54,612 nt of DNA, taken from the IMG/VR virus record IMGVR_UViG_3300031566_000045, positions 1 through 54,612 of that record; one strand, 5' to 3'. Below the pieces are notes generated by a model that was given only the letters and a program-made list of their open reading frames with translations, ran no database searches and was not told the origin of the DNA. Shown here in pieces: positions 1 through 54,612 of this stretch; position 1 is the stretch's first letter, and the number at the start of each line of letters is the position of its first letter. Both the position numbers and the translations under genes were made by a program. This DNA is from a virus.

Positions 1-1417
1 CGGGTCCGTCCCACGCGTCGTCGGAGGTGGGCGTGTCGTGCGGAGCGATCGCGCCGAACACCTCGGTCTCGAGCTCGGCGATCTCCTCGCCGTCGGTGTC
101 GGCCTCGGCCGGCTCCTCGACGGGCGCGACCTCGGGCGGCGGGGCACCGGAGTCCTCGACCAGCTCGGCGTCGGTCCCGGCGGCCACCATCGGCTCGTCG
201 GCGGGCACCTCGAGCTGGCTGCGGAGCATCTCGCGGTCATCGAGGCTCATCTGGCGCAGCGCGCGACGGATCCGCTCCTGGCGGTCATCGATACTCATCG
301 TGGCAGCCTCGCCCTCAGCGGGGGCAGGCTCCATCGGAGCGTCTTCGGGGGCTTCGGGTTCGGTCATGGTCGGTGCCACGGGTTCCTCCTCGACATCCAC
401 TTCATCGGCGGGGGCCGGGCCATCCATCCCAACTGCGATGACCTGCGAGCCGACCCGAAGGACGAGACTGTCGAACGTCAATGGTAGGCCCACGATCGCA
501 GCGTCGGCCGGGATGGGACCCTCGGTGAGCGTGATGTGTGGGATGAAGTCGTGGTCGTCGGAGACCATGATTCCGGCGTCGACTAGCGCCTCGATCACCT
601 CGCTCCGCAGCAGCCCGAGATCTTCCGCGTCGACCAGAGCGACGCCCCACTGGCGCTCGCCGAGAGCGCCGGTGCCGGCGACCTCACCCGAGAACGCCGG
701 GTACTCGGCGGCGAGCTCGAGGAGCACCCCGAGTACCTCCGTGGCGGCAGCGTCATTGTCGACACCATCGATCTTCGCCAGCGTCAAATGGAGCTGGTCG
801 GCCGGCATACCGCCGGGCTGCTCGAGCGCCTGCTTCTGCTCGGGGGTCGGCTCGACGGTCACGATCACCCCGCCGTGCTCGTCCTCTTCCTGGTACTCGC
901 GCCAGAACTCGTCGCCGAACACCTCGGCCACCGTCGAGGCGTTGTCCCCCTCGATCGTCGGAGCCGGTCCATCGACCTCCCCCCCCGGCGTGGGGCCGTC
1001 GCCGTCGTCATCGGGTTCCCCCATGCCGTCGCCGGGGTTCGGGATCTGCGTCCCGGCCGCCTCGGGCAGCTCGCCGTCGCCGGCGGTCACACGTTCCTCG
1101 TACAGATCGCAGACGTCCTGGTAGTCGATGTCCCCGGTCACGATCGCGCAGGTCCCGGTCACGAACTCACTGTCGGCGAGCTCGCCGGGCGGCTGCCAGA
1201 ACCGGCACTTCCCGCAGTAGTCGACCGCGCCGACGCCGGCCTCTCGCAGGTTGACCTCGACCGGATCGATGTCGGGCATCCCGTCGGAGGGATCCGCTGA
1301 CGAAGCGGTGAGCGCATCGAGGACCATCTTCGACGCGTCGGAGCGGGCAAGAACCCGCACGGCGTCGAGGATTTCCTGCGACTGCAGCGGGTCGAGGAGA
1401 TCGAGCTGGTCTGCCAT
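1..1417 (-). CDS. Partial head-morphogenesis protein with Cys cluster and 2H-phosphoesterase domain
   Basis: The frame is open from ATG 1417 (AGAGG ribosome site upstream) to the window edge, at least 472 codons, so the C-terminus is missing. Residues 68-103 hold four cysteines (C68, C71, C90, C103), a possible metal-binding knot. HLTL at 210-213 and HITL at 294-297 are the paired H-x-T-x motifs of the 2H phosphoesterase (LigT/RNA-ligase-like) superfamily at typical spacing. An acidic, Ala/Pro-rich linker follows. The last readable residues (HDTPTSDDAWDGP) resemble a segment I associate with phage head-maturation proteins, so a protease domain may lie beyond the edge; that is inference. It follows the portal and MuF-like genes, which fits a role in head assembly. 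Confidence 0.75.
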   Translation of the reverse strand, partial: MADQLDLLDPLQSQEILDAVRVLARSDASKMVLDALTASSADPSDGMPDIDPVEVNLREAGVGAVDYCGKCRFWQPPGELADSEFVTGTCAIVTGDIDYQDVCDLYEERVTAGDGELPEAAGTQIPNPGDGMGEPDDDGDGPTPGGEVDGPAPTIEGDNASTVAEVFGDEFWREYQEEDEHGGVIVTVEPTPEQKQALEQPGGMPADQLHLTLAKIDGVDNDAAATEVLGVLLELAAEYPAFSGEVAGTGALGERQWGVALVDAEDLGLLRSEVIEALVDAGIMVSDDHDFIPHITLTEGPIPADAAIVGLPLTFDSLVLRVGSQVIAVGMDGPAPADEVDVEEEPVAPTMTEPEAPEDAPMEPAPAEGEAATMSIDDRQERIRRALRQMSLDDREMLRSQLEVPADEPMVAAGTDAELVEDSGAPPPEVAPVEEPAEADTDGEEIAELETEVFGAIAPHDTPTSDDAWDGP

Positions 1418-1501
1418 CCGGGGGCCTCTTCGGTCGTTCCGTCGCCAAGGTCTGACCCGAGAGTATCCCCTCGGGGACCATCGGGTCAGCTACCCGCCCG
1501 G

Positions 1502-2278
1502 TCAAAGCACCTCGTCGGCCTCGAGCGTCCGGTAGATCACCGAGCACTGGCAGTTGATCCGCTCCGACCCCGGCAGCGACCAATCGCCAGGGAACTGACA
1601 CGACCCGGCCGCCAGCTCGAACTCCTCGCCGAGCGCCACCGTCTGCCCATGAGCGGCCTCATGGCTGAACCGGCTGTTCACGAACGACGTGTCCCACACC
1701 TTCACCTCAAGGAGGCTCACGGCCACCACCGCGAACCCGCCTGCCTCCCATGCCGTGTGCGCCTCGGTCTCCCCCATGTTCTCGGCGATCCCGTCCGACA
1801 CCGGGCCGGGCGCGTTGTAGACCGCCGCGGTCGCCGAGCTCGCGTCCCACTCGACCGCCAAGCCGAGCACGCCGGCCGTGCGAGCCGCGTCCCACCCCTC
1901 GCTGTTCGCCTGCTCGGTGATCGCCGCCACCCGAGCCGTCACCTCGTTCGTCCCGTAGTTCGTCAGGATCGCGGTCTGAGCGGCGATCGATTCGGACACC
2001 CCGCCGGTCCACTCACCATCCTCGAGTTCCTGTTCCAGCCCGTACTCGCTCGCCGCCTGAGCGGCCGCCTGAGCGCCAACGGTCCGCAACGTCGGCACCA
2101 CCATCGCCGTCATCGGGACCAGCCACCACGACGGGTCGTACAACGCGTCGACCCGATACGGCTGCGAAGCGCCATTCAACGCCCCCGCCATCCGGGTCCG
2201 GGTGATCGCCACAGCGTCGAGCGCTGCCACGGTCACCAGCGCAATCCACTCGTCGCGCTGCGCCTGCGACGCCGACAT
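1502..2278 (-). CDS. MuF-like minor head protein
   Basis: This 258-residue protein ends in the pattern of phage head-morphogenesis (SPP1 gp7/Mu gpF-like) domains. From about residue 195 there is a short His-containing stretch (HEAAHGQ), a loop with PGDWSLPGSE, and a terminal INCQCSVIY Cys pair. Members of the family sit inside the procapsid near the portal and are usually encoded right after it. The start codon overlaps the portal stop as TGATG, so translation is probably coupled. No frameshift or truncation is visible. The remainder is helical and Ala-rich and does not define a function by itself. Confidence 0.8.
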   Translation of the reverse strand: MSASQAQRDEWIALVTVAALDAVAITRTRMAGALNGASQPYRVDALYDPSWWLVPMTAMVVPTLRTVGAQAAAQAASEYGLEQELEDGEWTGGVSESIAAQTAILTNYGTNEVTARVAAITEQANSEGWDAARTAGVLGLAVEWDASSATAAVYNAPGPVSDGIAENMGETEAHTAWEAGGFAVVAVSLLEVKVWDTSFVNSRFSHEAAHGQTVALGEEFELAAGSCQFPGDWSLPGSERINCQCSVIYRTLEADEVL

Positions 2279-4350
2279 CAGACCCCCGCGAGCTGCACAG
2301 ACCGAGAGGCTTCCATCGCCCGCTCGACCAGCTCATTCGGAACCCGCAGCCCGTTCTCGCCCACCCGCAACGGGCGGCGAGTCGCCGACATCGCGTGGAC
2401 CTCGAGCATCTCGACCAGCTCACGGGTGATCAGGTCGGCCTGGTCGTCTGCGAGGTACGTCTCCACCCCCGCCTCGATCATGTACGCCCGGATCCAGCCC
2501 TTCGACTTGTCGGCGAACGTGTCCCACGCGCCGATCATCAGCCCGGCCGGCGTTTCGCTGATGCCGGTCAGCACCGACGAAGGCGTCGACCCGAACACCT
2601 CGTGCCGATCGAGGGACTTGAGCTGGTCACGGAGCGGCTCGTTGTCGCGCCCGTTCAGCTTCGACAGGATCCGGTTCGCTGCCTTCTCGAGCGCCCGCTC
2701 CAGCGCAGCGTCCGCGGCGGTGGCGAGCCGGTCGATCAGCTCGCGCTCGGCGGCAGGCATGTCGGTTCCCACGCTGGCGTCGGCCTCGATCGGGACCGGT
2801 TCGTCCTGGCCGTCCTCGAGATCGCCAACCGGAGCGTCGCCGCCGCCCGGGGTCAGCGCGGGGCTGCCCTGGCCGACCTCGTTCACCGGGACGATCACCT
2901 CGGGGAAGCCCGACAGATCCTCGTCGGGGTACAGGAGCGGCAGGATGATCGGGGCCATCTCGAGCGGCCGGCGCAGCAGGATCTCCTCGAGCAACCGCCG
3001 GCGGGTCTCCTCGTCATCAGGCTTGTCGGCCTCATCGAACCCGTTCTCGCGGCGGTACGCCTCACCCGACAACACACCGATCCGGTCGTACGCGGCCCGA
3101 GCGGACGGCCCCGAATCGGCCCGCTTCATAATCGGCGACGGGTCATAGCGGAGCGAGAACCGGCCAGCCTCGGCGGCGGTCATGTCCTCGAACGTCTTCA
3201 ACATCGGGCGCATGTACGCCTCGGTGATGAAGTCGAGGATCCCGCCGGCGAGCGGCACGACGTGCTTCGTGACGTACTCGGCGTCGATGTTGTACCCGGT
3301 CCAGTGATTCAGCCCCGACTTGCCGGCCATGACCTCGGGCGGGATGTCGAGCCCGCCACCAAGCCGACCGATCGCCTCCTGGCGAAGGTCCTGGTAGAGC
3401 CGGTCCAGATCGCGGGCGACCTCGATCAGCCGCACCTCCTTGCCGAGCTCGGCCGCGCCCCGGAGGATCAGCGGGACCAGCGACGCCGCGGACGTCCGGT
3501 CATCGACGGGAGCCTGCAGATGCTCGAGCAGCTCCTGCGTGAACTCATCGATGTCATCGGTGTCGTCGCCCGGGTTTTCCTTCTCGTCCTCGGGGCCGAA
3601 GCTCATCTCGTCGGGGACGAACAGGATCCCGGCCGCCAGCCGAGACTTCGCGATGGCGTCGACCACCTGCGTCAGAACCACGATCTCCCGGCAGATCGGC
3701 AGGTTGCGCTTCACCATCGAGTAGGCCCGGTCGCTGTACCGGGCGTCGCTGTTCCACATGCGGGTCACGAACGCCTCGACGGTGACGTACCCGCCGTCGG
3801 TGCCGCGTCCCGCCCGGTTCCGCTTGATCGTCCGCTTGCCGGTCAGGCCCTCGACTCGGATCTCCTCGGTCGACAGGAACTCCCACTCGAGGCCGCCGTA
3901 CTGGCTCCGGTCGGTCTTCAACGGGGTGCCGACGAGGTAGCTCTCGCCGGCGGTCTGCATGTGGATCGCGGCCTTGCGGAGCAGCTCGGCCTGGCCGCCC
4001 CGAGGCCCCACGAACGCCCGCCACACCCGACGGACCCGTTCGTCCTCGGTCGGCTTGTACGCCCGAGCTTCCTCATCCCACTCCGACGGGATCACGTTCC
4101 CCTCGCCGACCGTGTTGGCGGTGAGGTTCACCACATAGCCGAGCTCGCCGATCACGTCGGCGTACCCGTAAGCCTCCCGCTGCCACGCCTCACCGATCCC
4201 GGTATCGGGGACCTTCCAGTCCTTCAGCCGGACCACCGCCGATGAGTGCGCGCTCGCCGAGCGGTCGGGGTGCATCATCTGGAAGGTGCGGCCGCCCCTG
4301 GCGCTCATCGAGGTTCGGGGTCGGCGTCGCAGCCGTTCGGATCGCGGCAT
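2278..4350 (-). CDS. Phage portal protein
   Basis: The 690-residue product has the composition, length and position of actinophage portal proteins, the dodecameric ring at the capsid vertex through which DNA is packaged. Recognisable stretches include RMWNSDARYSDRAYS, a segment with IPPEVMAGKSGLNHWTGYNID, and a C-terminal region rich in acidic linkers. The MuF-like and 2H proteins follow directly on the same strand, the usual order. ATG 4350 has GAGGG upstream; ATGs about 43 and 74 nt further in are alternatives. The identification rests on family resemblance and neighbours. The terminase genes are more than 40 kb away rather than adjacent, which is unusual. Confidence 0.8.
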   Translation of the reverse strand: MPRSERLRRRPRTSMSARGGRTFQMMHPDRSASAHSSAVVRLKDWKVPDTGIGEAWQREAYGYADVIGELGYVVNLTANTVGEGNVIPSEWDEEARAYKPTEDERVRRVWRAFVGPRGGQAELLRKAAIHMQTAGESYLVGTPLKTDRSQYGGLEWEFLSTEEIRVEGLTGKRTIKRNRAGRGTDGGYVTVEAFVTRMWNSDARYSDRAYSMVKRNLPICREIVVLTQVVDAIAKSRLAAGILFVPDEMSFGPEDEKENPGDDTDDIDEFTQELLEHLQAPVDDRTSAASLVPLILRGAAELGKEVRLIEVARDLDRLYQDLRQEAIGRLGGGLDIPPEVMAGKSGLNHWTGYNIDAEYVTKHVVPLAGGILDFITEAYMRPMLKTFEDMTAAEAGRFSLRYDPSPIMKRADSGPSARAAYDRIGVLSGEAYRRENGFDEADKPDDEETRRRLLEEILLRRPLEMAPIILPLLYPDEDLSGFPEVIVPVNEVGQGSPALTPGGGDAPVGDLEDGQDEPVPIEADASVGTDMPAAERELIDRLATAADAALERALEKAANRILSKLNGRDNEPLRDQLKSLDRHEVFGSTPSSVLTGISETPAGLMIGAWDTFADKSKGWIRAYMIEAGVETYLADDQADLITRELVEMLEVHAMSATRRPLRVGENGLRVPNELVERAMEASRSVQLAGV

Positions 4351-4425
4351 GTCAGCCCTCGGGATCGGTGTAGCCCATCTGACGGTCGAGCGTACACCGG
4401 AACCCCGAGGGCAACCGGGGAGCGG

Positions 4426-4818
4426 TCAGCCGATCGTGACCTCCGCGCCCACCCGCAGCGACCTCACCAGCCGGGTCCCCTCAATCCAGCCGAGGCACAG
4501 CTCACGCCACTCCCGCTTCCCCGCGGCGGTCCGCAGGTCGATGTGGAGCGGCCACTCGTCGTCGTGCATCGGGATGTCGAAGTCGTCGGGGAGCCCGAAG
4601 GCGTCCTCGTACCGGCCCATCGAGATCGCCTCGCCGAACCCGTACTTCCACTCGAGGCCGACAGCCCGCGATCGCAGCCACCGGACCACGTTCGCCCGGT
4701 AGGTCGCTGGCATCTCGGCGATCTCCACCCGGTTGGCGTCGCGGTCGACCCACAACCGGCCCTGATTCAAGAGGGCGTATATGCCCTCCCACTGGCGCTT
4801 GTCCTCTTCGAAGCCCAT
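4426..4818 (-). CDS. Hypothetical protein upstream of portal
   Basis: A 130-residue protein beginning MGFEEDKRQWEGIYALL. This start is chosen because a strong AAGGAGG lies 5 nt upstream; an earlier in-frame ATG overlaps that ribosome site and is less likely. It is rich in Trp and charged residues, with no membrane segment, Cys pair or catalytic motif I recognise. It lies 75 bp before the portal gene and 14 bp after the antirestriction gene, on the same strand, so probably shares their transcript. Function unknown. Confidence 0.7.
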   Translation of the reverse strand: MGFEEDKRQWEGIYALLNQGRLWVDRDANRVEIAEMPATYRANVVRWLRSRAVGLEWKYGFGEAISMGRYEDAFGLPDDFDIPMHDDEWPLHIDLRTAAGKREWRELCLGWIEGTRLVRSLRVGAEVTIG

Positions 4819-4832
4819 CGGCCCCTCCTTCG

Positions 4833-5750
4833 TCATGCCGCCGAAGCGGCCTCCTGTTGTACCTCGACCGACGCCTCGACGGCCTCGGCGATTCGCTGCG
4901 CGGTGCCGATCACCTTCTCGGCGGTCTTGGCGATCAGTTCACCGTCACCCTTCGACCAGCTCGCGACGTACCCGACGCTGTAGCTCGAGGTGTCCCGCCC
5001 GAGGAGCGCCATCACCGTGAAGGCGACCGACTCGGCCTCGACCTCAGCGACGTGGTACGGGGTGCTGTGGGCCAGCAGGTACTCGTCGGGGCTGTGGAGC
5101 GTGGCGTGGGCCAGCTCATGCACCAGCGTCTTGACCTGCTGAGCGGCCGGGAGCGACTCGGCGACCCGGAGCCGCTTCAGGAGGAAGTTGCAGTCGCCGT
5201 GAGCGGGGAGCACCTCGTCGGCGATCTCGACCCGGTAGCCGAGCGCTTCGGCTTGGTCGACCAGCGCCGCCCACACCGCCTCGTCGCCCTCACCCTCGAC
5301 CATCTCCTCTCGGATCGGGTTCTCGGGGAGCGGCTCGCCGTCGGTCTGCGCCACATCGAAGGTCTTGAACACCAGCCGGAAGCCGACCAGCTTCTTCGGC
5401 TGGCGGCCATCGTCGCCCGGTTCGGCGTCGCGGTCAGTCACCCGGATCGGGACCAGCACCCCGAGGCCCTTCTCGCCCTTGCGGATCCAGCGGCCCATGC
5501 CCTTCCATTTCGAGAAGGCGGCGGGCTGGCTCAGCTCGGGCAGCTCGGGGTTCTCACGCCGTCGGCCCTCCCACTGCATCCACATCAGCATCGTGTTGAG
5601 CGGCGAGTACGACCGGAACTTGCTCATCGTGGCGAGGTAGTCGAGCCACTCCTCGGAGCCGTTGATCTCGGCGACCTGCCCGTGCAGACGCTCGAGCGCC
5701 TCCGCTGCCTCGGCCTTCTGGTCGTCGCGTGACTTCTTGGCGTAGGCCAT
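4833..5750 (-). CDS. ArdC-like antirestriction protein with zinc-peptidase domain
   Basis: The 305-residue product combines an ArdC-type N-terminal domain (residues about 1-130, with SPLNTMLMWMQW and FSKWKGMGRWIRKGEKG) with an IrrE/ImmA-like zincin. The latter has HELAHA at 211-216 and an EAES helix downstream that would carry the third zinc ligand. ArdC proteins bind single-stranded DNA and protect incoming DNA from restriction, which fits a phage that also carries several methyltransferases. ATG 5750 is preferred because GGAGAGG precedes it; the 32 extra upstream codons lack family resemblance. It lies in a minus-strand run of small genes behind the promoter near 6.29 kb, implying early expression, which is inference. 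Confidence 0.85.
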   Translation of the reverse strand: MAYAKKSRDDQKAEAAEALERLHGQVAEINGSEEWLDYLATMSKFRSYSPLNTMLMWMQWEGRRRENPELPELSQPAAFSKWKGMGRWIRKGEKGLGVLVPIRVTDRDAEPGDDGRQPKKLVGFRLVFKTFDVAQTDGEPLPENPIREEMVEGEGDEAVWAALVDQAEALGYRVEIADEVLPAHGDCNFLLKRLRVAESLPAAQQVKTLVHELAHATLHSPDEYLLAHSTPYHVAEVEAESVAFTVMALLGRDTSSYSVGYVASWSKGDGELIAKTAEKVIGTAQRIAEAVEASVEVQQEAASAA

Positions 5751-5761
5751 CGGCCTCTCCT

Positions 5762-5947
5762 TCAGTTGGTGACCCGGCCGCGGCACGCTTCCTTCGAAGC
5801 GCGGGCCTTGGTCTTGTTGTCGTAGGTGCGAGCTGCGCCGCGCCATTGGGCGACGGTGCCGCCGTTGGCGAAGTGCTCGGCGCGCTCGCGACCACGGAGA
5901 CCGGAGAGGTCTCGGCGGTGGGTGCTCGTCTTGCGGTTCTTCGCCAT
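5762..5947 (-). CDS. Small basic hypothetical protein
   Basis: A 61-residue, Arg/Lys-rich product starting MAKNRKTSTHRRDLSG, with AGGAGG about 6 nt before ATG. No Cys, membrane or catalytic motif is visible. The high charge suggests nucleic-acid binding, but nothing more can be said. It sits between two small genes in the operon read from the 6.29-kb promoter. Confidence 0.6.
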   Translation of the reverse strand: MAKNRKTSTHRRDLSGLRGRERAEHFANGGTVAQWRGAARTYDNKTKARASKEACRGRVTN

Positions 5948-5977
5948 CGGGGTTCCTCCTCGTTCCAGTGTCGCTGC

Positions 5978-6235
5978 TCAGCCGCAGCGGATCGTGTCGA
6001 TGGTCTCACCGGCGACCTGCTCGGCGATCTCGAAGGCCAGCTCGACGCTGAGGCCGTGCGTGACCGCCAGCTCGTCGGCGATCGACTCGGCGATGTCGCC
6101 CTCGTCGGCGCAGGTGGCGTAGGGGTCGTTGCCCCCGTCGGTCGCCAGTGCGTAGACCATGTCGCGGGCGGTGCGCTCGGCGTCCTTGGCGGCGTCGCTG
6201 TTCGATGCGGTCTCTTCGTAAGCGGTGATGGTCAT
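5978..6235 (-). CDS. Small acidic hypothetical protein, first gene of the 6.3-kb operon
   Basis: An 85-residue acidic protein starting MTITAYEET, with AGGAG 8 nt upstream. An in-frame ATG 11 codons earlier (6268) lies only 7 nt after the -10 box and could be a leaderless start, giving a version extended by MRKPTTTGEGT. The same double-start arrangement occurs at 28546/28582. No known domain is recognised; alternating Ala/Glu/Asp suggests helices. Anti-restriction DNA mimicry would fit the acidity and the neighbouring ArdC gene but is speculation. Confidence 0.65.
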   Translation of the reverse strand: MTITAYEETASNSDAAKDAERTARDMVYALATDGGNDPYATCADEGDIAESIADELAVTHGLSVELAFEIAEQVAGETIDTIRCG

Positions 6236-6275
6236 GGTGCCTTCTCCTGTGGTGGTGGGCTTCCTCATGGACACC

Positions 6276-6360
6276 AACGTACCATGCCCGTGTAGCCGAA
6301 GCGACTACAGCGGGCGGAAAGGGCCTCGCATAACCGCTGGTCAGCGGGTTGTTCTAGAAC
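6276..6360 (-). promoter_or_regulatory. Composite promoter/operator for the 6.2-kb to left-end operon
   Basis: The 19-bp palindrome lies at 6291-6309 (minus strand TGTAGTCGCTTCGGCTACA). Its left arm supplies a -35-like TCGCTT, followed by a 17-bp spacer and TACGTT at 6276-6281. Upstream at 6328-6360 is the second element, a perfect CCGCTGGTCAGCGG palindrome beside GTTCTAGAAC. Seven nt separate the -10 box from ATG 6268. Confidence 0.75.
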
Positions 6361-7168
6361 TCCCCCGAGAACGTCGGCGCTGACGCCCGACGTACAGGTC
6401 CATTCCGACATAGCCGCAGCCGAGCTCGCGGGCCGCGTCGCCCGACGAACCCGAGCCGTGGAACGGGTCGACCACCAACTCGCCGGGCTTCACCCCCGAC
6501 GCTCGCAGGCACCGCAACGGAAGCTCGGGAGGGTACGGGGCCGGGTGACGGTTCCCCTTCGAGTCCTGGCGCGCCCTCGTCTCGGGCTGGAAGTGCCAGA
6601 CGTCGCCGAGCTCGCCCGCCAGCTCAAGGCCGGCCCGGTCGAACCGGTTGCGCCCCGGGGCCAGCATGAAGATGTGCTCGTGCGCCTCGAGCGGTCGGCG
6701 CACATGGTTCGGGTCCTCGGGCCTCACCGTCGGCGACTTGTCCCACACGATCGACTTGCGGACGAGCCACCCGTCGGCCTGCATCGCCAGCGCGAACCGG
6801 AACGGGACGAGCGCGTACTGCGGGCCGGGCAACCCCGAGCGGCCCTGCCGGTACTTCCGCTGCCCCTCCTTGCGGCCGCCCTTGTTGTAGTCGCCGCCCG
6901 CGCCGCCCGACTTCGCTGAGGAGTCGCCGAGGTTGACCCACAGCAGCCCGTCGCCGGCGAGGACCCGGTGCGCCTCACGGAAACACGAGACGAGCGAGTC
7001 GACGTACGCGTCGAGGTCGTCGCCCTGGCCGAGCTCGGCGTCGTCATCGCCGTAGCTGCGCCTCGACCAGTACGGCGGCGATGTGACGACCGCCTGCGCT
7101 GCGCCGTCGGCGATCGGCCACGGCTCGAGGACCGAGTCCATCCGCCACACCGCGTAGTCCTTCGCCAT
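6341..7168 (-). CDS. DNA N4/N6 methyltransferase (TSPPYW type)
   Basis: A 275-residue methyltransferase. TSPPYW at residues 29-34 is the catalytic motif IV of amino methyltransferases; TSPPY is commoner in N4-cytosine enzymes but also occurs in N6-adenine ones. DPFHGSGSSG near residues 233-242 is the SAM-binding motif, giving the beta order (catalytic motif first). ATG 7168 overlaps the upstream stop as TGATG; the longer open frame upstream is an overlap artefact. The last 15 residues are Arg/Ser-rich. No cognate endonuclease is visible, so it is probably an orphan methylase protecting phage DNA from host restriction. Confidence 0.85.
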   Translation of the reverse strand: MAKDYAVWRMDSVLEPWPIADGAAQAVVTSPPYWSRRSYGDDDAELGQGDDLDAYVDSLVSCFREAHRVLAGDGLLWVNLGDSSAKSGGAGGDYNKGGRKEGQRKYRQGRSGLPGPQYALVPFRFALAMQADGWLVRKSIVWDKSPTVRPEDPNHVRRPLEAHEHIFMLAPGRNRFDRAGLELAGELGDVWHFQPETRARQDSKGNRHPAPYPPELPLRCLRASGVKPGELVVDPFHGSGSSGDAARELGCGYVGMDLYVGRQRRRSRGSSRTTR

Positions 7169-7716
7169 CACGCTCCGCTTTCGAATGGGGCCGGCATCGG
7201 TGCGAACACCCACCCGGCGTTGATCGCCTTCATCGACCGGGTGTGGTAGAGGCAGGTCGGCCGGTCTTCCCCCCCGTCCTTCGAAGCGACGAACCGCGCC
7301 CGGGTCCGGCACTGGTGATAGTCGATCCACGCATACCCGCGCGACCCGCGCTCCCACACGCACTCGATCTTGCGGCCAGGGGCCGGCGAGAAGATCACCT
7401 CACGACCGCCGGCGAGAACCCTCGAGCCGAGCTGGCCCGAGCCGACAGCACGCCCCTCGCACGTCGAGCAGACCTGGCACCCCTCGGGAGGTTCGGCGGC
7501 CAGCCGAGCGCCGCCCTTGCCGTGTCCGATCGGGCCGCACCAGAACGTGACGGAGATCCGCCCGTCGTGGTGGAGCAGCCCCGAGCGGACCCGGTGGACG
7601 TAGTAGCTCGGTCCCCGCGTGTAGAACGGCAGCGACCGCTTCAGCGAGATCGGCCGAGGGTGAGCCGAGGTGTGCCACCCGTTCGAGTCCAGATCGTCTA
7701 GCAGGTCGACCTTCAC
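7168..7716 (-). CDS. Hypothetical protein with CxxC metal-binding segment
   Basis: A 182-residue product starting at GTG 7716 (VKVDLLDDLDSNGWH), which overlaps the stop of the preceding gene as GTGTGA. CQVCSTCEGR near the middle and spaced Cys/His residues towards the C-terminus could form a zinc site. No enzyme family is recognised. It is coupled to the methyltransferase downstream. Confidence 0.65.
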   Translation of the reverse strand: MKVDLLDDLDSNGWHTSAHPRPISLKRSLPFYTRGPSYYVHRVRSGLLHHDGRISVTFWCGPIGHGKGGARLAAEPPEGCQVCSTCEGRAVGSGQLGSRVLAGGREVIFSPAPGRKIECVWERGSRGYAWIDYHQCRTRARFVASKDGGEDRPTCLYHTRSMKAINAGWVFAPMPAPFESGA

Positions 7717-8792
7717 ACCTCGACCTCGTAGTCCTTCACGACGACCCCGTTGTCGATCGAGCCTCGCACGTTCGCCTGCCACCAGTAGGTGCCGACGTGA
7801 CGACCGAGGAGCGGCCGGTCAGCCGTGTAGGTCTTGAAGTGGCCGCGGACAATGTGGAGCGCCGTCTGGCCGCCGCCAAGATCGACGGTCCCGCCACCAC
7901 CGCTCGAGGACCGCCGCCCGCCGCCCATCGGGTTCACCTTCAGCGTCTTGAACTTCACCATCGGCGCGCCCCGCTTCCGCTGGTGCCGCTTCGACAGCTT
8001 CGCCGGCGGGGCGTTCGTTTCGACCTCGACGTTCCGGCAGTTGAGGAGCGAGTGCGTGAGGAGCGCCGGGTACAGGATCTCGCGCTCCATCATCCCCATG
8101 ATCACCTTGTCGAGCTCGGCCTCGATCTCGGCCAGCTCGGCTTCCGTCGCCTCAAGCTCGCCGGCGGCGTCCTCGAGCGCCGCCTCGGCGTCGCGGAGCG
8201 CCTTGGCCCGCTCATCCTCATCGCCCGACTCGATCCGGCCTTCCAGATCCCGCAGGAGATCACGGTGCCTCGCGACCGTATCGACCTGCCCGGCGACCCG
8301 CCTCGAATGCCAGCGACGAAGGCCTTGCGCCGGCGTCGGATCGGCGACCGCCAGGCCGCCCACCTCGTCAATGATGAGCCTCCACGACCCGAGATGGTCC
8401 GGCTTCCCGCGCCAGAACCCGACGGCGAGGACCGCCAGCGCGCAGCTCGGCCCACCATCCCACCCCTCCGAATCGGGCATGCGGGCGAAGAGCAGCCCGA
8501 CCTGCTTCGGCTCGGTGAACCGCTCGCCGTCGAGCGACCCCTGCGGCCACCGGGCTTCCATCAGGTAGTTGTCGTGGGGTGGGGCGACCATCGGGAACGA
8601 GTCGAGGTTCGGGTACTGGTCGCGCTGCTCACGGTATAGCCGCAGCACGTTCGAGATTTCGTACACCGGGGAGTCACGATGGATCGCTTGCGAAGCTCGG
8701 GCCGTCGACTCGGCGATGGCCCTCTCCTGCTCCTCGCGGGACTCGAATCCCACGCGGATCCCGCCGCCGAGCCGGTCAGCGAGGCGACTCAC
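7713..8792 (-). CDS. Actinophage-type hypothetical protein with coiled coil
   Basis: A 359-residue product from GTG 8792 (VSRLADRLGGGIRV); the GTG overlaps the previous stop (GTGA) and GAGGAGGGG precedes it. A charged stretch at about residues 185-250 (LRDAEAALEDAAGELEATEA and neighbours) predicts a coiled coil. The C-terminal 60 residues, around VRGHFKTYTADRPLLGRHVG and YWWQANVRG, resemble a module seen at the end of many actinobacterial phage proteins of unknown function. It lies just after an XRE regulator, so it may be a nucleic-acid-associated partner, which is inference. Confidence 0.65.
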   Translation of the reverse strand: MSRLADRLGGGIRVGFESREEQERAIAESTARASQAIHRDSPVYEISNVLRLYREQRDQYPNLDSFPMVAPPHDNYLMEARWPQGSLDGERFTEPKQVGLLFARMPDSEGWDGGPSCALAVLAVGFWRGKPDHLGSWRLIIDEVGGLAVADPTPAQGLRRWHSRRVAGQVDTVARHRDLLRDLEGRIESGDEDERAKALRDAEAALEDAAGELEATEAELAEIEAELDKVIMGMMEREILYPALLTHSLLNCRNVEVETNAPPAKLSKRHQRKRGAPMVKFKTLKVNPMGGGRRSSSGGGGTVDLGGGQTALHIVRGHFKTYTADRPLLGRHVGTYWWQANVRGSIDNGVVVKDYEVEV

Positions 8793-9028
8793 GACCCCTC
8801 CTCGAGCCACACGACGATCTTGGCGATCGTCTTCAGCAGCATCTGCGACGTGGCGATCTGGCCGCGCTCCAACCGGACGATGGTGTTGTGATGCGTCCCG
8901 ATCTCGGCGGCTGCGGCCCGGGTCGACAAACCCCGACGGCGGCGAGCTTCCTCCACCGCCGCCGGGAGCCGGTCATCGGTCAACAGCGCGAAGGCCGCGG
9001 CGAACTCGGCTGGCCTCGGCGTTCGCAT
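8789..9028 (-). CDS. XRE-family helix-turn-helix regulator
   Basis: A 79-residue protein that is almost entirely a Cro/CI-type HTH. RGLSTRAAAAEIGTHHNTIV gives helices 2 and 3, followed by RLERGQIATSQMLLKTIAKI. It is the only clear DNA-binding repressor in the window and so a candidate reader of the dispersed 19-bp operators, though nothing in the sequence links them directly. It overlaps the next gene by GTGA and lies 3 bp after the previous one, so is co-translated in the modification operon. Confidence 0.8.
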   Translation of the reverse strand: MRTPRPAEFAAAFALLTDDRLPAAVEEARRRRGLSTRAAAAEIGTHHNTIVRLERGQIATSQMLLKTIAKIVVWLEEGS

Positions 9029-9031
9029 CGC

Positions 9032-9337
9032 TCAGCTCACCGCCGCCAGAGTGGCGACCTCGGCGACCTCGCCGTCCTCGACGGTGAACTCGACGTCCCC
9101 GATGGCGCGACCGGCGACGACCCCGATCACCACGGCGATCGTCTCGACGCTCGGGACCGTCTCATCGAACTCGGCGGCGAAGGCTTCCCACGCCGCGGGG
9201 CCGAGCGCGGCGACGCTCTCGGGGCACACCGTCGACAGGAAGTCGCTCGTCTCGAGGAAGGCCACGATCCGAATCGCCTTCGCGACTCGGTTCGCCTGCG
9301 CCTTCGGGTGGCTGACCTGCTCCAGCTTGTGAGCCAT
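9032..9337 (-). CDS. Hypothetical protein
   Basis: A 101-residue protein (MAHKLEQVSHPKAQANRVAK) with AAGGAGGAG before ATG. It is Ala/Val/Glu-rich with an amphipathic middle section. No motif recognised. A palindromic operator overlapping a possible leaderless ATG lies about 45 bp upstream. Confidence 0.65.
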   Translation of the reverse strand: MAHKLEQVSHPKAQANRVAKAIRIVAFLETSDFLSTVCPESVAALGPAAWEAFAAEFDETVPSVETIAVVIGVVAGRAIGDVEFTVEDGEVAEVATLAAVS

Positions 9338-9382
9338 GTGGCTCCTCCTTGCTCAGACCGGGGCGGTTCCCCGGGTTCATCA

Positions 9383-9401
9383 TGTAGCTGACCCTACTAC
9401 A
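9383..9401 (-). promoter_or_regulatory. 19-bp operator overlapping a stop codon
   Basis: TGTAGCTGACCCTACTACA is a member of the dispersed palindrome family. It overlaps the TAG stop of the SLOG gene. On the minus strand it runs directly into ATGATG at 9382, which would open a short frame (MMNPGNRPGLSKEEP) overlapping the ribosome site of the next gene. No convincing -35/-10 pair is visible, so this may be an operator or transcription-blocking site. Confidence 0.6.
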
Positions 9402-9777
9402 CCGCTGTGACAGGATCCAGCGTGTAGCGGGTCACCGGCCTCCCGAGCTCGGCCGCCCGATCGGCGGTCCACCCGGACCCGTAGCTCGTCGCCTGGCCGC
9501 AACGGATCGAGATCAGCTCGTCGCACCGCTCGGCGATGAGCATGTTCCGGGCCTTGTACCCGTTCGGTTCCCACCGGGCGTGCAACGGGGTGATCTCCTC
9601 CACCGCCAGCTCGAGGAGCAGCGCCTCCTCGGCCGCCCACGAATCGACGCCGGACGCGCCGCCCGAGATCACCAGCTCGGGCTTCCGCTCGGCGAGCTCG
9701 GCGCGGATGATCTCACGGGCGCGCGCCTCGCCGTCGGGCGCGACGAACGTGCGGGTGCCGACGATCGCCAAGATCAT
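9397..9777 (-). CDS. SLOG/DprA-like Rossmann-fold protein (DUF2493 type)
   Basis: A 126-residue protein with the pattern of small SLOG-superfamily proteins: ILAIVGTRTF at the N-terminus, LVISGGASGVDSWAAEEA as the glycine-rich nucleotide loop, then GYKARNMLIAERCDELISI. These domains bind nucleotides or nucleotide derivatives, and some act in nucleotide-signal defence systems. ATG 9777 overlaps the preceding stop (ATGA). Neighbours are two methyltransferases and an XRE regulator, so it may sense a modified nucleotide or defence signal; that is inference. Confidence 0.8.
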   Translation of the reverse strand: MILAIVGTRTFVAPDGEARAREIIRAELAERKPELVISGGASGVDSWAAEEALLLELAVEEITPLHARWEPNGYKARNMLIAERCDELISIRCGQATSYGSGWTADRAAELGRPVTRYTLDPVTAV

Positions 9778-10517
9778 GCGGGGTCCTTCCGGTCGAAGAT
9801 GAACAGGGCGTCGTGCATCCCGAACCATTGCGGGAGCGACACCTCCGACACCTGGAGCCACCGCTGAGCGCCGGCGAGCTCGCAGACGCACTCGTACTCA
9901 TCGGGGTCGAAGTCGAACTCGTGGACCCGACAGAGCGGCGACCAGCCGAGCCGGGCGTGCAACACCTCATCACCGGTGCAACCCTCGCCGGGTTCGCCGA
10001 TGTAGACCATCCGCTTCCCGCCGGCCGTCCAGAACGCCTCCTCGACGGCCGCGCCGATCTCGTCGCCGTATGGGGGCCAGGAGAGGACGAGCGTGCGCTC
10101 AGGGTGATCTGAGGCCGCCTGACGGGCATCCTGACGACCGATGGGGAACCACTGGCGGCCGCCCTCGGCGTGCCACGGGTTCCCGTAGCCGCACAAGGAG
10201 CTGGTGATCTCGGCCGCTTCCTCGGGGTCGTCGCCGGGGAGGATCACATCCGAAGCGATCACATCGCCGCCGGCCTGGTCGACCAGCATCGCCCAATAGC
10301 CGGTGCCCGCCATCGGGTCGATGATCGGCCCGCAGGCGACGAGCGCCATGACCGCCTCGAGGGTCGGGACCGACCACGAGAACTCGATGCACGCTTCGCG
10401 GCGACCGCGCCCCGAATCGAGGAGCCGGTCTACCTGATCGAAGCCCGCGTTGAACGGATCGCCGACCCCCATGAAGCCGGTGGCGCGCTGGTAACGGTCG
10501 AGCAGTTCGATGTCCAT
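9774..10517 (-). CDS. SAM-dependent methyltransferase-like protein
   Basis: A 247-residue protein with DPMAGTG at residues 67-73 (SAM-binding loop) and SWPPYGDE from 146 at the position of a catalytic motif IV. This alpha-like order and the atypical tetrapeptide differ from ordinary DNA methylases, so the substrate may be DNA, RNA, protein or a small molecule. ATG 10517 lies 4 nt after the preceding stop. It is the second methyltransferase of the operon and overlaps the SLOG gene by ATGA. Confidence 0.75.
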   Translation of the reverse strand: MDIELLDRYQRATGFMGVGDPFNAGFDQVDRLLDSGRGRREACIEFSWSVPTLEAVMALVACGPIIDPMAGTGYWAMLVDQAGGDVIASDVILPGDDPEEAAEITSSLCGYGNPWHAEGGRQWFPIGRQDARQAASDHPERTLVLSWPPYGDEIGAAVEEAFWTAGGKRMVYIGEPGEGCTGDEVLHARLGWSPLCRVHEFDFDPDEYECVCELAGAQRWLQVSEVSLPQWFGMHDALFIFDRKDPA

Positions 10518-10521
10518 GCGC

Positions 10522-11244
10522 TCATCTGACCGTCTGGAGCTTCTCGCCGCTCGGGAGTTTCCACCAGTCCCACCCGTTCGCCGACTGGCGACCCGCGGCG
10601 TTCTTCGCTGCGGTGCTCGGCGAGTTGTAGGTCTCACCGGCCACCTCGACGTGCCCCGACGCTGTGACGACCCCGCGGTACTCGCCGTGGTGCAGCTCGG
10701 TGCCCGCCTTGATCCGGCCAGCGGCGATCGCCTCGGCGAGCGCGCCTTCCTTGGCGGCCTTGTCGGGTCGACGCTTCGGCTTCACCGCCTCCTCGAAGTC
10801 CTCGCCCTTCAGCTCCTCGACCTCCGGTTCGTCGGCCGGTTCCGCTGGCGGGGCCTCGGGTGGAGCTTCCGGCGCGACCTCGGGCGGGGCTTCGACGGTC
10901 TCGGTGACCGGAGCCTCCTCCTCGGGCGGGGCCTCAGCGACGAACTCCTCGGCAGCCTCGCCGGTCGGGTCGCCGATCTTGACCGCCTTCGTGCCCTTCT
11001 TGACCCGGATCTTCTCGGGTCGCAACGCCCGATGCATCCCCCGGCCCTTCGTGCCGCCGTAGCAGGACACCCACCGGCTCGACCCATCAGGCGAGATCGC
11101 GAGGTGGATGAACTTGAACGTCGCACCCGGCTCGCCTTGGGCATGGATCTCGTCGCCCTTCACCAGCACCGTGCCGTCCTCGAGGGCGACCTCATTCAGC
11201 ACCTGTCGGCGCGCCTCGTCGGCGTCGGGCAGTTGTCCGCTCAT
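10522..11244 (-). CDS. RAMA-domain protein with acidic linker
   Basis: A 240-residue protein in three parts. Residues 1-75 form an N-terminal domain containing SRWVSCYGGTKGRGMH. A long Pro/Glu/Ala-rich linker follows. The last 70 residues match the RAMA (restriction adenine methylase-associated) module: AAGRIKAGTELHHGEYRG, then YNSPSTAAKNAAG and NGWDWWKLPSG. RAMA domains accompany DNA-modification and restriction proteins and are predicted to recognise modified DNA. As first gene of an operon with two methyltransferases it may read the phage mark. The second ATG (11244) is chosen because GGAGGA lies 5 nt before it. Confidence 0.8.
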   Translation of the reverse strand: MSGQLPDADEARRQVLNEVALEDGTVLVKGDEIHAQGEPGATFKFIHLAISPDGSSRWVSCYGGTKGRGMHRALRPEKIRVKKGTKAVKIGDPTGEAAEEFVAEAPPEEEAPVTETVEAPPEVAPEAPPEAPPAEPADEPEVEELKGEDFEEAVKPKRRPDKAAKEGALAEAIAAGRIKAGTELHHGEYRGVVTASGHVEVAGETYNSPSTAAKNAAGRQSANGWDWWKLPSGEKLQTVR

Positions 11245-11274
11245 CATGTTCCTCCGGTTGTCGGGTACCGGTGG

Positions 11275-11295
11275 ATCGTAGCCTGCGAAGCTACA
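11275..11295 (-). promoter_or_regulatory. Operator/promoter of the modification operon
   Basis: On the minus strand TGTAGCTTCGCAGGCTACG at 11277-11295 runs into ATCC, so its right arm provides the -10 box TACGAT (11275-11280). A leader of about 25 nt with GGAGGA then precedes ATG 11244. This is the second register of the operator family. Confidence 0.65.
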
Positions 11296-11312
11296 GGCAG
11301 CAAGGACGCCGG

Positions 11313-12407
11313 CTAGTCGGCGAAACGGGCCAGAGCCTTCTGCGCCCGCTCGGTCCGGCGCACCAGCTCGTACAGCTCGGCCAAGGTCGAACCGCCGAGA
11401 TCCTCGTCCGAGTAGTCGACCCCGTGGGCCTCGAGCCACTCCGCGGCCTCGCCCTCGCCGAACCCCGGGAACTGCAGATTCGACATGCACCGGCCGGTCC
11501 TCACGACCGCCGGGTTCAGCTCGTCCATCGCCACGTTCGTGGTGATCAACGTCAGGACGTTGAGGCCCTGGCCGATGATGCCGTCGGCCACGTTCAGCAG
11601 CCGGGCGACGTCCTGGCCCTTCGACTCTCGGGACCCGACGTTCATGAACTCGTCGCCGTCCTCGATGACCAGCAGCAGCCAGTCCTTGCGGCCAGCCGAG
11701 TCGAAGAGCAGGTCGTTGAGGTACGTCGGGTCGCCGAAGAACCGGTCGGCGTCGGTCACCACCGAAGCGGCGCACCAGTCACGCCACTCCGAGATCAGCG
11801 ACAGGATCGCCCGCGTCTTCCCGGTCCCCGGAGGGCCGTGGAACAGCACGAGCTTCCCGCCGGCCCCCGGCTCCTCGAGCGCCATGAGCTCGGCGAGCTC
11901 GGCGCGGGTCGAGGCCGGGTAGTTCTCGGCGACGTCCTCGAACTTCTGGACCTCGATGTCGCGGCGGCGAGCGTACGCGCCACCGGTCATCGGGTTCTGC
12001 ATCCAGAACATGACCGGCACCATGTTGTCGGGACGCGGTGGCGGCGGCGGCGGGGGAGGCGGCTCGGGGAGCATCGACGCCATCGACGCGATCCACTTCT
12101 GCGCTCGAGCGTCGGCGCGGACCGCGCAGATCAGCGTCCACTCGTCGCCCCACTCGCACGACAGGGCGATCACCGAGTCCTCGGTCTCGGCGAGGAGCGT
12201 CGTCTCGTAGCCGATGCTGGCCTCGTACTTCACCGTCGCGACCCTGGAGATGAACGTCTTCACGTCGTCCCACGGCGTCAGCGAGTAGAAGCGGTGCGCT
12301 CGCACCAGCTCGAACTCGCCGGCGGCGATCGCAGCGTTGATGCGGTCCAGCGGGACCCCCGCGGGTGACGTGTTCGTCACCGGCAGCGTGAGCGTGACCT
12401 CGGCCAT
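11313..12407 (-). CDS. AAA+ ATPase (DUF5925-like), first paralogue
   Basis: The 364-residue protein has GPPGTGKT (191-198, Walker A), WLLLVIEDGDEF (243-254, Walker B with DE) and a TTN sensor-1-like segment, then RTGRC. An N-terminal beta-rich domain of about 110 residues is joined by a run of ten prolines. It resembles the actinobacterial DUF5925-type AAA proteins I know of. It is paralogous to the next gene, from which it is separated by 11 bp. Such proteins may remodel a partner; no substrate can be read from the sequence. Confidence 0.8.
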   Translation of the reverse strand: MAEVTLTLPVTNTSPAGVPLDRINAAIAAGEFELVRAHRFYSLTPWDDVKTFISRVATVKYEASIGYETTLLAETEDSVIALSCEWGDEWTLICAVRADARAQKWIASMASMLPEPPPPPPPPPRPDNMVPVMFWMQNPMTGGAYARRRDIEVQKFEDVAENYPASTRAELAELMALEEPGAGGKLVLFHGPPGTGKTRAILSLISEWRDWCAASVVTDADRFFGDPTYLNDLLFDSAGRKDWLLLVIEDGDEFMNVGSRESKGQDVARLLNVADGIIGQGLNVLTLITTNVAMDELNPAVVRTGRCMSNLQFPGFGEGEAAEWLEAHGVDYSDEDLGGSTLAELYELVRRTERAQKALARFAD

Positions 12408-12418
12408 GTCGGTTCTCC

Positions 12419-13501
12419 TCAGTCGAATCGGCCGAGCACGTCGGCCAGATGGTCGGAGCGACGCTTCGCCCCGTACAGATCGGCCAGCGTCATCCCGTCC
12501 TCGGGAACCTCGACACCCTCGAGCTGGCGGGAAGCCAGCCACGACTCGGCCTCGGCCTGGTCGAAGGCAGGGTAGTGGAGGTTCGTCATGCAACGCCCCG
12601 TCCTCGCCACCGCCGGATTCAGCGAACCCATCTCGACGTTCGTCGTGATGATGGTCAGCACGTTCAGCCCTTGGCCGACGATCCCGTCGCCGAGGTTGAG
12701 CAGCCGGCTGAGCGCCTGCCCGGTTCGACTCTTGGCGTCGACGTCCATGAACTCGTCGCCGTCCTCCACGATGAGCACCCGCCACCGGCCGTCATCGAAG
12801 CCGCCGCCGAGGATCACGTCGTTCATGTAGTCGAGGTGGTTGAAGAACGAGTCGGGGTCGGTGATGACGTGCGGCTCGCACCACTCGCGCCACGCGGCCA
12901 GGAGCGCCATGATCGACCGGGTCTTGCCGGTACCCGGCGGCCCATGAAGGAGCACCAGCTTGCCGCCAGCCCCCGGGTCGCGCATCGTGACGAGCTTCCC
13001 GAGCTCGGCCCGGACCGACTCGGGGTAGTTCCCGGCGATCTCCGACCAGCCCTGGACCTCGATCGGCCGCAGATACGAGTACCCGCCGGCCATCGGGTGC
13101 TTCGCCCAAAAGTTCGTGTAGAGCCGACCGTCGTCGCTGACCGCTTCGAACGGGGGGAGCATCCCGGTCATCGCGGCGGCCCACCGCTCGGTGTTCGACG
13201 CCAGGTTCGACGCGACGGCCCAATGCCACTCGTGCCACCGCGGCGAGTATTCGACCCACAACACCCCGCCGCCGTCCTCGAGGAGGAGCGACGTTCCGCC
13301 GCCGCACCCCTCGGCTTCGACCGCGGCGGCCCCGAAGGCCTTCTCAAGCACGGGTCGGACCTCGGTGAGATCGACCGGCGAGTCGCAGGACCCGGTTCGG
13401 ATGTGGGCGTACCCGTCGGCCATGAGCTTCGCCAGCAGCCGCTGCTCGGGCACCGATCCGGGCGAAACGCGGGAGGTGTCGGTGATGATCTGGCGATCCA
13501 T
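12419..13501 (-). CDS. AAA+ ATPase (DUF5925-like), second paralogue
   Basis: A 360-residue paralogue with GPPGTGKT at 187-194, LIVEDGDEFMDV as Walker B, IITTNVEMG as sensor 1 and RTGRC. The ATPase halves of the pair are strongly alike, while the first 120 residues differ, suggesting two adaptors on one motor, perhaps a hetero-oligomer. ATG 13501 is preferred because TAGGCT (a -10 box) lies 7 nt before it, giving a leaderless transcript; no ribosome site is present. Confidence 0.8.
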   Translation of the reverse strand: MDRQIITDTSRVSPGSVPEQRLLAKLMADGYAHIRTGSCDSPVDLTEVRPVLEKAFGAAAVEAEGCGGGTSLLLEDGGGVLWVEYSPRWHEWHWAVASNLASNTERWAAAMTGMLPPFEAVSDDGRLYTNFWAKHPMAGGYSYLRPIEVQGWSEIAGNYPESVRAELGKLVTMRDPGAGGKLVLLHGPPGTGKTRSIMALLAAWREWCEPHVITDPDSFFNHLDYMNDVILGGGFDDGRWRVLIVEDGDEFMDVDAKSRTGQALSRLLNLGDGIVGQGLNVLTIITTNVEMGSLNPAVARTGRCMTNLHYPAFDQAEAESWLASRQLEGVEVPEDGMTLADLYGAKRRSDHLADVLGRFD

Positions 13502-13544
13502 GCGGGCCAGCCTATTCCAGCCGAGGGCCACGGAACAGGAACCC

Positions 13545-13582
13545 CGGAACGAGAAGAAGCCCCCGGCCGAAGCCGAGGGCCC
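13545..13582 (-). terminator. Terminator of RNA A
   Basis: On the minus strand GCCCTCGGC-TTCG-GCCGGGGGC forms a 9-bp hairpin with one G:T pair and a UUCG loop, followed by a pyrimidine-rich CTTCTTCTCG tract. The hairpin start and loop nearly match the terminator of RNA B. Confidence 0.7.
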
Positions 13583-14449
13583 CTCGAGCTGCTACGCCAA
13601 CGCCGGCCCCGAGGAGCTTCGGTGGGAGGTGTTGAGCGCGGCCAGACGTATCCATCGGGCCTGCTCGCTGGCCGTCTCCCATGCTCATCACACCCGGGCG
13701 ATCACTCGCTCCCGGCCCCCTCACCGGCTGGACTACTTAGCCGTGTTCCTTGGTACCGCTTCCCGACGCTTGGGTTGTCTCAACCGCGCACGCCGGGGCC
13801 CTCTTGGGGGAGGTTCCTCAGCCAGCCACCCCTTCACCGGTCTCCCTCGCGGTGGCGCTCCGAGTCGACCGGTGTCCGCACGTTCGTCGGCGCTCGCCCC
13901 GGAGGGGAGTCGCCGGCCTACTTGGTCTTGGATCGGTTCGCTGAAGTCGCCGCCCCCGAGTCGGGTCCGACGCTGGCGTAGCAGCTCGAGTCGGTGACCT
14001 TCATGGGTTCACCGGGGTTGCGATGCTAGGCCGACCACCCCGGCTCGTCGCCGGGTTTACGCTGCTGCGCCGATCGCTCGACGCCGACCTCTCAGCTCTA
14101 GAAGGGCTTCGCCACCGCTTGCGTGTTGCCCACCCTCTCGGGCCGGTTTGGCATGCTCCCATTTCCTCCGCCCTCGCAGCGTCGCTGGCATGTCCCATGC
14201 CCCTGCCCGCGTTACCGGCAGGGGGAGGAGGTTCCAGCTCGGCCACGGCCCCCGGTGTTCCCGAGGGCATTACTGCGGGCGAGTCCTGAGCTCGCTGACC
14301 CGATGACCCCATGAGGGCCACCGACTCTGCTCTCGACCAGCCGCCTCGGTGGAGCGAGCGTCGCATCTGGTTCCGTCTCCGCTACCCCATGCCGGGGAGG
14401 CGCTCCGAGCGGCAGGGCCGAAGGAGGTTGGCACTTGCTCGTGCCTAGC

Positions 14450-14466
14450 CGGGGGTTCGAACCCCG
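14450..14466 (-). other. tRNA T-arm-like hairpin inside RNA A
   Basis: On the minus strand CGGGG-TTCGAAC-CCCCG is a canonical T-stem and T-loop. The segment that should be the 3' acceptor strand (GCTAGGC) has no partner upstream, and no D or anticodon arm is found, so it is not a complete tRNA. Confidence 0.55.
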
Positions 14467-14975
14467 TGTCTGTGACGCTCGGCCCACCGAGGCGGCCGGT
14501 CGAGCTTCCCGATCGTGAGCACCTTGATCGGGCTTGGCCCGAGCCTCCGACCCCCATGCTCTCCCCACTTCGCTGCAGCTCCGTGGTTCTCATCCGGGGT
14601 TCTTCGGCTCGTTCTCCTCGTTCACTCGCTTTGCCTTTTCGACCTCGTCCAGCCTTCGTTCAGGGGTCGCTCACCTCGAGGGGTGAGTCGTGGTCGTTAG
14701 CCGTCAGGGCTGGAGTCGTTGGCGTTACTTCGGGGCGGTACCTCCGAGGTGCCAAGCCCGATCAAGGTGCTCTCGATCGGTTCGCCTCACTTGGTACGAG
14801 CGCCAGGCGATCGGCGCTCCGAGGGCTTCCCCCTCGGTCTGCCTTGTTCGCTACTGCCGGGGTTGGCTCCCCTGCCCCCTCTCGGGTGGTCTCACCGGTG
14901 GCTGGTGCTGCCCGCCGCTGTTGCGACTCGCCCCTACTTGCTTGCCGGGTATGTGGGGGCTTCCCGACGAGGACC

Positions 14976-15052
14976 AGCATGGCATACCGCTGTAGCCGAA
15001 TCAACTACAAACGGGGGTTCTCGGGGAACAACTCGCTGACCAGCGGAAACGC
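14976..15052 (-). promoter_or_regulatory. Composite promoter/operator of RNA A
   Basis: The 19-bp palindrome lies at 14991-15009. Minus-strand TTGATT (14999-15004), a 17-bp spacer and CATGCT (14976-14981) form the promoter. The second element with CGCTGACCAGCG and GTTCTCGGGGAAC lies immediately upstream at 15016-15052, in the arrangement seen before RNA B. Confidence 0.7.
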
Positions 15053-15148
15053 CCCCGAGCTCAGCGCCAATTCCGCCAGATGAACCGGACCACCACCACA
15101 ACCGAGCGCCACCACAGCCCCGACGCCGGCCAGCAGTTCCCAGCTCAC
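15005..15148 (-). CDS. Possible 47-residue protein upstream of RNA A
   Basis: GTG 15148 overlaps the previous stop (GTGA). The frame VSWELLAGVGAVVALG runs to a TAG inside the RNA A operator. The N-terminal half is hydrophobic enough for one membrane segment. The coupling supports it, but part of the frame reads through the regulatory element, so it may be fortuitous. Confidence 0.4.
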   Translation of the reverse strand: MSWELLAGVGAVVALGCGGGPVHLAELALSSGAFPLVSELFPENPRL

Positions 15149-15279
15149 GTCGAGACCGGTTCCCGCTCAGGGACTGGCGTCGAAGGCGTCGCGGGTGACG
15201 GCTCGCGCCTCGCCGGCTCCGTCGCCGGGGCTGGCACCACCAGCGGTTCCTCCCGAATCGGCTTCCCGATCTCACCCAT
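15145..15279 (-). CDS. Possible 44-residue Pro/Glu-rich protein
   Basis: ATG 15279 lies inside the end of the upstream gene (GATGGGTGA overlap). The product MGEIGKPIREEPLVV is Pro/Glu/Ala-rich and probably unstructured. Evidence is the overlap with both neighbours only. Confidence 0.45.
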   Translation of the reverse strand: MGEIGKPIREEPLVVPAPATEPARREPSPATPSTPVPEREPVST

Positions 15280-16219
15280 CTTCGTCCTCCTCCATCTCGA
15301 GCGCGCCGATCACTCGCCGACGCACGCCGTACTTCACGAGCCAGTGCAGGTAGATCCCGGCCATCGCCGTCCACAGCACCACCCCGAACCAACTGGCCGA
15401 CGCCAGGTCCGATCCGAGGAACAGCAACGCGGCGACCAGGCCGACGACGTGGCCGACCACGGAGAGCCGGCCCGGCATCGACGCTCGCACCTGACTCGCA
15501 GCGGAGCGCCTCACCTCGGCGAACACCGACGCCATGAACTGCGCTACCTCGCGGTTCACCTCGGCCGCCGACATCGGGAACGGCTCCACCGGGATCTCGT
15601 ACACCTCGCCCAACGCCTCAAGATCAGCCGGTGCCACACGCCTCACCTCGGCCGCGATCGTCACCAGCTCGAGCGCCGACGGGGCCATGTCAATCCCGTC
15701 GGCGAGCTCGGCGATCAGCGCGGGATCGATCGACTGATGATCCCCCGGCGGCGGATAGACGAACAGCTTCGACGGCCTCGCGAACTGCGCCCGGTACCCC
15801 TTGACATGCTCGTACACGTCGCCCCACAGCTCGACCTGACCGACCACCACCTGCCAGCCCGAATTGAACACGCCGAGCTTGTGGGTCGGGAACTCGATCT
15901 CGTGGAGCAACGCCTTCAGCGACCGGTAGGCGTAGAGGCCGCACCCGTACCCGTCGTGGTTCGCCGCGTCGCCAGGGCACGGGCACCTCGAGCACGCAGC
16001 GTCGCGGCCACCGTTGTGCGAACCCGGAACGCAGAACGCTCGCGTCGGTTCGCCGGGACGCCAAGGCAGGCGGGTGCGCGGCGAGAGGAGCAGCGGGTGG
16101 CCCTGGCCGCCAGCTCGCACCCACCACCGGTAGCCGACGATCGGCTCGGGCACATCAGGAACCCGGAACCCCTCGCCGAAGTCGAGCGGCCACATCGGCG
16201 ACGACGGGTCACTCGCCAT
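15272..16219 (-). CDS. CGLYA-type Cys-rich protein with C-terminal membrane segments
   Basis: A 315-residue protein. The N-terminal 180 residues contain CSRCPCPGDAANHDGYGCGL and a downstream VELWGDVYEHVKGYRAQFAR block. Both are shared with the upstream neighbour and typical of a widespread actinobacterial/phage family of unknown function. Residues about 255-305 (VVGHVVGLVAALLFLG and FGVVLWTAMAGIYLHWL) form two membrane helices, so the Cys domain may be held at the membrane. It overlaps the upstream gene by 11 nt. Confidence 0.7.
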   Translation of the reverse strand: MASDPSSPMWPLDFGEGFRVPDVPEPIVGYRWWVRAGGQGHPLLLSPRTRLPWRPGEPTRAFCVPGSHNGGRDAACSRCPCPGDAANHDGYGCGLYAYRSLKALLHEIEFPTHKLGVFNSGWQVVVGQVELWGDVYEHVKGYRAQFARPSKLFVYPPPGDHQSIDPALIAELADGIDMAPSALELVTIAAEVRRVAPADLEALGEVYEIPVEPFPMSAAEVNREVAQFMASVFAEVRRSAASQVRASMPGRLSVVGHVVGLVAALLFLGSDLASASWFGVVLWTAMAGIYLHWLVKYGVRRRVIGALEMEEDEDG

Positions 16220-17156
16220 CGTCGTCCTCGAGGCCGAAGTCGGCGGGGTCGAGGTGGAGCATCTCGATCAGCCGGCGCATGTTCGCTTCGCCGCTCATCG
16301 ACTGGACCGCGGTCAGCTCCATGACCTCGCGGTGCTTCCGAGCTCGGGCACCGAGATCCGGTTCGTAGCCGTTCGCCATCAGCTCGCGGGCGTAATGGAT
16401 CGGATCGACCTCCTCATCGACCACGACAGGCGTCTCACGGCCCGCTAAGGCCATCCGGTAGACCTCCTCGACGGATACCGCCGAGCGGGGCCTGAGAAGC
16501 GGCACACGGTAGATCTGCGCCAGGAACGAGAGGGCGGCGAGGTAGTCGAGCATGTGGCGCTGACTCGAGCGGCTCCCGACCATCGCCAGCTCCCACCCGT
16601 TCCGATCGGCGAAGGCCAAGGGGAGGCCGATGCCGGTCACCCGGGCGTGGGACCCGCGGTAGCCGTAGTCGTGGTCGTAGACGGTGCCCCACATCTCGAT
16701 CCGGCCCCACGCCCTCGAGATCAGCGGCGACTCGGCGGCAAGCTTGCCGGGCAGCTTGAACCCGTAGATCCCGCAGCCGTACCCCTCATGACCCGCGGCC
16801 GTCGGCGACGGGCACGCCCGGCACACGTCGCGGTCGGGATAGGTGTACCGGGCCGGGACCCCGAACGGGAACCGGATCATCCCATTCTCGACCACTTGGG
16901 GGTGATGGTCGCCGTCCGACCACGGGCACCCCGCCCGCGCCTCGCGACCCGGCTCCCACACCCCGTGGTTGTACGTCGACTGGAGCCGCGAGTCGCCACC
17001 AACCGGGAACGGGAACGCCCCGGAAGCCTCAACCGGGATCTGGCCCCACTGGACCTGCCACTGGCGGTACGCGACGAGCGGCGTCGGAACGTCGGGGATC
17101 ACGACCGAGCCGGACCCGAACGGATCCCCCTGACCGTTGAAGGCGTTGGTGCCCAT
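16209..17156 (-). CDS. CGIYG-type Cys-rich protein
   Basis: A 315-residue paralogue of the downstream gene, without membrane helices. CRACPSPTAAGHEGYGCGIY and IEMWGTVYDHDYGYRGSHAR correspond to the shared Cys and WG-V-Y-GYR blocks. The start has no ribosome site but follows TAACCT by 6 nt, which suggests a leaderless mRNA. That -10 box overlaps the stop of the gene before it. Function unknown; the paired Cys clusters suggest a metal site. Confidence 0.7.
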   Translation of the reverse strand: MGTNAFNGQGDPFGSGSVVIPDVPTPLVAYRQWQVQWGQIPVEASGAFPFPVGGDSRLQSTYNHGVWEPGREARAGCPWSDGDHHPQVVENGMIRFPFGVPARYTYPDRDVCRACPSPTAAGHEGYGCGIYGFKLPGKLAAESPLISRAWGRIEMWGTVYDHDYGYRGSHARVTGIGLPLAFADRNGWELAMVGSRSSQRHMLDYLAALSFLAQIYRVPLLRPRSAVSVEEVYRMALAGRETPVVVDEEVDPIHYARELMANGYEPDLGARARKHREVMELTAVQSMSGEANMRRLIEMLHLDPADFGLEDDDGE

Positions 17157-17165
17157 GCCGCGAGG

Positions 17166-17450
17166 TTACGCGAGGACCCGCGCCGAGATCGCTGCCATCA
17201 CGATCTCGCGCCAGCCCGAGTCCAGCTCCAGCACCTTCACCACCGGGAAGTCCCACCGGCCCTGCTGCATCGCCCAAGCGATGTCCACGATGTTCTTCTC
17301 GCCCGTGCTCAGCGCGGCGTACCGCGGCTGGGCGCTCGGCATCACCGTGAGGGCTCCGTCGGTGATCCACTCACCGATCGCCCAATGGTCGGCGAGCTCG
17401 GCGAGTACCAACCCTGCCGAGTAGTTGTCATTTCCGGGTGTCGCAGCCAT
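17166..17450 (-). CDS. Hypothetical protein, divergent from exonuclease gene
   Basis: A 94-residue protein (MAATPGNDNYSAGLVLAELA) with AGGAGGAG about 6 nt before ATG. It has Trp-rich, mixed alpha/beta composition, with no Cys pairs and no recognised domain. Its promoter carries the 19-bp palindrome and faces away from the plus-strand genes starting at 17564, so this gap is a switch point between transcription directions. Confidence 0.65.
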   Translation of the reverse strand: MAATPGNDNYSAGLVLAELADHWAIGEWITDGALTVMPSAQPRYAALSTGEKNIVDIAWAMQQGRWDFPVVKVLELDSGWREIVMAAISARVLA

Positions 17451-17481
17451 GTCGGCTCCTCCTGGTTTGGCGGTCCCGACG

Positions 17482-17502
17482 ACTGTAGCTCCGAAGGCTA
17501 CG
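17482..17502 (-). promoter_or_regulatory. Operator/promoter at divergent gap
   Basis: TGTAGCTCCGAAGGCTACG at 17484-17502. On the minus strand the arm extends to TACAGT (17482-17487), the -10 box for the 17450 gene. On the plus side CTACGGTCC near 17530 is a -10-like box for the exonuclease gene without the palindrome. Confidence 0.6.
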
Positions 17503-17563
17503 GACCCGCAACTACTCCGGGTGCGGTGCTACGGTCCACCGGCACCGATAAAGGAGACGGCGA

Positions 17564-18142
17564 ATGCCTGAAGCGAAGCACCTCCTCTGGTTTGACCTGG
17601 AGACCACCGGCACCGACGAGGCCGAGGACAAGATCCTTGAAGTCGGATCGATCCTCACCGGGGTCGACCCGCCGTTCGAAACGCTCTCCGAGTTCAGCGG
17701 GGTCGTCCACTACCCGGCGACGGTCGCTCACCTGATGAACGACTTCGTGCTCGAAATGCACACCGGGAACGGTCTGCTCGAGGCGGTCGAGCGGTCGCCG
17801 CTCTCGCTGGTCGAGGTAGAGGCGATGCTCATCGAATCGGTCCTCGTGCCGAACGGGGCGAAGCCTCACCGGGTGCTGCTGGCCGGCTCGGGCGTCTCGC
17901 ACTTCGATCGCCGGTTCGTTCACCGTCAGATGCCCACCCTCGAGGCGTGGCTCCAGTACCCGCACCTCGACGTGGGCGTCATCCGCCGCGGCCTGTGGCT
18001 CGCCGGGCGAGGCGACCTCGTCCCCGAGTCGGGCGACGGCGACCTCAAGAACCACCGGGGCCTGGACGACGCCCGCATGCACCTCGCCGAGTGGCGCGCC
18101 TACGCGGCGATGATCGACCAGTTCGTCCACCACCCGGCCTGA
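17564..18142 (+). CDS. DEDDh 3'-5' exonuclease (oligoribonuclease-like)
   Basis: A 192-residue protein with all DEDDh motifs: LLWFDLETTGTDEAED (D11 and E13), VSHFDRRFVHRQM in the middle and NHRGLDDARMHLAEW near the end. Length and the VLEMHTGNGLL segment fit oligoribonuclease, which removes 2-5-nt RNAs, but a DNA exonuclease or proofreading role is possible. AAAGGAGACGG precedes ATG. It opens the rightward gene block. Confidence 0.85.
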   Translation: MPEAKHLLWFDLETTGTDEAEDKILEVGSILTGVDPPFETLSEFSGVVHYPATVAHLMNDFVLEMHTGNGLLEAVERSPLSLVEVEAMLIESVLVPNGAKPHRVLLAGSGVSHFDRRFVHRQMPTLEAWLQYPHLDVGVIRRGLWLAGRGDLVPESGDGDLKNHRGLDDARMHLAEWRAYAAMIDQFVHHPA

Positions 18143-18176
18143 CCTCACCACAACCACAGAAAGAGGAGGACCCACC

Positions 18177-18551
18177 ATGCCAGAATCCGACCGCCAGGTT
18201 CGGCCATTCGCCGACTTCCTGGCCGATCAGCGCAACGGGCTGACGCACCTCGAGCTCGGCGACGCGCTCAACGCGTTGCTCGAGGCGGTGACCGACACCG
18301 GCAAGAGCGGGAAGATGACGCTCACGATCTCGGTGAAGCCCGAAGGGCAGATGGTGATCGTGAAGGACAAGATCGCCGTCACGCTCCCCGAGGCCGACCG
18401 CGACCCGTCGCTCTACTTCGTGGACGAGGACTGCAACCTCTCCCGCGACAACCCGATGCAACCCCGGCTGCCGCTCCGTGACGTGAGCACGCCGCCGCCA
18501 GACAAGGAAGTCGACCCCGAGACCGGGGAGATCAGGGAGGTGGGATCGTGA
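18177..18551 (+). CDS. Conserved-looking phage hypothetical protein
   Basis: A 124-residue protein, MPESDRQVRPFADFLADQRN, with GAGGAGG before ATG. The central stretch MTLTISVKPEGQMVIVKDKI predicts a beta sheet; the tail is acidic and Pro-rich. It resembles a small protein often found before DUF2303 genes in actinophages. Overlap with the next gene (GTGA) supports co-translation. No catalytic motif seen. Confidence 0.7.
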   Translation: MPESDRQVRPFADFLADQRNGLTHLELGDALNALLEAVTDTGKSGKMTLTISVKPEGQMVIVKDKIAVTLPEADRDPSLYFVDEDCNLSRDNPMQPRLPLRDVSTPPPDKEVDPETGEIREVGS

Positions 18552-19399
18552 GCGATCCGACGACGAACATCCTCGAGGCCACCGCAGGCGACGCCGCGGC
18601 CATCATCGAGCAGGCACAGAAGGCCGTCGCCCCCCGCAAGGTCGAACCGGGCGAGGTGTTCATGGTCGTCGCGAACGGCCGCACCGAGCTGGTCAACACC
18701 CTCGGCCTGGCCGCCGCCCCGCCACGCAAGACCGGCCCGGCGATCTTCTACACCCACGACTCGCTGAGCAGGTACGTCAACGAGCACGCCGGCCCCGGGT
18801 CGGCGCTCTTCGCCAACATCGAGGCGTCGAAGGTCATCGGTGTCCTCAACGGGCACGTCCCCGAGGGGGAGACCGCCGGGTGGCATGACCACACGGCGAC
18901 GCTCGCTCTGCGCCACACTCCCGAGTGGGACCGCTGGACCGCCAAGGACGGGGGTCTCATGGGCCAGCAGGAGTTCGCCGAGCACCTCGAGCTCGGCCAG
19001 CTCGAGATCGTGGAACCCGAGGCGGCGACGATGGTGGAGCTGGCACGCACCTTCGAAGCCAACACGGCGGTCGCGTTCAAGGAGGCGATCGTCCTCCAGT
19101 CGGGCGAGCGGAAGCTCATGTACGACGAGACCACCGTGGCGAAGGCCGGCCAGAAGGGCGACATCACGATCCCGAAGGAGTTCGTGATCGGGGTCGCGCC
19201 CTACGAGGGCAGCGACCGGTACCGGGTCACCTGCCAGCTCCGCTACCGGATCCGAGAGGGCCGGCTGCAGATCGGGTACGCGATGGTCCGGCCCCGCGAG
19301 GTGCTCCGGTCAGCGTTCGGTGACATCGTGACGGCGATCGAGGAAGCCACCGAGATGACGGCCTTCCACGGCACGCCGCAGCCCGGTATCAAGCTCTGA
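18548..19399 (+). CDS. DUF2303 family protein (YfdQ-like)
   Basis: A 283-residue protein with features of DUF2303: an N-terminal helix, HDHTATLALRHTPEWDRW, MGQQEFAEHLE and a C-terminal beta-rich half (YRVTCQLRYRIREGRLQIGY). The family is common in phages and of unknown biochemical role. GTG 18548 overlaps the upstream stop and has GGGAGG upstream. A hairpin follows the stop. Confidence 0.8.
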   Translation: MSDPTTNILEATAGDAAAIIEQAQKAVAPRKVEPGEVFMVVANGRTELVNTLGLAAAPPRKTGPAIFYTHDSLSRYVNEHAGPGSALFANIEASKVIGVLNGHVPEGETAGWHDHTATLALRHTPEWDRWTAKDGGLMGQQEFAEHLELGQLEIVEPEAATMVELARTFEANTAVAFKEAIVLQSGERKLMYDETTVAKAGQKGDITIPKEFVIGVAPYEGSDRYRVTCQLRYRIREGRLQIGYAMVRPREVLRSAFGDIVTAIEEATEMTAFHGTPQPGIKL

Positions 19400-19420
19400 C
19401 CTGGCGGTCAGTTGCGGCGG

Positions 19421-19450
19421 CCCCGGTGGTTCCTTCGCGGAACCCCGGGG
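19421..19450 (+). terminator. Probable terminator after DUF2303 gene
   Basis: CCCCGG-GGTTCC around TTCG and GGAACC-CCGGGG form a long hairpin with one bulged T, followed by TCGTTG. The T tract is weak, as often in actinobacterial terminators. Confidence 0.5.
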
Positions 19451-19476
19451 TCGTTGCGCGCCTACGCTCGGTTGGC

Positions 19477-20259
19477 ATGGCGGGTGGGGATGAGCTGCGT
19501 CACAAGCTCAGGGTGGGGATGGACGTAGACGGGGTGCTCTACCCGTTCGTGGACCGGTTCCGCGACTGGCTTGTCTCCCGAGGCCATGACCGGGCCGAGC
19601 TCGGCGAGCCGACGGTCTGGTCGTTCCACCGGGAGGACTGGGGCCTCACGACCGAGGAGTGGATGGCCGAGTTCGTCGCCGGGATCGAGGCGGGCGTGAT
19701 CTTCGGGCCGTCGCCGGCGATCGAGGGCGCGGTGGAAGCGATGCTGGCGATCACCTCGGCGGGCGACGAGCTGCACCTCGTCACGTCGCGCAACGTCCCG
19801 ACGGTGGAGGCGACGGCCAGGCGGTCGACGTTCGCTTGGCTCGGCGAGCTCGGGGTCCCGTTCGACTCGGTGACGGTGAGCCACGACAAGGGTGCGGTCG
19901 AGACCGACGTGTTCCTCGAGGACTCGGTCGACAACTACGAGGCGCTCGAGGCGATGGGCGAGACGGTGCCGGTCCTGTTCACTCAGCCGTACAACGGCGA
20001 CCACCCGGGGCTGCGGGTCGACAGCCACGCCGAGTTCGTGGCGCTGCTGGACGCCTTGCGCCATGACCTGCGAGAGGCCCCTGACGGCGCTGGTGCGGGC
20101 TGCGACCGGTGCGGCGGGTGGTGGACGTGGGAGCACGTCGATCTCACGCTGACGGGCGTGTGCGAGGGCGAGGCGTTGATCGTGGGCGACGCTCACCCCT
20201 ACGCCGACCTGTGGCCGGGCCGGCCCGAGGGCGATCCCGAGGACGCCAGCGACGCCTGA
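19477..20259 (+). CDS. HAD-superfamily 5'(3')-nucleotidase-like protein
   Basis: A 260-residue protein with HAD motif I (DVDGVLYPF near residue 17), motif II (LVTSRN), a lysine region (SHDKG) and motif IV (VFLEDSVDN). This resembles deoxynucleotidase-type phosphatases, which adjust nucleotide pools. A C-terminal CDRCGGWWTWEHVD segment adds one CxxC. ATG 19477 is chosen over an upstream frame extension because TACGCT lies 8 nt before it and no ribosome site is present. Confidence 0.8.
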   Translation: MAGGDELRHKLRVGMDVDGVLYPFVDRFRDWLVSRGHDRAELGEPTVWSFHREDWGLTTEEWMAEFVAGIEAGVIFGPSPAIEGAVEAMLAITSAGDELHLVTSRNVPTVEATARRSTFAWLGELGVPFDSVTVSHDKGAVETDVFLEDSVDNYEALEAMGETVPVLFTQPYNGDHPGLRVDSHAEFVALLDALRHDLREAPDGAGAGCDRCGGWWTWEHVDLTLTGVCEGEALIVGDAHPYADLWPGRPEGDPEDASDA

Positions 20260-20282
20260 TCCTCGGCGATCCCACGCCGAGC

Positions 20283-20376
20283 TGTAGCTTCTTCGGCTAC
20301 ATAGATGCTGGTCAGGGCGTTGTTCCCTCGGAACCCCTCTTTGTAGTTGACTCGGCTACAGCGGGGAAGTTACGTT
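20283..20376 (+). promoter_or_regulatory. Double-operator composite promoter of RNA B
   Basis: Two palindromes lie 40 bp apart: TGTAGCTTCTTCGGCTACA (20283-20301) and TGTAGTTGACTCGGCTACA (20342-20360). Between them (20307-20334) is the second element, GCTGGTCAGGGCGTTGTT with GTTCCCTCGGAAC. TTGACT (20347-20352), 17 bp and TTACGT (20370-20375) make the promoter. This is the only site with two operators. Confidence 0.75.
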
Positions 20377-21890
20377 GTCCTCGTAAGCAAGACGGGAAGC
20401 CCCCACAAGACCCGGGGCGAGTCGCCAGGCCGAGAGGCCGAAGCCATAAGGGCTCGAGCGGCGCAAGGTCGGCACCGGACCAACTGGTGAGACTACGAGG
20501 GCAAGCCTCGGGCAGCGGAGCAACCGCAGCCGGACACGGCGAACAAAGCAACGATCGACGCTCAAGCGGGCCTCCCGCCGGAGCGACTAACGGACGAGCC
20601 CGGCAGGGCGAGTGAGGCAAAGCGGAGCGGGTGGCGTCAGGCCAGCAGGCCAAGTCACCCCCACAGCGCACCCGAGCAACCAACGAGAACGAGCACCGCC
20701 AACCGGCGGGAGGCCCGCTTGAGCGTCGATCAGCCACCTCGAGGCGTAAGCCTCGGCGAATCGGAGCGGGATCCGAACGGCTCAACGCAGCCTCGGGGTG
20801 AAGGATTACGGGACAGCTCACCGAAGCGCCCGAGCCCGGAAAGCATGAAAGCTTTGAAGCGTCAGCGCCGGGATAGCGGGAGGAGCGCGGTGAGCTGGAA
20901 CCGACATAGGCAGCCCCGGAGCGTTGCGCCGGTTGAGGGAAACCCCCTCGGGCGAACACTCACAACGAGGCTGCCGAACAGGAGCAGAGGCCAACGCCGA
21001 CGACGCTCCGAACCGGTCGCCGGGACCGGGTGGCGCAAGCCACCGAACCCCGGCAAGCTCGCAACAACCTCGGCCAGTCGAACGACTCGCCGAGGCGCAA
21101 CAGACGGCGATGGACCTCTAGCCCACGGGAACGGTCAGTAGTACCGGGGGCTCCCACTAACCGGGTAACCGGCGGGTAAAACGGAGGCGTCGAGCTGGTG
21201 GCAGCCAGCTCGGCCAAGCCCGACGATCGAACCGCATACCCAGCCTCGGCTGGAAGCAGCGGCCACGGGGTCGGATCACTTGAACCACTCAATGACGCGC
21301 CGCCCACAACGGGCGGCCATGAGGTAGGGACCAGCCACCCGAGAGGGTGCCGGATCGCAGACCAAGCGACCGGGGAAACTGAGATAACCGCTGGCCCGAT
21401 CGAGGAGCTCCTCGGTCGGCCTCGCTGCCACGAGGAACCCTGGGCAATCGCAAGGCGAGCAGCGCCGGCCCCCTCGGGGGCAAGGCAGCGCCGCCACGGA
21501 CTAGCACCGACGAGCCGGATACGGCGAAGCGGTCGGGGGGAGACCCGCCCCCTTCTGGCAAACGACAACAAACGGGCCCGGCATCGCGACCGGGAGGGGG
21601 CCGCTCCGACTCCTCAGATAAACCCCGGAGCAGACTTCGCAACGAGCAGCAGCAGGCCTCGAGCCGAGCAGCGCCGCCAGAATCGAAACCGACCAACGAG
21701 CGAGAGAAGGTGATACGAGAACCACGCCGCCGAGTGGCGGAGCAGCGAAGCCCGAACCCGGGAATGAAGTCGCCAAGCGCGACCGCTCGGCCCCGGCGGA
21801 TGATGGGCTGCAACCACTCACTCACGCCACGGCACGGCAGCCGGAAGCGGATCGGCCCCCGAGGCCGGGACGCCCCGAGAGGGGCGGGCA

Positions 21891-21905
21891 GGGGTTCAAC
21901 TCCCC
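21891..21905 (+). other. tRNA/tmRNA T-arm-like hairpin inside RNA B
   Basis: GGGG-TTCAACT-CCCC resembles a tRNA or tmRNA T-arm, but the following CGGTGGCA has no acceptor partner nearby and no alanine-tRNA-like half is found, so it is not called tmRNA. Confidence 0.5.
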
Positions 21906-22210
21906 CCGGTGGCACTCAGCTCACTACCACGCCCGACAGGACCAAGGGCCGGGTCGGCACGCCGCAAGGCTGGGACCGACTACGAACCGCGGCCGACGGG
22001 GCCGGGGAGTGAGCACAACCTGCGAGGCGGTGACGCCGGCCGAGGTGCCGGACAAACCACCAGGGGACTCACGCGGCCCGACGCCGCCAGCCTGATCAAC
22101 TGGCGTCGAGCGGAGCACCGGACGTGAGGAACAACCGGATCGGGTTCGCAAAGCTGGGTTGCCCCCGGCGTCGCATCTCGGTCGGCGTGACCGCCTCGCC
22201 ATCACGGACC

Positions 22211-22250
22211 GCCCTCGGGGCCTTCGGGCCTCGGGGGCCTTTCGTCGTTC
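22211..22250 (+). terminator. Terminator of RNA B
   Basis: GCCCTCGGGGCC-TTCG-GGCCTCGGGGGC (22211-22238) pairs over 12 bp including two G:T pairs, with a UUCG loop, followed by CTTTCGTCGTTC. It is the strongest intrinsic terminator seen in the window. Confidence 0.85.
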
Positions 22251-22269
22251 TGGCCCGATGCTGGATGCG

Positions 22270-22290
22270 CGTAGCCTCGCAGGCTACGGT
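22270..22290 (+). promoter_or_regulatory. Operator with -10 box in its right arm
   Basis: CGTAGCCTCGCAGGCTACG (22270-22288) continues to TACGGT (22285-22290). Seven nt later is ATG 22298, so the mRNA should be leaderless. Confidence 0.7.
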
Positions 22291-22297
22291 CCCCGGC

Positions 22298-22525
22298 ATG
22301 GCTGATGAATCCACCCGGTACCGCATCGAGGTCAACGTCACCACCGTGGCCCGCTCACCCGACGGTCGCCCCGTCGCCGGTCGCCGCATCATGCGGCAGG
22401 AGTTCATGCTCCACGCCGACGACGACGACACCGCCCTCGCCCACGTCGCCGAGTACGCCGGCCGAGCCGCCGAGCAGGAACGGACCCGGCTGAAGGCGAC
22501 GGACCCGACCACGCAGATGCCGTGA
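22298..22525 (+). CDS. Small hypothetical protein, leaderless
   Basis: A 75-residue protein (MADESTRYRIEVNVTTVARS) with a predicted beta hairpin then an acidic DDDDTALAHVAEYAG helix. No ribosome site; the start follows the -10 box by 7 nt. Overlaps the next gene by GTGA. Function unknown. Confidence 0.7.
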   Translation: MADESTRYRIEVNVTTVARSPDGRPVAGRRIMRQEFMLHADDDDTALAHVAEYAGRAAEQERTRLKATDPTTQMP

Positions 22526-22749
22526 GCTGTCGGGCGGTGAGCGGCATGCGCCGCTGGGAAACGCAGTGCGACGGGTGCGGGCGACGCTTCGGCCGGTCAT
22601 CGCCGCTTGGCTGCATCCCCGCCCGCGACCTCGCCCTCGAGGCCGGATGGCGACGACCGAAGCCAGGGCTGGACGACCTCTGCCCCGACTGCCTCAAGGA
22701 ACGATCGAGTGGACAAACAGAGGTACGGTCCCCGCATGGGATCACCTGA
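22522..22749 (+). CDS. Small zinc-ribbon protein
   Basis: A 75-residue product from GTG 22522. CDGCGRRF and CPDCLKE form a four-Cys zinc ribbon about 35 residues apart. Such small ribbons in phages often bind nucleic acid or proteins. The end overlaps the leaderless start of the HNH gene. Confidence 0.65.
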   Translation: MSCRAVSGMRRWETQCDGCGRRFGRSSPLGCIPARDLALEAGWRRPKPGLDDLCPDCLKERSSGQTEVRSPHGIT

Positions 22750-23302
22750 TGGCGCAACGAAGACCGCCGCCGCCCGGATCGGATGTTCCCACGAGGAGTA
22801 CGCATCCCACCTCGAGCTCGGCGAGAAGTGGTGCGGGGGATGCGGCTGGCAACCACGCTCGGCCTTCGGCAGCGACCGCAACCGATCCGACGGCCTCGCG
22901 GCATTGTGCCGGCCGTGCCGACGCCAGCGCGCCAAGGACCGGTACGAACGGCGCGACCCGCCCGCTCCTGGCCGCCGCTATGTCACCGCCCGAGATGACG
23001 ACCGGCTGCAGGCACGAGGCCGCGTCAACCACCTCGTCAACGTCGGGGTCCTGCCCAATCCTGACGAGGTGGCGTGCTGCGACTGCGACCACCGAGGGTC
23101 CGACCGACGCCACGAATACGACCACTTCCTCGGCTACGCGCCAGAGCACCACGAAGCCGTAGAGGCTGTCTGCACGAAGTGTCATCACGCCCGAGAACGG
23201 GCACGGCAGCCGCGCGAGCGACGCCGCGACGAGCGGGGAAGGTTCGCGCCTAGCCCCGCAGATGGAGGTGAGGGAAACCGTGGGAGAGAACACAGCAATT
23301 GA
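22736..23302 (+). CDS. HNH-endonuclease-like protein with N-terminal zinc ribbon
   Basis: A 188-residue protein. CGGCGWQPRSAFGSDRNRSD and CRPCRRQRAKDRYERR form the N-terminal ribbon typical of actinophage HNH enzymes. CCDCDHRGSDRRHEYDHFLG and EAVCTKCHHARER carry the HNH core (H-D-H with two Cys pairs). It could be a homing-type nuclease or a packaging-associated HNH, but it is far from terminase. ATG 22736 follows TACGGT by 6 nt and overlaps the previous gene. Confidence 0.8.
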   Translation: MGSPDGATKTAAARIGCSHEEYASHLELGEKWCGGCGWQPRSAFGSDRNRSDGLAALCRPCRRQRAKDRYERRDPPAPGRRYVTARDDDRLQARGRVNHLVNVGVLPNPDEVACCDCDHRGSDRRHEYDHFLGYAPEHHEAVEAVCTKCHHARERARQPRERRRDERGRFAPSPADGGEGNRGREHSN

Positions 23303-24210
23303 GTGGGCTGACCACACATTTCAACCCGTGGTGGGGCTGCACTCGGGTCTCGCCGGCGTGCCAGCACTGCTACGCCGAAACGCTCGCGCACCGGTTCGGG
23401 ACCGAGTGGGGGAAGAACGCCGACCGGAAGTTCTTCGGCGACAAGCACTGGAACGACCCTCGGCGGTGGGATCGGGCCGCGGCGAAGGCCGGGGTGCGCC
23501 AGCGGGTGTTCTGCGCGTCGATGGCCGACGTGTTCGAAGACCGGCCCGAGCTCGCCGAGCATCGGGAACGGCTGTGGGAGCTGATCGCCGAGACCCCGAA
23601 CCTCGACTGGCTGCTGCTCACCAAGCGCCCCGAGAACGTGCTGGGGATGGTCCCCGACCGGTGGATCAACTACGCCTGCCCGACCTGCCGGGCGTCGTTC
23701 TCGCTTCCGCTCGGGATGACCTGCGACGACCATCGGCCCGAGCTCGGGTGGCCGTCGAACGCGTGGGTTGGGACGACCGTCGAGAACCAGGAGTGCGCCG
23801 ACACCCGGATCCCGGCGCTGCTCGAGGTGCCCGCCCCGGTGAGGTTCTTGTCCTGCGAGCCGCTCCTCGAGGCGGTCGACCTCGGCCCCTGGCTGCGCCG
23901 GATCTCCGACGAGGCCCGCGCCGAGTCGGAGTACGAGTGGTCGCGCAACCGGATCGGGTGGGTCATCGCTGGCGGCGAGTCGGGCACCTCAGCGCGGCCG
24001 ATGAACCCCGACTGGCCGCGCCGGATCCGTGACGCCTGCGTCCAGTGGTCGGTGCCGTTCCTGTTCAAGCAGTGGGGCGAGTGGAGACCGATCGACGGCG
24101 ACGAGGCCGACGAGTACTCCCCTCTCGGCGTGATCCGGGTCGGGAAGAAGGAAGCCGGCCGCGAGCTGGACGGGCGCACATGGGATGAGCTCCCTATCCT
24201 GGCCCCGTGA
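23280..24210 (+). CDS. Gp37/Gp68 (DUF5131)-like protein, interrupted by a +1 frameshift
   Basis: The family hallmark NTAIEWADHTFNPWWGC is encoded here in two frames. GTG 23280 (GGAGG upstream) reads VGENTAIEWADHTF to TTT 23319-23321; then one extra base is needed to enter the frame FNPWWGCTRVSPACQHCYAE, which continues 300 residues to 24210. TTT-C would let the Phe tRNA slip from UUU to UUC. CTRVSPACQHCYAE is the radical-SAM-like Cys cluster of the family; SCEPLLEAVD and VIAGGESGTSARPMNPDW are also typical. Alternatives are a sequencing error, a degenerate gene, or initiation at TTG 23299 in the second frame without the N-terminal motif. Function of the family is not established. Confidence 0.75.
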
Positions 24211-25853
24211 TCATCGACCTGTTCGCAGGACCGGGGGGATGGGATGAGGGCCTCCTCGAGCTGGGCCGCACCGACGTCCTCGGCCTCGAGTGGGACGACA
24301 ACGCCGCCGCCACCCGGTACGCCGCCGGGCACCGGACGTGGCACACCGACATCGCCGCGGTGACCGACGACCAGATCCGTGCCCTGGCCGACGCCCTCGG
24401 CCCGATCGAGGGGCTCATCGGGTCGCCGCCATGCCAAGGGTTCTCGATGGCCGGCCACAAGAAGGGCCTCGATGACATCGGCGACCTGCGCCGGGCGATC
24501 GCCGCGTGCACCGACGGGTGGGTCGATCCCGAGGGCGACTGGACCGACGACCGGTCGAAGCTGGTCCTCGAACCGCTCCGGTGGGCCTGGCTGATGCAGC
24601 CCGAGTGGATCGCCTGCGAGCAGGTCCCGAGGGTCCTCCCGCTGTGGAAGGCGATGGCGAACGTGCTCGCCGGCTGGGGGTACTCGGTGTGGACCGGGGT
24701 GCTCAACGCCGCCGACTACGGGGTCCCGCAGACCCGTGAGCGGGCGATCCTCATGGCGAAGCGCGGCCCGAAGGACTGGCTGGCCCCGGAGCCGACCCAT
24801 TCGAAGAAGGGGGCCGGGTCCCGAGCTCGGTGGGTGACGATGGCCGAAGCGCTCGGCTGGGGCCTCACGACCAGGCCGTCGACTTCGGTGATGTCGCGCC
24901 ACCACAACGGCCCGGCGGATCCGCTCGACGGCGGCTCCGGGTCGCGGCAGGTGTACGCCGACGCGCAGGAGGCCGGCGATTGGGAACCGGAGCCCGGCTC
25001 GAGGGTCGGGTTCCCGAGGCTGAACGACCGCGACGACGGCGGCGAGTACCGCGAGCGCGACCTGCGCGGGATCGATGAGCCGGCGTTCGCTCTCACCGAG
25101 AAGGCCCGGTCGTGGCAGGTGTACCCGCCCGACGACGGCGAGCTCGCCGAGGACGACCCGGGCGAGGGGGCGATGCTGAACACCGGGCGCGACTGGAAGC
25201 CGGGCGGGACCCGGGAGGACGCTCAGACGATCGACCCGACCGAGCAGCCCGCTCCGACGTTCACCGCGCTCTCCGGGTCGCAGTGGCAGCTTCGCTCCGA
25301 CCGCCAAGCGAACGCCGCGGTGCGGACCGGCGACCAGCCCGCGCCGACGATCGCTTTCGGTCACGCCGCCGACGACATGGTGTTCCAGCCGGCCGGCGAG
25401 GAGCACCCGAAGAACGTCGACCCGCGCGCCGACCGGGAGCGGCTCGAGACGATCGACGCGACCGAGGCGACCGACACCCCGGAGGGCGGCGAGTGGGCCG
25501 AGGAGCGGCCGGCGACGACGTTGGCGTGCGACCCGAGGGTGTTCCGGCCCGGCGGCCACCACGCGAACGACGGGCGACGTCCGGACTTCCCTGGCCGGTC
25601 GGAGGGCGCGATGCGGATCCAGCCGTGGCAGGCGCTGGCCCTTCAGAGCTTCCGGCGCGACTACCCGGTGCAGGGGACGTGGTCGAGGCAGTTCGAACAG
25701 ATCGGGAACGCGGTCCCGCCGGGGTTGGCTCGGGCGGTCCTCGAGCCGCTCCTCGGGTTGCAGACCTTCGCCGAGCCGATCACCCCTCGGCTCAAGCTGG
25801 ACCCCGCCACCGACGGCGGTCCGGGCGAGCAATCCAGCCTGTTCGATCTGTAG
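24207..25853 (+). CDS. DNA C5-cytosine methyltransferase
   Basis: A 548-residue enzyme with DLFAGPGG (4-11), SPPCQGFS (73-80, catalytic Cys), an EQV segment at the ENV position, DYGVPQTRERAIL and C-terminal QIGNAVPPGLA. The region between about 200 and 470 is long and acidic; it would hold the target-recognition domain and is larger than in minimal Dcm-type enzymes. GTG 24207 follows TATCCT by 6 nt, so the mRNA is probably leaderless. No partner endonuclease is seen. The TAG stop lies in the next operator. Confidence 0.9.
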   Translation: MIIDLFAGPGGWDEGLLELGRTDVLGLEWDDNAAATRYAAGHRTWHTDIAAVTDDQIRALADALGPIEGLIGSPPCQGFSMAGHKKGLDDIGDLRRAIAACTDGWVDPEGDWTDDRSKLVLEPLRWAWLMQPEWIACEQVPRVLPLWKAMANVLAGWGYSVWTGVLNAADYGVPQTRERAILMAKRGPKDWLAPEPTHSKKGAGSRARWVTMAEALGWGLTTRPSTSVMSRHHNGPADPLDGGSGSRQVYADAQEAGDWEPEPGSRVGFPRLNDRDDGGEYRERDLRGIDEPAFALTEKARSWQVYPPDDGELAEDDPGEGAMLNTGRDWKPGGTREDAQTIDPTEQPAPTFTALSGSQWQLRSDRQANAAVRTGDQPAPTIAFGHAADDMVFQPAGEEHPKNVDPRADRERLETIDATEATDTPEGGEWAEERPATTLACDPRVFRPGGHHANDGRRPDFPGRSEGAMRIQPWQALALQSFRRDYPVQGTWSRQFEQIGNAVPPGLARAVLEPLLGLQTFAEPITPRLKLDPATDGGPGEQSSLFDL

Positions 25854-25882
25854 TTGCTTCGGCTACACATCGGAGGTAGGGT
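25849..25882 (+). promoter_or_regulatory. Operator/promoter, leaderless
   Basis: TGTAGTTGCTTCGGCTACA at 25849-25867, with TTGCTT as -35, 17 bp, then TAGGGT (25877-25882) and ATG 6 nt later. The methyltransferase stop codon lies within the operator. Confidence 0.8.
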
Positions 25883-25888
25883 CGTCCC

Positions 25889-26101
25889 ATGATGAACCTC
25901 ACCGCAACCCCGAGCATGCACGACGTGATCGACGCCTCCGACGGGCGGATCGACGCCGACCTGTACCGCGACGCCGAAGGCCACGAGGTCTGGCGCATCA
26001 CCCTCGACGGCAAGACCTTCGCCGAGGGCGTCGCCTCCGACCACGACGCCGGATGGTTCGTCGCCACGCTCGCCGAGTCGATCGACGGCGGGGCCGAGTG
26101 A
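25889..26101 (+). CDS. Small hypothetical protein, leaderless
   Basis: A 70-residue acidic protein, MMNLTATPSMHDVIDASDGR. Two ATGs in tandem directly follow the promoter. Beta-rich centre (GHEVWRITLDGKTFAEG). Overlaps the next gene as TGATG. Function unknown. Confidence 0.7.
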   Translation: MMNLTATPSMHDVIDASDGRIDADLYRDAEGHEVWRITLDGKTFAEGVASDHDAGWFVATLAESIDGGAE

Positions 26102-26289
26102 TGGCCGCCACCAAGAGCGCCAAGGGCCGCTGGTCGCGTCACCGCGACCGCTGCGCCGGATGCGACGCCGACATCGACGCCACGCTATGCGACGCCACCG
26201 CCGCCCACTACGACGGGCCGTTCGGCACCGAGATCGTGGCGTGGACCTGCAGCGACGACTGCTGCGCCCGATTCGAGGACGGCCGATGA
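26101..26289 (+). CDS. Small Cys-rich putative zinc protein
   Basis: A 62-residue protein starting MAATKSAKGRWSRHRD. CAGCDADIDATLC and CSDDCCARFEDGR provide Cys pairs for one zinc knuckle (C-x2-C then C-x3-CC). ATG overlaps the upstream stop. Function unknown. Confidence 0.65.
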   Translation: MAATKSAKGRWSRHRDRCAGCDADIDATLCDATAAHYDGPFGTEIVAWTCSDDCCARFEDGR

Positions 26290-26299
26290 CCGCCCCCGC

Positions 26300-26333
26300 T
26301 GTAGTTGCTTCGGCTACGGACGGAAGGTACGGT
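26300..26333 (+). promoter_or_regulatory. Operator/promoter, leaderless
   Basis: TGTAGTTGCTTCGGCTACG at 26300-26318 with TTGCTT as -35, 17 bp, TACGGT (26328-26333) and ATGATG 6 nt later. Confidence 0.8.
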
Positions 26334-26339
26334 GTCCGC

Positions 26340-26558
26340 ATGATGAATCACGGAACCCCCTGCCAAGGCTGGCGCTGCGAAGACGACGCCACCACCGACC
26401 GCACCCGCGACGACGGCACGACCTTCGCCTGTTGCGATGAGCACGCCCGAGGCTTCGACGCTCACCAGCGTCGGACCGCCGGGTACTCGCCGGCCTTCCT
26501 CGCCGAGATGGAAGCCGAGGGCCGCGCCGAACGCGAGCTGGAAGGGCGGGTGAGCTGA
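26340..26558 (+). CDS. Small Cys-containing hypothetical protein, leaderless
   Basis: A 72-residue protein (MMNHGTPCQGWRCEDDATTD) with C8, C13 and a CCDEHARG segment that could bind zinc. It begins in the leaderless context of the promoter just upstream. The Glu-rich C-terminus is helical. No family recognised. Confidence 0.65.
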   Translation: MMNHGTPCQGWRCEDDATTDRTRDDGTTFACCDEHARGFDAHQRRTAGYSPAFLAEMEAEGRAERELEGRVS

Positions 26559-26559
26559 G

Positions 26560-27546
26560 ATGGCGAGCATCGCCCACGCAGACGACCTGACGGCCGACGC
26601 GCCGATCATCGAGACCGACGGCGAGGCGTGGGGACTCACCACGCACCTCCCCGGTTGCAAGAACATCCCGACCGACGGGAACCGGTGGGACCGGGTGTGG
26701 GCCGACGCTGGCGGCTGGCTCTGCTCCTGCATCGACGTGACGCGCCGCGACCGGATCTACGACCGGGTCGGCGGCGACTCGATCGACCCGCCCGAGCAGG
26801 GCGACGGCACCGGCCAAGGCCAGCTCGGCCTCGAGGCCCCCCGCTGGACGAAGGTCGGCGACGACTTCGCGGTGGTCGCCAAGGGCCGCAGCACGGGCGA
26901 CACCGTGAGCGTGACCGCGAAGAGCGGCAAGACGTCGGAGGTGAAGCTCGGCGAGAAGGTGAAGGCCCACACCTACCTGCCTGACCGGAGCGCCCCCGAG
27001 GGGTACCGGTGGACGAAGAACGGCGACGAGTGGGTCGTCACCGGCCCGAAGGCTGAGCGGGGCGACACGATCACGATCGCCAAGAAGGACGGCTCGACCG
27101 CCGAGGCGGTGGTCGTCGGGTTCGCTGGCACCGACCTGTACCGGGTGGAGCGGGCCTCAGAGGCCCCCACGGCCCCCGAGGGCGCTGCGCCCCGTGGAGG
27201 GGACCTGCCGACCGCTGAGGCGGTACCGGAGGGCCACTACGCCCTGCCGAGCTCGGGCCACAACGACCTCGTCTTCTACCGGGTCGACCGCCCCGAGGAG
27301 GGCCGGTGGGCCGGGCGGGTGTTCGTGAAGATGATCGTCGGCGGGAAGCCCGAGGCTCGGGTCGAGTGGAGCCACATCCCCGGGATCCTCGAGCGCATCG
27401 CCGAGGCTGGCGCGGACGAGGCGATGGCGCTCTACGGTCGGGAGATCGGCCGCTGCGGCCACTGCAACCGGACGCTCACCGATGAGAAGTCGAGGGAGCT
27501 GGGCCTCGGCCCGGACTGCCGCAAGAAGCTCGGCCTCGTCGGCTGA
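26560..27546 (+). CDS. DUF6011-type protein with duplicated beta module
   Basis: A 328-residue protein. The C-terminal 30 residues (GRCGHCNRTLTDEKSRELGL then GPDC) match the DUF6011 zinc motif of actinophage proteins. Two related modules lie at about 105-150 and 150-200: RWTKVGDDFAVVAKGRSTGD and RWTKNGDEWVVTGPKAERGD, each followed by a beta strand and Lys/Ser-rich turn, so an internal duplication is likely. A CxC pair (CSCIDV) lies near residue 55. Probably a nucleic-acid-binding or scaffold protein; the function is not known. Confidence 0.75.
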   Translation: MASIAHADDLTADAPIIETDGEAWGLTTHLPGCKNIPTDGNRWDRVWADAGGWLCSCIDVTRRDRIYDRVGGDSIDPPEQGDGTGQGQLGLEAPRWTKVGDDFAVVAKGRSTGDTVSVTAKSGKTSEVKLGEKVKAHTYLPDRSAPEGYRWTKNGDEWVVTGPKAERGDTITIAKKDGSTAEAVVVGFAGTDLYRVERASEAPTAPEGAAPRGGDLPTAEAVPEGHYALPSSGHNDLVFYRVDRPEEGRWAGRVFVKMIVGGKPEARVEWSHIPGILERIAEAGADEAMALYGREIGRCGHCNRTLTDEKSRELGLGPDCRKKLGLVG

Positions 27547-27570
27547 GCACCAACCCAAGGAGGAGCCGAC

Positions 27571-28437
27571 ATGGCACCGAACCCCCCGACCGCGTACGCG
27601 GTCCATCTCACCGAGGGCGACGACCCCTGCACGATGTACCTCATCGACCCGGGTCGCACCACCACGCCCCGAGCGCCAGGCGGGCGCGACCTCACGCCGC
27701 TGCAGGAGCGTCACTGGTACGCCGGCCCCGAAGGGCTGACCGAGGTGGAGCTGCCGCTACCACCGCTGCGGATCGTGACCGGCTACCGGCTGCGCGACGG
27801 CTACAACTTCCCGGGGTGGCCCGCGGCGATGACCGCCGACGAGGCCCGAGCTCGCCGAGCCGGTCCCGACGAGGACGCTCGGGAGTGGGCGTTCTACGAG
27901 GAGGAGTTCGACACCGAGGAACGACCGCCCGACGTGGTGGCGCTCACCCCGATCAACCTCGCCGAGCTGTCGCTCGAGGACCGGCCGATGCCCTGGCGGG
28001 CGAACCTGCCGTGGGCAGCGAAGGACCACCCGCAGCTACGCCGAGGGTTCCCCGGCCAGTACGTCGAGGTGCGAGCGTGGCTGCAAGGCCAGCTCGAGGT
28101 GCTCCCGCAGGTCCGGCACTGCTTCCTCGCCCGAGGCGCGACCGGTGAGCGGTACGCCACCGTCGACCTGAAGCTCGCCCCGACCGAGCACACGCCAGCC
28201 CGAGGGCGGCGAGGGTCGAAGAACTACAAGCCCGCGGTCACGACCCGGTCGGTTCGGATCCCGCTCGGCTGGGTCCCCGACGAGGTGAAGGGCGCGCACG
28301 CGGACGCGGCGTGGCGCGCCGTCGAGGAGCTGCGCGACCGGGTGATCGCCGAGGTGTCGCTCGTCGGGGTGAGCTGCCCGACCTGCGGCGGGTCCGGGAT
28401 CCTCCCCGAATTGGGCGACGCCGAGCGGCCCGGCTGA
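27571..28437 (+). CDS. Hypothetical protein with C-terminal CPTCGGSG
   Basis: A 288-residue protein from ATG 27571 with AAGGAGGAG upstream. The end carries CPTCGGSGILPELG, a single DnaJ-type CxxCxGxG half-knuckle that could bind zinc as a dimer. The central part (GFPGQYVEVRAWLQGQLEVL, RYATVDLKLAPTEHTPARGR) suggests a beta-rich domain. No family recognised. Confidence 0.7.
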   Translation: MAPNPPTAYAVHLTEGDDPCTMYLIDPGRTTTPRAPGGRDLTPLQERHWYAGPEGLTEVELPLPPLRIVTGYRLRDGYNFPGWPAAMTADEARARRAGPDEDAREWAFYEEEFDTEERPPDVVALTPINLAELSLEDRPMPWRANLPWAAKDHPQLRRGFPGQYVEVRAWLQGQLEVLPQVRHCFLARGATGERYATVDLKLAPTEHTPARGRRGSKNYKPAVTTRSVRIPLGWVPDEVKGAHADAAWRAVEELRDRVIAEVSLVGVSCPTCGGSGILPELGDAERPG

Positions 28438-28450
28438 GCGCCGGTTCCAG

Positions 28451-28538
28451 GGTTCTTTCCAACAACGCCGTGACCAGCCTCTTTGCGGCCCCCGTTCTGG
28501 CCGGTGTAGTTGCTTCGGCTACACCGAGGGACCATACT
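28451..28538 (+). promoter_or_regulatory. Composite promoter/operator
   Basis: Second element at 28451-28487 (GGTTCTTTCCAACAACGCCG followed by TGACCAGCCTCTTTGC), then the 19-bp palindrome at 28505-28523 with TTGCTT, a 17-bp spacer and CATACT (28533-28538). ATG follows after 7 nt. Confidence 0.8.
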
Positions 28539-28545
28539 GGAGCAC

Positions 28546-28869
28546 ATGATGAACGCAGCCACCGAGGCCAAAGGAGCCACGATGACCACCACCGCAACCA
28601 CCAACCGCTTCGAAGCTCGGGCCAGGGCCCGCAAGGTCGAGAACCTCCTCGCCGCCCTCGAGCGCCACCTCCCCGGCACCACCACCGCCGACCTGCTCGC
28701 AGTGGTCAGGCTCGCCAACGCCAACGGCGGCGACCTGCTCCGCAGCCTCGCCTCAGTCGAGAGCGTGAACCCCCCGAGCGCAGCGACGCTCGCAGCCCTC
28801 GAGGGTCGCCTCGAGGCTCGCCTCGACCGTGAGACCACCACCCCCGACCCCTTCGCTGGCCTCGCCTGA
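28546..28869 (+). CDS. Small helical hypothetical protein with two possible starts
   Basis: From the leaderless ATG 28546 the product is 107 residues (MMNAATEAKGATMTTTATTN); from ATG 28582, which has AAAGGAG upstream, it is 95 residues. Both starts are in frame and may give two forms. The body is Ala/Leu/Arg-rich helices (RKVENLLAALERHLPG). Function unknown. Confidence 0.7.
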   Translation: MMNAATEAKGATMTTTATTNRFEARARARKVENLLAALERHLPGTTTADLLAVVRLANANGGDLLRSLASVESVNPPSAATLAALEGRLEARLDRETTTPDPFAGLA

Positions 28870-28899
28870 GACCGCCGACCAACCCAAGGAGACGCCGAC

Positions 28900-29172
28900 A
28901 TGGCAACCACCAAGACGAAGAGCAAGACCGTGACCTTCATGGAGGTCACGATCCGCGGCTACGAGCTGCGGGTCATCGGTGCGAACCGCGCCGAGTGCAT
29001 CGCAGCCATCGCCCGAGACATCGACGGCGGCGGCTTCGGCGAATGCCTCACGGCATGGGCCGAGGACAACCCCGAGGACGTCGAGGGTCACGCCTCGCCG
29101 CTGGAAGCGTGGATCGAGTACGCCGGTGCCTTCTGCGCCGAGATGACCCCGGGCACGGTGACGTGGCCATGA
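28900..29172 (+). CDS. Small hypothetical protein
   Basis: A 90-residue protein, MATTKTKSKTVTFMEVTIRG, with the recurrent leader CCAAGGAGACGCCGACATGG. Mixed alpha/beta; no motif. ATGA overlap with the next gene. Confidence 0.7.
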   Translation: MATTKTKSKTVTFMEVTIRGYELRVIGANRAECIAAIARDIDGGGFGECLTAWAEDNPEDVEGHASPLEAWIEYAGAFCAEMTPGTVTWP

Positions 29173-29408
29173 GCGATACGCCCGCCTACATCCGCACCAG
29201 CGACGACGGCCGCTACGGCCTCACCGGCCCCGACGATCTCGGCTACCACAGCCTCTACCGGATCGTCGCGCCGGACCCGACCGACCCCGAGGCCGTCGAC
29301 TTCAGCGTCGGCCTCGTCGCAGACCCCGCCAACTTCGGCACGGCGATCGACGCCGCTGACGAGGAGATGGCCTGCCTCATCGCCGACGCTCGCGCCGAGT
29401 TCGGCTGA
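29169..29408 (+). CDS. Small acidic hypothetical protein
   Basis: A 79-residue protein (MSDTPAYIRTSDDGRYGLTG), very acidic, with a C-terminal helix DEEMACLIADARAEFG. It overlaps the upstream gene. Function unknown; acidity is compatible with a DNA-mimic but not evidence for one. Confidence 0.65.
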   Translation: MSDTPAYIRTSDDGRYGLTGPDDLGYHSLYRIVAPDPTDPEAVDFSVGLVADPANFGTAIDAADEEMACLIADARAEFG

Positions 29409-29437
29409 CCACGACCACCAACCAAGGAGACCCCGCA

Positions 29438-29878
29438 ATGGGATACGAATCGACCCTCATCGTCGCCGAGACGATGGACGGCTTCGGCGATGGCCGCACC
29501 ATGATCCGCCCGGTCGCCACGTTCGACCTGTCGAAGATGGGCTACGACGGCGACTTCGCCGAGCTGGTCAAGGCCCGCAAGAGCCGCCTCGACGCCGACC
29601 GGTACTACTGGTACCCGCAGCTCGCGTGGGGGCCGATCGAGATCGACGCCCCCGAGGCCGAGCAGCGCTACTTCGGCGACCAGCAGCAGAGCAAGGACGC
29701 CTACGCCGAGCCGCCGACGACGATGGACTTCGACACGACCATCCTCGCCCTCGAGGCCAGCGACGACGGGTACCGGCGCATCGCCCCCGTGATCGCCGCG
29801 CTGAAGGTGTACGCCGAACAGCTCGCCGCCGGGAAGTGGGACCGCGACCGGTTCGGCCTCTTCCACATCGGCCACTGA
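29438..29878 (+). CDS. Hypothetical protein
   Basis: A 146-residue protein, MGYESTLIVAETMDGFGDGR, with CAAGGAG before ATG. The middle is Tyr/Trp-rich (RYYWYPQLAWGPIEID). It resembles small phage proteins of unknown function with an MGYES N-terminus. No catalytic motif. Confidence 0.7.
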   Translation: MGYESTLIVAETMDGFGDGRTMIRPVATFDLSKMGYDGDFAELVKARKSRLDADRYYWYPQLAWGPIEIDAPEAEQRYFGDQQQSKDAYAEPPTTMDFDTTILALEASDDGYRRIAPVIAALKVYAEQLAAGKWDRDRFGLFHIGH

Positions 29879-29883
29879 TCTGC

Positions 29884-29904
29884 CGTAGCCTCACATGCTA
29901 CGGT
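29884..29904 (+). promoter_or_regulatory. Operator with -10 box in right arm
   Basis: CGTAGCCTCACATGCTACG (29884-29902) extends to TACGGT (29899-29904). The transcript has a short leader with AAGGAGG before GTG 29933. Confidence 0.65.
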
Positions 29905-29932
29905 CCGAACCCGACCACCAAGGAGGTCCCGA

Positions 29933-30250
29933 GTGGGAACGCCCGACCTGAAGATCCTGACCGTCATCGAACTCGAATCCGGGGTCAACGAACAGCTCGA
30001 GGGGTTCTGCTCCGTTCGGGCGATCGCCGAGGACGGGACCGTCATGTACGGCCAGCTCGACCCCGCCACCTGCCGCCAGCAGGCGCAGGCGTTCATGGAG
30101 GTCGCCGAGGGGGCGGTCACCGACGCCATGCTCGTCAAGCTGCTCACCGAGGACGTGGGGCTGGACGAGGCGACCGCCGGCCAAGTCCTCGTCACGTTGC
30201 GCGGGATGCGCGGCGACCACGACACGAACCCCAACCAAGGAGAAGGCTGA
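29933..30250 (+). CDS. Hypothetical protein
   Basis: A 105-residue protein from GTG 29933 (VGTPDLKILTVIELESGVNE), with AAGGAGG 6 nt upstream. An amphipathic segment QQAQAFMEVAEGAVTDAMLV suggests helices. The stop overlaps the next ATG (TGATG). Confidence 0.65.
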   Translation: MGTPDLKILTVIELESGVNEQLEGFCSVRAIAEDGTVMYGQLDPATCRQQAQAFMEVAEGAVTDAMLVKLLTEDVGLDEATAGQVLVTLRGMRGDHDTNPNQGEG

Positions 30251-30867
30251 TGCCTACCGGATACACCGAGTCCGTCCAGAAGGGCGAGGTCACCGAGCTC
30301 GCCGTCTTCGCCATCGAGTGCGCCCGAGCGTTCGGCGCGCTGGTCACGATGCGCGACGCCCCGACGGGCACCCCGATCCCCGACGAGTTCCAGCCGTCGA
30401 GCCACTACCGGGACCGGATCGCCGAGCTGGAGACCGAGCTGGCCGAGGTTGAGGGCTGGTCGCACGACCAGGCCGCCGACGCCGCGATGGATGCGTTCAC
30501 CGCCGAGGTGGACCGCCGGCGTGAGCGCCGGGAGCGCGAGGCCGAAGAGGAGGCCCGCTACGAGGCGATGCTCGCCAAGGTCGAAGCGTGGACACCTCCC
30601 ACCCTCGGGCACCGGGAGCTGAAGACGTTCATGGTCGACCAGCTCACCGAGTCGATCCGGTTCGACTGCTCGACGCTCTACCCCGCCGACGGCGACCCGA
30701 AGCGGGCGATGTCGCCCGAGGAGTACCGGGCGATGCGCCGCACCACCATCACCGACCAGCTCGAGCGTGCCCGCGACGAGTGGGTCAAGGAACAGCGCCG
30801 GGCCAGCGACCGCACCCGGTGGGTCAACGACCTGCGGGCCAGCCTGAAGGAGTCGGTCAATGGATGA
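30250..30867 (+). CDS. Hypothetical coiled-coil protein
   Basis: A 205-residue protein starting MPTGYTESVQKGEVTELAVF. RDRIAELETELAEVEGWSHD and a following Glu/Arg block predict a coiled coil near residues 60-115. The C-terminal half is charged helices. Overlaps both neighbours. Function unknown. Confidence 0.7.
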   Translation: MPTGYTESVQKGEVTELAVFAIECARAFGALVTMRDAPTGTPIPDEFQPSSHYRDRIAELETELAEVEGWSHDQAADAAMDAFTAEVDRRRERREREAEEEARYEAMLAKVEAWTPPTLGHRELKTFMVDQLTESIRFDCSTLYPADGDPKRAMSPEEYRAMRRTTITDQLERARDEWVKEQRRASDRTRWVNDLRASLKESVNG

Positions 30868-31228
30868 CGAGTTTCACCTCACCGACGCCCACCTGAAGCT
30901 GCTCGCCCGGCTCTGGCCGACCGAACGGCTCTCCGAGTGCGAGGTCGGCGCGCCCGAGTTCGACGGGAAGCGCCCATACGGCAACAGCAGCCACCTCATC
31001 GACATCGTGGAGATCGTCCACGGGTTCGGCGCGACCGTCGACAACGACGGGTGCCAGTCGCTCGACGCGATCCGCCCCGACCTGCTCGAGGAGGCCGAGC
31101 GGCTCCACGCGGAGATGCCGGTGGCGTTCGCTGTGGCGTGGTCGATGTTCGTCCGGTCCGAGCTCGACTCGATCGAGCCGTCGCTCTACTCGCGGGCCAA
31201 CTTCCGTGAGGGATGGGTGCGATCCTGA
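30860..31228 (+). CDS. Hypothetical protein
   Basis: A 122-residue acidic helical protein, MDDEFHLTDAHLKLLARLWP. Overlaps the previous gene by 8 nt and the next as TGATG. No recognised motif. Confidence 0.65.
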   Translation: MDDEFHLTDAHLKLLARLWPTERLSECEVGAPEFDGKRPYGNSSHLIDIVEIVHGFGATVDNDGCQSLDAIRPDLLEEAERLHAEMPVAFAVAWSMFVRSELDSIEPSLYSRANFREGWVRS

Positions 31229-31530
31229 TGGCCCCGGTCCCCGAGTACCTCGAAGGCATCGAGTGGCTCCACGCCACCGCCGAAGAGCTCGCCACCGCGT
31301 ACGAGATCGACACCGACCAGGCGCTCGACATGCTCACATGGCTGCTGGCGCGAGACTGGACCCCCCTGGGGCTCGGCGACGCGACCAAGCTCGGCTGGTG
31401 CCACAGCACCGCCCGACCCGCAGCGCTCGACCCCGAGAACACCGGGGTCCAGCTCGAGGCGTGGAAGCGCCGCCGATCCGGTGACGACCTGATGGTCATC
31501 GCCCTCACCATGCCGCCCACCATCGAATAG
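31228..31530 (+). CDS. Hypothetical protein with HTH-like segment
   Basis: A 100-residue protein from ATG 31228 (MAPVPEYLEGIEWLHATAEE), chosen because it overlaps the upstream stop; an ATG 15 nt earlier is possible. ELATAYEIDTDQALDMLTWL could be a short helix-turn-helix of winged type, but the match is weak. Confidence 0.6.
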   Translation: MAPVPEYLEGIEWLHATAEELATAYEIDTDQALDMLTWLLARDWTPLGLGDATKLGWCHSTARPAALDPENTGVQLEAWKRRRSGDDLMVIALTMPPTIE

Positions 31531-31539
31531 GAACCCCCG

Positions 31540-31794
31540 ATGCCGACCCACACCCCCGACCCCGACGACGACCTTGTGTACGTCGCTGACCGCGCCGAGC
31601 TGCGAGGCCAGACCGGCTTCCGGCACCTCACCCGCAAACGCCGCGCCGGCGTCGAGGGCCAGAACTGGGCACACCCCGGCGGGAACTCCACCGCCCGATG
31701 TGGGGCTTCCTGCTGGCTCGCCGGGTCGACCGAGCCGCCACCAACCGGCGACTGCAACTCCTGCTTCAGAGACATCCCTGAGGACCAGCGGTGA
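31540..31794 (+). CDS. Hypothetical Cys-containing protein
   Basis: An 84-residue protein (MPTHTPDPDDDLVYVADRAE) with four Cys (CGASCW and CNSCFRD) that could form a zinc site. GTGA overlap with the next gene. Confidence 0.6.
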   Translation: MPTHTPDPDDDLVYVADRAELRGQTGFRHLTRKRRAGVEGQNWAHPGGNSTARCGASCWLAGSTEPPPTGDCNSCFRDIPEDQR

Positions 31795-32024
31795 AGGCAG
31801 CGAAGTGGACCGTCGCGATGGTCGCGTTCGCGTTCCTCGCCGCTGGAGCGCTGATCCTCGCCATGACCGCCGCGCTCGTAGTCGGCGGGGTCCTCGCCAC
31901 CAAGGCGGTCCTCGCTCACCTCGAGGCCCGACCGTCGGCGACGCTCCCCCCGCCGCCACCGCCGACCCCCTCGCCCGATCAGCGGCCCCTGGCCGCGCTA
32001 CCCGCAGGAGAACCCGATGAGTGA
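31791..32024 (+). CDS. Small single-pass membrane protein
   Basis: A 77-residue protein from GTG 31791. Residues about 6-40 (WTVAMVAFAFLAAGALILAM and following) are a long hydrophobic stretch, enough for one or two membrane passes. A Pro-rich tail follows. A holin-like role is possible for a phage but unsupported by context. Confidence 0.65.
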   Translation: MKAAKWTVAMVAFAFLAAGALILAMTAALVVGGVLATKAVLAHLEARPSATLPPPPPPTPSPDQRPLAALPAGEPDE

Positions 32025-32301
32025 CCAACAGCAGCCAGCCGGCCAGAGCGGAGCGGCCGGGCAACCACCCGCGATCCCGATCGGTCCGGTCCCGATGAAT
32101 TGGGCGATCAACCCGGGCGACATGAACGGCGAGGGGATCGTGCTCGTCCAGATCGCCACCCCGGTCGGCACGTTCGCGTTCGTGGTCCCGAAGGCGAACG
32201 CCACGGCCATCGGCCAGAAGTTCATCGAGGCCGGCACCGGCGGGCTGCAGATCAGCCAGCAGATGCCGCCGGGCGCGCCCCCTCGAGGTCCGCTCGGGTG
32301 A
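32017..32301 (+). CDS. Hypothetical protein
   Basis: A 94-residue protein (MSDQQQPAGQSGAAGQPPAI) with a Pro/Gln-rich start and a beta-rich core (GIVLVQIATPVGTFAFVVPK). It overlaps the genes on both sides. The core resembles short phage structural or DNA-associated proteins only loosely. Confidence 0.65.
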   Translation: MSDQQQPAGQSGAAGQPPAIPIGPVPMNWAINPGDMNGEGIVLVQIATPVGTFAFVVPKANATAIGQKFIEAGTGGLQISQQMPPGAPPRGPLG

Positions 32302-32621
32302 ACTGGTCGACGGCCGGCTGGGTCGTCGCGGTCGTCCTCACGGTCGGCTGCGTGTACCTCGGCCGCGAGCTGCGCCGAGCTCGGGGCCGGGTTCTCCTCC
32401 TCGAGCTGGCGGTCCGCTGCACCGACGAGCTGGACGTGACGATCAACCCGACGGAGGGCGGCCGGTACTACTGGCGGGTGTCACCGATGCACTGGTCGTC
32501 GGCAGCGTTCACCACGACGGGGTACTGCGACACCGAGGTCGACGCCGAGCGCCAGGCCGAGGAAGCCGCGGTCGTTCTGCAGGCCGAGATCTTCGCCTTC
32601 CGGTCTGGCGTCCATCGTTGA
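32298..32621 (+). CDS. Small membrane-anchored hypothetical protein
   Basis: A 107-residue product from GTG 32298 (GTGA overlap). Residues 5-22 (TAGWVVAVVLTVGCVYLG) form an N-terminal membrane anchor followed by Arg-rich residues, so the remainder is probably cytoplasmic. Function unknown. Confidence 0.65.
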   Translation: MNWSTAGWVVAVVLTVGCVYLGRELRRARGRVLLLELAVRCTDELDVTINPTEGGRYYWRVSPMHWSSAAFTTTGYCDTEVDAERQAEEAAVVLQAEIFAFRSGVHR

Positions 32622-32743
32622 CCCCGGCGAGCTCGCCGGCGCTGCCACGATGGACCCAAGCGAGAGCCGGGCGGGACCTTCGATGTGGACGGGTAACTGA
32701 CGTGGAGCGACGCGAGGACCCGCCAGGTCGTAGGGTTGAGCCG

Positions 32744-33022
32744 ATGAGCGCTCCAGCGAACGCCGCGACGATCGCAGAGACCGTCGACCCGCTGGCCGCA
32801 GCGGACCCGGTTGTCTGCCACCACTGCGGCGAGTCCGCGGCGTGGGCGAGCGTCCGGTTCCAACGCTCGGGCCGGTACCTGTGGGTCCCGATCTCGACGG
32901 CGGGCGACGGTCGGGTCGTGTGGTGGAACGGCGAGTTCGTCGCGCTGAAGCCAGGGTCGAAGGTGTACCCCGGGGTGACCGCGTACCGGTTGCACGGCCA
33001 AATGGAGTGCGCTGAGGGCTGA
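32744..33022 (+). CDS. Small CxxC protein, leaderless
   Basis: A 92-residue protein from ATG 32744 (MSAPANAATIAETVDPLAAA). TAGGGT lies 7 nt upstream and there is no ribosome site, so the mRNA should be leaderless. CHHCGESAAW provides one Cys pair. The earlier part of the open frame (from 32618) has no start context. Confidence 0.65.
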   Translation: MSAPANAATIAETVDPLAAADPVVCHHCGESAAWASVRFQRSGRYLWVPISTAGDGRVVWWNGEFVALKPGSKVYPGVTAYRLHGQMECAEG

Positions 33023-33087
33023 GGCCCCCGCCCCCCTTCCCCCTCGTTGTATGGGTTCCGAGGCCCGGTTCCTCGCGGCGATTCTGA

Positions 33088-33174
33088 GGTTCTTCTGAAC
33101 AACCCCGTGACCAGCGTCTTTGCGTACCCGATCCGGGGCGCTGTAGTTGATCCGACTACAGAACCCTGTATACT
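33088..33174 (+). promoter_or_regulatory. Composite promoter/operator, leaderless
   Basis: Second element GGTTCTTCTGAACAACCCCG then TGACCAGCGTCTTTGC (33088-33124); palindrome TGTAGTTGATCCGACTACA (33142-33160); TTGATC, 16 bp, TATACT (33169-33174). ATG follows after 7 nt. This has the best -10 box in the window. Confidence 0.85.
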
Positions 33175-33181
33175 CGTACAC

Positions 33182-33532
33182 ATGAACAACACCGCAGACG
33201 CCACCAGCCGCCAGGGCGAGACCCGCTACATCGTCGCCCTCAACAACCCCGCCACGGTTCACCCCGCCCGCATCGAGGTCGACTACACCGACAGCGAGTG
33301 GGGCGGCCGGCAGGCATGGGTCACCGTCAGGGCCACCGACGGAAGCAACCGGTCGCAGACCGACATCGACCGCACCTACGCCACCGAGGCCGAGGCCAAC
33401 GCCGCAGCCCGCCAGTACGAAGCAGACTGCGATCGCCGCAACGCAGCCGAGGCAGCCCGGTGGGCGAGCATGAGCAACGCCGAACAATGCGCCTCGATGG
33501 GATACGGCCAAGGCCGCTACACCGGCGACTGA
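33182..33532 (+). CDS. Hypothetical protein, leaderless
   Basis: A 116-residue protein (MNNTADATSRQGETRYIVAL). A beta-rich middle is followed by Ala/Glu/Arg helices (AEANAAARQYEADCDRRNAA). It begins directly at the promoter. Function unknown. Confidence 0.75.
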   Translation: MNNTADATSRQGETRYIVALNNPATVHPARIEVDYTDSEWGGRQAWVTVRATDGSNRSQTDIDRTYATEAEANAAARQYEADCDRRNAAEAARWASMSNAEQCASMGYGQGRYTGD

Positions 33533-33576
33533 AGCCCCCACCAACCCGACCACCACCAACCCAAGGAGACGCCGAC

Positions 33577-33801
33577 ATGGCAACCACGACCGAAACCACA
33601 GACGCCCGAGGCCGCGAGGTCTGGCACCGACTCGCCAACGGCGAATGGGAACTCGAAGGCGTCGCCGCCACCGAGACCGACGCGGTGACCGCCGCCAAGC
33701 TGCTCCACCGCAGCCAGCTCGCCCTCTACCGCAACCGGTACACCGAGCAGGCCCGCCTCCTCGCCCGAGGCTGGGCGCTCCTCGAGATGGCGGCCGCGTG
33801 A
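33577..33801 (+). CDS. Small hypothetical protein
   Basis: A 74-residue protein (MATTTETTDARGREVWHRLA) with the recurrent leader AAGGAGACGCCGACATGGC, nearly identical to that of the gene at 28900. The N-terminus MATT is shared too. No motif recognised. Confidence 0.7.
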   Translation: MATTTETTDARGREVWHRLANGEWELEGVAATETDAVTAAKLLHRSQLALYRNRYTEQARLLARGWALLEMAAA

Positions 33802-34049
33802 TGGCCGACACCTTCAGCCTCCACGCCGCCGAACTGGCCGCGCTCCCCGAAGGGACCGTCGTGGTCGACACCTCCGAGTACGACTACACCAAGCTCGCCG
33901 ACGGCCGGTGGGTCACCGAAGGCCCCGAAAGCCCCGAGTACGGGACCAGTCAGATGCTCGCCGGTCTCGACCTCGCCGAGATCGACGGCGACCTCGCCGA
34001 CCCGACCACCAACGAGACGATCCTTCGGATCCTTGAGCTGAGGAGCTGA
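33801..34049 (+). CDS. Small acidic hypothetical protein
   Basis: An 82-residue acidic protein (MADTFSLHAAELAALPEGTV); TGATG overlap with the previous gene. Strand-rich centre (YDYTKLADGRWVTEG). Function unknown. Confidence 0.7.
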   Translation: MADTFSLHAAELAALPEGTVVVDTSEYDYTKLADGRWVTEGPESPEYGTSQMLAGLDLAEIDGDLADPTTNETILRILELRS

Positions 34050-34051
34050 CG

Positions 34052-34318
34052 ATGAAGATCCCCGGCTACTGCGAGAAGTGCCACCGGGCGCGCCGCGTCA
34101 CCGTCACCGGATCCGCCCTCGCCCGAGGCGGAACCCCCACCGGGATCTGCGACCCCTGCGCCACCCCCACCTGCGAGCACGGCAACTGCGCGAAGCCCGC
34201 CCGCCACCGAGTCGCCCGCACCGTCGATCGTCGCCTCTACCCGACCGGGCAGCTCCTCTGCGACTGGCACGAGGACCACGCCGCCGACCTCGGGATCCGA
34301 TCCTCGGTGCTCCGATGA
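34052..34318 (+). CDS. Small zinc-ribbon protein
   Basis: An 88-residue protein with CEKCHRARRV, CDPCATPTCEHGNC and a CDWHEDH segment, enough for two zinc sites. Basic at the start (RARRVTVTG). Probably nucleic-acid or protein binding. Overlaps the next gene (ATGA). Confidence 0.7.
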   Translation: MKIPGYCEKCHRARRVTVTGSALARGGTPTGICDPCATPTCEHGNCAKPARHRVARTVDRRLYPTGQLLCDWHEDHAADLGIRSSVLR

Positions 34319-34710
34319 GCAAGAAGCGCCGCACGGGAGGCAACCCCCGCGCCCGCCAAGCCGCCGGGAGGGTCACCAGACCCGCTCAGCCGCCGTGTAA
34401 GCGCCGGTCGTCCGTCGAAGGCCGACCTGTACCGTGCAAGCGGACAAGCCGCCTCCGGGTCGCTGGGGGGCCGTGGGTCGCCCACTGCTCATGGTGCGGG
34501 TCGATCGAACCCGGCCAGGCGCGACCGCCCACCGCTCGAGGCCCCGACCCCGAGCCGGTCCCCGCCGACCGGTTCTCGGCGGAAGCCCCCGCCATCGCGC
34601 TCCCGATCGCCGCACGGCAGCGCGCCCACCGCCTCGGCGTCGCCGGCTGGCCGCAAGAAGCCGTGGCCGCGTACGCGGAAGAGCTACAGTCACAATCCAC
34701 CGCCCGCTGA
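34315..34710 (+). CDS. Basic zinc-binding-like hypothetical protein
   Basis: A 131-residue protein starting MSKKRRTGGNPRARQAAGRV. Its strongly basic N-terminus precedes spaced Cys residues (CKRRSS, CKRTSR, CSWCGSIE). A C-terminal helix resembles small domains seen in whiB-like or DNA-binding phage proteins, but no family is certain. Confidence 0.6.
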   Translation: MSKKRRTGGNPRARQAAGRVTRPAQPPCKRRSSVEGRPVPCKRTSRLRVAGGPWVAHCSWCGSIEPGQARPPTARGPDPEPVPADRFSAEAPAIALPIAARQRAHRLGVAGWPQEAVAAYAEELQSQSTAR

Positions 34711-34722
34711 GGAGACGCCAAC

Positions 34723-35046
34723 ATGGCTGACATCGCACAGCTCGCCGAACGGCAGACCGTGAAGGTCACCGCCGACGGGACCATCATCTCAGGGACCGCG
34801 CACCTCGCGGCCGCCGCGATCACCGGAGCTGCGGTACGCCCCGAGCTCGGGACCCGAGACCAACGGATCGACGCCGGCGAGCACCGCTGCCTGACCTGCG
34901 GGGCGCTCGCATGGGACGAGACCCAAGACTTCCCCGGCGACGGCCACACCGACCGCGACTGGCCGCTCACGCACGGCCCTGTCGTGAACGACGAGTGCGA
35001 CCTCTGCCGGGTCGGCCGACTCGAGCTGGAGGCCGACGATGGCTGA
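34723..35046 (+). CDS. ParB-fragment-like protein with zinc ribbon
   Basis: A 107-residue protein. Residues 1-45 (MADIAQLAERQTVKVTADGT then IISGTAHLAAAA) recall the core of a ParB-type nuclease fold. CLTCGALAWDETQ and CDLCRVGRL provide a zinc ribbon behind it. GAGGAGACGCC precedes ATG. The ParB link is tentative. Confidence 0.55.
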   Translation: MADIAQLAERQTVKVTADGTIISGTAHLAAAAITGAAVRPELGTRDQRIDAGEHRCLTCGALAWDETQDFPGDGHTDRDWPLTHGPVVNDECDLCRVGRLELEADDG

Positions 35047-35344
35047 CCAGTACCTCGACCCCGACAAGACCCCGGTCGACTTCCGCAAATGGCTCTCCGA
35101 ACCCGACGAAGACGACTGCCCGTGGCCCATCATCGACGCCGCGCTCAACGAGATCGACCGGCTCCGCGACCTCCTCACCGACGTACTGGCCGACAACCCC
35201 GACGCCTGCGACCACCCGTGGGACTGCGACTGCTCGGCCGCCAAAGCGATCCGGCTCCTGCGCCTCGAGGGGGCCGAGGCCCCGAACCGAGAACAGCGAA
35301 CCGAGAACCCCGGTTCCCGGTTCAACGCCCCGAGGGGCCACTGA
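35039..35344 (+). CDS. Hypothetical acidic protein
   Basis: A 101-residue acidic protein (MADQYLDPDKTPVDFRKWLS) with a helix INEIDRLRDLL-like segment (ALNEIDRLRDLLTDVLADN) and a CDHPWDCDC cluster that may bind metal. It overlaps its neighbours. Confidence 0.65.
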   Translation: MADQYLDPDKTPVDFRKWLSEPDEDDCPWPIIDAALNEIDRLRDLLTDVLADNPDACDHPWDCDCSAAKAIRLLRLEGAEAPNREQRTENPGSRFNAPRGH

Positions 35345-35538
35345 TGAGCGACCTCGAGACGATCGCCGTCATCCTCAGCGCCATCGCGTTCTCCGCGATC
35401 ACCGCCTACCGGATCTGGCAACACGACCAGGACGACCACACCGACACCCGCCAGCTACGCGAAGCCGACGCCCGCCGCGCCGCCATCGGCCGCGCCGTCA
35501 CCCCCCGCCCCTGGCCCGAGGAGGCCCACGATGGATGA
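35344..35538 (+). CDS. Small single-pass membrane protein
   Basis: A 64-residue protein (MSDLETIAVILSAIAFSAIT) with one N-terminal hydrophobic helix (residues 5-22) and a charged tail. Overlaps the upstream stop (TGATG). Function unknown. Confidence 0.65.
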   Translation: MSDLETIAVILSAIAFSAITAYRIWQHDQDDHTDTRQLREADARRAAIGRAVTPRPWPEEAHDG

Positions 35539-36028
35539 CGCCCTCACCTGCCCATGCAAGGACGGGCTGCCCGACCCCTGCACCGTCTGCGGCGAACCCG
35601 CCGACGGGATCTGCAAGCTCGATGAAGCGAACGCCCGCCAGTCGCGCGCCCCGCTGGTCACGATGCTGCAGCGGATCCACGAAGCGTCATGGGCGACCGG
35701 CCAAGAGCGACCGGTCACCATGTCGGCGATCGACTGGCCGCCAGCCGAGCAAGCCGTGTGGGCCGAGATCCTGCCCGCGGCGGTACCCGCGACGGCCGCC
35801 GACCTGCCTGACCCCGACGAAGACCTGCGCTGCCCGCACTGCAACGGCGAACCCGGCGACCCGACCAGCCACCGAGAGGGCTGCGTCACGCTCGACACCT
35901 GCGCTCAGACCGAACCGGACCTCGAGCGCCCGTGGCACCCCGAATCGGAGTGGCTCCACGGCGGCCATGCCAAGTACGGCGAAGAGCTGAACGCCCACAT
36001 CCGAGAAGCCCACGGAGGACAGCGATGA
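35531..36028 (+). CDS. Multi-CxxC zinc-ribbon protein
   Basis: A 165-residue protein with CPCKDG, CTVCGEPADGIC and CPHCNGEPGDPT with HREGCVTL. At least two zinc ribbons are likely, around a helical centre (VTMLQRIHEASWATG). Likely a nucleic-acid or protein adaptor; no enzyme motif. Confidence 0.7.
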   Translation: MDDALTCPCKDGLPDPCTVCGEPADGICKLDEANARQSRAPLVTMLQRIHEASWATGQERPVTMSAIDWPPAEQAVWAEILPAAVPATAADLPDPDEDLRCPHCNGEPGDPTSHREGCVTLDTCAQTEPDLERPWHPESEWLHGGHAKYGEELNAHIREAHGGQR

Positions 36029-36321
36029 CCGACCACCTGACCGCCTCGGGCGGCTACTGCGCGCCGATCGCCCCCTTCTACGACCTCGGCCCCGACCGCA
36101 ACCGCCGACGCGACGACCCCGACCCGCCGAGGTGGCGACAGAAGGCGTTCTGGACCGGCTCGCCGGCCGCCGCCCTGGCCGACGCGCTCGCCGCCGAACG
36201 GTACCGCGACATGGTCAACTACGACCTGATCCCCACCGTCGAGGATCTGTTCCCCGTCATCTCAGCGCCCCGCGGCGGGATCACCTACCTCAAGCCACCC
36301 GACCTCGAGGCCAGCCCGTGA
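36025..36321 (+). CDS. Hypothetical protein
   Basis: A 98-residue protein (MTDHLTASGGYCAPIAPFYD) with Arg/Asp-rich centre. It overlaps genes on both sides. No motif. Confidence 0.65.
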   Translation: MTDHLTASGGYCAPIAPFYDLGPDRNRRRDDPDPPRWRQKAFWTGSPAAALADALAAERYRDMVNYDLIPTVEDLFPVISAPRGGITYLKPPDLEASP

Positions 36322-36551
36322 AGACCGTCACCCTCACCATCCACGACGCCGCCGAATGCGAAGTGCTCGCCGAGCTCACCGCCCACGCCTTCGAAATCAA
36401 CGCCACCCGAGCGGTCGAAGCGTCCGACCCTGATGCCTTCGACTACGCCACCCGCAACGCCACCCGGATCCGAGCGCTCCAAGAACGGCTCCGGGCGAGG
36501 CTCGAGCAGGCCGGCTGCGAGCTGGTCAACGGCGACTGGATCGCCCGATGA
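36318..36551 (+). CDS. Small helical hypothetical protein
   Basis: A 77-residue protein from GTG 36318 (VKTVTLTIHDAAECEVLAEL), probably strand plus helices ending in RIRALQERLRARLEQAG. GTGA and ATGA overlaps. Function unknown. Confidence 0.65.
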   Translation: MKTVTLTIHDAAECEVLAELTAHAFEINATRAVEASDPDAFDYATRNATRIRALQERLRARLEQAGCELVNGDWIAR

Positions 36552-36838
36552 GCGACGAGCCGATGGACGGCTACCCCGACATCTACGACCAGCTCGTAGA
36601 AACCGACCCGCTCGAGCTACGCGACCGCGCCCGCCGCCTCCATTGGTGGCTCGGCCAGCTCTGCGAGAGCGTCAGCGCCGACGACATGACCGGCCTCCCT
36701 GGCTGCCACGCCGGCGCACCCGCATGGGGATGGCTCAACACGCCAGACTCCATCTCGATCACCCGACCCGAAGCCGCCGAGCTCGCCGAACTACTCGGCC
36801 TCGAAGGCGGCCCCCGACCAGGAGACACCGATGGCTGA
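36548..36838 (+). CDS. Hypothetical protein
   Basis: A 96-residue protein (MSDEPMDGYPDIYDQLVETD), acidic, with RARRLHWWLGQLCESV helix. No recognised family. Coupled to neighbours by short overlaps. Confidence 0.65.
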   Translation: MSDEPMDGYPDIYDQLVETDPLELRDRARRLHWWLGQLCESVSADDMTGLPGCHAGAPAWGWLNTPDSISITRPEAAELAELLGLEGGPRPGDTDG

Positions 36839-37205
36839 CGACAAACCCGAACAGGTCGCATTCCAGACCAACAACCCGTACAGCCTCGTCGCGCCCGGCG
36901 CACGCCACGCCGGCCAATACAACGTCTCCGAGGACGGCACCACCATCGTCGCCTCCTGCTCCTGCCGGTGGCACGCCGAACCCGTCGAGATCGAACACGC
37001 CACCAGCGCCGCCGACCGGACCCGCGTCATGGTCGCCGCCGCCGAGAAGGCCCGCCCCCTCCTCGATGACCACCTCAAGCACCAAGCGTGCCCCCGCTGC
37101 GGAGGGCAAGGCCAGACCGTCGACCCGAAACGCCCGTGGATCGAACCGCAGCCCTGCACCCTCTGCTTCGGGTCACGCACCTGCCTCCCCGACCCGAAGC
37201 CGTGA
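36831..37205 (+). CDS. Zinc-ribbon hypothetical protein
   Basis: A 124-residue protein with CSCRWH and a C-terminal DnaJ-like zinc pair: CPRCGGQGQTV and CTLCFGSRTC. The N-terminal half is beta-rich. Probably a small adaptor protein. Confidence 0.7.
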   Translation: MADDKPEQVAFQTNNPYSLVAPGARHAGQYNVSEDGTTIVASCSCRWHAEPVEIEHATSAADRTRVMVAAAEKARPLLDDHLKHQACPRCGGQGQTVDPKRPWIEPQPCTLCFGSRTCLPDPKP

Positions 37206-37558
37206 CCGAACCCGCCGCCGTCACAGTCGGGAACCTCGTCACCGCCGACGACCAAGACGAACCGCTCGAGTGCCGGCGCTGCAACGAGATCGGCGTGCCC
37301 CGCCTCATCTCCCCCTACTGGAAGCCCGACGAGCCCGGCCTCTGCCCCCGATGCTGCGCCGCCGCGGCCGCCCACTTCGAAGCGCTCGCCGAGGGCTGGC
37401 CCATCCTCGACGGCACCCGACCCCCGAAGCTCGCCGACCTGCAGCAGTTCTGGCACGACTACCGACGCTTCCCCGACGACGAAGAGGTAGACCGTGACAC
37501 CGGCCTCCTCTCATGGCGGCCCCGCCCGAACGAGATCGAGGAGATCCCCGAGTGGTGA
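37202..37558 (+). CDS. Zinc-ribbon hypothetical protein
   Basis: A 118-residue protein from GTG 37202 (GTGA overlap). CRRCNEIGVPRLISPYWKPD and CPRCCAAAAAHFEALAEG form a four-Cys ribbon. It is coupled to the RecB-like nuclease gene downstream (GTGGTGA), so may be its partner. Confidence 0.7.
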   Translation: MTEPAAVTVGNLVTADDQDEPLECRRCNEIGVPRLISPYWKPDEPGLCPRCCAAAAAHFEALAEGWPILDGTRPPKLADLQQFWHDYRRFPDDEEVDRDTGLLSWRPRPNEIEEIPEW

Positions 37559-38400
37559 CCACCGACGAAGCGCCCGAGATGCCCCGCCCCGCGACGATCT
37601 CCGTCAGCGCAGCCGACACCTACGACAAATGCCCCCGCCAATGGCACGCCAAGTACGTCCTCCGACTCGAAGACCCATCCGGTCCCGAAGCGATCGCCGG
37701 GACGCTCACGCACACCGTCCTCGAGCACCTCGCCGCCGAGCCGCCCGAGCGTCGCAACCTCCGCACCGCCGCGTCGATCGCCGACCTCTACTGGCCCGAA
37801 GTCGACGCCGCGCTCCGAGCGAAGGCGATGGCGTTCGTGTCGCTCGCGCTGAAGCTCCCCACCAGCCGCCAGCCCGGAACCGTCGTCGCCGAACGGCGCG
37901 TCGAGACCGAGCTCGCCGGCATCCCGTTCGTCGGGATCATCGACCTGACCGAGACGACCGCGTCGGGCGCGGCGATCGTCACCGACTGGAAGACCGGGAA
38001 GCGTCCCGACCGCGCCGACTGGCTCGAGCCGAAGCTGCGCCAAGTCACCCTGTACGCCGCCGCGGTCGAGGCCCACGACAAGCGGCCCGTCGCCGAGGGT
38101 CGCATCGTGTGGATCCCGATCGGTCACATCGACGTCGTGCCGATCACCCGCTCGGCGATCACCGAGGCTGTCGACTGGCTCGGGAACATCTGGACGTCGA
38201 TCGAGCAGGATCTCGCCGAGGACCGGTTCGACCCGTCGCCGGGTCCGCTGTGCTCTTGGTGCCCCGCGTGTGGCGACTGCCCCGAGGGGATGGTGGCGAT
38301 CCGAGCTCGGGCGAAGCGGCCCGGGAAGTCGCTCGGCGATCACGGGATCGCCGCCCTGGCGGCCGAGGCAGAACAGGGTTCTTCTCCGACAACCCTGTGA
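37555..38400 (+). CDS. PD-(D/E)XK nuclease (RecB/Cas4-like)
   Basis: A 281-residue protein. ISVSAADTYDKCPRQWHAKY and GTLTHTVLEHLA at the N-terminus, IVTDWKTGKRP (catalytic D and K) and LRQVTLYAAAVEA (helix after the core) define a RecB/Cas4-type nuclease. The end carries CSWCPACGDCPEG, which with the N-terminal Cys could hold an Fe-S cluster as in AddB/Cas4. Such phage nucleases process DNA ends in recombination or replication. GTG 37555 overlaps the upstream stop. Its stop lies in the next composite element. Confidence 0.85.
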   Translation: MTTDEAPEMPRPATISVSAADTYDKCPRQWHAKYVLRLEDPSGPEAIAGTLTHTVLEHLAAEPPERRNLRTAASIADLYWPEVDAALRAKAMAFVSLALKLPTSRQPGTVVAERRVETELAGIPFVGIIDLTETTASGAAIVTDWKTGKRPDRADWLEPKLRQVTLYAAAVEAHDKRPVAEGRIVWIPIGHIDVVPITRSAITEAVDWLGNIWTSIEQDLAEDRFDPSPGPLCSWCPACGDCPEGMVAIRARAKRPGKSLGDHGIAALAAEAEQGSSPTTL

Positions 38401-38455
38401 CCAGCGTCTTTGCCCCCTCGCTGTAGTTGACTCGACTACAGATGCACGGTATCTT
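38377..38455 (+). promoter_or_regulatory. Composite promoter/operator, leaderless
   Basis: Second element at 38377-38414, overlapping the RecB stop; palindrome TGTAGTTGACTCGACTACA (38422-38440); TTGACT, 17 bp, TATCTT (38450-38455). ATG follows after 6 nt. Confidence 0.85.
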
Positions 38456-38461
38456 GTGGAC

Positions 38462-38728
38462 ATGAGGAACCCCACCGCAGCCCAACAAAACGCCCGCCAG
38501 CGCCGAGCACGCGCCGCCCGCCAGATGAAAAACGCCAACGACGCAGCCCGCCGAGACCGCCGCAGCCGCCAGGCCGCAGCCCCTCGCACCAGCTTCGACG
38601 CCAGCATGGCCGCAGCCGCAGCCCGCCGGGCCGCTCGCAGCGCCGACCAGAGCGCAGCCGACGCAGCCGACGACGCCGCCCAAGACGCGAGCATGGCCCG
38701 CCAAGCAGCCCGAGGACAGGCCCGATGA
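38462..38728 (+). CDS. Ala/Arg-rich basic protein, leaderless
   Basis: An 88-residue protein (MRNPTAAQQNARQRRARAAR) made almost entirely of Ala, Arg, Gln, Ser and Asp. A long helix, basic at first and acidic later, is predicted; it resembles small nucleoid-like DNA-binding proteins only in composition. Confidence 0.7.
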   Translation: MRNPTAAQQNARQRRARAARQMKNANDAARRDRRSRQAAAPRTSFDASMAAAAARRAARSADQSAADAADDAAQDASMARQAARGQAR

Positions 38729-38943
38729 GCACCACCACCACCACCAACCGACCCGAAGCCGACATGGCCCCCACCGACACCACCACCCCCGGCGATCGAG
38801 TCACACACATCGCCGACCGCGACCAACTCACCTGGATCGTAGACACCATCGACGGCGACAACGCCCACCTCCACAAGCTCGTCGCCCCCGGCGTCACCGT
38901 CACCTACCCCACCCGCAAGCTCGCCCGGAAGGCCACCCGATGA
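38725..38943 (+). CDS. Small hypothetical protein, MSTTTT family
   Basis: A 72-residue protein (MSTTTTTNRPEADMAPTDTT). The MSTTTT start is shared with the next gene, suggesting copied start cassettes. The second half (DRDQLTWIVDTIDGDNAHLH) is beta-rich, like a small SH3-type fold. Function unknown. Confidence 0.65.
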   Translation: MSTTTTTNRPEADMAPTDTTTPGDRVTHIADRDQLTWIVDTIDGDNAHLHKLVAPGVTVTYPTRKLARKATR

Positions 38944-39338
38944 GCACCACCACCACCGACACCCGCCGCTACCGGATCCCGATGGCAGCCCGCACCGTGG
39001 TCACCAACTGCCACCGCTGCGGAACACTGGTCGATGACACCCACGCCCAAGCCGTCGAAGTATGGGACCTCGCCGACGGCACCAGCGAAACCCGCTACTA
39101 CCACGCCCACGCCTCGCGCTGCGAAGCAGCCGAAGCGACCAACCAAGGAGACGCCGACATGGCCCACCACATCACCATCACCGAGAAGCCCGCCACACCC
39201 GGCGCAGGCGACATCGACGGCTACAACGCCACCTGCTCGAGCTGCGGCCCGACCGGCGGATACAGCATCCGGTCGATGACCGAGAAGCACGGCCGCGACC
39301 ACGCCGCCTACATGACCCGCAAGGAGACGACCCGATGA
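38940..39338 (+). CDS. Apparent in-frame fusion of two small zinc proteins
   Basis: A 132-residue open frame. Residues 1-67 contain CHRCGTLVDDT. Residues 68-73 (NQGDAD) are the translation of a complete ribosome-binding cassette, ACCAAGGAGACGCCGACATG-like, that elsewhere precedes separate genes. ATG at codon 74 (39159) would begin a second protein, MAHHITITEKPATPGAG, with CSSCGPTGGY. Either both a fusion and an internal product are made, or the first gene lost its stop. Confidence 0.65.
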   Translation: MSTTTTDTRRYRIPMAARTVVTNCHRCGTLVDDTHAQAVEVWDLADGTSETRYYHAHASRCEAAEATNQGDADMAHHITITEKPATPGAGDIDGYNATCSSCGPTGGYSIRSMTEKHGRDHAAYMTRKETTR

Positions 39339-39601
39339 GCCTCCACCACACCGACCTCGGCGACGGACGCACCGAGATCCGCCGCCAACCCGACGAGGAA
39401 CCCTTCGCGCTCCTCACCGCGCCCCGAGCACGCCCCGACCGCCGATGGGGCATCACCTACCGCAGCCACGGCCAGACCGACTGGACCGCCTACAGCAACG
39501 TCTCCACCGAGAACCGCAAGCAAGCCGACGCCGAACTCGAGCGGACCGCCCGAGTCGCCAACGACTACCAGCTCGGCCTCACCGACCAGCTCCCCGCCTG
39601 A
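39335..39601 (+). CDS. Hypothetical protein
   Basis: An 88-residue protein (MSLHHTDLGDGRTEIRRQPD), Arg/Asp-rich with a C-terminal helix (KQADAELERTARVANDYQLG). ATGA overlap. Function unknown. Confidence 0.65.
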   Translation: MSLHHTDLGDGRTEIRRQPDEEPFALLTAPRARPDRRWGITYRSHGQTDWTAYSNVSTENRKQADAELERTARVANDYQLGLTDQLPA

Positions 39602-39660
39602 CTCCTCGCTCCCCGTCACACGGAGAGCTACAGTCGAACCCCCGACCAAGGAGAAGCCGA

Positions 39661-39885
39661 ATGGCCGAATTCGAAGGCGAACGCCGATGGCGATACGTCG
39701 CCACGTTCACCGCCGACAACCCCGCCAGCGCCACCCGAGCAGCGATCGCCGCCGAGCGCGCCATCGAAGACACCCGCCGCGCCGAAGACCTCCCCGACGG
39801 AGTCCGCAGCTCCCTCGACGCCCTCCAACCCGAAACGTGGGCGATGTGGGCCGAGCCGATCAACCCGAGAGACGCCGATGGCTGA
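39661..39885 (+). CDS. Small hypothetical protein
   Basis: A 74-residue protein (MAEFEGERRWRYVATFTADN). CAAGGAGAAG precedes ATG; CTACAGT about 30 nt further upstream may be a -10 box without a palindrome. Ala-rich helix in the middle. Function unknown. Confidence 0.65.
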   Translation: MAEFEGERRWRYVATFTADNPASATRAAIAAERAIEDTRRAEDLPDGVRSSLDALQPETWAMWAEPINPRDADG

Positions 39886-40216
39886 CACCCCGCCCATCCG
39901 CATCCAACGCAAACGCACCGCCGGCTGGCGCATGCCGAAAGGCGCACGATCCGTCACCCGACCCGGACCCTTCGGGAACCCGTTCCGAGTCGGCGACCCG
40001 ATCATCATCCTCGCCGTCGACCACGAGTACTCGACCGTCACCACCCCCGACCTCGCCGTCGCCCTCTACCGCGCCTGGCTCACCAACCCGACCGACCCGC
40101 GCGCCATCATCCTCACCGAACACCTCCCCGAGCTCACCGGCCTCGACCTCGCCTGCTACTGCCAGCCCGACGACCCGTGCCACGCCGACGTCCTCCTCGA
40201 GCTGGCGAACCCATGA
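39878..40216 (+). CDS. DUF4326 family protein
   Basis: A 112-residue protein matching DUF4326. It has IRIQRKRTAGWRMPKGARSV, RPGPFGNPF, and the end LTGLDLACYCQPDDPCHADV then LLELANP. The CYC-CHAD cluster may bind metal. Widespread in phages; biochemical function is not established. Confidence 0.85.
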   Translation: MADTPPIRIQRKRTAGWRMPKGARSVTRPGPFGNPFRVGDPIIILAVDHEYSTVTTPDLAVALYRAWLTNPTDPRAIILTEHLPELTGLDLACYCQPDDPCHADVLLELANP

Positions 40217-40368
40217 CCATCGCCGACTGGTACACCCGCAACGCCGGCCAAACCCCCACCGAAGACCAGGCCCGCTGCCTCACCGTCCTCGCCACCATCA
40301 GCACCACCCCCGGCACCCTCTACAACCTCCACGCCGACGCGCCCCTCACCGAATGGAGCTACCCGTGA
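40213..40368 (+). CDS. Very small hypothetical protein
   Basis: A 51-residue protein (MTIADWYTRNAGQTPTEDQA) overlapping both neighbours (ATGA and GTGA). Possibly a small HTH-like fold. Function unknown. Confidence 0.6.
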   Translation: MTIADWYTRNAGQTPTEDQARCLTVLATISTTPGTLYNLHADAPLTEWSYP

Positions 40369-40640
40369 AACCCCCGATCCGCACCGTCCGCTGCCCCCAC
40401 TGCGACGGCGAACTCGCCGCCTACGACCACGCCACCCGCACCGCCCACCTCACCATCAGCGCCCCAACCTGGGACGCCCTCGAGGAACGCGCCCACCGCG
40501 CCCTCACGGCGCTCGCCGACGGCCACGGCTACCTCATCGACCACATCACCGCCAGCCCGCTCGTCCGCACCGCCGGCGGCGACATCTGCATGTGGACCGC
40601 CGACATCGAAGCCCGCATCATCCCCAACGCCGATGACTGA
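40365..40640 (+). CDS. Hypothetical protein with CxxC
   Basis: A 91-residue product from GTG 40365 (VKPPIRTVRCPHCDGELAAY), with a single CPHC pair followed by DH and H residues that could complete a zinc site. GTGA overlap; stop overlaps the next gene. Confidence 0.65.
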   Translation: MKPPIRTVRCPHCDGELAAYDHATRTAHLTISAPTWDALEERAHRALTALADGHGYLIDHITASPLVRTAGGDICMWTADIEARIIPNADD

Positions 40641-41277
40641 CCACCTCACCCCCGCCGAAATCATCACCCGCTGGCGACCCGGCTCCCACCCCCCACCCTG
40701 GGACTGGAACGACGAAGCCCGAGACCTCGACAGCCGCAACGAACTCGCCGAGCTCACCGCCACCTTCAACCCCGACCTCTGCGACCCCGTAACCCTCGGC
40801 GACGACGGCCGAGTATGGGACGGCCACCACCGCATCCTCGCCGCGCTCCGCTCGAGCACCACCACCATCCCCGTCCGAATCGCCGGGCCCGCCTGGCCGG
40901 CGCGCGAAACTGGGGCCATGCCGACCCCCGAACCGCCGTACACCTACCGCTGCCAGATCACCCGAGTCGTAGACGGCGACACCGTGGACGCCCGCATCGA
41001 CCTCGGGTTCCACCTCACCACCCTCCAACGGATCCGCCTCCTCGGGATCAACTGCCCCGAACCCCGCGGCGAAACCCGCGACGCCGGCCGCGCCGCCACC
41101 GAACACACCCGCCAATGGGTCGCAGCCCGAGCCGACCACAACACCGACCCGTTCCTCATCACCACCACCAAAGCCGACAGCTTCGGCCGCTGGCTCGGCG
41201 ACATCACCGGCCCCGACTACGCGTCCCTCACCGGCTCCCTCCTCGAAACCGGCCACGCCGAGGAATGGCATGGCTGA
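40633..41277 (+). CDS. ParB-like domain fused to staphylococcal-nuclease-like domain
   Basis: A 214-residue single frame. Residues 45-85 (CDPVTLGDDGRVWDGHHRIL and following) match the core of a ParB-like fold. Residues 105-210 are a thermonuclease (SNase) homologue: RVVDGDTVDARIDLG, RIRLLGINCPEPRGE (Arg35-equivalent) and TTTKADSFGRWLGDI. ATG at codon 96 (40918) is preceded by GAAACT at 6 nt and could give the nuclease alone. Overlaps both neighbours. Both domains bind nucleic acids; the fusion may target the nuclease to phage or host DNA. Confidence 0.75.
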   Translation: MTDHLTPAEIITRWRPGSHPPPWDWNDEARDLDSRNELAELTATFNPDLCDPVTLGDDGRVWDGHHRILAALRSSTTTIPVRIAGPAWPARETGAMPTPEPPYTYRCQITRVVDGDTVDARIDLGFHLTTLQRIRLLGINCPEPRGETRDAGRAATEHTRQWVAARADHNTDPFLITTTKADSFGRWLGDITGPDYASLTGSLLETGHAEEWHG

Positions 41278-41536
41278 CCCCCGCCACCCCTCGCAACCCC
41301 CCGACGCCGTAGCCGACCTCGAGGCAATGGCCGCCCACTACCGCAAGGTCAACGGCCTCCCCCCCGACGCGCCGATCCAGATCAACCTCGGCGACACCGC
41401 CTCCAAAGCGCTCGGCGACCTCGCCGCCATCGAGATCGCCGGCTGGCTCGACGCCACCTGCCCCCACTGCCACGTCGGCCCCGAAGACGAATGCCTGGCC
41501 GACTGCCCTGGCGACCCCGACGACCAGGCCGAATGA
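41270..41536 (+). CDS. Hypothetical protein with CPHC cluster
   Basis: An 88-residue protein (MADPRHPSQPPDAVADLEAM) with a C-terminal CPHCHVGPEDECLADC zinc-like cluster. It is the last gene of the rightward block; no terminator is evident after it. Confidence 0.65.
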   Translation: MADPRHPSQPPDAVADLEAMAAHYRKVNGLPPDAPIQINLGDTASKALGDLAAIEIAGWLDATCPHCHVGPEDECLADCPGDPDDQAE

Positions 41537-41594
41537 CCCCCCGCAGCCTGTCAGATCCGACAGTCGCGACACCCTCGAGCACCCCCACCGCAAG

Positions 41595-41614
41595 CCCGTG
41601 ACCAGCGGTTATGG
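41595..41614 (+). repeat. CGTGACCAGCG element, copy 1 of gap
   Basis: CCCGTGACCAGCGGTTATGG lies after the last gene. The long form of the element, with GTTATGC after the core, is also seen at 6328-6352 on the other strand. Confidence 0.6.
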
Positions 41615-42281
41615 ACAGGCAGCCTGTCAGCCTGTCACACCCCGGCACCCTTCCCCGGCAACCCGATCGCCCAAGCTCGCCCCGTCGGGTAGCTTCACCT
41701 CGGGCGGCGGCGGCCGACCGAGGGAAACCCTGCCCCGGTGAGCGGGACGAGCGCCGGCTCAAGACCTCGCAAGCCGCCCCCGCCCGCCTCACGCCCGAGC
41801 ACGAGGCCCGTTCAGTCACTCAACGACCTCAACGCCCGCACCGCCGTTCAGGCCGCTCAGTCACTCAACGCCGCCTCGACCCGCCACTCAACGCCCCGCC
41901 AGGCGGCCCGAGATCGCCGCTGACGCCCTCGAGGCCCACGCCACGCCCGACCAGCCCCGAATGGCGACCGGTACGCTTGTACGCCCACCACGCCCGAGCG
42001 CAGGACCGTCGATGAGTGGTGCCGCCCCGGAACCTGCTGGCCGCCGACCAGGCCGGGAATTGATAGCACGCTAGCAACGCGGCCGAGCTCGCCCTGTCAG
42101 CCGCAACCGCTGTCCGTTGCAGTTCCGCCGGCCAGCAGCCCCCAGCAACCGCTGACCGTGACGGCTCACCAGGGCGGAATCGATGGATCCTCGAGCATCC
42201 ATCAATTCCCCGACCATCAATTCCGGAGGGTGCTGGCACCCCGACAGTCGCGGCAGTCGCGACACCCCCGACCAGCCGGCC

Positions 42282-42311
42282 AGAAACGCACCGTGACCAG
42301 CCCTTATGCAC
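42282..42311 (+). repeat. CGTGACCAGCG element, copy 2 of gap
   Basis: AGAAACGCACCGTGACCAGC followed by CCTTATGCAC. The AGAAACG arm is shared with other copies. Confidence 0.55.
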
Positions 42312-42453
42312 AGGGTTCGACAGTCGCGCCGAGCTCGAGCCGACGCTGGCCGACGCTGGCCGAAACGGCCCCCAGCGTCCGCAACGAACCCCCGACGGAA
42401 CCATCAACGAACCATCTGACGACCATCGCCGGCCAGGTCGCCGGCCAGGCAAA

Positions 42454-42473
42454 CGCATAACCGCAGGTCAGCG
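42454..42473 (-). repeat. CGTGACCAGCG element, copy 3 of gap (inverted)
   Basis: GCATAACCGCAGGTCAGCGG reads as CCGCTGACCTGCGGTTATGC on the minus strand. Confidence 0.55.
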
Positions 42474-42530
42474 GCTGGCTCAGTGGCTGGCTCAGTGGCG
42501 GCTCGGCGATGGCTCCGAGCTCGCCCGACC

Positions 42531-42567
42531 AGGGAGAACACCCGGGAGAACACCCGGAGAACACCCC
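42531..42567 (+). repeat. Tandem 12-mer, three units
   Basis: AGGGAGAACACC is repeated about three times with small changes (GGGAGAACACCC, GGAGAACACCCC). Short tandem duplications of this kind are common in the gap. Confidence 0.6.
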
Positions 42568-42826
42568 CGGATCGGCGACGACCACCCCCGAGGCCGCCAC
42601 CCGCGCCCACGATCGCCACGGATCAGCCCCTCACGGCCCCCGTACGCGCCCGAGCGCCACGCCACGCCCGATCACCCGCCCCGAGCTGGCACGGCCCGCC
42701 GCCGCCCCCTCGAGCTGGTAGCCGGGAACCCAGCCGCCAGGCCCCACGATCGACGCCGAGCGCGCCCTCCTGGCGACTGCCGTTTCAGCCTCTCGAAACC
42801 GCAGTCGCCGACACCCTCGTTTCTGC

Positions 42827-42846
42827 ACCGTGACCAGCGGTTATGC
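42827..42846 (+). repeat. CGTGACCAGCG element, copy 4 of gap
   Basis: ACCGTGACCAGCGGTTATGC follows TTTCTGC, and a partial copy (CCTGACCAGG) follows directly. Confidence 0.6.
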
Positions 42847-43005
42847 ACCCTGACCAGGCAGTCGCGCCGACAGTCGGCCGAGCCCGCCCGCAACTGCCGC
42901 CACGCTGCTCCCCACTGCGTTCCACTCCATCCCACGCTCCTCGCCCTGGCCGGCCCCCTGGGAAACGACCTGGCGCGAGCCTCCCGATTCTCCCTGTCGG
43001 AAACG

Positions 43006-43026
43006 GACGCTGACCAGCGGTTACGC
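43006..43026 (+). repeat. CGTGACCAGCG element, copy 5 of gap
   Basis: ACGCTGACCAGCGGTTACGC, preceded by GTCGGAAACGG. Confidence 0.6.
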
Positions 43027-43354
43027 CCTGGCCGGCCGAGCTCGGCGCGACTGCCTGGCGCGCCTCCTGGCTCGAGACCTGGCCGCAGGTACCTCACGTC
43101 ATCCCGTTCTGCCTGGCCGCCCTGGCCGGCTCAAGCGCAGATCCGAGCCCGGCCAGCTCACGCCACGGCCCCCGGATCACGGCCCGTGTGCCGCCGTGCG
43201 CCACCCCGAGCGTCATCACGCCCGAGCGCCGCCCCGACGCCCTCGGCCACCTCACGCCGCCAGCCAGGCCAGCTCCTTCGATCGACGCCAGCCAGGCCAC
43301 CTGCCGGCAACCACCACTGCGGACAACACGCCGGCCAAGGAGTCCCATTTCTGT

Positions 43355-43374
43355 CCCCTGACCAGCGGTTACGC
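43355..43374 (+). repeat. CGTGACCAGCG element, copy 6 of gap
   Basis: CCCCTGACCAGCGGTTACGC, preceded by ATTTCTGT. Confidence 0.6.
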
Positions 43375-43555
43375 GAGGACACCAGGCCGGACAGAATCGG
43401 CTCGAGTAGCCGGCCAGGGCAAACCCGGATCCGCCAGGCGGCCCACCTCACCGAGCGCCAGCCGTCACGATCCTCGGGTCCTTCTCCCAAGAACCCGACG
43501 AACTCCCGGGAACACTCCCGGCCGCCAGGGCCGGCATATCGCCACCGCCAGGCCG

Positions 43556-43580
43556 GCATATGCGCTGGTCACGGCGTTGT
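43556..43580 (-). repeat. CGTGACCAGCG element, copy 7 of gap (inverted)
   Basis: GCATATGCGCTGGTCACGGC then GTTGT. On the minus strand ACAACGCCGTGACCAGCGCA, the same ACAACGCC arm as at 28451 and 49502. Confidence 0.65.
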
Positions 43581-43920
43581 GTCGTTGAGTGTTCGCCGGC
43601 CAGGAACACGAGGAACACGACGGCCGCCCGAGCTCGCCCCGAGGCCCACCAGCTCACGCCCACGCCCCGCCGGGTTCGTCGGGTTCGTCACGTTCCTCGC
43701 CCCGGGAACCAGAAGAACCACTCCCCGCCAGGCGACCGGGCGCGCTCCACGCCGCCAGGCCGCCACGGATCGGCCCGGATCCGACGCACAACGCCGCCGT
43801 GTGCCCCTCGAGGCGGGCCGCCGCCCGATCACGCCCGAGGCCCCCGCCCCGCTCATGGCGGCGATCGTGGCCGCCAGGCCGCCTGCTCGACAGCAGAACC
43901 GCTGCCAGGGCACCAACTTC

Positions 43921-43980
43921 GCTGCGTTCCACTGCGTTCCACTGCGTTCTACTGCGTCGTGCTGCGTTCCACTGCCTTCC
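43921..43980 (+). repeat. Six tandem decamers
   Basis: Six consecutive 10-bp units with consensus RCTGCGTTCC, differing at one or a few positions each. The period of about one helical turn would put the same face of DNA forward in every unit, as in iterons. Confidence 0.8.
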
Positions 43981-44272
43981 ACGCTGCTCGCCCGACGACC
44001 GCGAGCTCGCCGCCACCGAGGTCCGACTGCCCGACTTCGGACAATCTTCAGTGCCGGCATGTCCGCAGGTCACGGGCCTGTAAGGGCTCTCTGTACTCCC
44101 CCCTGGCTGCCGGCTCGAGCTCGAGCGCCGGCCGGCCAGGACCCCGCCTTCACCCGAGGCCCACGCCAAGGCCCCCGATGATCTCGCCGCTCCCCACATC
44201 ATCCCGTGCTCCCGCCAGGGAGTCGCGCCAGGAGTCGCCAGGGAGCCCGCAGTATCCCAGGACTCCCGAGCT

Positions 44273-44300
44273 CAGAAACGGACCGTGACCAGCGCATACG
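44273..44300 (+). repeat. CGTGACCAGCG element, copy 8 of gap
   Basis: CAGAAACGGACCGTGACCAG followed by CGCATACG. A weaker ninth copy lies near 44058-44080 (GTCCGCAGGTCACGGGC). Confidence 0.55.
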
Positions 44301-44488
44301 AGAGCATGCCAGGACAGCCGGCCAGGAGGCTCGAGGCCGCCGCAGACCCGCCCGTTTCGCCCTGGTCGCCAGGGCTCCCGAGACTGATGTCGGGTCGTTC
44401 CACGCTCCTCGGCCCGTCCCGACCCCCCGAGAGTCGCCAGGGAGTCGCCAGGAGGCGCGCCGGCCAGGCCAGATCGCTCAGAATCCCC

Positions 44489-44535
44489 GACGATGCTCGG
44501 ACGATGCTCGGACGATGCCGACGATGCTTGGCACG
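44489..44535 (+). repeat. Tandem GACGATGCTCG repeats
   Basis: Three to four units of about 11 bp (GACGATGCTCG) with decay towards the right (GACGATGCTTGG, CACGATGCTCG). Confidence 0.55.
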
Positions 44536-45086
44536 ATGCTCGCCGCTGGCCGCCGCCAGGAGCCGACGATCGGCCCCTCAGCGCCCGTCTACGCCCTCGA
44601 GGGCCGCCTCCCGCCCGATCACCGCCCAACCGGCCCCGGGGCGACCAGCGGACGCCAGGCGCATCACTCGATCATCCCCCGTTATGCCCCCGTTATCCCC
44701 GAGCTCGGCGACGAACCCCCGACGAACCCCCGGAGACCATCACGAGACCACCTCGGCGAAGCTCGCCGCCCTGGCCGGCAACCGCTCAGAGCGGTCCGGT
44801 CACGCACCGGCCGGGCAGCAAACGCAGCAGAACTGCTGCCGGCGCACCGGAACTGCTGCGATCTGCTGCGAAACTGCTGCGATCCCGGCTAGCAGTCCGT
44901 CGCCGAGCCGCCCGAGCCGTCACGCCCCGCGGTTGCCGCCAGCCGGCCGAGCTCGAGCACCTGACGAACCTCCCGAGAACCTGACGGAACCTCAACGAAC
45001 CTGACGGGAACCTCCCGACCGCCTCGAGCTCGCCCGACGCCGCCGAGCCACCAGCCGGGCCACCACCCCGAAACCCGACACATCGC

Positions 45087-45107
45087 CGTAGCCTTCTATG
45101 CTACAGT
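45087..45107 (+). promoter_or_regulatory. Operator with -10 box in right arm, leaderless
   Basis: CGTAGCCTTCTATGCTACA (45087-45105) extends to TACAGT (45102-45107); ATG 45115 follows after 7 nt. Confidence 0.75.
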
Positions 45108-45114
45108 TCGGGAC

Positions 45115-45300
45115 ATGAAGTGGAGCACCGCAATCGCAGCCCCGAGCCTCCCGAGGTGGACCGCCGCCGGACGCATCCCGAACCTCAACGCCAAAGGCGC
45201 GGCCATCGGCTACGCCCTCGCCGTCGCCACCCCCACCCCCAAGACCCGCCGAGGCCGCCGCCTCGCCCGCAAGGCCCGCCGCCAGATCCGCCGCGGCTGA
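45115..45300 (+). CDS. Small basic protein, leaderless
   Basis: A 61-residue protein (MKWSTAIAAPSLPRWTAAGR), with a hydrophobic middle (AAIGYALAVATPTP) and a strongly basic end (KTRRGRRLARKARRQIRR). It converges on the terminase gene with only 3 bp between stops. Possibly DNA binding. Confidence 0.7.
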   Translation: MKWSTAIAAPSLPRWTAAGRIPNLNAKGAAIGYALAVATPTPKTRRGRRLARKARRQIRRG

Positions 45301-45303
45301 ACG

Positions 45304-46932
45304 TCACCCGCCGAGCAACGCCGGCGACACATCGCCAAGCGACCGGCGCGCCGCCGACTTCGCCCGAGCACGACGCCGCATCCGCCTCGGCTTCGGATCC
45401 AGATCGTCCCATGACCAGAAACACGCGTCGGTGAGGTCGAACGGCTTCGTCTTCGGGAACCGCGACAACGACCGCTCGATCACCCGATGGACGCCCTCGA
45501 GGTGGCGGAACACGTCGGTCTCGTAGTCGACCAGCATCCGGGCCGCCCGAGCGGTCTTCGACGCCTGCATCTGCCCGGCCTTCGCCTGATCGAACCGGGG
45601 AATCACCTGCTCGTCGCCGAGCTCGAGCGGGGCGTTCTCGTCCTCGAGCAACGACCGCAACGCCTCCCGGTACACCGACTCCCAAGTGTCGCCGCCCTGG
45701 TCGGTCTCCACGCCAACCTTCTCCGACCCGAGCCGCACCGCCGCCCGGATCGCGCGCTGCAACGTGTCGAGCGGAGTGGTCCGGCCCTCCCACGCCCACA
45801 GCCGGTAGATCTTCCCATCGACGCCGAGACCGTCCACGATGATCGCCTGGCAGTCGCTGTTGTCGGTCGACGTGACCGCCGGGTCGACCCAACAGACCAC
45901 CCGCCGGAACTCGGGCAGCTCAGCCTCCGTCACCCGGATCGCCGGCCAATCCAGATGGTCGAACATCCCGCCGCCTGGCGGCTCGGTGTCGTGCTGCGCC
46001 TCCGACAGAAACGCCGACAACCCCCAGTCGTTCATCTGCGACTCGCAGATCTCGACCGACTGGCCCTCCCACGACGCCGTCCCCCCGGTGATGACCCACC
46101 GCCGCCGCCCGTCCTCGGTCGGCTGCTGCTCATACTCGAGACCCTCGATCGCCGGGATCGGCCCCGACAAGATCCGCGAGGTCAGGAAGTCGGCGCGCCC
46201 ATCAGCGAGCTGAGCGAAGATCGACTCGTCCGACACCTTGTTCTGGATCGCCAGCACCGCGCAATCATGCGACCCCGCCGGCAACAGCTTCCGGGTGATG
46301 ATCGTCTTCTTCTTCTCCGTCGTGTGCCCCGAGTCGGTCTCCCCATCGATGTCATCGAGCACGATGAAGTCAGGCCGCTGCTCATCGAGCTTGATCCCCC
46401 GGGCCGCCTTGTCGAGACCGATCGCGTCGAGCGTGAACCCCGACGCCGTCCGCAACCGGTTCACCTTCCAGCCCTTCGCATGCCCGAACTTGCCGAGCAT
46501 CCGCTCCCCGAGCTCGGGGTACGCCGCCGAGATCGCGTCCGTCTCGAGCAGCGACGCCACGTTCCCCACATGGTCATCCGCCTGGTCCTGCGTCTCGCAG
46601 ATGTAGAGCCCGTACTTCCGCCGGCCCCGAGCCGCCAGCGCGACGATCCCGAGCTCAGCCGCCGTCGACTTCGCTCCACCACGCGGCCAGATCGCCACAA
46701 ACGGATCCGGCTTCTCCTGCCGCTCGATCTCCCACAACCACGACCAGAACACCTTGTGATGCTCAGCGAAATCGAACGGCACATACGACGGGAACAACGC
46801 GTCCAACCACGGCAACGGATCGGTCGCCTCCTGCACCACCTGATAGTCGAGGTACTGCGAGTAGAGCGCCCGCTCCTCATCGGTCATCAGCTCGAGGAGA
46901 CCGCTAGGGATCAACGCCGGCTGGTCACTCAT
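45304..46932 (-). CDS. Terminase large subunit
   Basis: A 542-residue packaging motor. WPRGGAKST (82-90) is a deviant Walker A; FIVLDDIDGE (189-198) is Walker B with the DD/E pair; VDPAVTSTDNSD (348-359) is the first acidic cluster of the RNase H-like nuclease; GVETDQGGDTWE and the end LTDACFWSWDDL fit the remaining nuclease region. ATG 46932 overlaps the small-subunit stop. It translocates and cuts phage DNA at the portal. It is over 40 kb from the portal gene in this window. Confidence 0.9.
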   Translation of the reverse strand: MSDQPALIPSGLLELMTDEERALYSQYLDYQVVQEATDPLPWLDALFPSYVPFDFAEHHKVFWSWLWEIERQEKPDPFVAIWPRGGAKSTAAELGIVALAARGRRKYGLYICETQDQADDHVGNVASLLETDAISAAYPELGERMLGKFGHAKGWKVNRLRTASGFTLDAIGLDKAARGIKLDEQRPDFIVLDDIDGETDSGHTTEKKKTIITRKLLPAGSHDCAVLAIQNKVSDESIFAQLADGRADFLTSRILSGPIPAIEGLEYEQQPTEDGRRRWVITGGTASWEGQSVEICESQMNDWGLSAFLSEAQHDTEPPGGGMFDHLDWPAIRVTEAELPEFRRVVCWVDPAVTSTDNSDCQAIIVDGLGVDGKIYRLWAWEGRTTPLDTLQRAIRAAVRLGSEKVGVETDQGGDTWESVYREALRSLLEDENAPLELGDEQVIPRFDQAKAGQMQASKTARAARMLVDYETDVFRHLEGVHRVIERSLSRFPKTKPFDLTDACFWSWDDLDPKPRRMRRRARAKSAARRSLGDVSPALLGG

Positions 46933-47491
46933 CGCCCACCACCTCGGCGTCCACCACCGCCAACTCCCCCGACGCCTCAGCACGCCGCTCCAACGTCGCC
47001 TGCAACCGCCTGATGTCATCCTCCGAAGCGATCACCACCTGCGTCCCCCCCTGCCCAAGCTGCCCCGGATCCTGCCGAGCGAAATCCTCCGGATGCATCC
47101 GCTCCAACCACCACGCCGCCGCCTTCCAATGCTTCGACTCCTGCGCCGCCGCCTGAATCAACCCGACGTTCCGCAACACCGCCCGAGCATGAGCCCCCTC
47201 CAACTCCTCAAACAACGCCCGCAACTCCTCCGGGGCCTCCGGCTCAGCCGACTGCCGCCGCCACCGATAAAACGTCCCCTCATCAATCCCCGCCGCCCGA
47301 CACGCATACTTCACCGGAGCGCCCATCCTCACCCCATCCACCAACGCCTCCCGCACCCGAGGATCCGCCCACTTCGCAGGCCTCCCACCATCACGAGACG
47401 AACTTTCGATCACCGAATCCGTTCCTCCATCGGTGTTTTGGGCGCGTTGGGTTTTGGGGTCGTGTGGGGCTTGGGGTTTGGGTGTGGTCAT
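46925..47491 (-). CDS. Terminase small subunit-like protein
   Basis: A 188-residue protein with a clear helix-turn-helix at about 60-79 (VKYACRAAGIDEGTFYRWRR), followed by helical segments around ALFEELEGAHARAVLRNVGL and WWLERMHPEDFARQDPG, a pattern seen in small terminase subunits that bind pac or cos DNA. ATG 47491 overlaps the upstream stop (ATGA); the gene overlaps the large subunit by 8 bp. Confidence 0.85.
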   Translation of the reverse strand: MTTPKPQAPHDPKTQRAQNTDGGTDSVIESSSRDGGRPAKWADPRVREALVDGVRMGAPVKYACRAAGIDEGTFYRWRRQSAEPEAPEELRALFEELEGAHARAVLRNVGLIQAAAQESKHWKAAAWWLERMHPEDFARQDPGQLGQGGTQVVIASEDDIRRLQATLERRAEASGELAVVDAEVVGDE

Positions 47492-48810
47492 GGCTGGTCG
47501 TGGTCGTCGCTGGTCGTGTCGTTGGTGGTCGGGTCGTCTGTCTCGGGGGCGTGGGTGACGGTGGCTGTGTGGCCGGTGAGGTGTTCTGCCCTTCGGATGG
47601 TGATGTCGGCGAAGCGGGGTTCGAGTTCGGTGGCGTAGGCGATGCGGCCTGTGTGGTGGGCGGCGATGATGACGGAGCCGCTGCCGGTGAAGGGGTCGAG
47701 GATGGTTTCGCCTTCGTCGGTGCTGTTGACGATGAGCCATTGGAGGAGGTCGAGGGGTTTGGCTGCGTTGTGTTGGCGGTCGTCTCCGGTGGGGCGGTTG
47801 GTGTGGAAGATGTTGGGTTCGCTGTTGACGGCGCGTTGGCCTCGCTGGTCGCTGGAGGTCATGGTGCGTTGGTTGGGGAGGTTGGCGAAGAAGCCGACGA
47901 ATTCGTGGGTGTTGGCGTACATGCCGCCGAGGCCGAAGCGGCCTTTGTCCCACACGATGCAGTTCTTGGGGGCGAGGCGTGCGGTTTTCATTCCGTGCCA
48001 GACGGTTGCCCATGAGCGCCAGTCGCAGAAGACGTAGGCGTGGCCGAATGGCTTGAGGCGGGCGCGGATGAGGCGGCCGAGTTGTTCGAAGAACGGGCGA
48101 ACCATTTTGTCGTCGGCTACGTCGCTCGAGATGCCGGTGCTTGAGCCGTAGATGGCGTAGGGGGGGTCGGTGACGACGGCGTCGACGGTGCCGTGTTCGG
48201 TGTTGTCGAGGAGGCGGTCGAGGTTGGCGGGGTCGTAGCAGTCGCCGACGAGTAGCCGGTGGGGGCCGATCTGCCAGAGGTCGCCTACCTTGGCGACGGG
48301 TTCGGCGTCGGGGTCGATGTTGGTGAGCGGGTCGTCGTCGTCGGGCGGGTCGAGGGTTTGGTCTTGGGGGTCGAGCCGGTCGAGGAGTTCTCGGAGGTCG
48401 GTGCCGTCGAACCCGGTGCCGGTGAGGCCGGCTTCGCTGGTTTTGATTTCGCCGAGGAGGTCGGCGAGGTACCGGTCGTCGTAGGTGGCGAGGTCGTCGG
48501 CGCGGTTGTCTACCAGCAGGATGCGGCGTGCCCGGTCGTCGTCGCAGGTGATCCAGAGGACGGGGATCTCGAGGTGGCCGTGGCGTTGCGCGGCGAGCCA
48601 CCGGTGTTCGCCGGCGAGGATCCGTGGGCCGTGATCCGCTGTGGCGCGTTGGGCGAGGACCGCTCCGAAGAACCCGTTGGCGTCGATCGACGCTGCGATC
48701 GCGTCGACATCGCCTCGCCTCGGGTTGTCGGGGTGCGGGTCGAGCGAGTCGACGGGGACGGTCGCGTACTCCTGCTCGAGGAGGTCGGCGGGGACGGTCG
48801 TGTCGGTCAT
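47488..48810 (-). CDS. ParB domain-DNA adenine methyltransferase fusion
   Basis: A 440-residue protein. Residues 15-110 are a ParB/Srx-like domain (DSLDPHPDNPRRGDVDAI, RILAGEHRWLAAQRHG). The methyltransferase has TDPPYAIYG (from 214, N6-adenine motif IV) and LDPFTGSGSVI (371-381, SAM loop), in beta order. Fusions of this kind occur widely in phages and mobile elements as orphan methylases. Its coupling to both terminase genes suggests it marks DNA before packaging or controls that step. ATG 48810 lies 8 nt after TACGCT. Confidence 0.9.
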   Translation of the reverse strand: MTDTTVPADLLEQEYATVPVDSLDPHPDNPRRGDVDAIAASIDANGFFGAVLAQRATADHGPRILAGEHRWLAAQRHGHLEIPVLWITCDDDRARRILLVDNRADDLATYDDRYLADLLGEIKTSEAGLTGTGFDGTDLRELLDRLDPQDQTLDPPDDDDPLTNIDPDAEPVAKVGDLWQIGPHRLLVGDCYDPANLDRLLDNTEHGTVDAVVTDPPYAIYGSSTGISSDVADDKMVRPFFEQLGRLIRARLKPFGHAYVFCDWRSWATVWHGMKTARLAPKNCIVWDKGRFGLGGMYANTHEFVGFFANLPNQRTMTSSDQRGQRAVNSEPNIFHTNRPTGDDRQHNAAKPLDLLQWLIVNSTDEGETILDPFTGSGSVIIAAHHTGRIAYATELEPRFADITIRRAEHLTGHTATVTHAPETDDPTTNDTTSDDHDQP

Positions 48811-48818
48811 GGAACCCG

Positions 48819-48852
48819 AGCGTACAGTTTCGCGTGCCGCGACTCGCGAAAC
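48819..48852 (-). promoter_or_regulatory. Inverted repeat and promoter of the terminase operon
   Basis: GTTTCGCG (48827-48834) and CGCGAAAC (48845-48852) form perfect 8-bp arms around a 10-bp centre. On the minus strand TACGCT (48819-48824) follows as -10 box, 8 nt before ATG. This site differs from the 19-bp operator family, so this operon may answer to another regulator. Confidence 0.65.
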
Positions 48853-48948
48853 CCTGGTCGTCGGGGTGGTCGTCCCCCGTGCCGGGTTCAAGTTTTGGTG
48901 CTGCCGACGCCTGTTAGAGGACTCTCGGGTCGTCGGCCCCACAATCGC

Positions 48949-48977
48949 TTCACTCGGCGCGGCCGGTCCGCTACGGT
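48949..48977 (+). promoter_or_regulatory. Promoter of the initiator tRNA
   Basis: TTCACT (48949-48954), 17 bp, then TACGGT (48972-48977). The mature tRNA begins 7 nt later, so little or no 5' leader would need removal. Confidence 0.65.
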
Positions 48978-48984
48978 GGCCGCT

Positions 48985-49062
48985 CGCAGGGTAGAGCAGT
49001 CCGGTCAGCTCACATGGCTCATAACCATGAGGTCGCAGGTTCGAATCCTGCCCCTGCCACCA
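48985..49062 (+). tRNA. Initiator-type tRNA-fMet (CAT)
   Basis: A complete 78-nt cloverleaf. Acceptor CGCAGGG/CCCTGCC leaves C1 opposite C72 unpaired; D-arm GAGC/GCTC has A11:T24; anticodon arm CATGG-CTCATAA-CCATG has anticodon CAT (49020-49022); T-arm GCAGG-TTCGAAT-CCTGC; encoded ACCA end. The missing 1:72 pair and the A11:T24 pair are initiator hallmarks. The usual three G:C pairs above the anticodon are reduced to two, so elongator use cannot be excluded. It stands alone between the divergent terminase operon and a converging gene. Confidence 0.9.
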
Positions 49063-49089
49063 AGCCAGCCCCCGAGGTGTGGCCCCCGA

Positions 49090-49458
49090 TCACCGGGCGA
49101 AGATCGATGTGAAGCGAGCCTCGTCGATGCGGGCGATCTCGTCGGCGGTGATCGTCTCGACGGGGGCGACCTTGCCGCCACCCGCTGCGATCTTCGCGAC
49201 GCCGAGCCGGATCGCCTTGCGGAGGTCCTTGTTGCGGGTCGTGACCCGACCGATGAGGCTGACGCTGTGGAGGTCGATCGTGAGGCCCGTGACGTCGTGG
49301 TCTCCGTGGCGGCCGAGCGGCTGACCGTCGGCCCGCTCGAGGGTGAGCGCCGGGAGGCCGAAGAGGCCGCTGACCTTGGCGGTGAGGATGCCGTCGGTGA
49401 GCGCCTCCGTGATGGTGGCTGCCGCTCGGGCGTTCGCTGCGTTCGTCGCTTCGTTCAT
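49090..49458 (-). CDS. Hypothetical protein, leaderless
   Basis: A 122-residue protein (MNEATNAANARAAATITEAL). Strand-rich middle (TIDLHSVSLIGRVTTRNK) then Gly/Lys turn. ATG 49458 follows TACGTT by 6 nt. It reads towards the tRNA on the other strand. Function unknown. Confidence 0.7.
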   Translation of the reverse strand: MNEATNAANARAAATITEALTDGILTAKVSGLFGLPALTLERADGQPLGRHGDHDVTGLTIDLHSVSLIGRVTTRNKDLRKAIRLGVAKIAAGGGKVAPVETITADEIARIDEARFTSIFAR

Positions 49459-49464
49459 GGGCAC

Positions 49465-49537
49465 AACGTACCTCCACCGTGTAGCTGGATCAACTACACC
49501 GGGGGTCTGTGGGAAACAACGCCGTGACCAGCGCTTT
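49465..49537 (-). promoter_or_regulatory. Composite promoter/operator
   Basis: Minus-strand palindrome TGTAGTTGATCCAGCTACA (49480-49498), with TTGATC as -35 and TACGTT just before ATG 49458. Upstream at 49502-49537 is the second element, reading AACAACGCCGTGACCAGCGC on the plus strand. Its orientation relative to the promoter matches RNA A and RNA B. Confidence 0.75.
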
Positions 49538-49950
49538 CAACCCGTGAACGGACGGCCCTCCATCCACGGCGGCTGCTCCAACCCCTCCGTCTCGGCGAGG
49601 ACCGCCAGCGCCTCGACGGCGGTCAGCCCGATCTCGGGGGGCCGCGACCACCGCTCCGTGAACACCCGAGCAGCGTCGGGGCCTTCGCCGTCGTAGACGG
49701 ATCGTCGTTGCTTCACCAGACCGACCGCGCCCCGCTCGAGGACGCACCGCTCACCGGGCGGATCCAACCGGTCGTCGCCCGTCGGGACGGTCGGCCACCG
49801 GACGAGCGCCGCCCACCCGTTGACCCACCGGATCCAGAACCCGAGCGTCGGCGACCACGGCTGCGAGGTCCGGTCGTCCACCTCCCACACCGGGAACGCC
49901 CGGTCGCCGACGTGGCCCACCCCGTCGACCACCCGGAACGGGCCGGTCAT
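49537..49950 (-). CDS. Hypothetical protein
   Basis: A 137-residue protein from ATG 49950 (MTGPFRVVDGVGHVGDRAFP), overlapping the oxygenase stop (ATGA). Trp-rich beta-type sequence (SPTLGFWIRWVNGWAALVRW). No family recognised. Confidence 0.7.
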   Translation of the reverse strand: MTGPFRVVDGVGHVGDRAFPVWEVDDRTSQPWSPTLGFWIRWVNGWAALVRWPTVPTGDDRLDPPGERCVLERGAVGLVKQRRSVYDGEGPDAARVFTERWSRPPEIGLTAVEALAVLAETEGLEQPPWMEGRPFTG

Positions 49951-50351
49951 GGCCGCCAGGAGACGAGCGCCCACCGCTCGCCTGCGGTCACCTCGGTCGT
50001 CCTGTGCGGGAACTGCGCCGGCCACTCCGCAGCCGACCCCCGCCCGGTCGGGGCCTCGGGCCAGCCTCGCACCTCGACCAGCCCGCCCTCGTAGTCGCCC
50101 GGCTCGGAGAGCTGCACGAGCAGCGTCGTCGCCCGCCCTGGCCCATCGACGTGCCAGTCGTACCCGCCGCCCGGCCCGTACCGGACGACCTGCGCGTCGA
50201 GGAACGGCCAGCCGAGCTCGGCGAGCGCCCTCGCGGCGATCGTGCCGCGCCGCACCTTCAGCGCGTGGCAGGACGTGGCCGTGGTCGTCGTCGGCCTCAG
50301 CCGGTCCCGAGCCTCGGCGATGATCTCCTCACACACGACCGACGTGAGCAT
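49947..50351 (-). CDS. 2OG-Fe(II) dioxygenase
   Basis: A 134-residue minimal double-stranded beta-helix enzyme. YDWHVDG carries H67 and D69; FPHRTTEVTAGERWALVSW carries H116 and R126, completing the H-x-D...H facial triad and the 2-oxoglutarate-binding arginine. It resembles prolyl-4-hydroxylase/PKHD-type proteins but is short. Substrates could be protein or modified nucleobases; phage relatives include DNA-modifying dioxygenases. ATG 50351 overlaps the upstream stop. Confidence 0.8.
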   Translation of the reverse strand: MLTSVVCEEIIAEARDRLRPTTTTATSCHALKVRRGTIAARALAELGWPFLDAQVVRYGPGGGYDWHVDGPGRATTLLVQLSEPGDYEGGLVEVRGWPEAPTGRGSAAEWPAQFPHRTTEVTAGERWALVSWRP

Positions 50352-50488
50352 CACGGCCTCCCCCACAACGACGCCGAACGATGACCCGTCAACTTCACCG
50401 CCGACCAGTCCTTCGGCTGCTCGCCCTGGTCGGTCTCGACCGTCGCGCCGCACCGATCGCAGGTCCACGTCGTCACTGTCACGTTCAT
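50351..50488 (-). CDS. Tiny CxxC protein
   Basis: A 45-residue protein (MNVTVTTWTCDRCGATVETD) with one CDRC pair. Overlaps both neighbours as TGATG, strong support for translation. Possibly a small zinc protein acting with the helicase or oxygenase. Confidence 0.6.
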   Translation of the reverse strand: MNVTVTTWTCDRCGATVETDQGEQPKDWSAVKLTGHRSASLWGRP

Positions 50489-52620
50489 CAGAAGAGCTCC
50501 ACTTCTTCGTCGTCGGGTTCGATCCAGCCGGCCGCACACATCGCCAGGTCGGCCTCGCGGCCAGCCTCGGCCAGCTCGTACATCGGGCTGTTCGGATCCC
50601 TCGGCCAGCCCATCATCGCCGTCTGGTGCTTCACCACCTCGCCCGCCGCCGCCAGAAGCCGACCCGCGGCTCTGGCCGCCACCTCCTGCCGCTCGAGCGC
50701 CTCCCGCCCGAACGCACGCTCGTAGGCCCTCACCGCCTCATCCACAACGGCGGGGGCCGGTGGGGCCTCCGGTGCCTCGGCGGCCACGACAGGCCCCTCA
50801 GCGGCCGCCTCATCGGCAGCGGCCTGGTCGAGCGACGCCATCACCATCTGCTCATCGAGGTTCAGCTCATCGGCGAGCTCATCATCCTCGGCCAGCTTCG
50901 CCAGCAGCTTCGCGTCATCGAGGTGAGCCTTCGCCCGAGTCGTCGCCACATAGCGCAACCGCTGCTCCTCGGTCCCCGACTTCGCCAGATCCGGGGTGAG
51001 CCTCACCGACTCCCACTCCCGGCCCTTCGCCTTGTGAGCCGTCGACAGGATCAGCGTGGCGTCCCGCTCGCGCGGCTGGTGCTCAAGGAGGTCCACGATC
51101 TCGTCCGCGCCGAACTGGTCGATGATGCCGACCAGCAGAGCGAGGTCCGATCCCAGCTCGTCGTTCTTGACGTAGGCCCTCACCTCGCCCCATGACGTGA
51201 AGCAGATCAGGTCGGGATGGGAGACCATCTCGCCCCGCTGCAGCTTCGACGCCGCCCGAGCGAAGCCGACCACGTCGTCCGCGCCGCCGATCACATGCGG
51301 CCGGCCGCCATTCTCGATCTCCTCGAGCGCGCCCATCACCGCGCCAGCGTTCGTCCTCGACAACAGGATCGACGGGTCGTCGCACTCGCCTCGGGTCCCT
51401 GGCCGGCCCGCGCCGATCACATGGTGCTCCGCTCCGAGGAGGTCGAGCACCTCGTTCGCCGCCTCAGCGATCTCGGGGCCGAACCGGAAGGACGTCGTCA
51501 GCCACGCCCGATGCGCCACCTCGACCCGCTCCATCGCGTTCACCGCGCCGTTCCACCCGTAGATCGCCTGATGGCGGTCGCCGACGAAGACGAGCTGAGC
51601 GTGATCGTTCTGCGCCTCCACGATCGCGAGCGTCACCCCGTTCGCGTCCTGCGCCTCATCGAACAGGATGTAGTCCGTCGCGATGAACGGGTCCTCGAGG
51701 TACCACAGCTTCAGGTAGGCGTTGTGATCGAACGGGAGCTGCCCGTCGACCTTCCGCACGTCGGCCCACGCCGCCCGGATCTCATCGCCGAGGCTGTCGC
51801 GGATCATCCCGAACGCAATCGTCATCTCCGGGTCGTCGCGCATCGTCGTCGGCAGCGGGATGTGGCGGGTCCCGATCTCACGGTCCGCTGACTGGCAGAA
51901 CACCCGGACGCCCTTCATCACCATCCCGGCGATCTTGTCGGCCGGGAACATCTGGCGTCCCAACGAAGTCTCGACCGGCTGCGAACCGATCCCGAGCCGC
52001 TTCGCGATCTGCCACGACTTCATCCGCGGCCCGTTCAACCGGTGCTTGTACCGGTGGCCGACCGCCCGGAACGCCAGGGAGTGCGAGGTCGCGCACGTCA
52101 CCCGGCTCGGGAACTTCTGCTTCGCCTCGGTCACGATCGCCTTGTTGAACGCGACGTAGATCCCGTCCTCGGGCTTCGCCTCGGCGATCAGGTTCAACGT
52201 GGTCGTCTTGCCCGTCCCCGCCAGCGCCTCGACGGCGAGGTTGTCGCCGGTCACCGCCAGGTCCACCGCCTCGAGCTGCTCGTCGGTCGGAGCGAACCCC
52301 CCGGTGATCGCCCGACTCGGGGCCGAGCTCGGGGCCGGGCGCACCTCCGGGGCCATCGCCGGCATCTCGGCGTCGGTGAACTCGCGCCCCGGCATCTCGA
52401 AAGGATGCGGCTCGGCGGCCGGCGTCGGCTCCTCGGGCCGTTCGAACGGGTGACCGTTGACCCGCTCGTACTCGGCGTTCTGCGCGACGATCATCCGCTC
52501 CCGATGGTTCGTGCCGGTCTCCTCGCGGCCCTCGCAGTAGCCGCCGGGCCTCGCACCGCACTCGGGGCACGCGTACTGGCGGATCTGGCCCTTGCTCACT
52601 CGCACAAAGTCCTGCGCCAT
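50488..52620 (-). CDS. UvrD/FBH1-like SF1 helicase with N-terminal zinc ribbon
   Basis: A 710-residue protein. An N-terminal zinc motif (C18, C21, C29, H39) is followed by a Pro/Glu-rich linker. The helicase motor has AGTGKTTT (134-141, motif I), DEAQD (321-325, motif II), GDRHQAIYGWNGA (347-359, motif III) and TTSFRFGPEI, with STAHKAKGREWE (motif V) and VATTRAK (motif VI). The order and DEAQD/QAIYGW spacing resemble FBH1/UvrD helicases that remodel forks and recombination intermediates. A leader with AAGGAGGAG precedes ATG. Confidence 0.9.
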   Translation of the reverse strand: MAQDFVRVSKGQIRQYACPECGARPGGYCEGREETGTNHRERMIVAQNAEYERVNGHPFERPEEPTPAAEPHPFEMPGREFTDAEMPAMAPEVRPAPSSAPSRAITGGFAPTDEQLEAVDLAVTGDNLAVEALAGTGKTTTLNLIAEAKPEDGIYVAFNKAIVTEAKQKFPSRVTCATSHSLAFRAVGHRYKHRLNGPRMKSWQIAKRLGIGSQPVETSLGRQMFPADKIAGMVMKGVRVFCQSADREIGTRHIPLPTTMRDDPEMTIAFGMIRDSLGDEIRAAWADVRKVDGQLPFDHNAYLKLWYLEDPFIATDYILFDEAQDANGVTLAIVEAQNDHAQLVFVGDRHQAIYGWNGAVNAMERVEVAHRAWLTTSFRFGPEIAEAANEVLDLLGAEHHVIGAGRPGTRGECDDPSILLSRTNAGAVMGALEEIENGGRPHVIGGADDVVGFARAASKLQRGEMVSHPDLICFTSWGEVRAYVKNDELGSDLALLVGIIDQFGADEIVDLLEHQPRERDATLILSTAHKAKGREWESVRLTPDLAKSGTEEQRLRYVATTRAKAHLDDAKLLAKLAEDDELADELNLDEQMVMASLDQAAADEAAAEGPVVAAEAPEAPPAPAVVDEAVRAYERAFGREALERQEVAARAAGRLLAAAGEVVKHQTAMMGWPRDPNSPMYELAEAGREADLAMCAAGWIEPDDEEVELF

Positions 52621-52655
52621 TCGGCTCCTCCTTCACTCCATCGGTCGGTTCGCGG

Positions 52656-52689
52656 ACCCTACCCGCCGTCTGTAGCCGAAGCAACTACT
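52656..52689 (-). promoter_or_regulatory. Operator/promoter of the helicase operon
   Basis: Minus-strand palindrome AGTAGTTGCTTCGGCTACA (52671-52689) with one changed end base; TTGCTT (52679-52684), 17 bp and TAGGGT (52656-52661). A leader with a ribosome site follows, unlike most other sites of this register. Confidence 0.7.
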
Positions 52690-52709
52690 ACCGGCGAGCA
52701 CAGCGCACC

Positions 52710-52946
52710 TCACTCGATGCGCGTCGAAGGTCGGGCCACGAACTCGTCGCCGAGCGCCGGGCACAACGCAGCGCCCTCGGCCAGATCGATCATCACCTCG
52801 ATGCCGACCCACACCCGCACCACCTCGCCGGTCTCCCACTCGGTGCTCCGACGCCGTAGGAACGTGATCCGCTCCCCGGCGTCGGGCCACCGCTCGAGGC
52901 CGAGCGCCTTACGTTCAGCTTCGAAGAACGCCGGGGCGACCGCCAT
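52710..52946 (-). CDS. Small hypothetical protein
   Basis: A 78-residue protein (MAVAPAFFEAERKALGLERW). Mixed charge; no Cys. Overlaps the upstream stop (TGATG). The helicase operator lies just after its end. Function unknown. Confidence 0.65.
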   Translation of the reverse strand: MAVAPAFFEAERKALGLERWPDAGERITFLRRRSTEWETGEVVRVWVGIEVMIDLAEGAALCPALGDEFVARPSTRIE

Positions 52947-53269
52947 CAGCCGCGCTGCGGGCCAGCCAGCCGCGGCATCGATGGCCGACCGACCGGAGCC
53001 AGATCGTGCGGGCCGCCGTTCCTCGAGCCAGCCGGCACCGGCTCAGCCGTCTCCACCGCGACCAGCTCGGGCGCGTCGAACGTGAACTCGGCCGGCTCCC
53101 CGGTCGTCCGGTTCACCCCTCGCAACGCCACCCGCAGGCAGCCGTGCTTGAAGAAGTAGAGGCCCGTCGGCTCGCCTTCGAACCCGGATGCGGGGTCGCG
53201 GTAGCGGACGCCCCACTCGATGCCGTGCTCGTCCATCTGGTCGTTGATCTGCGCTGCGGTCTCACTCAT
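52946..53269 (-). CDS. Hypothetical protein
   Basis: A 107-residue protein from ATG 53269 (MSETAAQINDQMDEHGIEWG), with AAGGAGCAGACCG upstream. Beta-rich centre (TGLYFFKHGCLRVALRGVN). The longer open frame to 53398 has no ribosome site. Function unknown. Confidence 0.65.
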   Translation of the reverse strand: MSETAAQINDQMDEHGIEWGVRYRDPASGFEGEPTGLYFFKHGCLRVALRGVNRTTGEPAEFTFDAPELVAVETAEPVPAGSRNGGPHDLAPVGRPSMPRLAGPQRG

Positions 53270-53657
53270 CGGTCTGCTCCTTGGGTTGGTGGTCATCGGC
53301 TTCGGGGTCGGCCTCGGCGAACGCGACCACCAGCACCACGTCGTCACCCTCGAGGAACGTCCGCAGCCCATCGAAGTCGGGGTCGGCGAACAGGTCACGC
53401 ATCGGCGCGGCCCACTGCGCCCGCTCGTAGACCATCCACGTCACCCCCGAGCGCCGCCGCGCCCCGAGCTCGGCGATCAGCGCGTCGTGGGACGCCTGCA
53501 TCGCCCGCTCAATGTCGCGCCTGTTGTTGTGAGCGCCGGCCGGGAACACCGAGACCAGCTCGGCCTCGGTCATCCGTCGCCGCAGCGCCCGGTCGCGTTG
53601 CACCCGCCTCGGGGGCCGATGCCGCCTCGCCTGGTTCCGTCGCTCAGCTCGCCCCAT
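53262..53657 (-). CDS. Hypothetical protein with basic N-terminus
   Basis: A 131-residue protein (MGRAERRNQARRHRPPRRVQ). The first 30 residues are Arg-rich and may bind nucleic acid; the rest is mixed alpha/beta with an acidic tail. TGATG overlap with the upstream gene. Confidence 0.65.
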   Translation of the reverse strand: MGRAERRNQARRHRPPRRVQRDRALRRRMTEAELVSVFPAGAHNNRRDIERAMQASHDALIAELGARRRSGVTWMVYERAQWAAPMRDLFADPDFDGLRTFLEGDDVVLVVAFAEADPEADDHQPKEQTDE

Positions 53658-54061
53658 CACTCCACCTCCCCGAGCTCGCCGCCGTGAGACGAATCCGGGC
53701 ACAGCGGACACCCGCACAACCCGGCCGGCCGAACACGGTCGCGCTCCCATTGATCGATCTCGTCGGCCAGGAGCCGCAGCCCCGCCGCCTGCTCGGTCGC
53801 CTCCTCGAGCCAGTCCACGGCCGCCTCGGTCTGCATCGACTCGCCCGCCCGGTCCCGTTCACCCTGAGCGTCCTCGACCAGCTCGGCGGCCATCACCCGC
53901 ACAGCGTTGGTCGACCCGTAGTAGCCGACGCCGCCCTCGTCCAGCAGCCACACCCCGCCACCGTGGTCGCGGGTCAGGTTCTCGGGCAGCCCCACATGGA
54001 TCGAACCGTCGGCGAGCCTCACCGCCGGGACCGACACCACCTCCGGGGTCGGCGCGCTCAT
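53657..54061 (-). CDS. Hypothetical protein
   Basis: A 134-residue protein (MSAPTPEVVSVPAVRLADGS). Beta strands (GSIHVGLPENLTRDHGGGVW) are followed by an acidic helical half and a CGCPLCPDS tail that could bind metal. ATGA overlap. Confidence 0.65.
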   Translation of the reverse strand: MSAPTPEVVSVPAVRLADGSIHVGLPENLTRDHGGGVWLLDEGGVGYYGSTNAVRVMAAELVEDAQGERDRAGESMQTEAAVDWLEEATEQAAGLRLLADEIDQWERDRVRPAGLCGCPLCPDSSHGGELGEVE

Positions 54062-54426
54062 CCGCTCGCCTGCCAGACGCACGGCCACTCGGGCACCGAG
54101 TCCCGCATGTCGGCCAGCACCTTCAACAGCGACTCGTAGGACCCCCACCCGTTCTCCGGGTTCATCGCTTCGAACCGGACCGGGTCGGCCATCAGCGCCT
54201 TCACGATCGTGTCGAGGAACTCGCCGCCCTCGGGGCCGGTCATCCCGTTGAGCCGTTCCCACCACGCCGGCCCGATCACCGGCCCGAGCGGGCCACCGCA
54301 CTCCTCGACCGTCTCGCCCGTCGCCGCCTGCAGCGCCTCGGCGATCATCCCGTTCGTGTTGTGCGTGAAGTTCCACGACCCCTCGTCGTTGCCTCGGTCA
54401 TCGGCCAAGTGCGCCCACCAACCCAT
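54058..54426 (-). CDS. Hypothetical protein
   Basis: A 122-residue protein from ATG 54426 (MGWWAHLADDRGNDEGSWNF). The segment TNGMIAEALQAATGETVEEC with GGPLGPVIGPAWWERLNGM resembles small phage proteins of unknown function with a MGWW start. TGATG overlap with the gene at the edge. Confidence 0.7.
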   Translation of the reverse strand: MGWWAHLADDRGNDEGSWNFTHNTNGMIAEALQAATGETVEECGGPLGPVIGPAWWERLNGMTGPEGGEFLDTIVKALMADPVRFEAMNPENGWGSYESLLKVLADMRDSVPEWPCVWQASG

Positions 54427-54612
54427 CAGCCCGACTCCTCGCCGTCGATGACCCACTCAGCGCGGTCCTGGTCCCACCGGCCGACCGACATCAGCCGACT
54501 CACATCCGGCACCTGCGCCCCTTCGAAGCCCACCAGATCATCACGCCACAGCCCGTACCGGACCGCCTCAGCCTCGCCGGGCCACTGGCCGGTCCAGACG
54601 TCCACCCCGCAG
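54426..54612 (-). CDS. Partial hypothetical protein at right edge
   Basis: The last 61 residues of a gene entering from the right edge (CGVDVWTGQWPGEAEAVRYG to the end WVIDGEESG). Its stop overlaps the next ATG as TGATG. Acidic and Trp-rich; no family recognised. The start is outside the window. Confidence 0.6.
   Translation of the reverse strand, partial: CGVDVWTGQWPGEAEAVRYGLWRDDLVGFEGAQVPDVSRLMSVGRWDQDRAEWVIDGEESG

Follow-up and report, generated by a model that had tools for sequence, protein, structure and literature searches.

The question raised by this locus is what a large phage keeps in two long blocks of DNA without genes. The blocks lie within the 54,612-nucleotide stretch analyzed here (the window), which belongs to IMGVR_UViG_3300031566_000045, a large actinobacterial tailed phage. 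This uncultured virus of actinobacteria appears to specify two very long, tightly folded putative RNAs without a protein product, designated block A (13545..14974, minus strand, ~1.43 kb) and block B (20377..22245, plus strand, ~1.87 kb).

Coding potential, composition and folding of the blocks

The initial annotation had proposed two gene-free blocks of ~1.4 kb (minus) and ~1.9 kb (plus), and codon-usage gene calling confirmed them, leaving 13502-15271 and 20260-22297 without genes. The top ORF touching either block scored 7.2, compared with at least 13.5 for called genes, and coding blocks were ruled out since the caller found both regions empty. Between the blocks lie the genes of two 315-aa proteins. 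The transcribed strands are A-rich and T-poor, as had been claimed, with A 0.206 and T 0.112 in block A and A 0.222 and T 0.088 in block B, while the plus strand of the remainder has A 0.145 and T 0.165 (1-13500) and A 0.168 and T 0.132 (22301 on).

The proposal of giant structured RNAs was upheld by folding against dinucleotide shuffles, with sense z of -10.2 (A) and -8.3 (B) and antisense z of -7.5 and -4.8; these values are rough because 12 shuffles were used per sequence. Three coding stretches of the phage, used as controls, gave -0.7, 0.3 and 1.0. That both blocks are non-coding structured RNA is considered close to certain. The many GNRA-capped perfect hairpins described in the initial annotation were found by strict count in block B (7 vs 0.57 in shuffles, none antisense) but not in block A (1 vs 0.43). 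A UUCG-loop hairpin does end each block, at 13559..13580 (minus) in A, where it is terminator-like and followed by TTCTTC, and at 22211..22239 (plus) in B, where the T tail is weak. As terminators these fared unevenly: the scan flagged that of A (13574-13558) but not that of B with its fewer T, and its total of 6 was not clearly higher than in shuffles (3.8, sd 1.8). The gap at 41537-45114 was rejected as a third copy, with a fold z of -2.4 to -4.2 and no more than weak alignments (best E 0.003, to part of B).

Operators and the common leader

Both blocks have a control region in common. The operator TGTAG-N9-CTACA stands directly upstream of the start of A and of B, and 19 sites with at most two mismatches occur in the window against 3.15 expected, a number that none of 100 shuffles reached. 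The proposed phage operator network, with the same operator-promoter type at both blocks, was thus borne out. Upstream of A, the operator TGTAGTTGATTCGGCTACA (14991..15009, minus) holds a -35-like TTGATT; upstream of B, TGTAGTTGACTCGGCTACA (20342..20360, plus) holds a -35-like TTGACT and is followed by a -10-like TACGTT, with a second operator copy at 20283..20301 (plus). As a sigma-70 consensus scan of 13400-22400 returned no promoter, the -35/-10 assignment rests on by-eye comparison among the phage's own operators. We infer that the 5' end of A lies near 14974.

From the predicted starts the two RNAs would begin alike, as had also been suggested. The leader of A (14923..14974, minus; GTCCTCGT..CGGGAAGCCCCCACA..GGGGCGAGTCGC) aligns with that of B (20377..20425, plus) at TCCTCGT, CGGGAAGCCCCCAC, CCC and GGGGCGAGTCGC, and the score of 24.5 was reached by none of 2000 dinucleotide shuffles (maximum 23.0). 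This is the best-conserved stretch between the blocks, which are otherwise poorly alignable. Among viral contigs, the exact leader pattern was found in the phage's own contig only, and in genome contigs neither a leader pattern nor the 690-aa protein, which has no Pfam match, found anything. The 14-mer GGGAAGCCCCCACA occurs in at least 119 stretches, and among the 80 matches listed there was no likely homolog besides the phage's own two. One match, L211, was gene-free and A-rich by script; it was rejected, being in-gene in the near copies L163 and L178.

Block A contains a conserved actinophage RNA

Domain 1 of block A (14509..14780, minus; z -6.4) is one complete member of a conserved family of structured RNAs of actinophages, a family that Rfam 15 lacks. 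It is closed by a 30-nt helix, P0, with arms at 14509-14538 and 14751-14780 (27 positions by ungapped member comparison). The covariance model R1, built from 15 sequences with block A left out, matches it at 14604..14752 (minus) with 122.7 bits and E 1.1e-26. R1 also matches 31 of the 39 other phage records searched, isolated mycobacteriophages included, with one copy per matching record; 15 of the 31 are the training set. A run of R1 over 39 sources, including the rest of the window's contig, gave a match in G052, a weak match in G005 and none else.

Of 36 stretches, L314 (same contig as L268) and L305 (cut by the locus end) were left out, L289 and L301 were rejected as AT-rich in-gene matches that failed R1, and seven near-duplicates were taken out to leave 28 members. 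R1 and its alignment A8 cover 15 of the 28, the others being block A, L309 (included in alignment A6) and 11 members in which a long hairpin separates the two motifs. Covariation in domain 1 is extensive. In A8, which lacks block A, 27 of the 34 predicted pairs keep pairing through two-sided changes in at least one sequence. In A10, a fit of 34 distinct rows to the model with block A among them, pairing holds in 92.8% of cells against 66.4% when shuffled, and 233 cells are double-changed against 69.6 when shuffled and at most 43 for slid structures.

The gene-free gap around the core measures 393-1642 bases in the 20 members whose gap lies wholly within the locus, and kilobase size is therefore not a property of the family. 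Several core-holding regions gain little in folding over their shuffles (L277 -0.2, L287_core +0.8, L291 -1.5, L290 -2.3, L282 -2.8, L280 -3.6, the G052 copy -1.85). The core also recurs within long gene-free stretches of G055 and L308 (L308 z -7.0). In G055 the A-type stretch folds alike on both strands (-3.1, -3.3), and no TGTAG-N9-CTACA site was found upstream of it.

The rest of block A (minus strand) comprises domain 2 (14332..14504; 34-nt arms, 88% complementary), domain 3 (13988..14327; 36-nt arms, 81% complementary) and domain 4 (13583..13990; 30-nt arms, 90% complementary).

Block B and its relative in G055

On the plus strand of block B, a perfect 29-nt inverted repeat closes a 121-nt domain (20553..20731; arms 20553-20581 and 20703-20731), and 27-nt arms, 89% complementary, stand near the 3' end (22022..22199). 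A module at 21279..21458 is in common with putative transcript T3 of G055, by local BLAST at E 8e-7 for 21280-21465 and at E 0.3 under another BLAST setting. By eye, the two ~180-nt copies have like hairpins with different letters. This is the one relative of B found among the loci searched. It lies in a 3-kb gene-free block with three operator-preceded putative transcripts, the first of which (T1) is no more stably folded than its shuffles (z -1.0). Searching with the B module returned two in-gene Microbacterium phage matches only (E 0.03), and with the G055 copy none. The two-sequence model R2 recovered both training sequences, plus scores of 15.5 and 11.7 bits elsewhere that were not counted.

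Wider searches added little. Whole blocks against phages by megablast and blastn gave nothing, and the annotation of actinophage DSL-LC01 has no gap comparable to the blocks. By protein, and counting the phage's own contig, one locus was found for DUF2303, three for the 690-aa protein and three for the AAA protein. For the major capsid protein there were 80 loci, and block B had short matches in 3 of the 50 of these records with which it was compared.

The search for homologs with covariation thus succeeded for one domain of A; for B it yielded the single relative in G055. The description of the blocks as paralogous is only partly backed, for promoter and leader: these and the operator are common to both, but the bodies give no convincing alignment and the B module differs from those of A. 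Block B was rejected as a diverged R1 member, its best score with filters off being 8.2 bits.

A self-complementary loop and a proposed mechanism

Downstream of the core, domain 1 carries a hairpin-loop 8-mer, GCUGCAGC (14572..14579, minus), a candidate kissing loop; this loop 8-mer of block A, GCTGCAGC, is self-complementary. A self-complementary 8-mer is present in 24 of the 28 members against 5.35 when shuffled (Watson-Crick pairs only, 21 vs 1.57), the pattern having been framed after the alignment had been seen. Four members fail it and one match (L291) is out of register. Two close relatives carry GTGGCCAC and GTCCGGAC at this site, each self-complementary. Such symmetric differences between relatives suggest, on sequence grounds, that the RNAs may form homo-oligomers, and an oligomeric mechanism is given slightly less than an even chance.

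The most likely reading, to which we give even odds, is that A and B are modular 'ornate' phage RNAs, operator-controlled and self-associating as ROOL and GOLLD are. A repressor-type operator, with the -35-like hexamer inside it, would control the promoters of A and B and other phage genes. With the operator free, both RNAs would be made and would fold without protein, each as the common ~50-nt leader followed by a series of domains, several of which have a closing helix of 27-36 nt to themselves. They could then join through the self-complementary loop into homo-oligomers, which might work in the manner of ROOL and GOLLD and provide the infecting phage with a scaffold or compartment made of RNA. 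For comparison, the packaging RNA of phage phi29 forms oligomers through contacts between its loops; these are complementary in pairs, not self-complementary, and the RNA is much smaller than A and B.

According to PMC12286853, GOLLD and ROOL, both from phages, assemble into homo-oligomers by way of kissing loops and are frequently close to tRNA islands. GOLLD, of phages and prophages, is multi-domain, in many cases longer than 800 nt, and builds a homo-oligomeric cage in which both kissing loops and A-minor contacts occur; ROOL is described there as a phage-borne ornate RNA with a homo-oligomeric cage and no described function, and OLE as a large ornate RNA that dimerises. A and B resemble GOLLD in phage setting, large size and multiple domains, and differ in that their contig has no RF02032 match and in that oligomers are described for GOLLD and here only predicted. 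They are phage-borne like ROOL, but are two RNAs with a common leader and operator and no ROOL match, and they are large and ornate like OLE, whose model they do not match. The relative G052 has tRNA arrays next to its own versions of the two 315-aa proteins, which counts in favor of this reading. The analogy with GOLLD and ROOL has no sequence or model match behind it. A structured RNA of ~430 nt in Mycobacterium tRNA arrays, near tRNA and tmRNA genes (PMC5966550), is likewise actinobacterial and is set beside A and B by description only. Among the references of PMC12286853 is a study of GOLLD within the tRNA arrays of Mycobacterium, and from the two sources we infer that this RNA is GOLLD.

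Alternative explanations

Each block might instead be the precursor of several separate structured RNAs. A double-strand RNase would cut its long closing helices, which would serve as processing stems like those of rRNA operons. Domain 1 of A would then be released as an RNA that other phages make alone. This is a doubtful reading, if the most credible of the alternatives. Domain 1 with P0 corresponds to a whole stand-alone element elsewhere: in 24 of the 28 members the best closing helix without gaps, mismatches permitted, spans 18-30 positions and is divergent in sequence, a count without shuffle control. In the Bixzunavirus phage Dandelion and in Issimir the core sits within a gap of ~360 nt in the annotation, and the other domains of A have closing arms of 30-36 nt of their own. 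However, no relative of domains 2-4, stand-alone or otherwise, was found among the loci searched at better than E 0.007, and precursor processing leaves the common leader and the self-complementary loop unexplained.

It is unlikely that the RNAs are regulators or mimics with host RNA polymerase, ribosomes or tRNAs as their binding partners, and with a leader acting in cis, for example by antitermination that would allow polymerase through the structured part. The conservation of the leader between A and B would fit, as would the string CAACTTGAAAACAGAGACAA common to the leaders of T2 and T3 in G055, the T-arm-like hairpin CGGGG-UUCGAAC-CCCCG in domain 2 of A and, in B, a tRNA-like call by ARAGORN (21826-21915). 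Against this, neither leader is more stably folded than its shuffles (z 0.70 and -0.85), the call in B was rejected as a genuine tRNA because it has no RF00005 match, and the Rfam search of A and B matched no family, 6S RNA included.

Phage setting, size, multi-domain fold and the G052 tRNA arrays, which stand beside relatives of the two 315-aa proteins, could also mark divergent GOLLD or ROOL members, yet this is highly improbable: neither model matched the blocks at E<=5 or ten other core-bearing loci at E<=0.1, GOLLD (RF02032) matched nothing in the whole 128.7-kb contig at E<=10, and, with HEARO, OLE and group I and II introns unmatched as well, A and B fall outside all of these families by the Rfam test. 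Equally improbable are decayed tRNA arrays, for which the same G052 arrays would speak, or non-functional spacer folding through base composition, against which stand the dinucleotide-shuffle controls, the strand-biased GNRA hairpins of B, the common leader and operators, and the covariation over 34 distinct rows, which contradicts this explanation for domain 1 of A.

Significance

What ornate phage RNAs do, GOLLD and ROOL among them, is not known (PMC12286853). What is new here is a structured RNA family outside Rfam in Mycobacterium phage isolates propagated on M. smegmatis, and since genetics is available in that host for phages with the family, the role of ornate RNAs becomes directly testable. 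The loop pattern gives a simple prediction on self-association. The window phage and G055 together suggest that kilobase RNAs can arise when a small conserved core gains further domains, and that like operators can drive more than one such RNA. More speculatively, and with rather less confidence than we place in the self-associating RNAs themselves, large actinophages may carry modular self-assembling RNA particles, with one core per genome docking by its self-complementary loop and helix-closed domains grafted on in some lineages to give kilobase RNAs; in a subset of phages, several of these with a common leader under one operator set would be co-made subunits of an infection-stage RNA compartment.

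Source phage and gene content of the two blocks

An IMG/VR contig of 128,695 bp (IMGVR_UViG_3300031539_000004) was identical to the window over two stretches of 4,833 and 11,257 bases and carries block B, identical at full length. Elsewhere on this contig, PHROGs identified genes for a major head protein, a portal protein and a DnaB-like helicase; the head protein has matches in 730 phage records, mostly of Mycobacterium, Gordonia and Microbacterium phages, all below 60% identity. We take the source to be a large tailed phage of actinobacteria, for which the collection searched holds no close relative among isolated phages.

The initial annotation had proposed two paralogous giant structured RNAs, and both block A (14974–13545, minus strand, ~1.43 kb) and block B (20377–22245, plus strand, ~1.87 kb) were indeed gene-free, with an A-rich and T-poor transcribed strand. 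Relative to 12 dinucleotide shuffles, fold z was −10.2 (A) and −8.3 (B) for the sense strand and −7.5 and −4.8 for the opposite strand; three coding stretches scored −0.7 to 1.0. The many GNRA-capped perfect hairpins claimed for both blocks were found in B (seven on the sense strand against 0.57 in shuffles, and none on the opposite strand), with one in A. A tRNA-Arg(ccg) called by ARAGORN in block B (21826–21915) was rejected, having no support from the Rfam tRNA model. Tandem AAA ATPase genes, 44% identical to each other, lie directly downstream of block A (11313–13501), and tandem 315-aa proteins, 38% identical and matching neither Pfam nor PHROGs, are encoded between the blocks (15272–17156).

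No Rfam family reached its gathering score in either block, one tRNA being the total for the window; at E ≤ 5 the blocks gave only matches far below the gathering scores of their families. GOLLD had no match at E ≤ 10 across the whole 128.7-kb contig.

A conserved RNA core in actinophages

By BLAST, block A matched a gene-free gap of the related viral contig G052 (IMGVR_UViG_3300020233_000057) with 65.8% identity over 225 nt (E 3.9e-15). Short parts of this match recur in 190 Mycobacterium or Mycolicibacterium phage records, as 69–70 nt about 80% identical to the G052 copy and as some 30 nt 97% identical to A; annotation at these sites was "none" or "hypothetical protein" among the matches listed (40 per query). 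The motif TGACGGCTAACGANCAC was present in 36 viral-contig stretches.

Covariation was evident in a 15-member alignment with block A left out, where 27 of 34 predicted pairs had at least one pair-keeping double change. The covariance model R1, built from a trimmed version of this alignment, found block A (14604–14752, within domain 1, 14509–14780) with a score of 122.7 bits (E 1.1e-26); the second-best match in the window had 15.6 bits. In an R1-fitted alignment of 34 distinct rows, which was fitted to the structure, 92.8% of cells pair (66.4% in shuffles), 233 cells are double-changed (69.6 in shuffles) and the covariation score is 0.609 (0.164 in shuffles, at most 0.094 in slid versions); pair types showed no excess (58 vs. 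56.4 in shuffles).

Of 40 sources scanned, R1 found the core in 38, the exceptions being loci L289 and L301; among 39 whole records, including the 15 of its training set, it matched 31, with one copy each. It confirmed the core in Dandelion (a Bixzunavirus), Issimir and Myrnavirus ScoobyDoobyDoo. Whole records without a match were contigs G002, G030 and G051 and phages Mimi, Phendrix, Sixama, Pumpernickel and DSL-LC01, and stretches of G009, G033, G034, G053, G054 and L133 gave none. In locus L308 the core lies inside a 1.38-kb gene-free stretch with fold z −7.0; seven other stretches folded alongside gave −3.6 to +0.8. A weak, divergent member was seen in L115 (6768–6919, 38.4 bits). In ten other loci that carry it, the core matched nothing in Rfam, and no description of it was seen among the titles and abstracts that came up in the open-licence PMC literature, a scope that takes in few subscription papers and preprints.

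The best closing helix spans 18–30 positions in 24 of 28 members and 9–13 in four, counted without a shuffle control. Most of block A is closed by four pairs of 30–36-nt arms, and block B has three arm pairs of 27–31 nt, one a perfect 29-nt repeat. In the main rival to the reading of self-associating RNAs, each block would be a precursor, cut at such long helices into several RNAs.

The sole relative of block B was found in G055 (locus L304, IMGVR_UViG_3300036982_000579), at 62.8% identity over 191 nt (E 8e-7 in 2.4 Mb of loci compared, only 0.3 by a second BLAST tool). The two copies have, by eye, like hairpins with differing stem letters. G055 is related to the window phage in head-tail and tail genes, and its 3,015-bp gene-free block (L304 8733–11748) has operator-like sites ahead of three putative transcripts. 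The second and third (z −6.6 and −5.5) have in common the 20-nt leader string CAACTTGAAAACAGAGACAA, and the first folds no better than shuffles (z −1.0). An R1 core lies on the strand opposite to the B relative, as A does to B in the window; a second pair of 38-nt arms adjoins it, no operator stands upstream, and its stretch folds equally on both strands (z −3.1 and −3.3).

Operators and leaders

The operator TGTAG-N9-CTACA occurs at 19 window sites with up to two mismatches (3.15 expected), a count reached by none of 100 shuffles. By eye, many copies contain a TTG-starting hexamer, followed in the direction of transcription by a −10-like hexamer and soon after by a start codon, so that these protein genes look nearly leaderless. 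A and B, unlike them, begin with non-coding sequence. Since a sigma-70 consensus scan gave no promoter at the A and B control regions, we infer the promoter from the phage's own repeats. As for paralogy, the similarity between the leaders of A and B exceeds chance, none of 2000 shuffles reaching it; the bodies (score 135.5; mean 108 and maximum 126.5 in 60 shuffles) were not accepted as proof of common descent. Computation shows that the blocks are non-coding and structured, that A has a conserved, covarying core, and that both have a common leader and operators; they would be transcribed under repressor control.

Eleven GTGACCAGCGGTTATGC-like sites occur in the window (0.04 expected), eight of them in a 3.6-kb gene-free stretch (41537–45114) with fold z of only −2.4 to −4.2, which may serve as an origin or in partition or regulation. 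This 17-mer, with 1–3 mismatches, also adjoins operators at 6328, 33107 and 38397, which suggests a second upstream regulatory box.

A self-complementary loop and possible roles

A hairpin downstream of the core carries an 8-mer that is self-pairing in 24 of the 28 members, against 5.35 in shuffles, and self-complementary without G-U in 21 (1.57 expected). This pattern was defined only after inspection of the alignment, and the 24 include L291, which by eye is out of register. Six 8-mers were found among the 28 members (GTGCGCAC, GTGGCCAC, GTTGCAAC, GGTGCACC, GGTGCATC and GCTGCAGC); L284 and L308, which are closely related, carry GTGGCCAC and GTCCGGAC respectively. A stem of two pairs capped by a free tetraloop would not require self-complementarity of the middle four bases. 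The 8-mer may mediate a loop–loop contact that joins two molecules, although the self-complementarity could also have a cause at the DNA level, such as a protein site.

A published account has ROOL and GOLLD often lying near tRNA islands (PMC12286853). In G052, tRNA arrays lie on both sides of relatives of the twin 315-aa proteins. In the window these twin proteins are encoded between A and B, with no such array. Relatives of the window phage carry tRNA arrays and tmRNA genes (L142 2666–4097 and 6448–7835; L110 5438–11934), and tmRNA genes are present in G052 and G002. This setting is no more than suggestive. On the best reading, A and B would be operator-controlled, modular phage RNAs that associate with themselves, and they may have a compartment or scaffold role.
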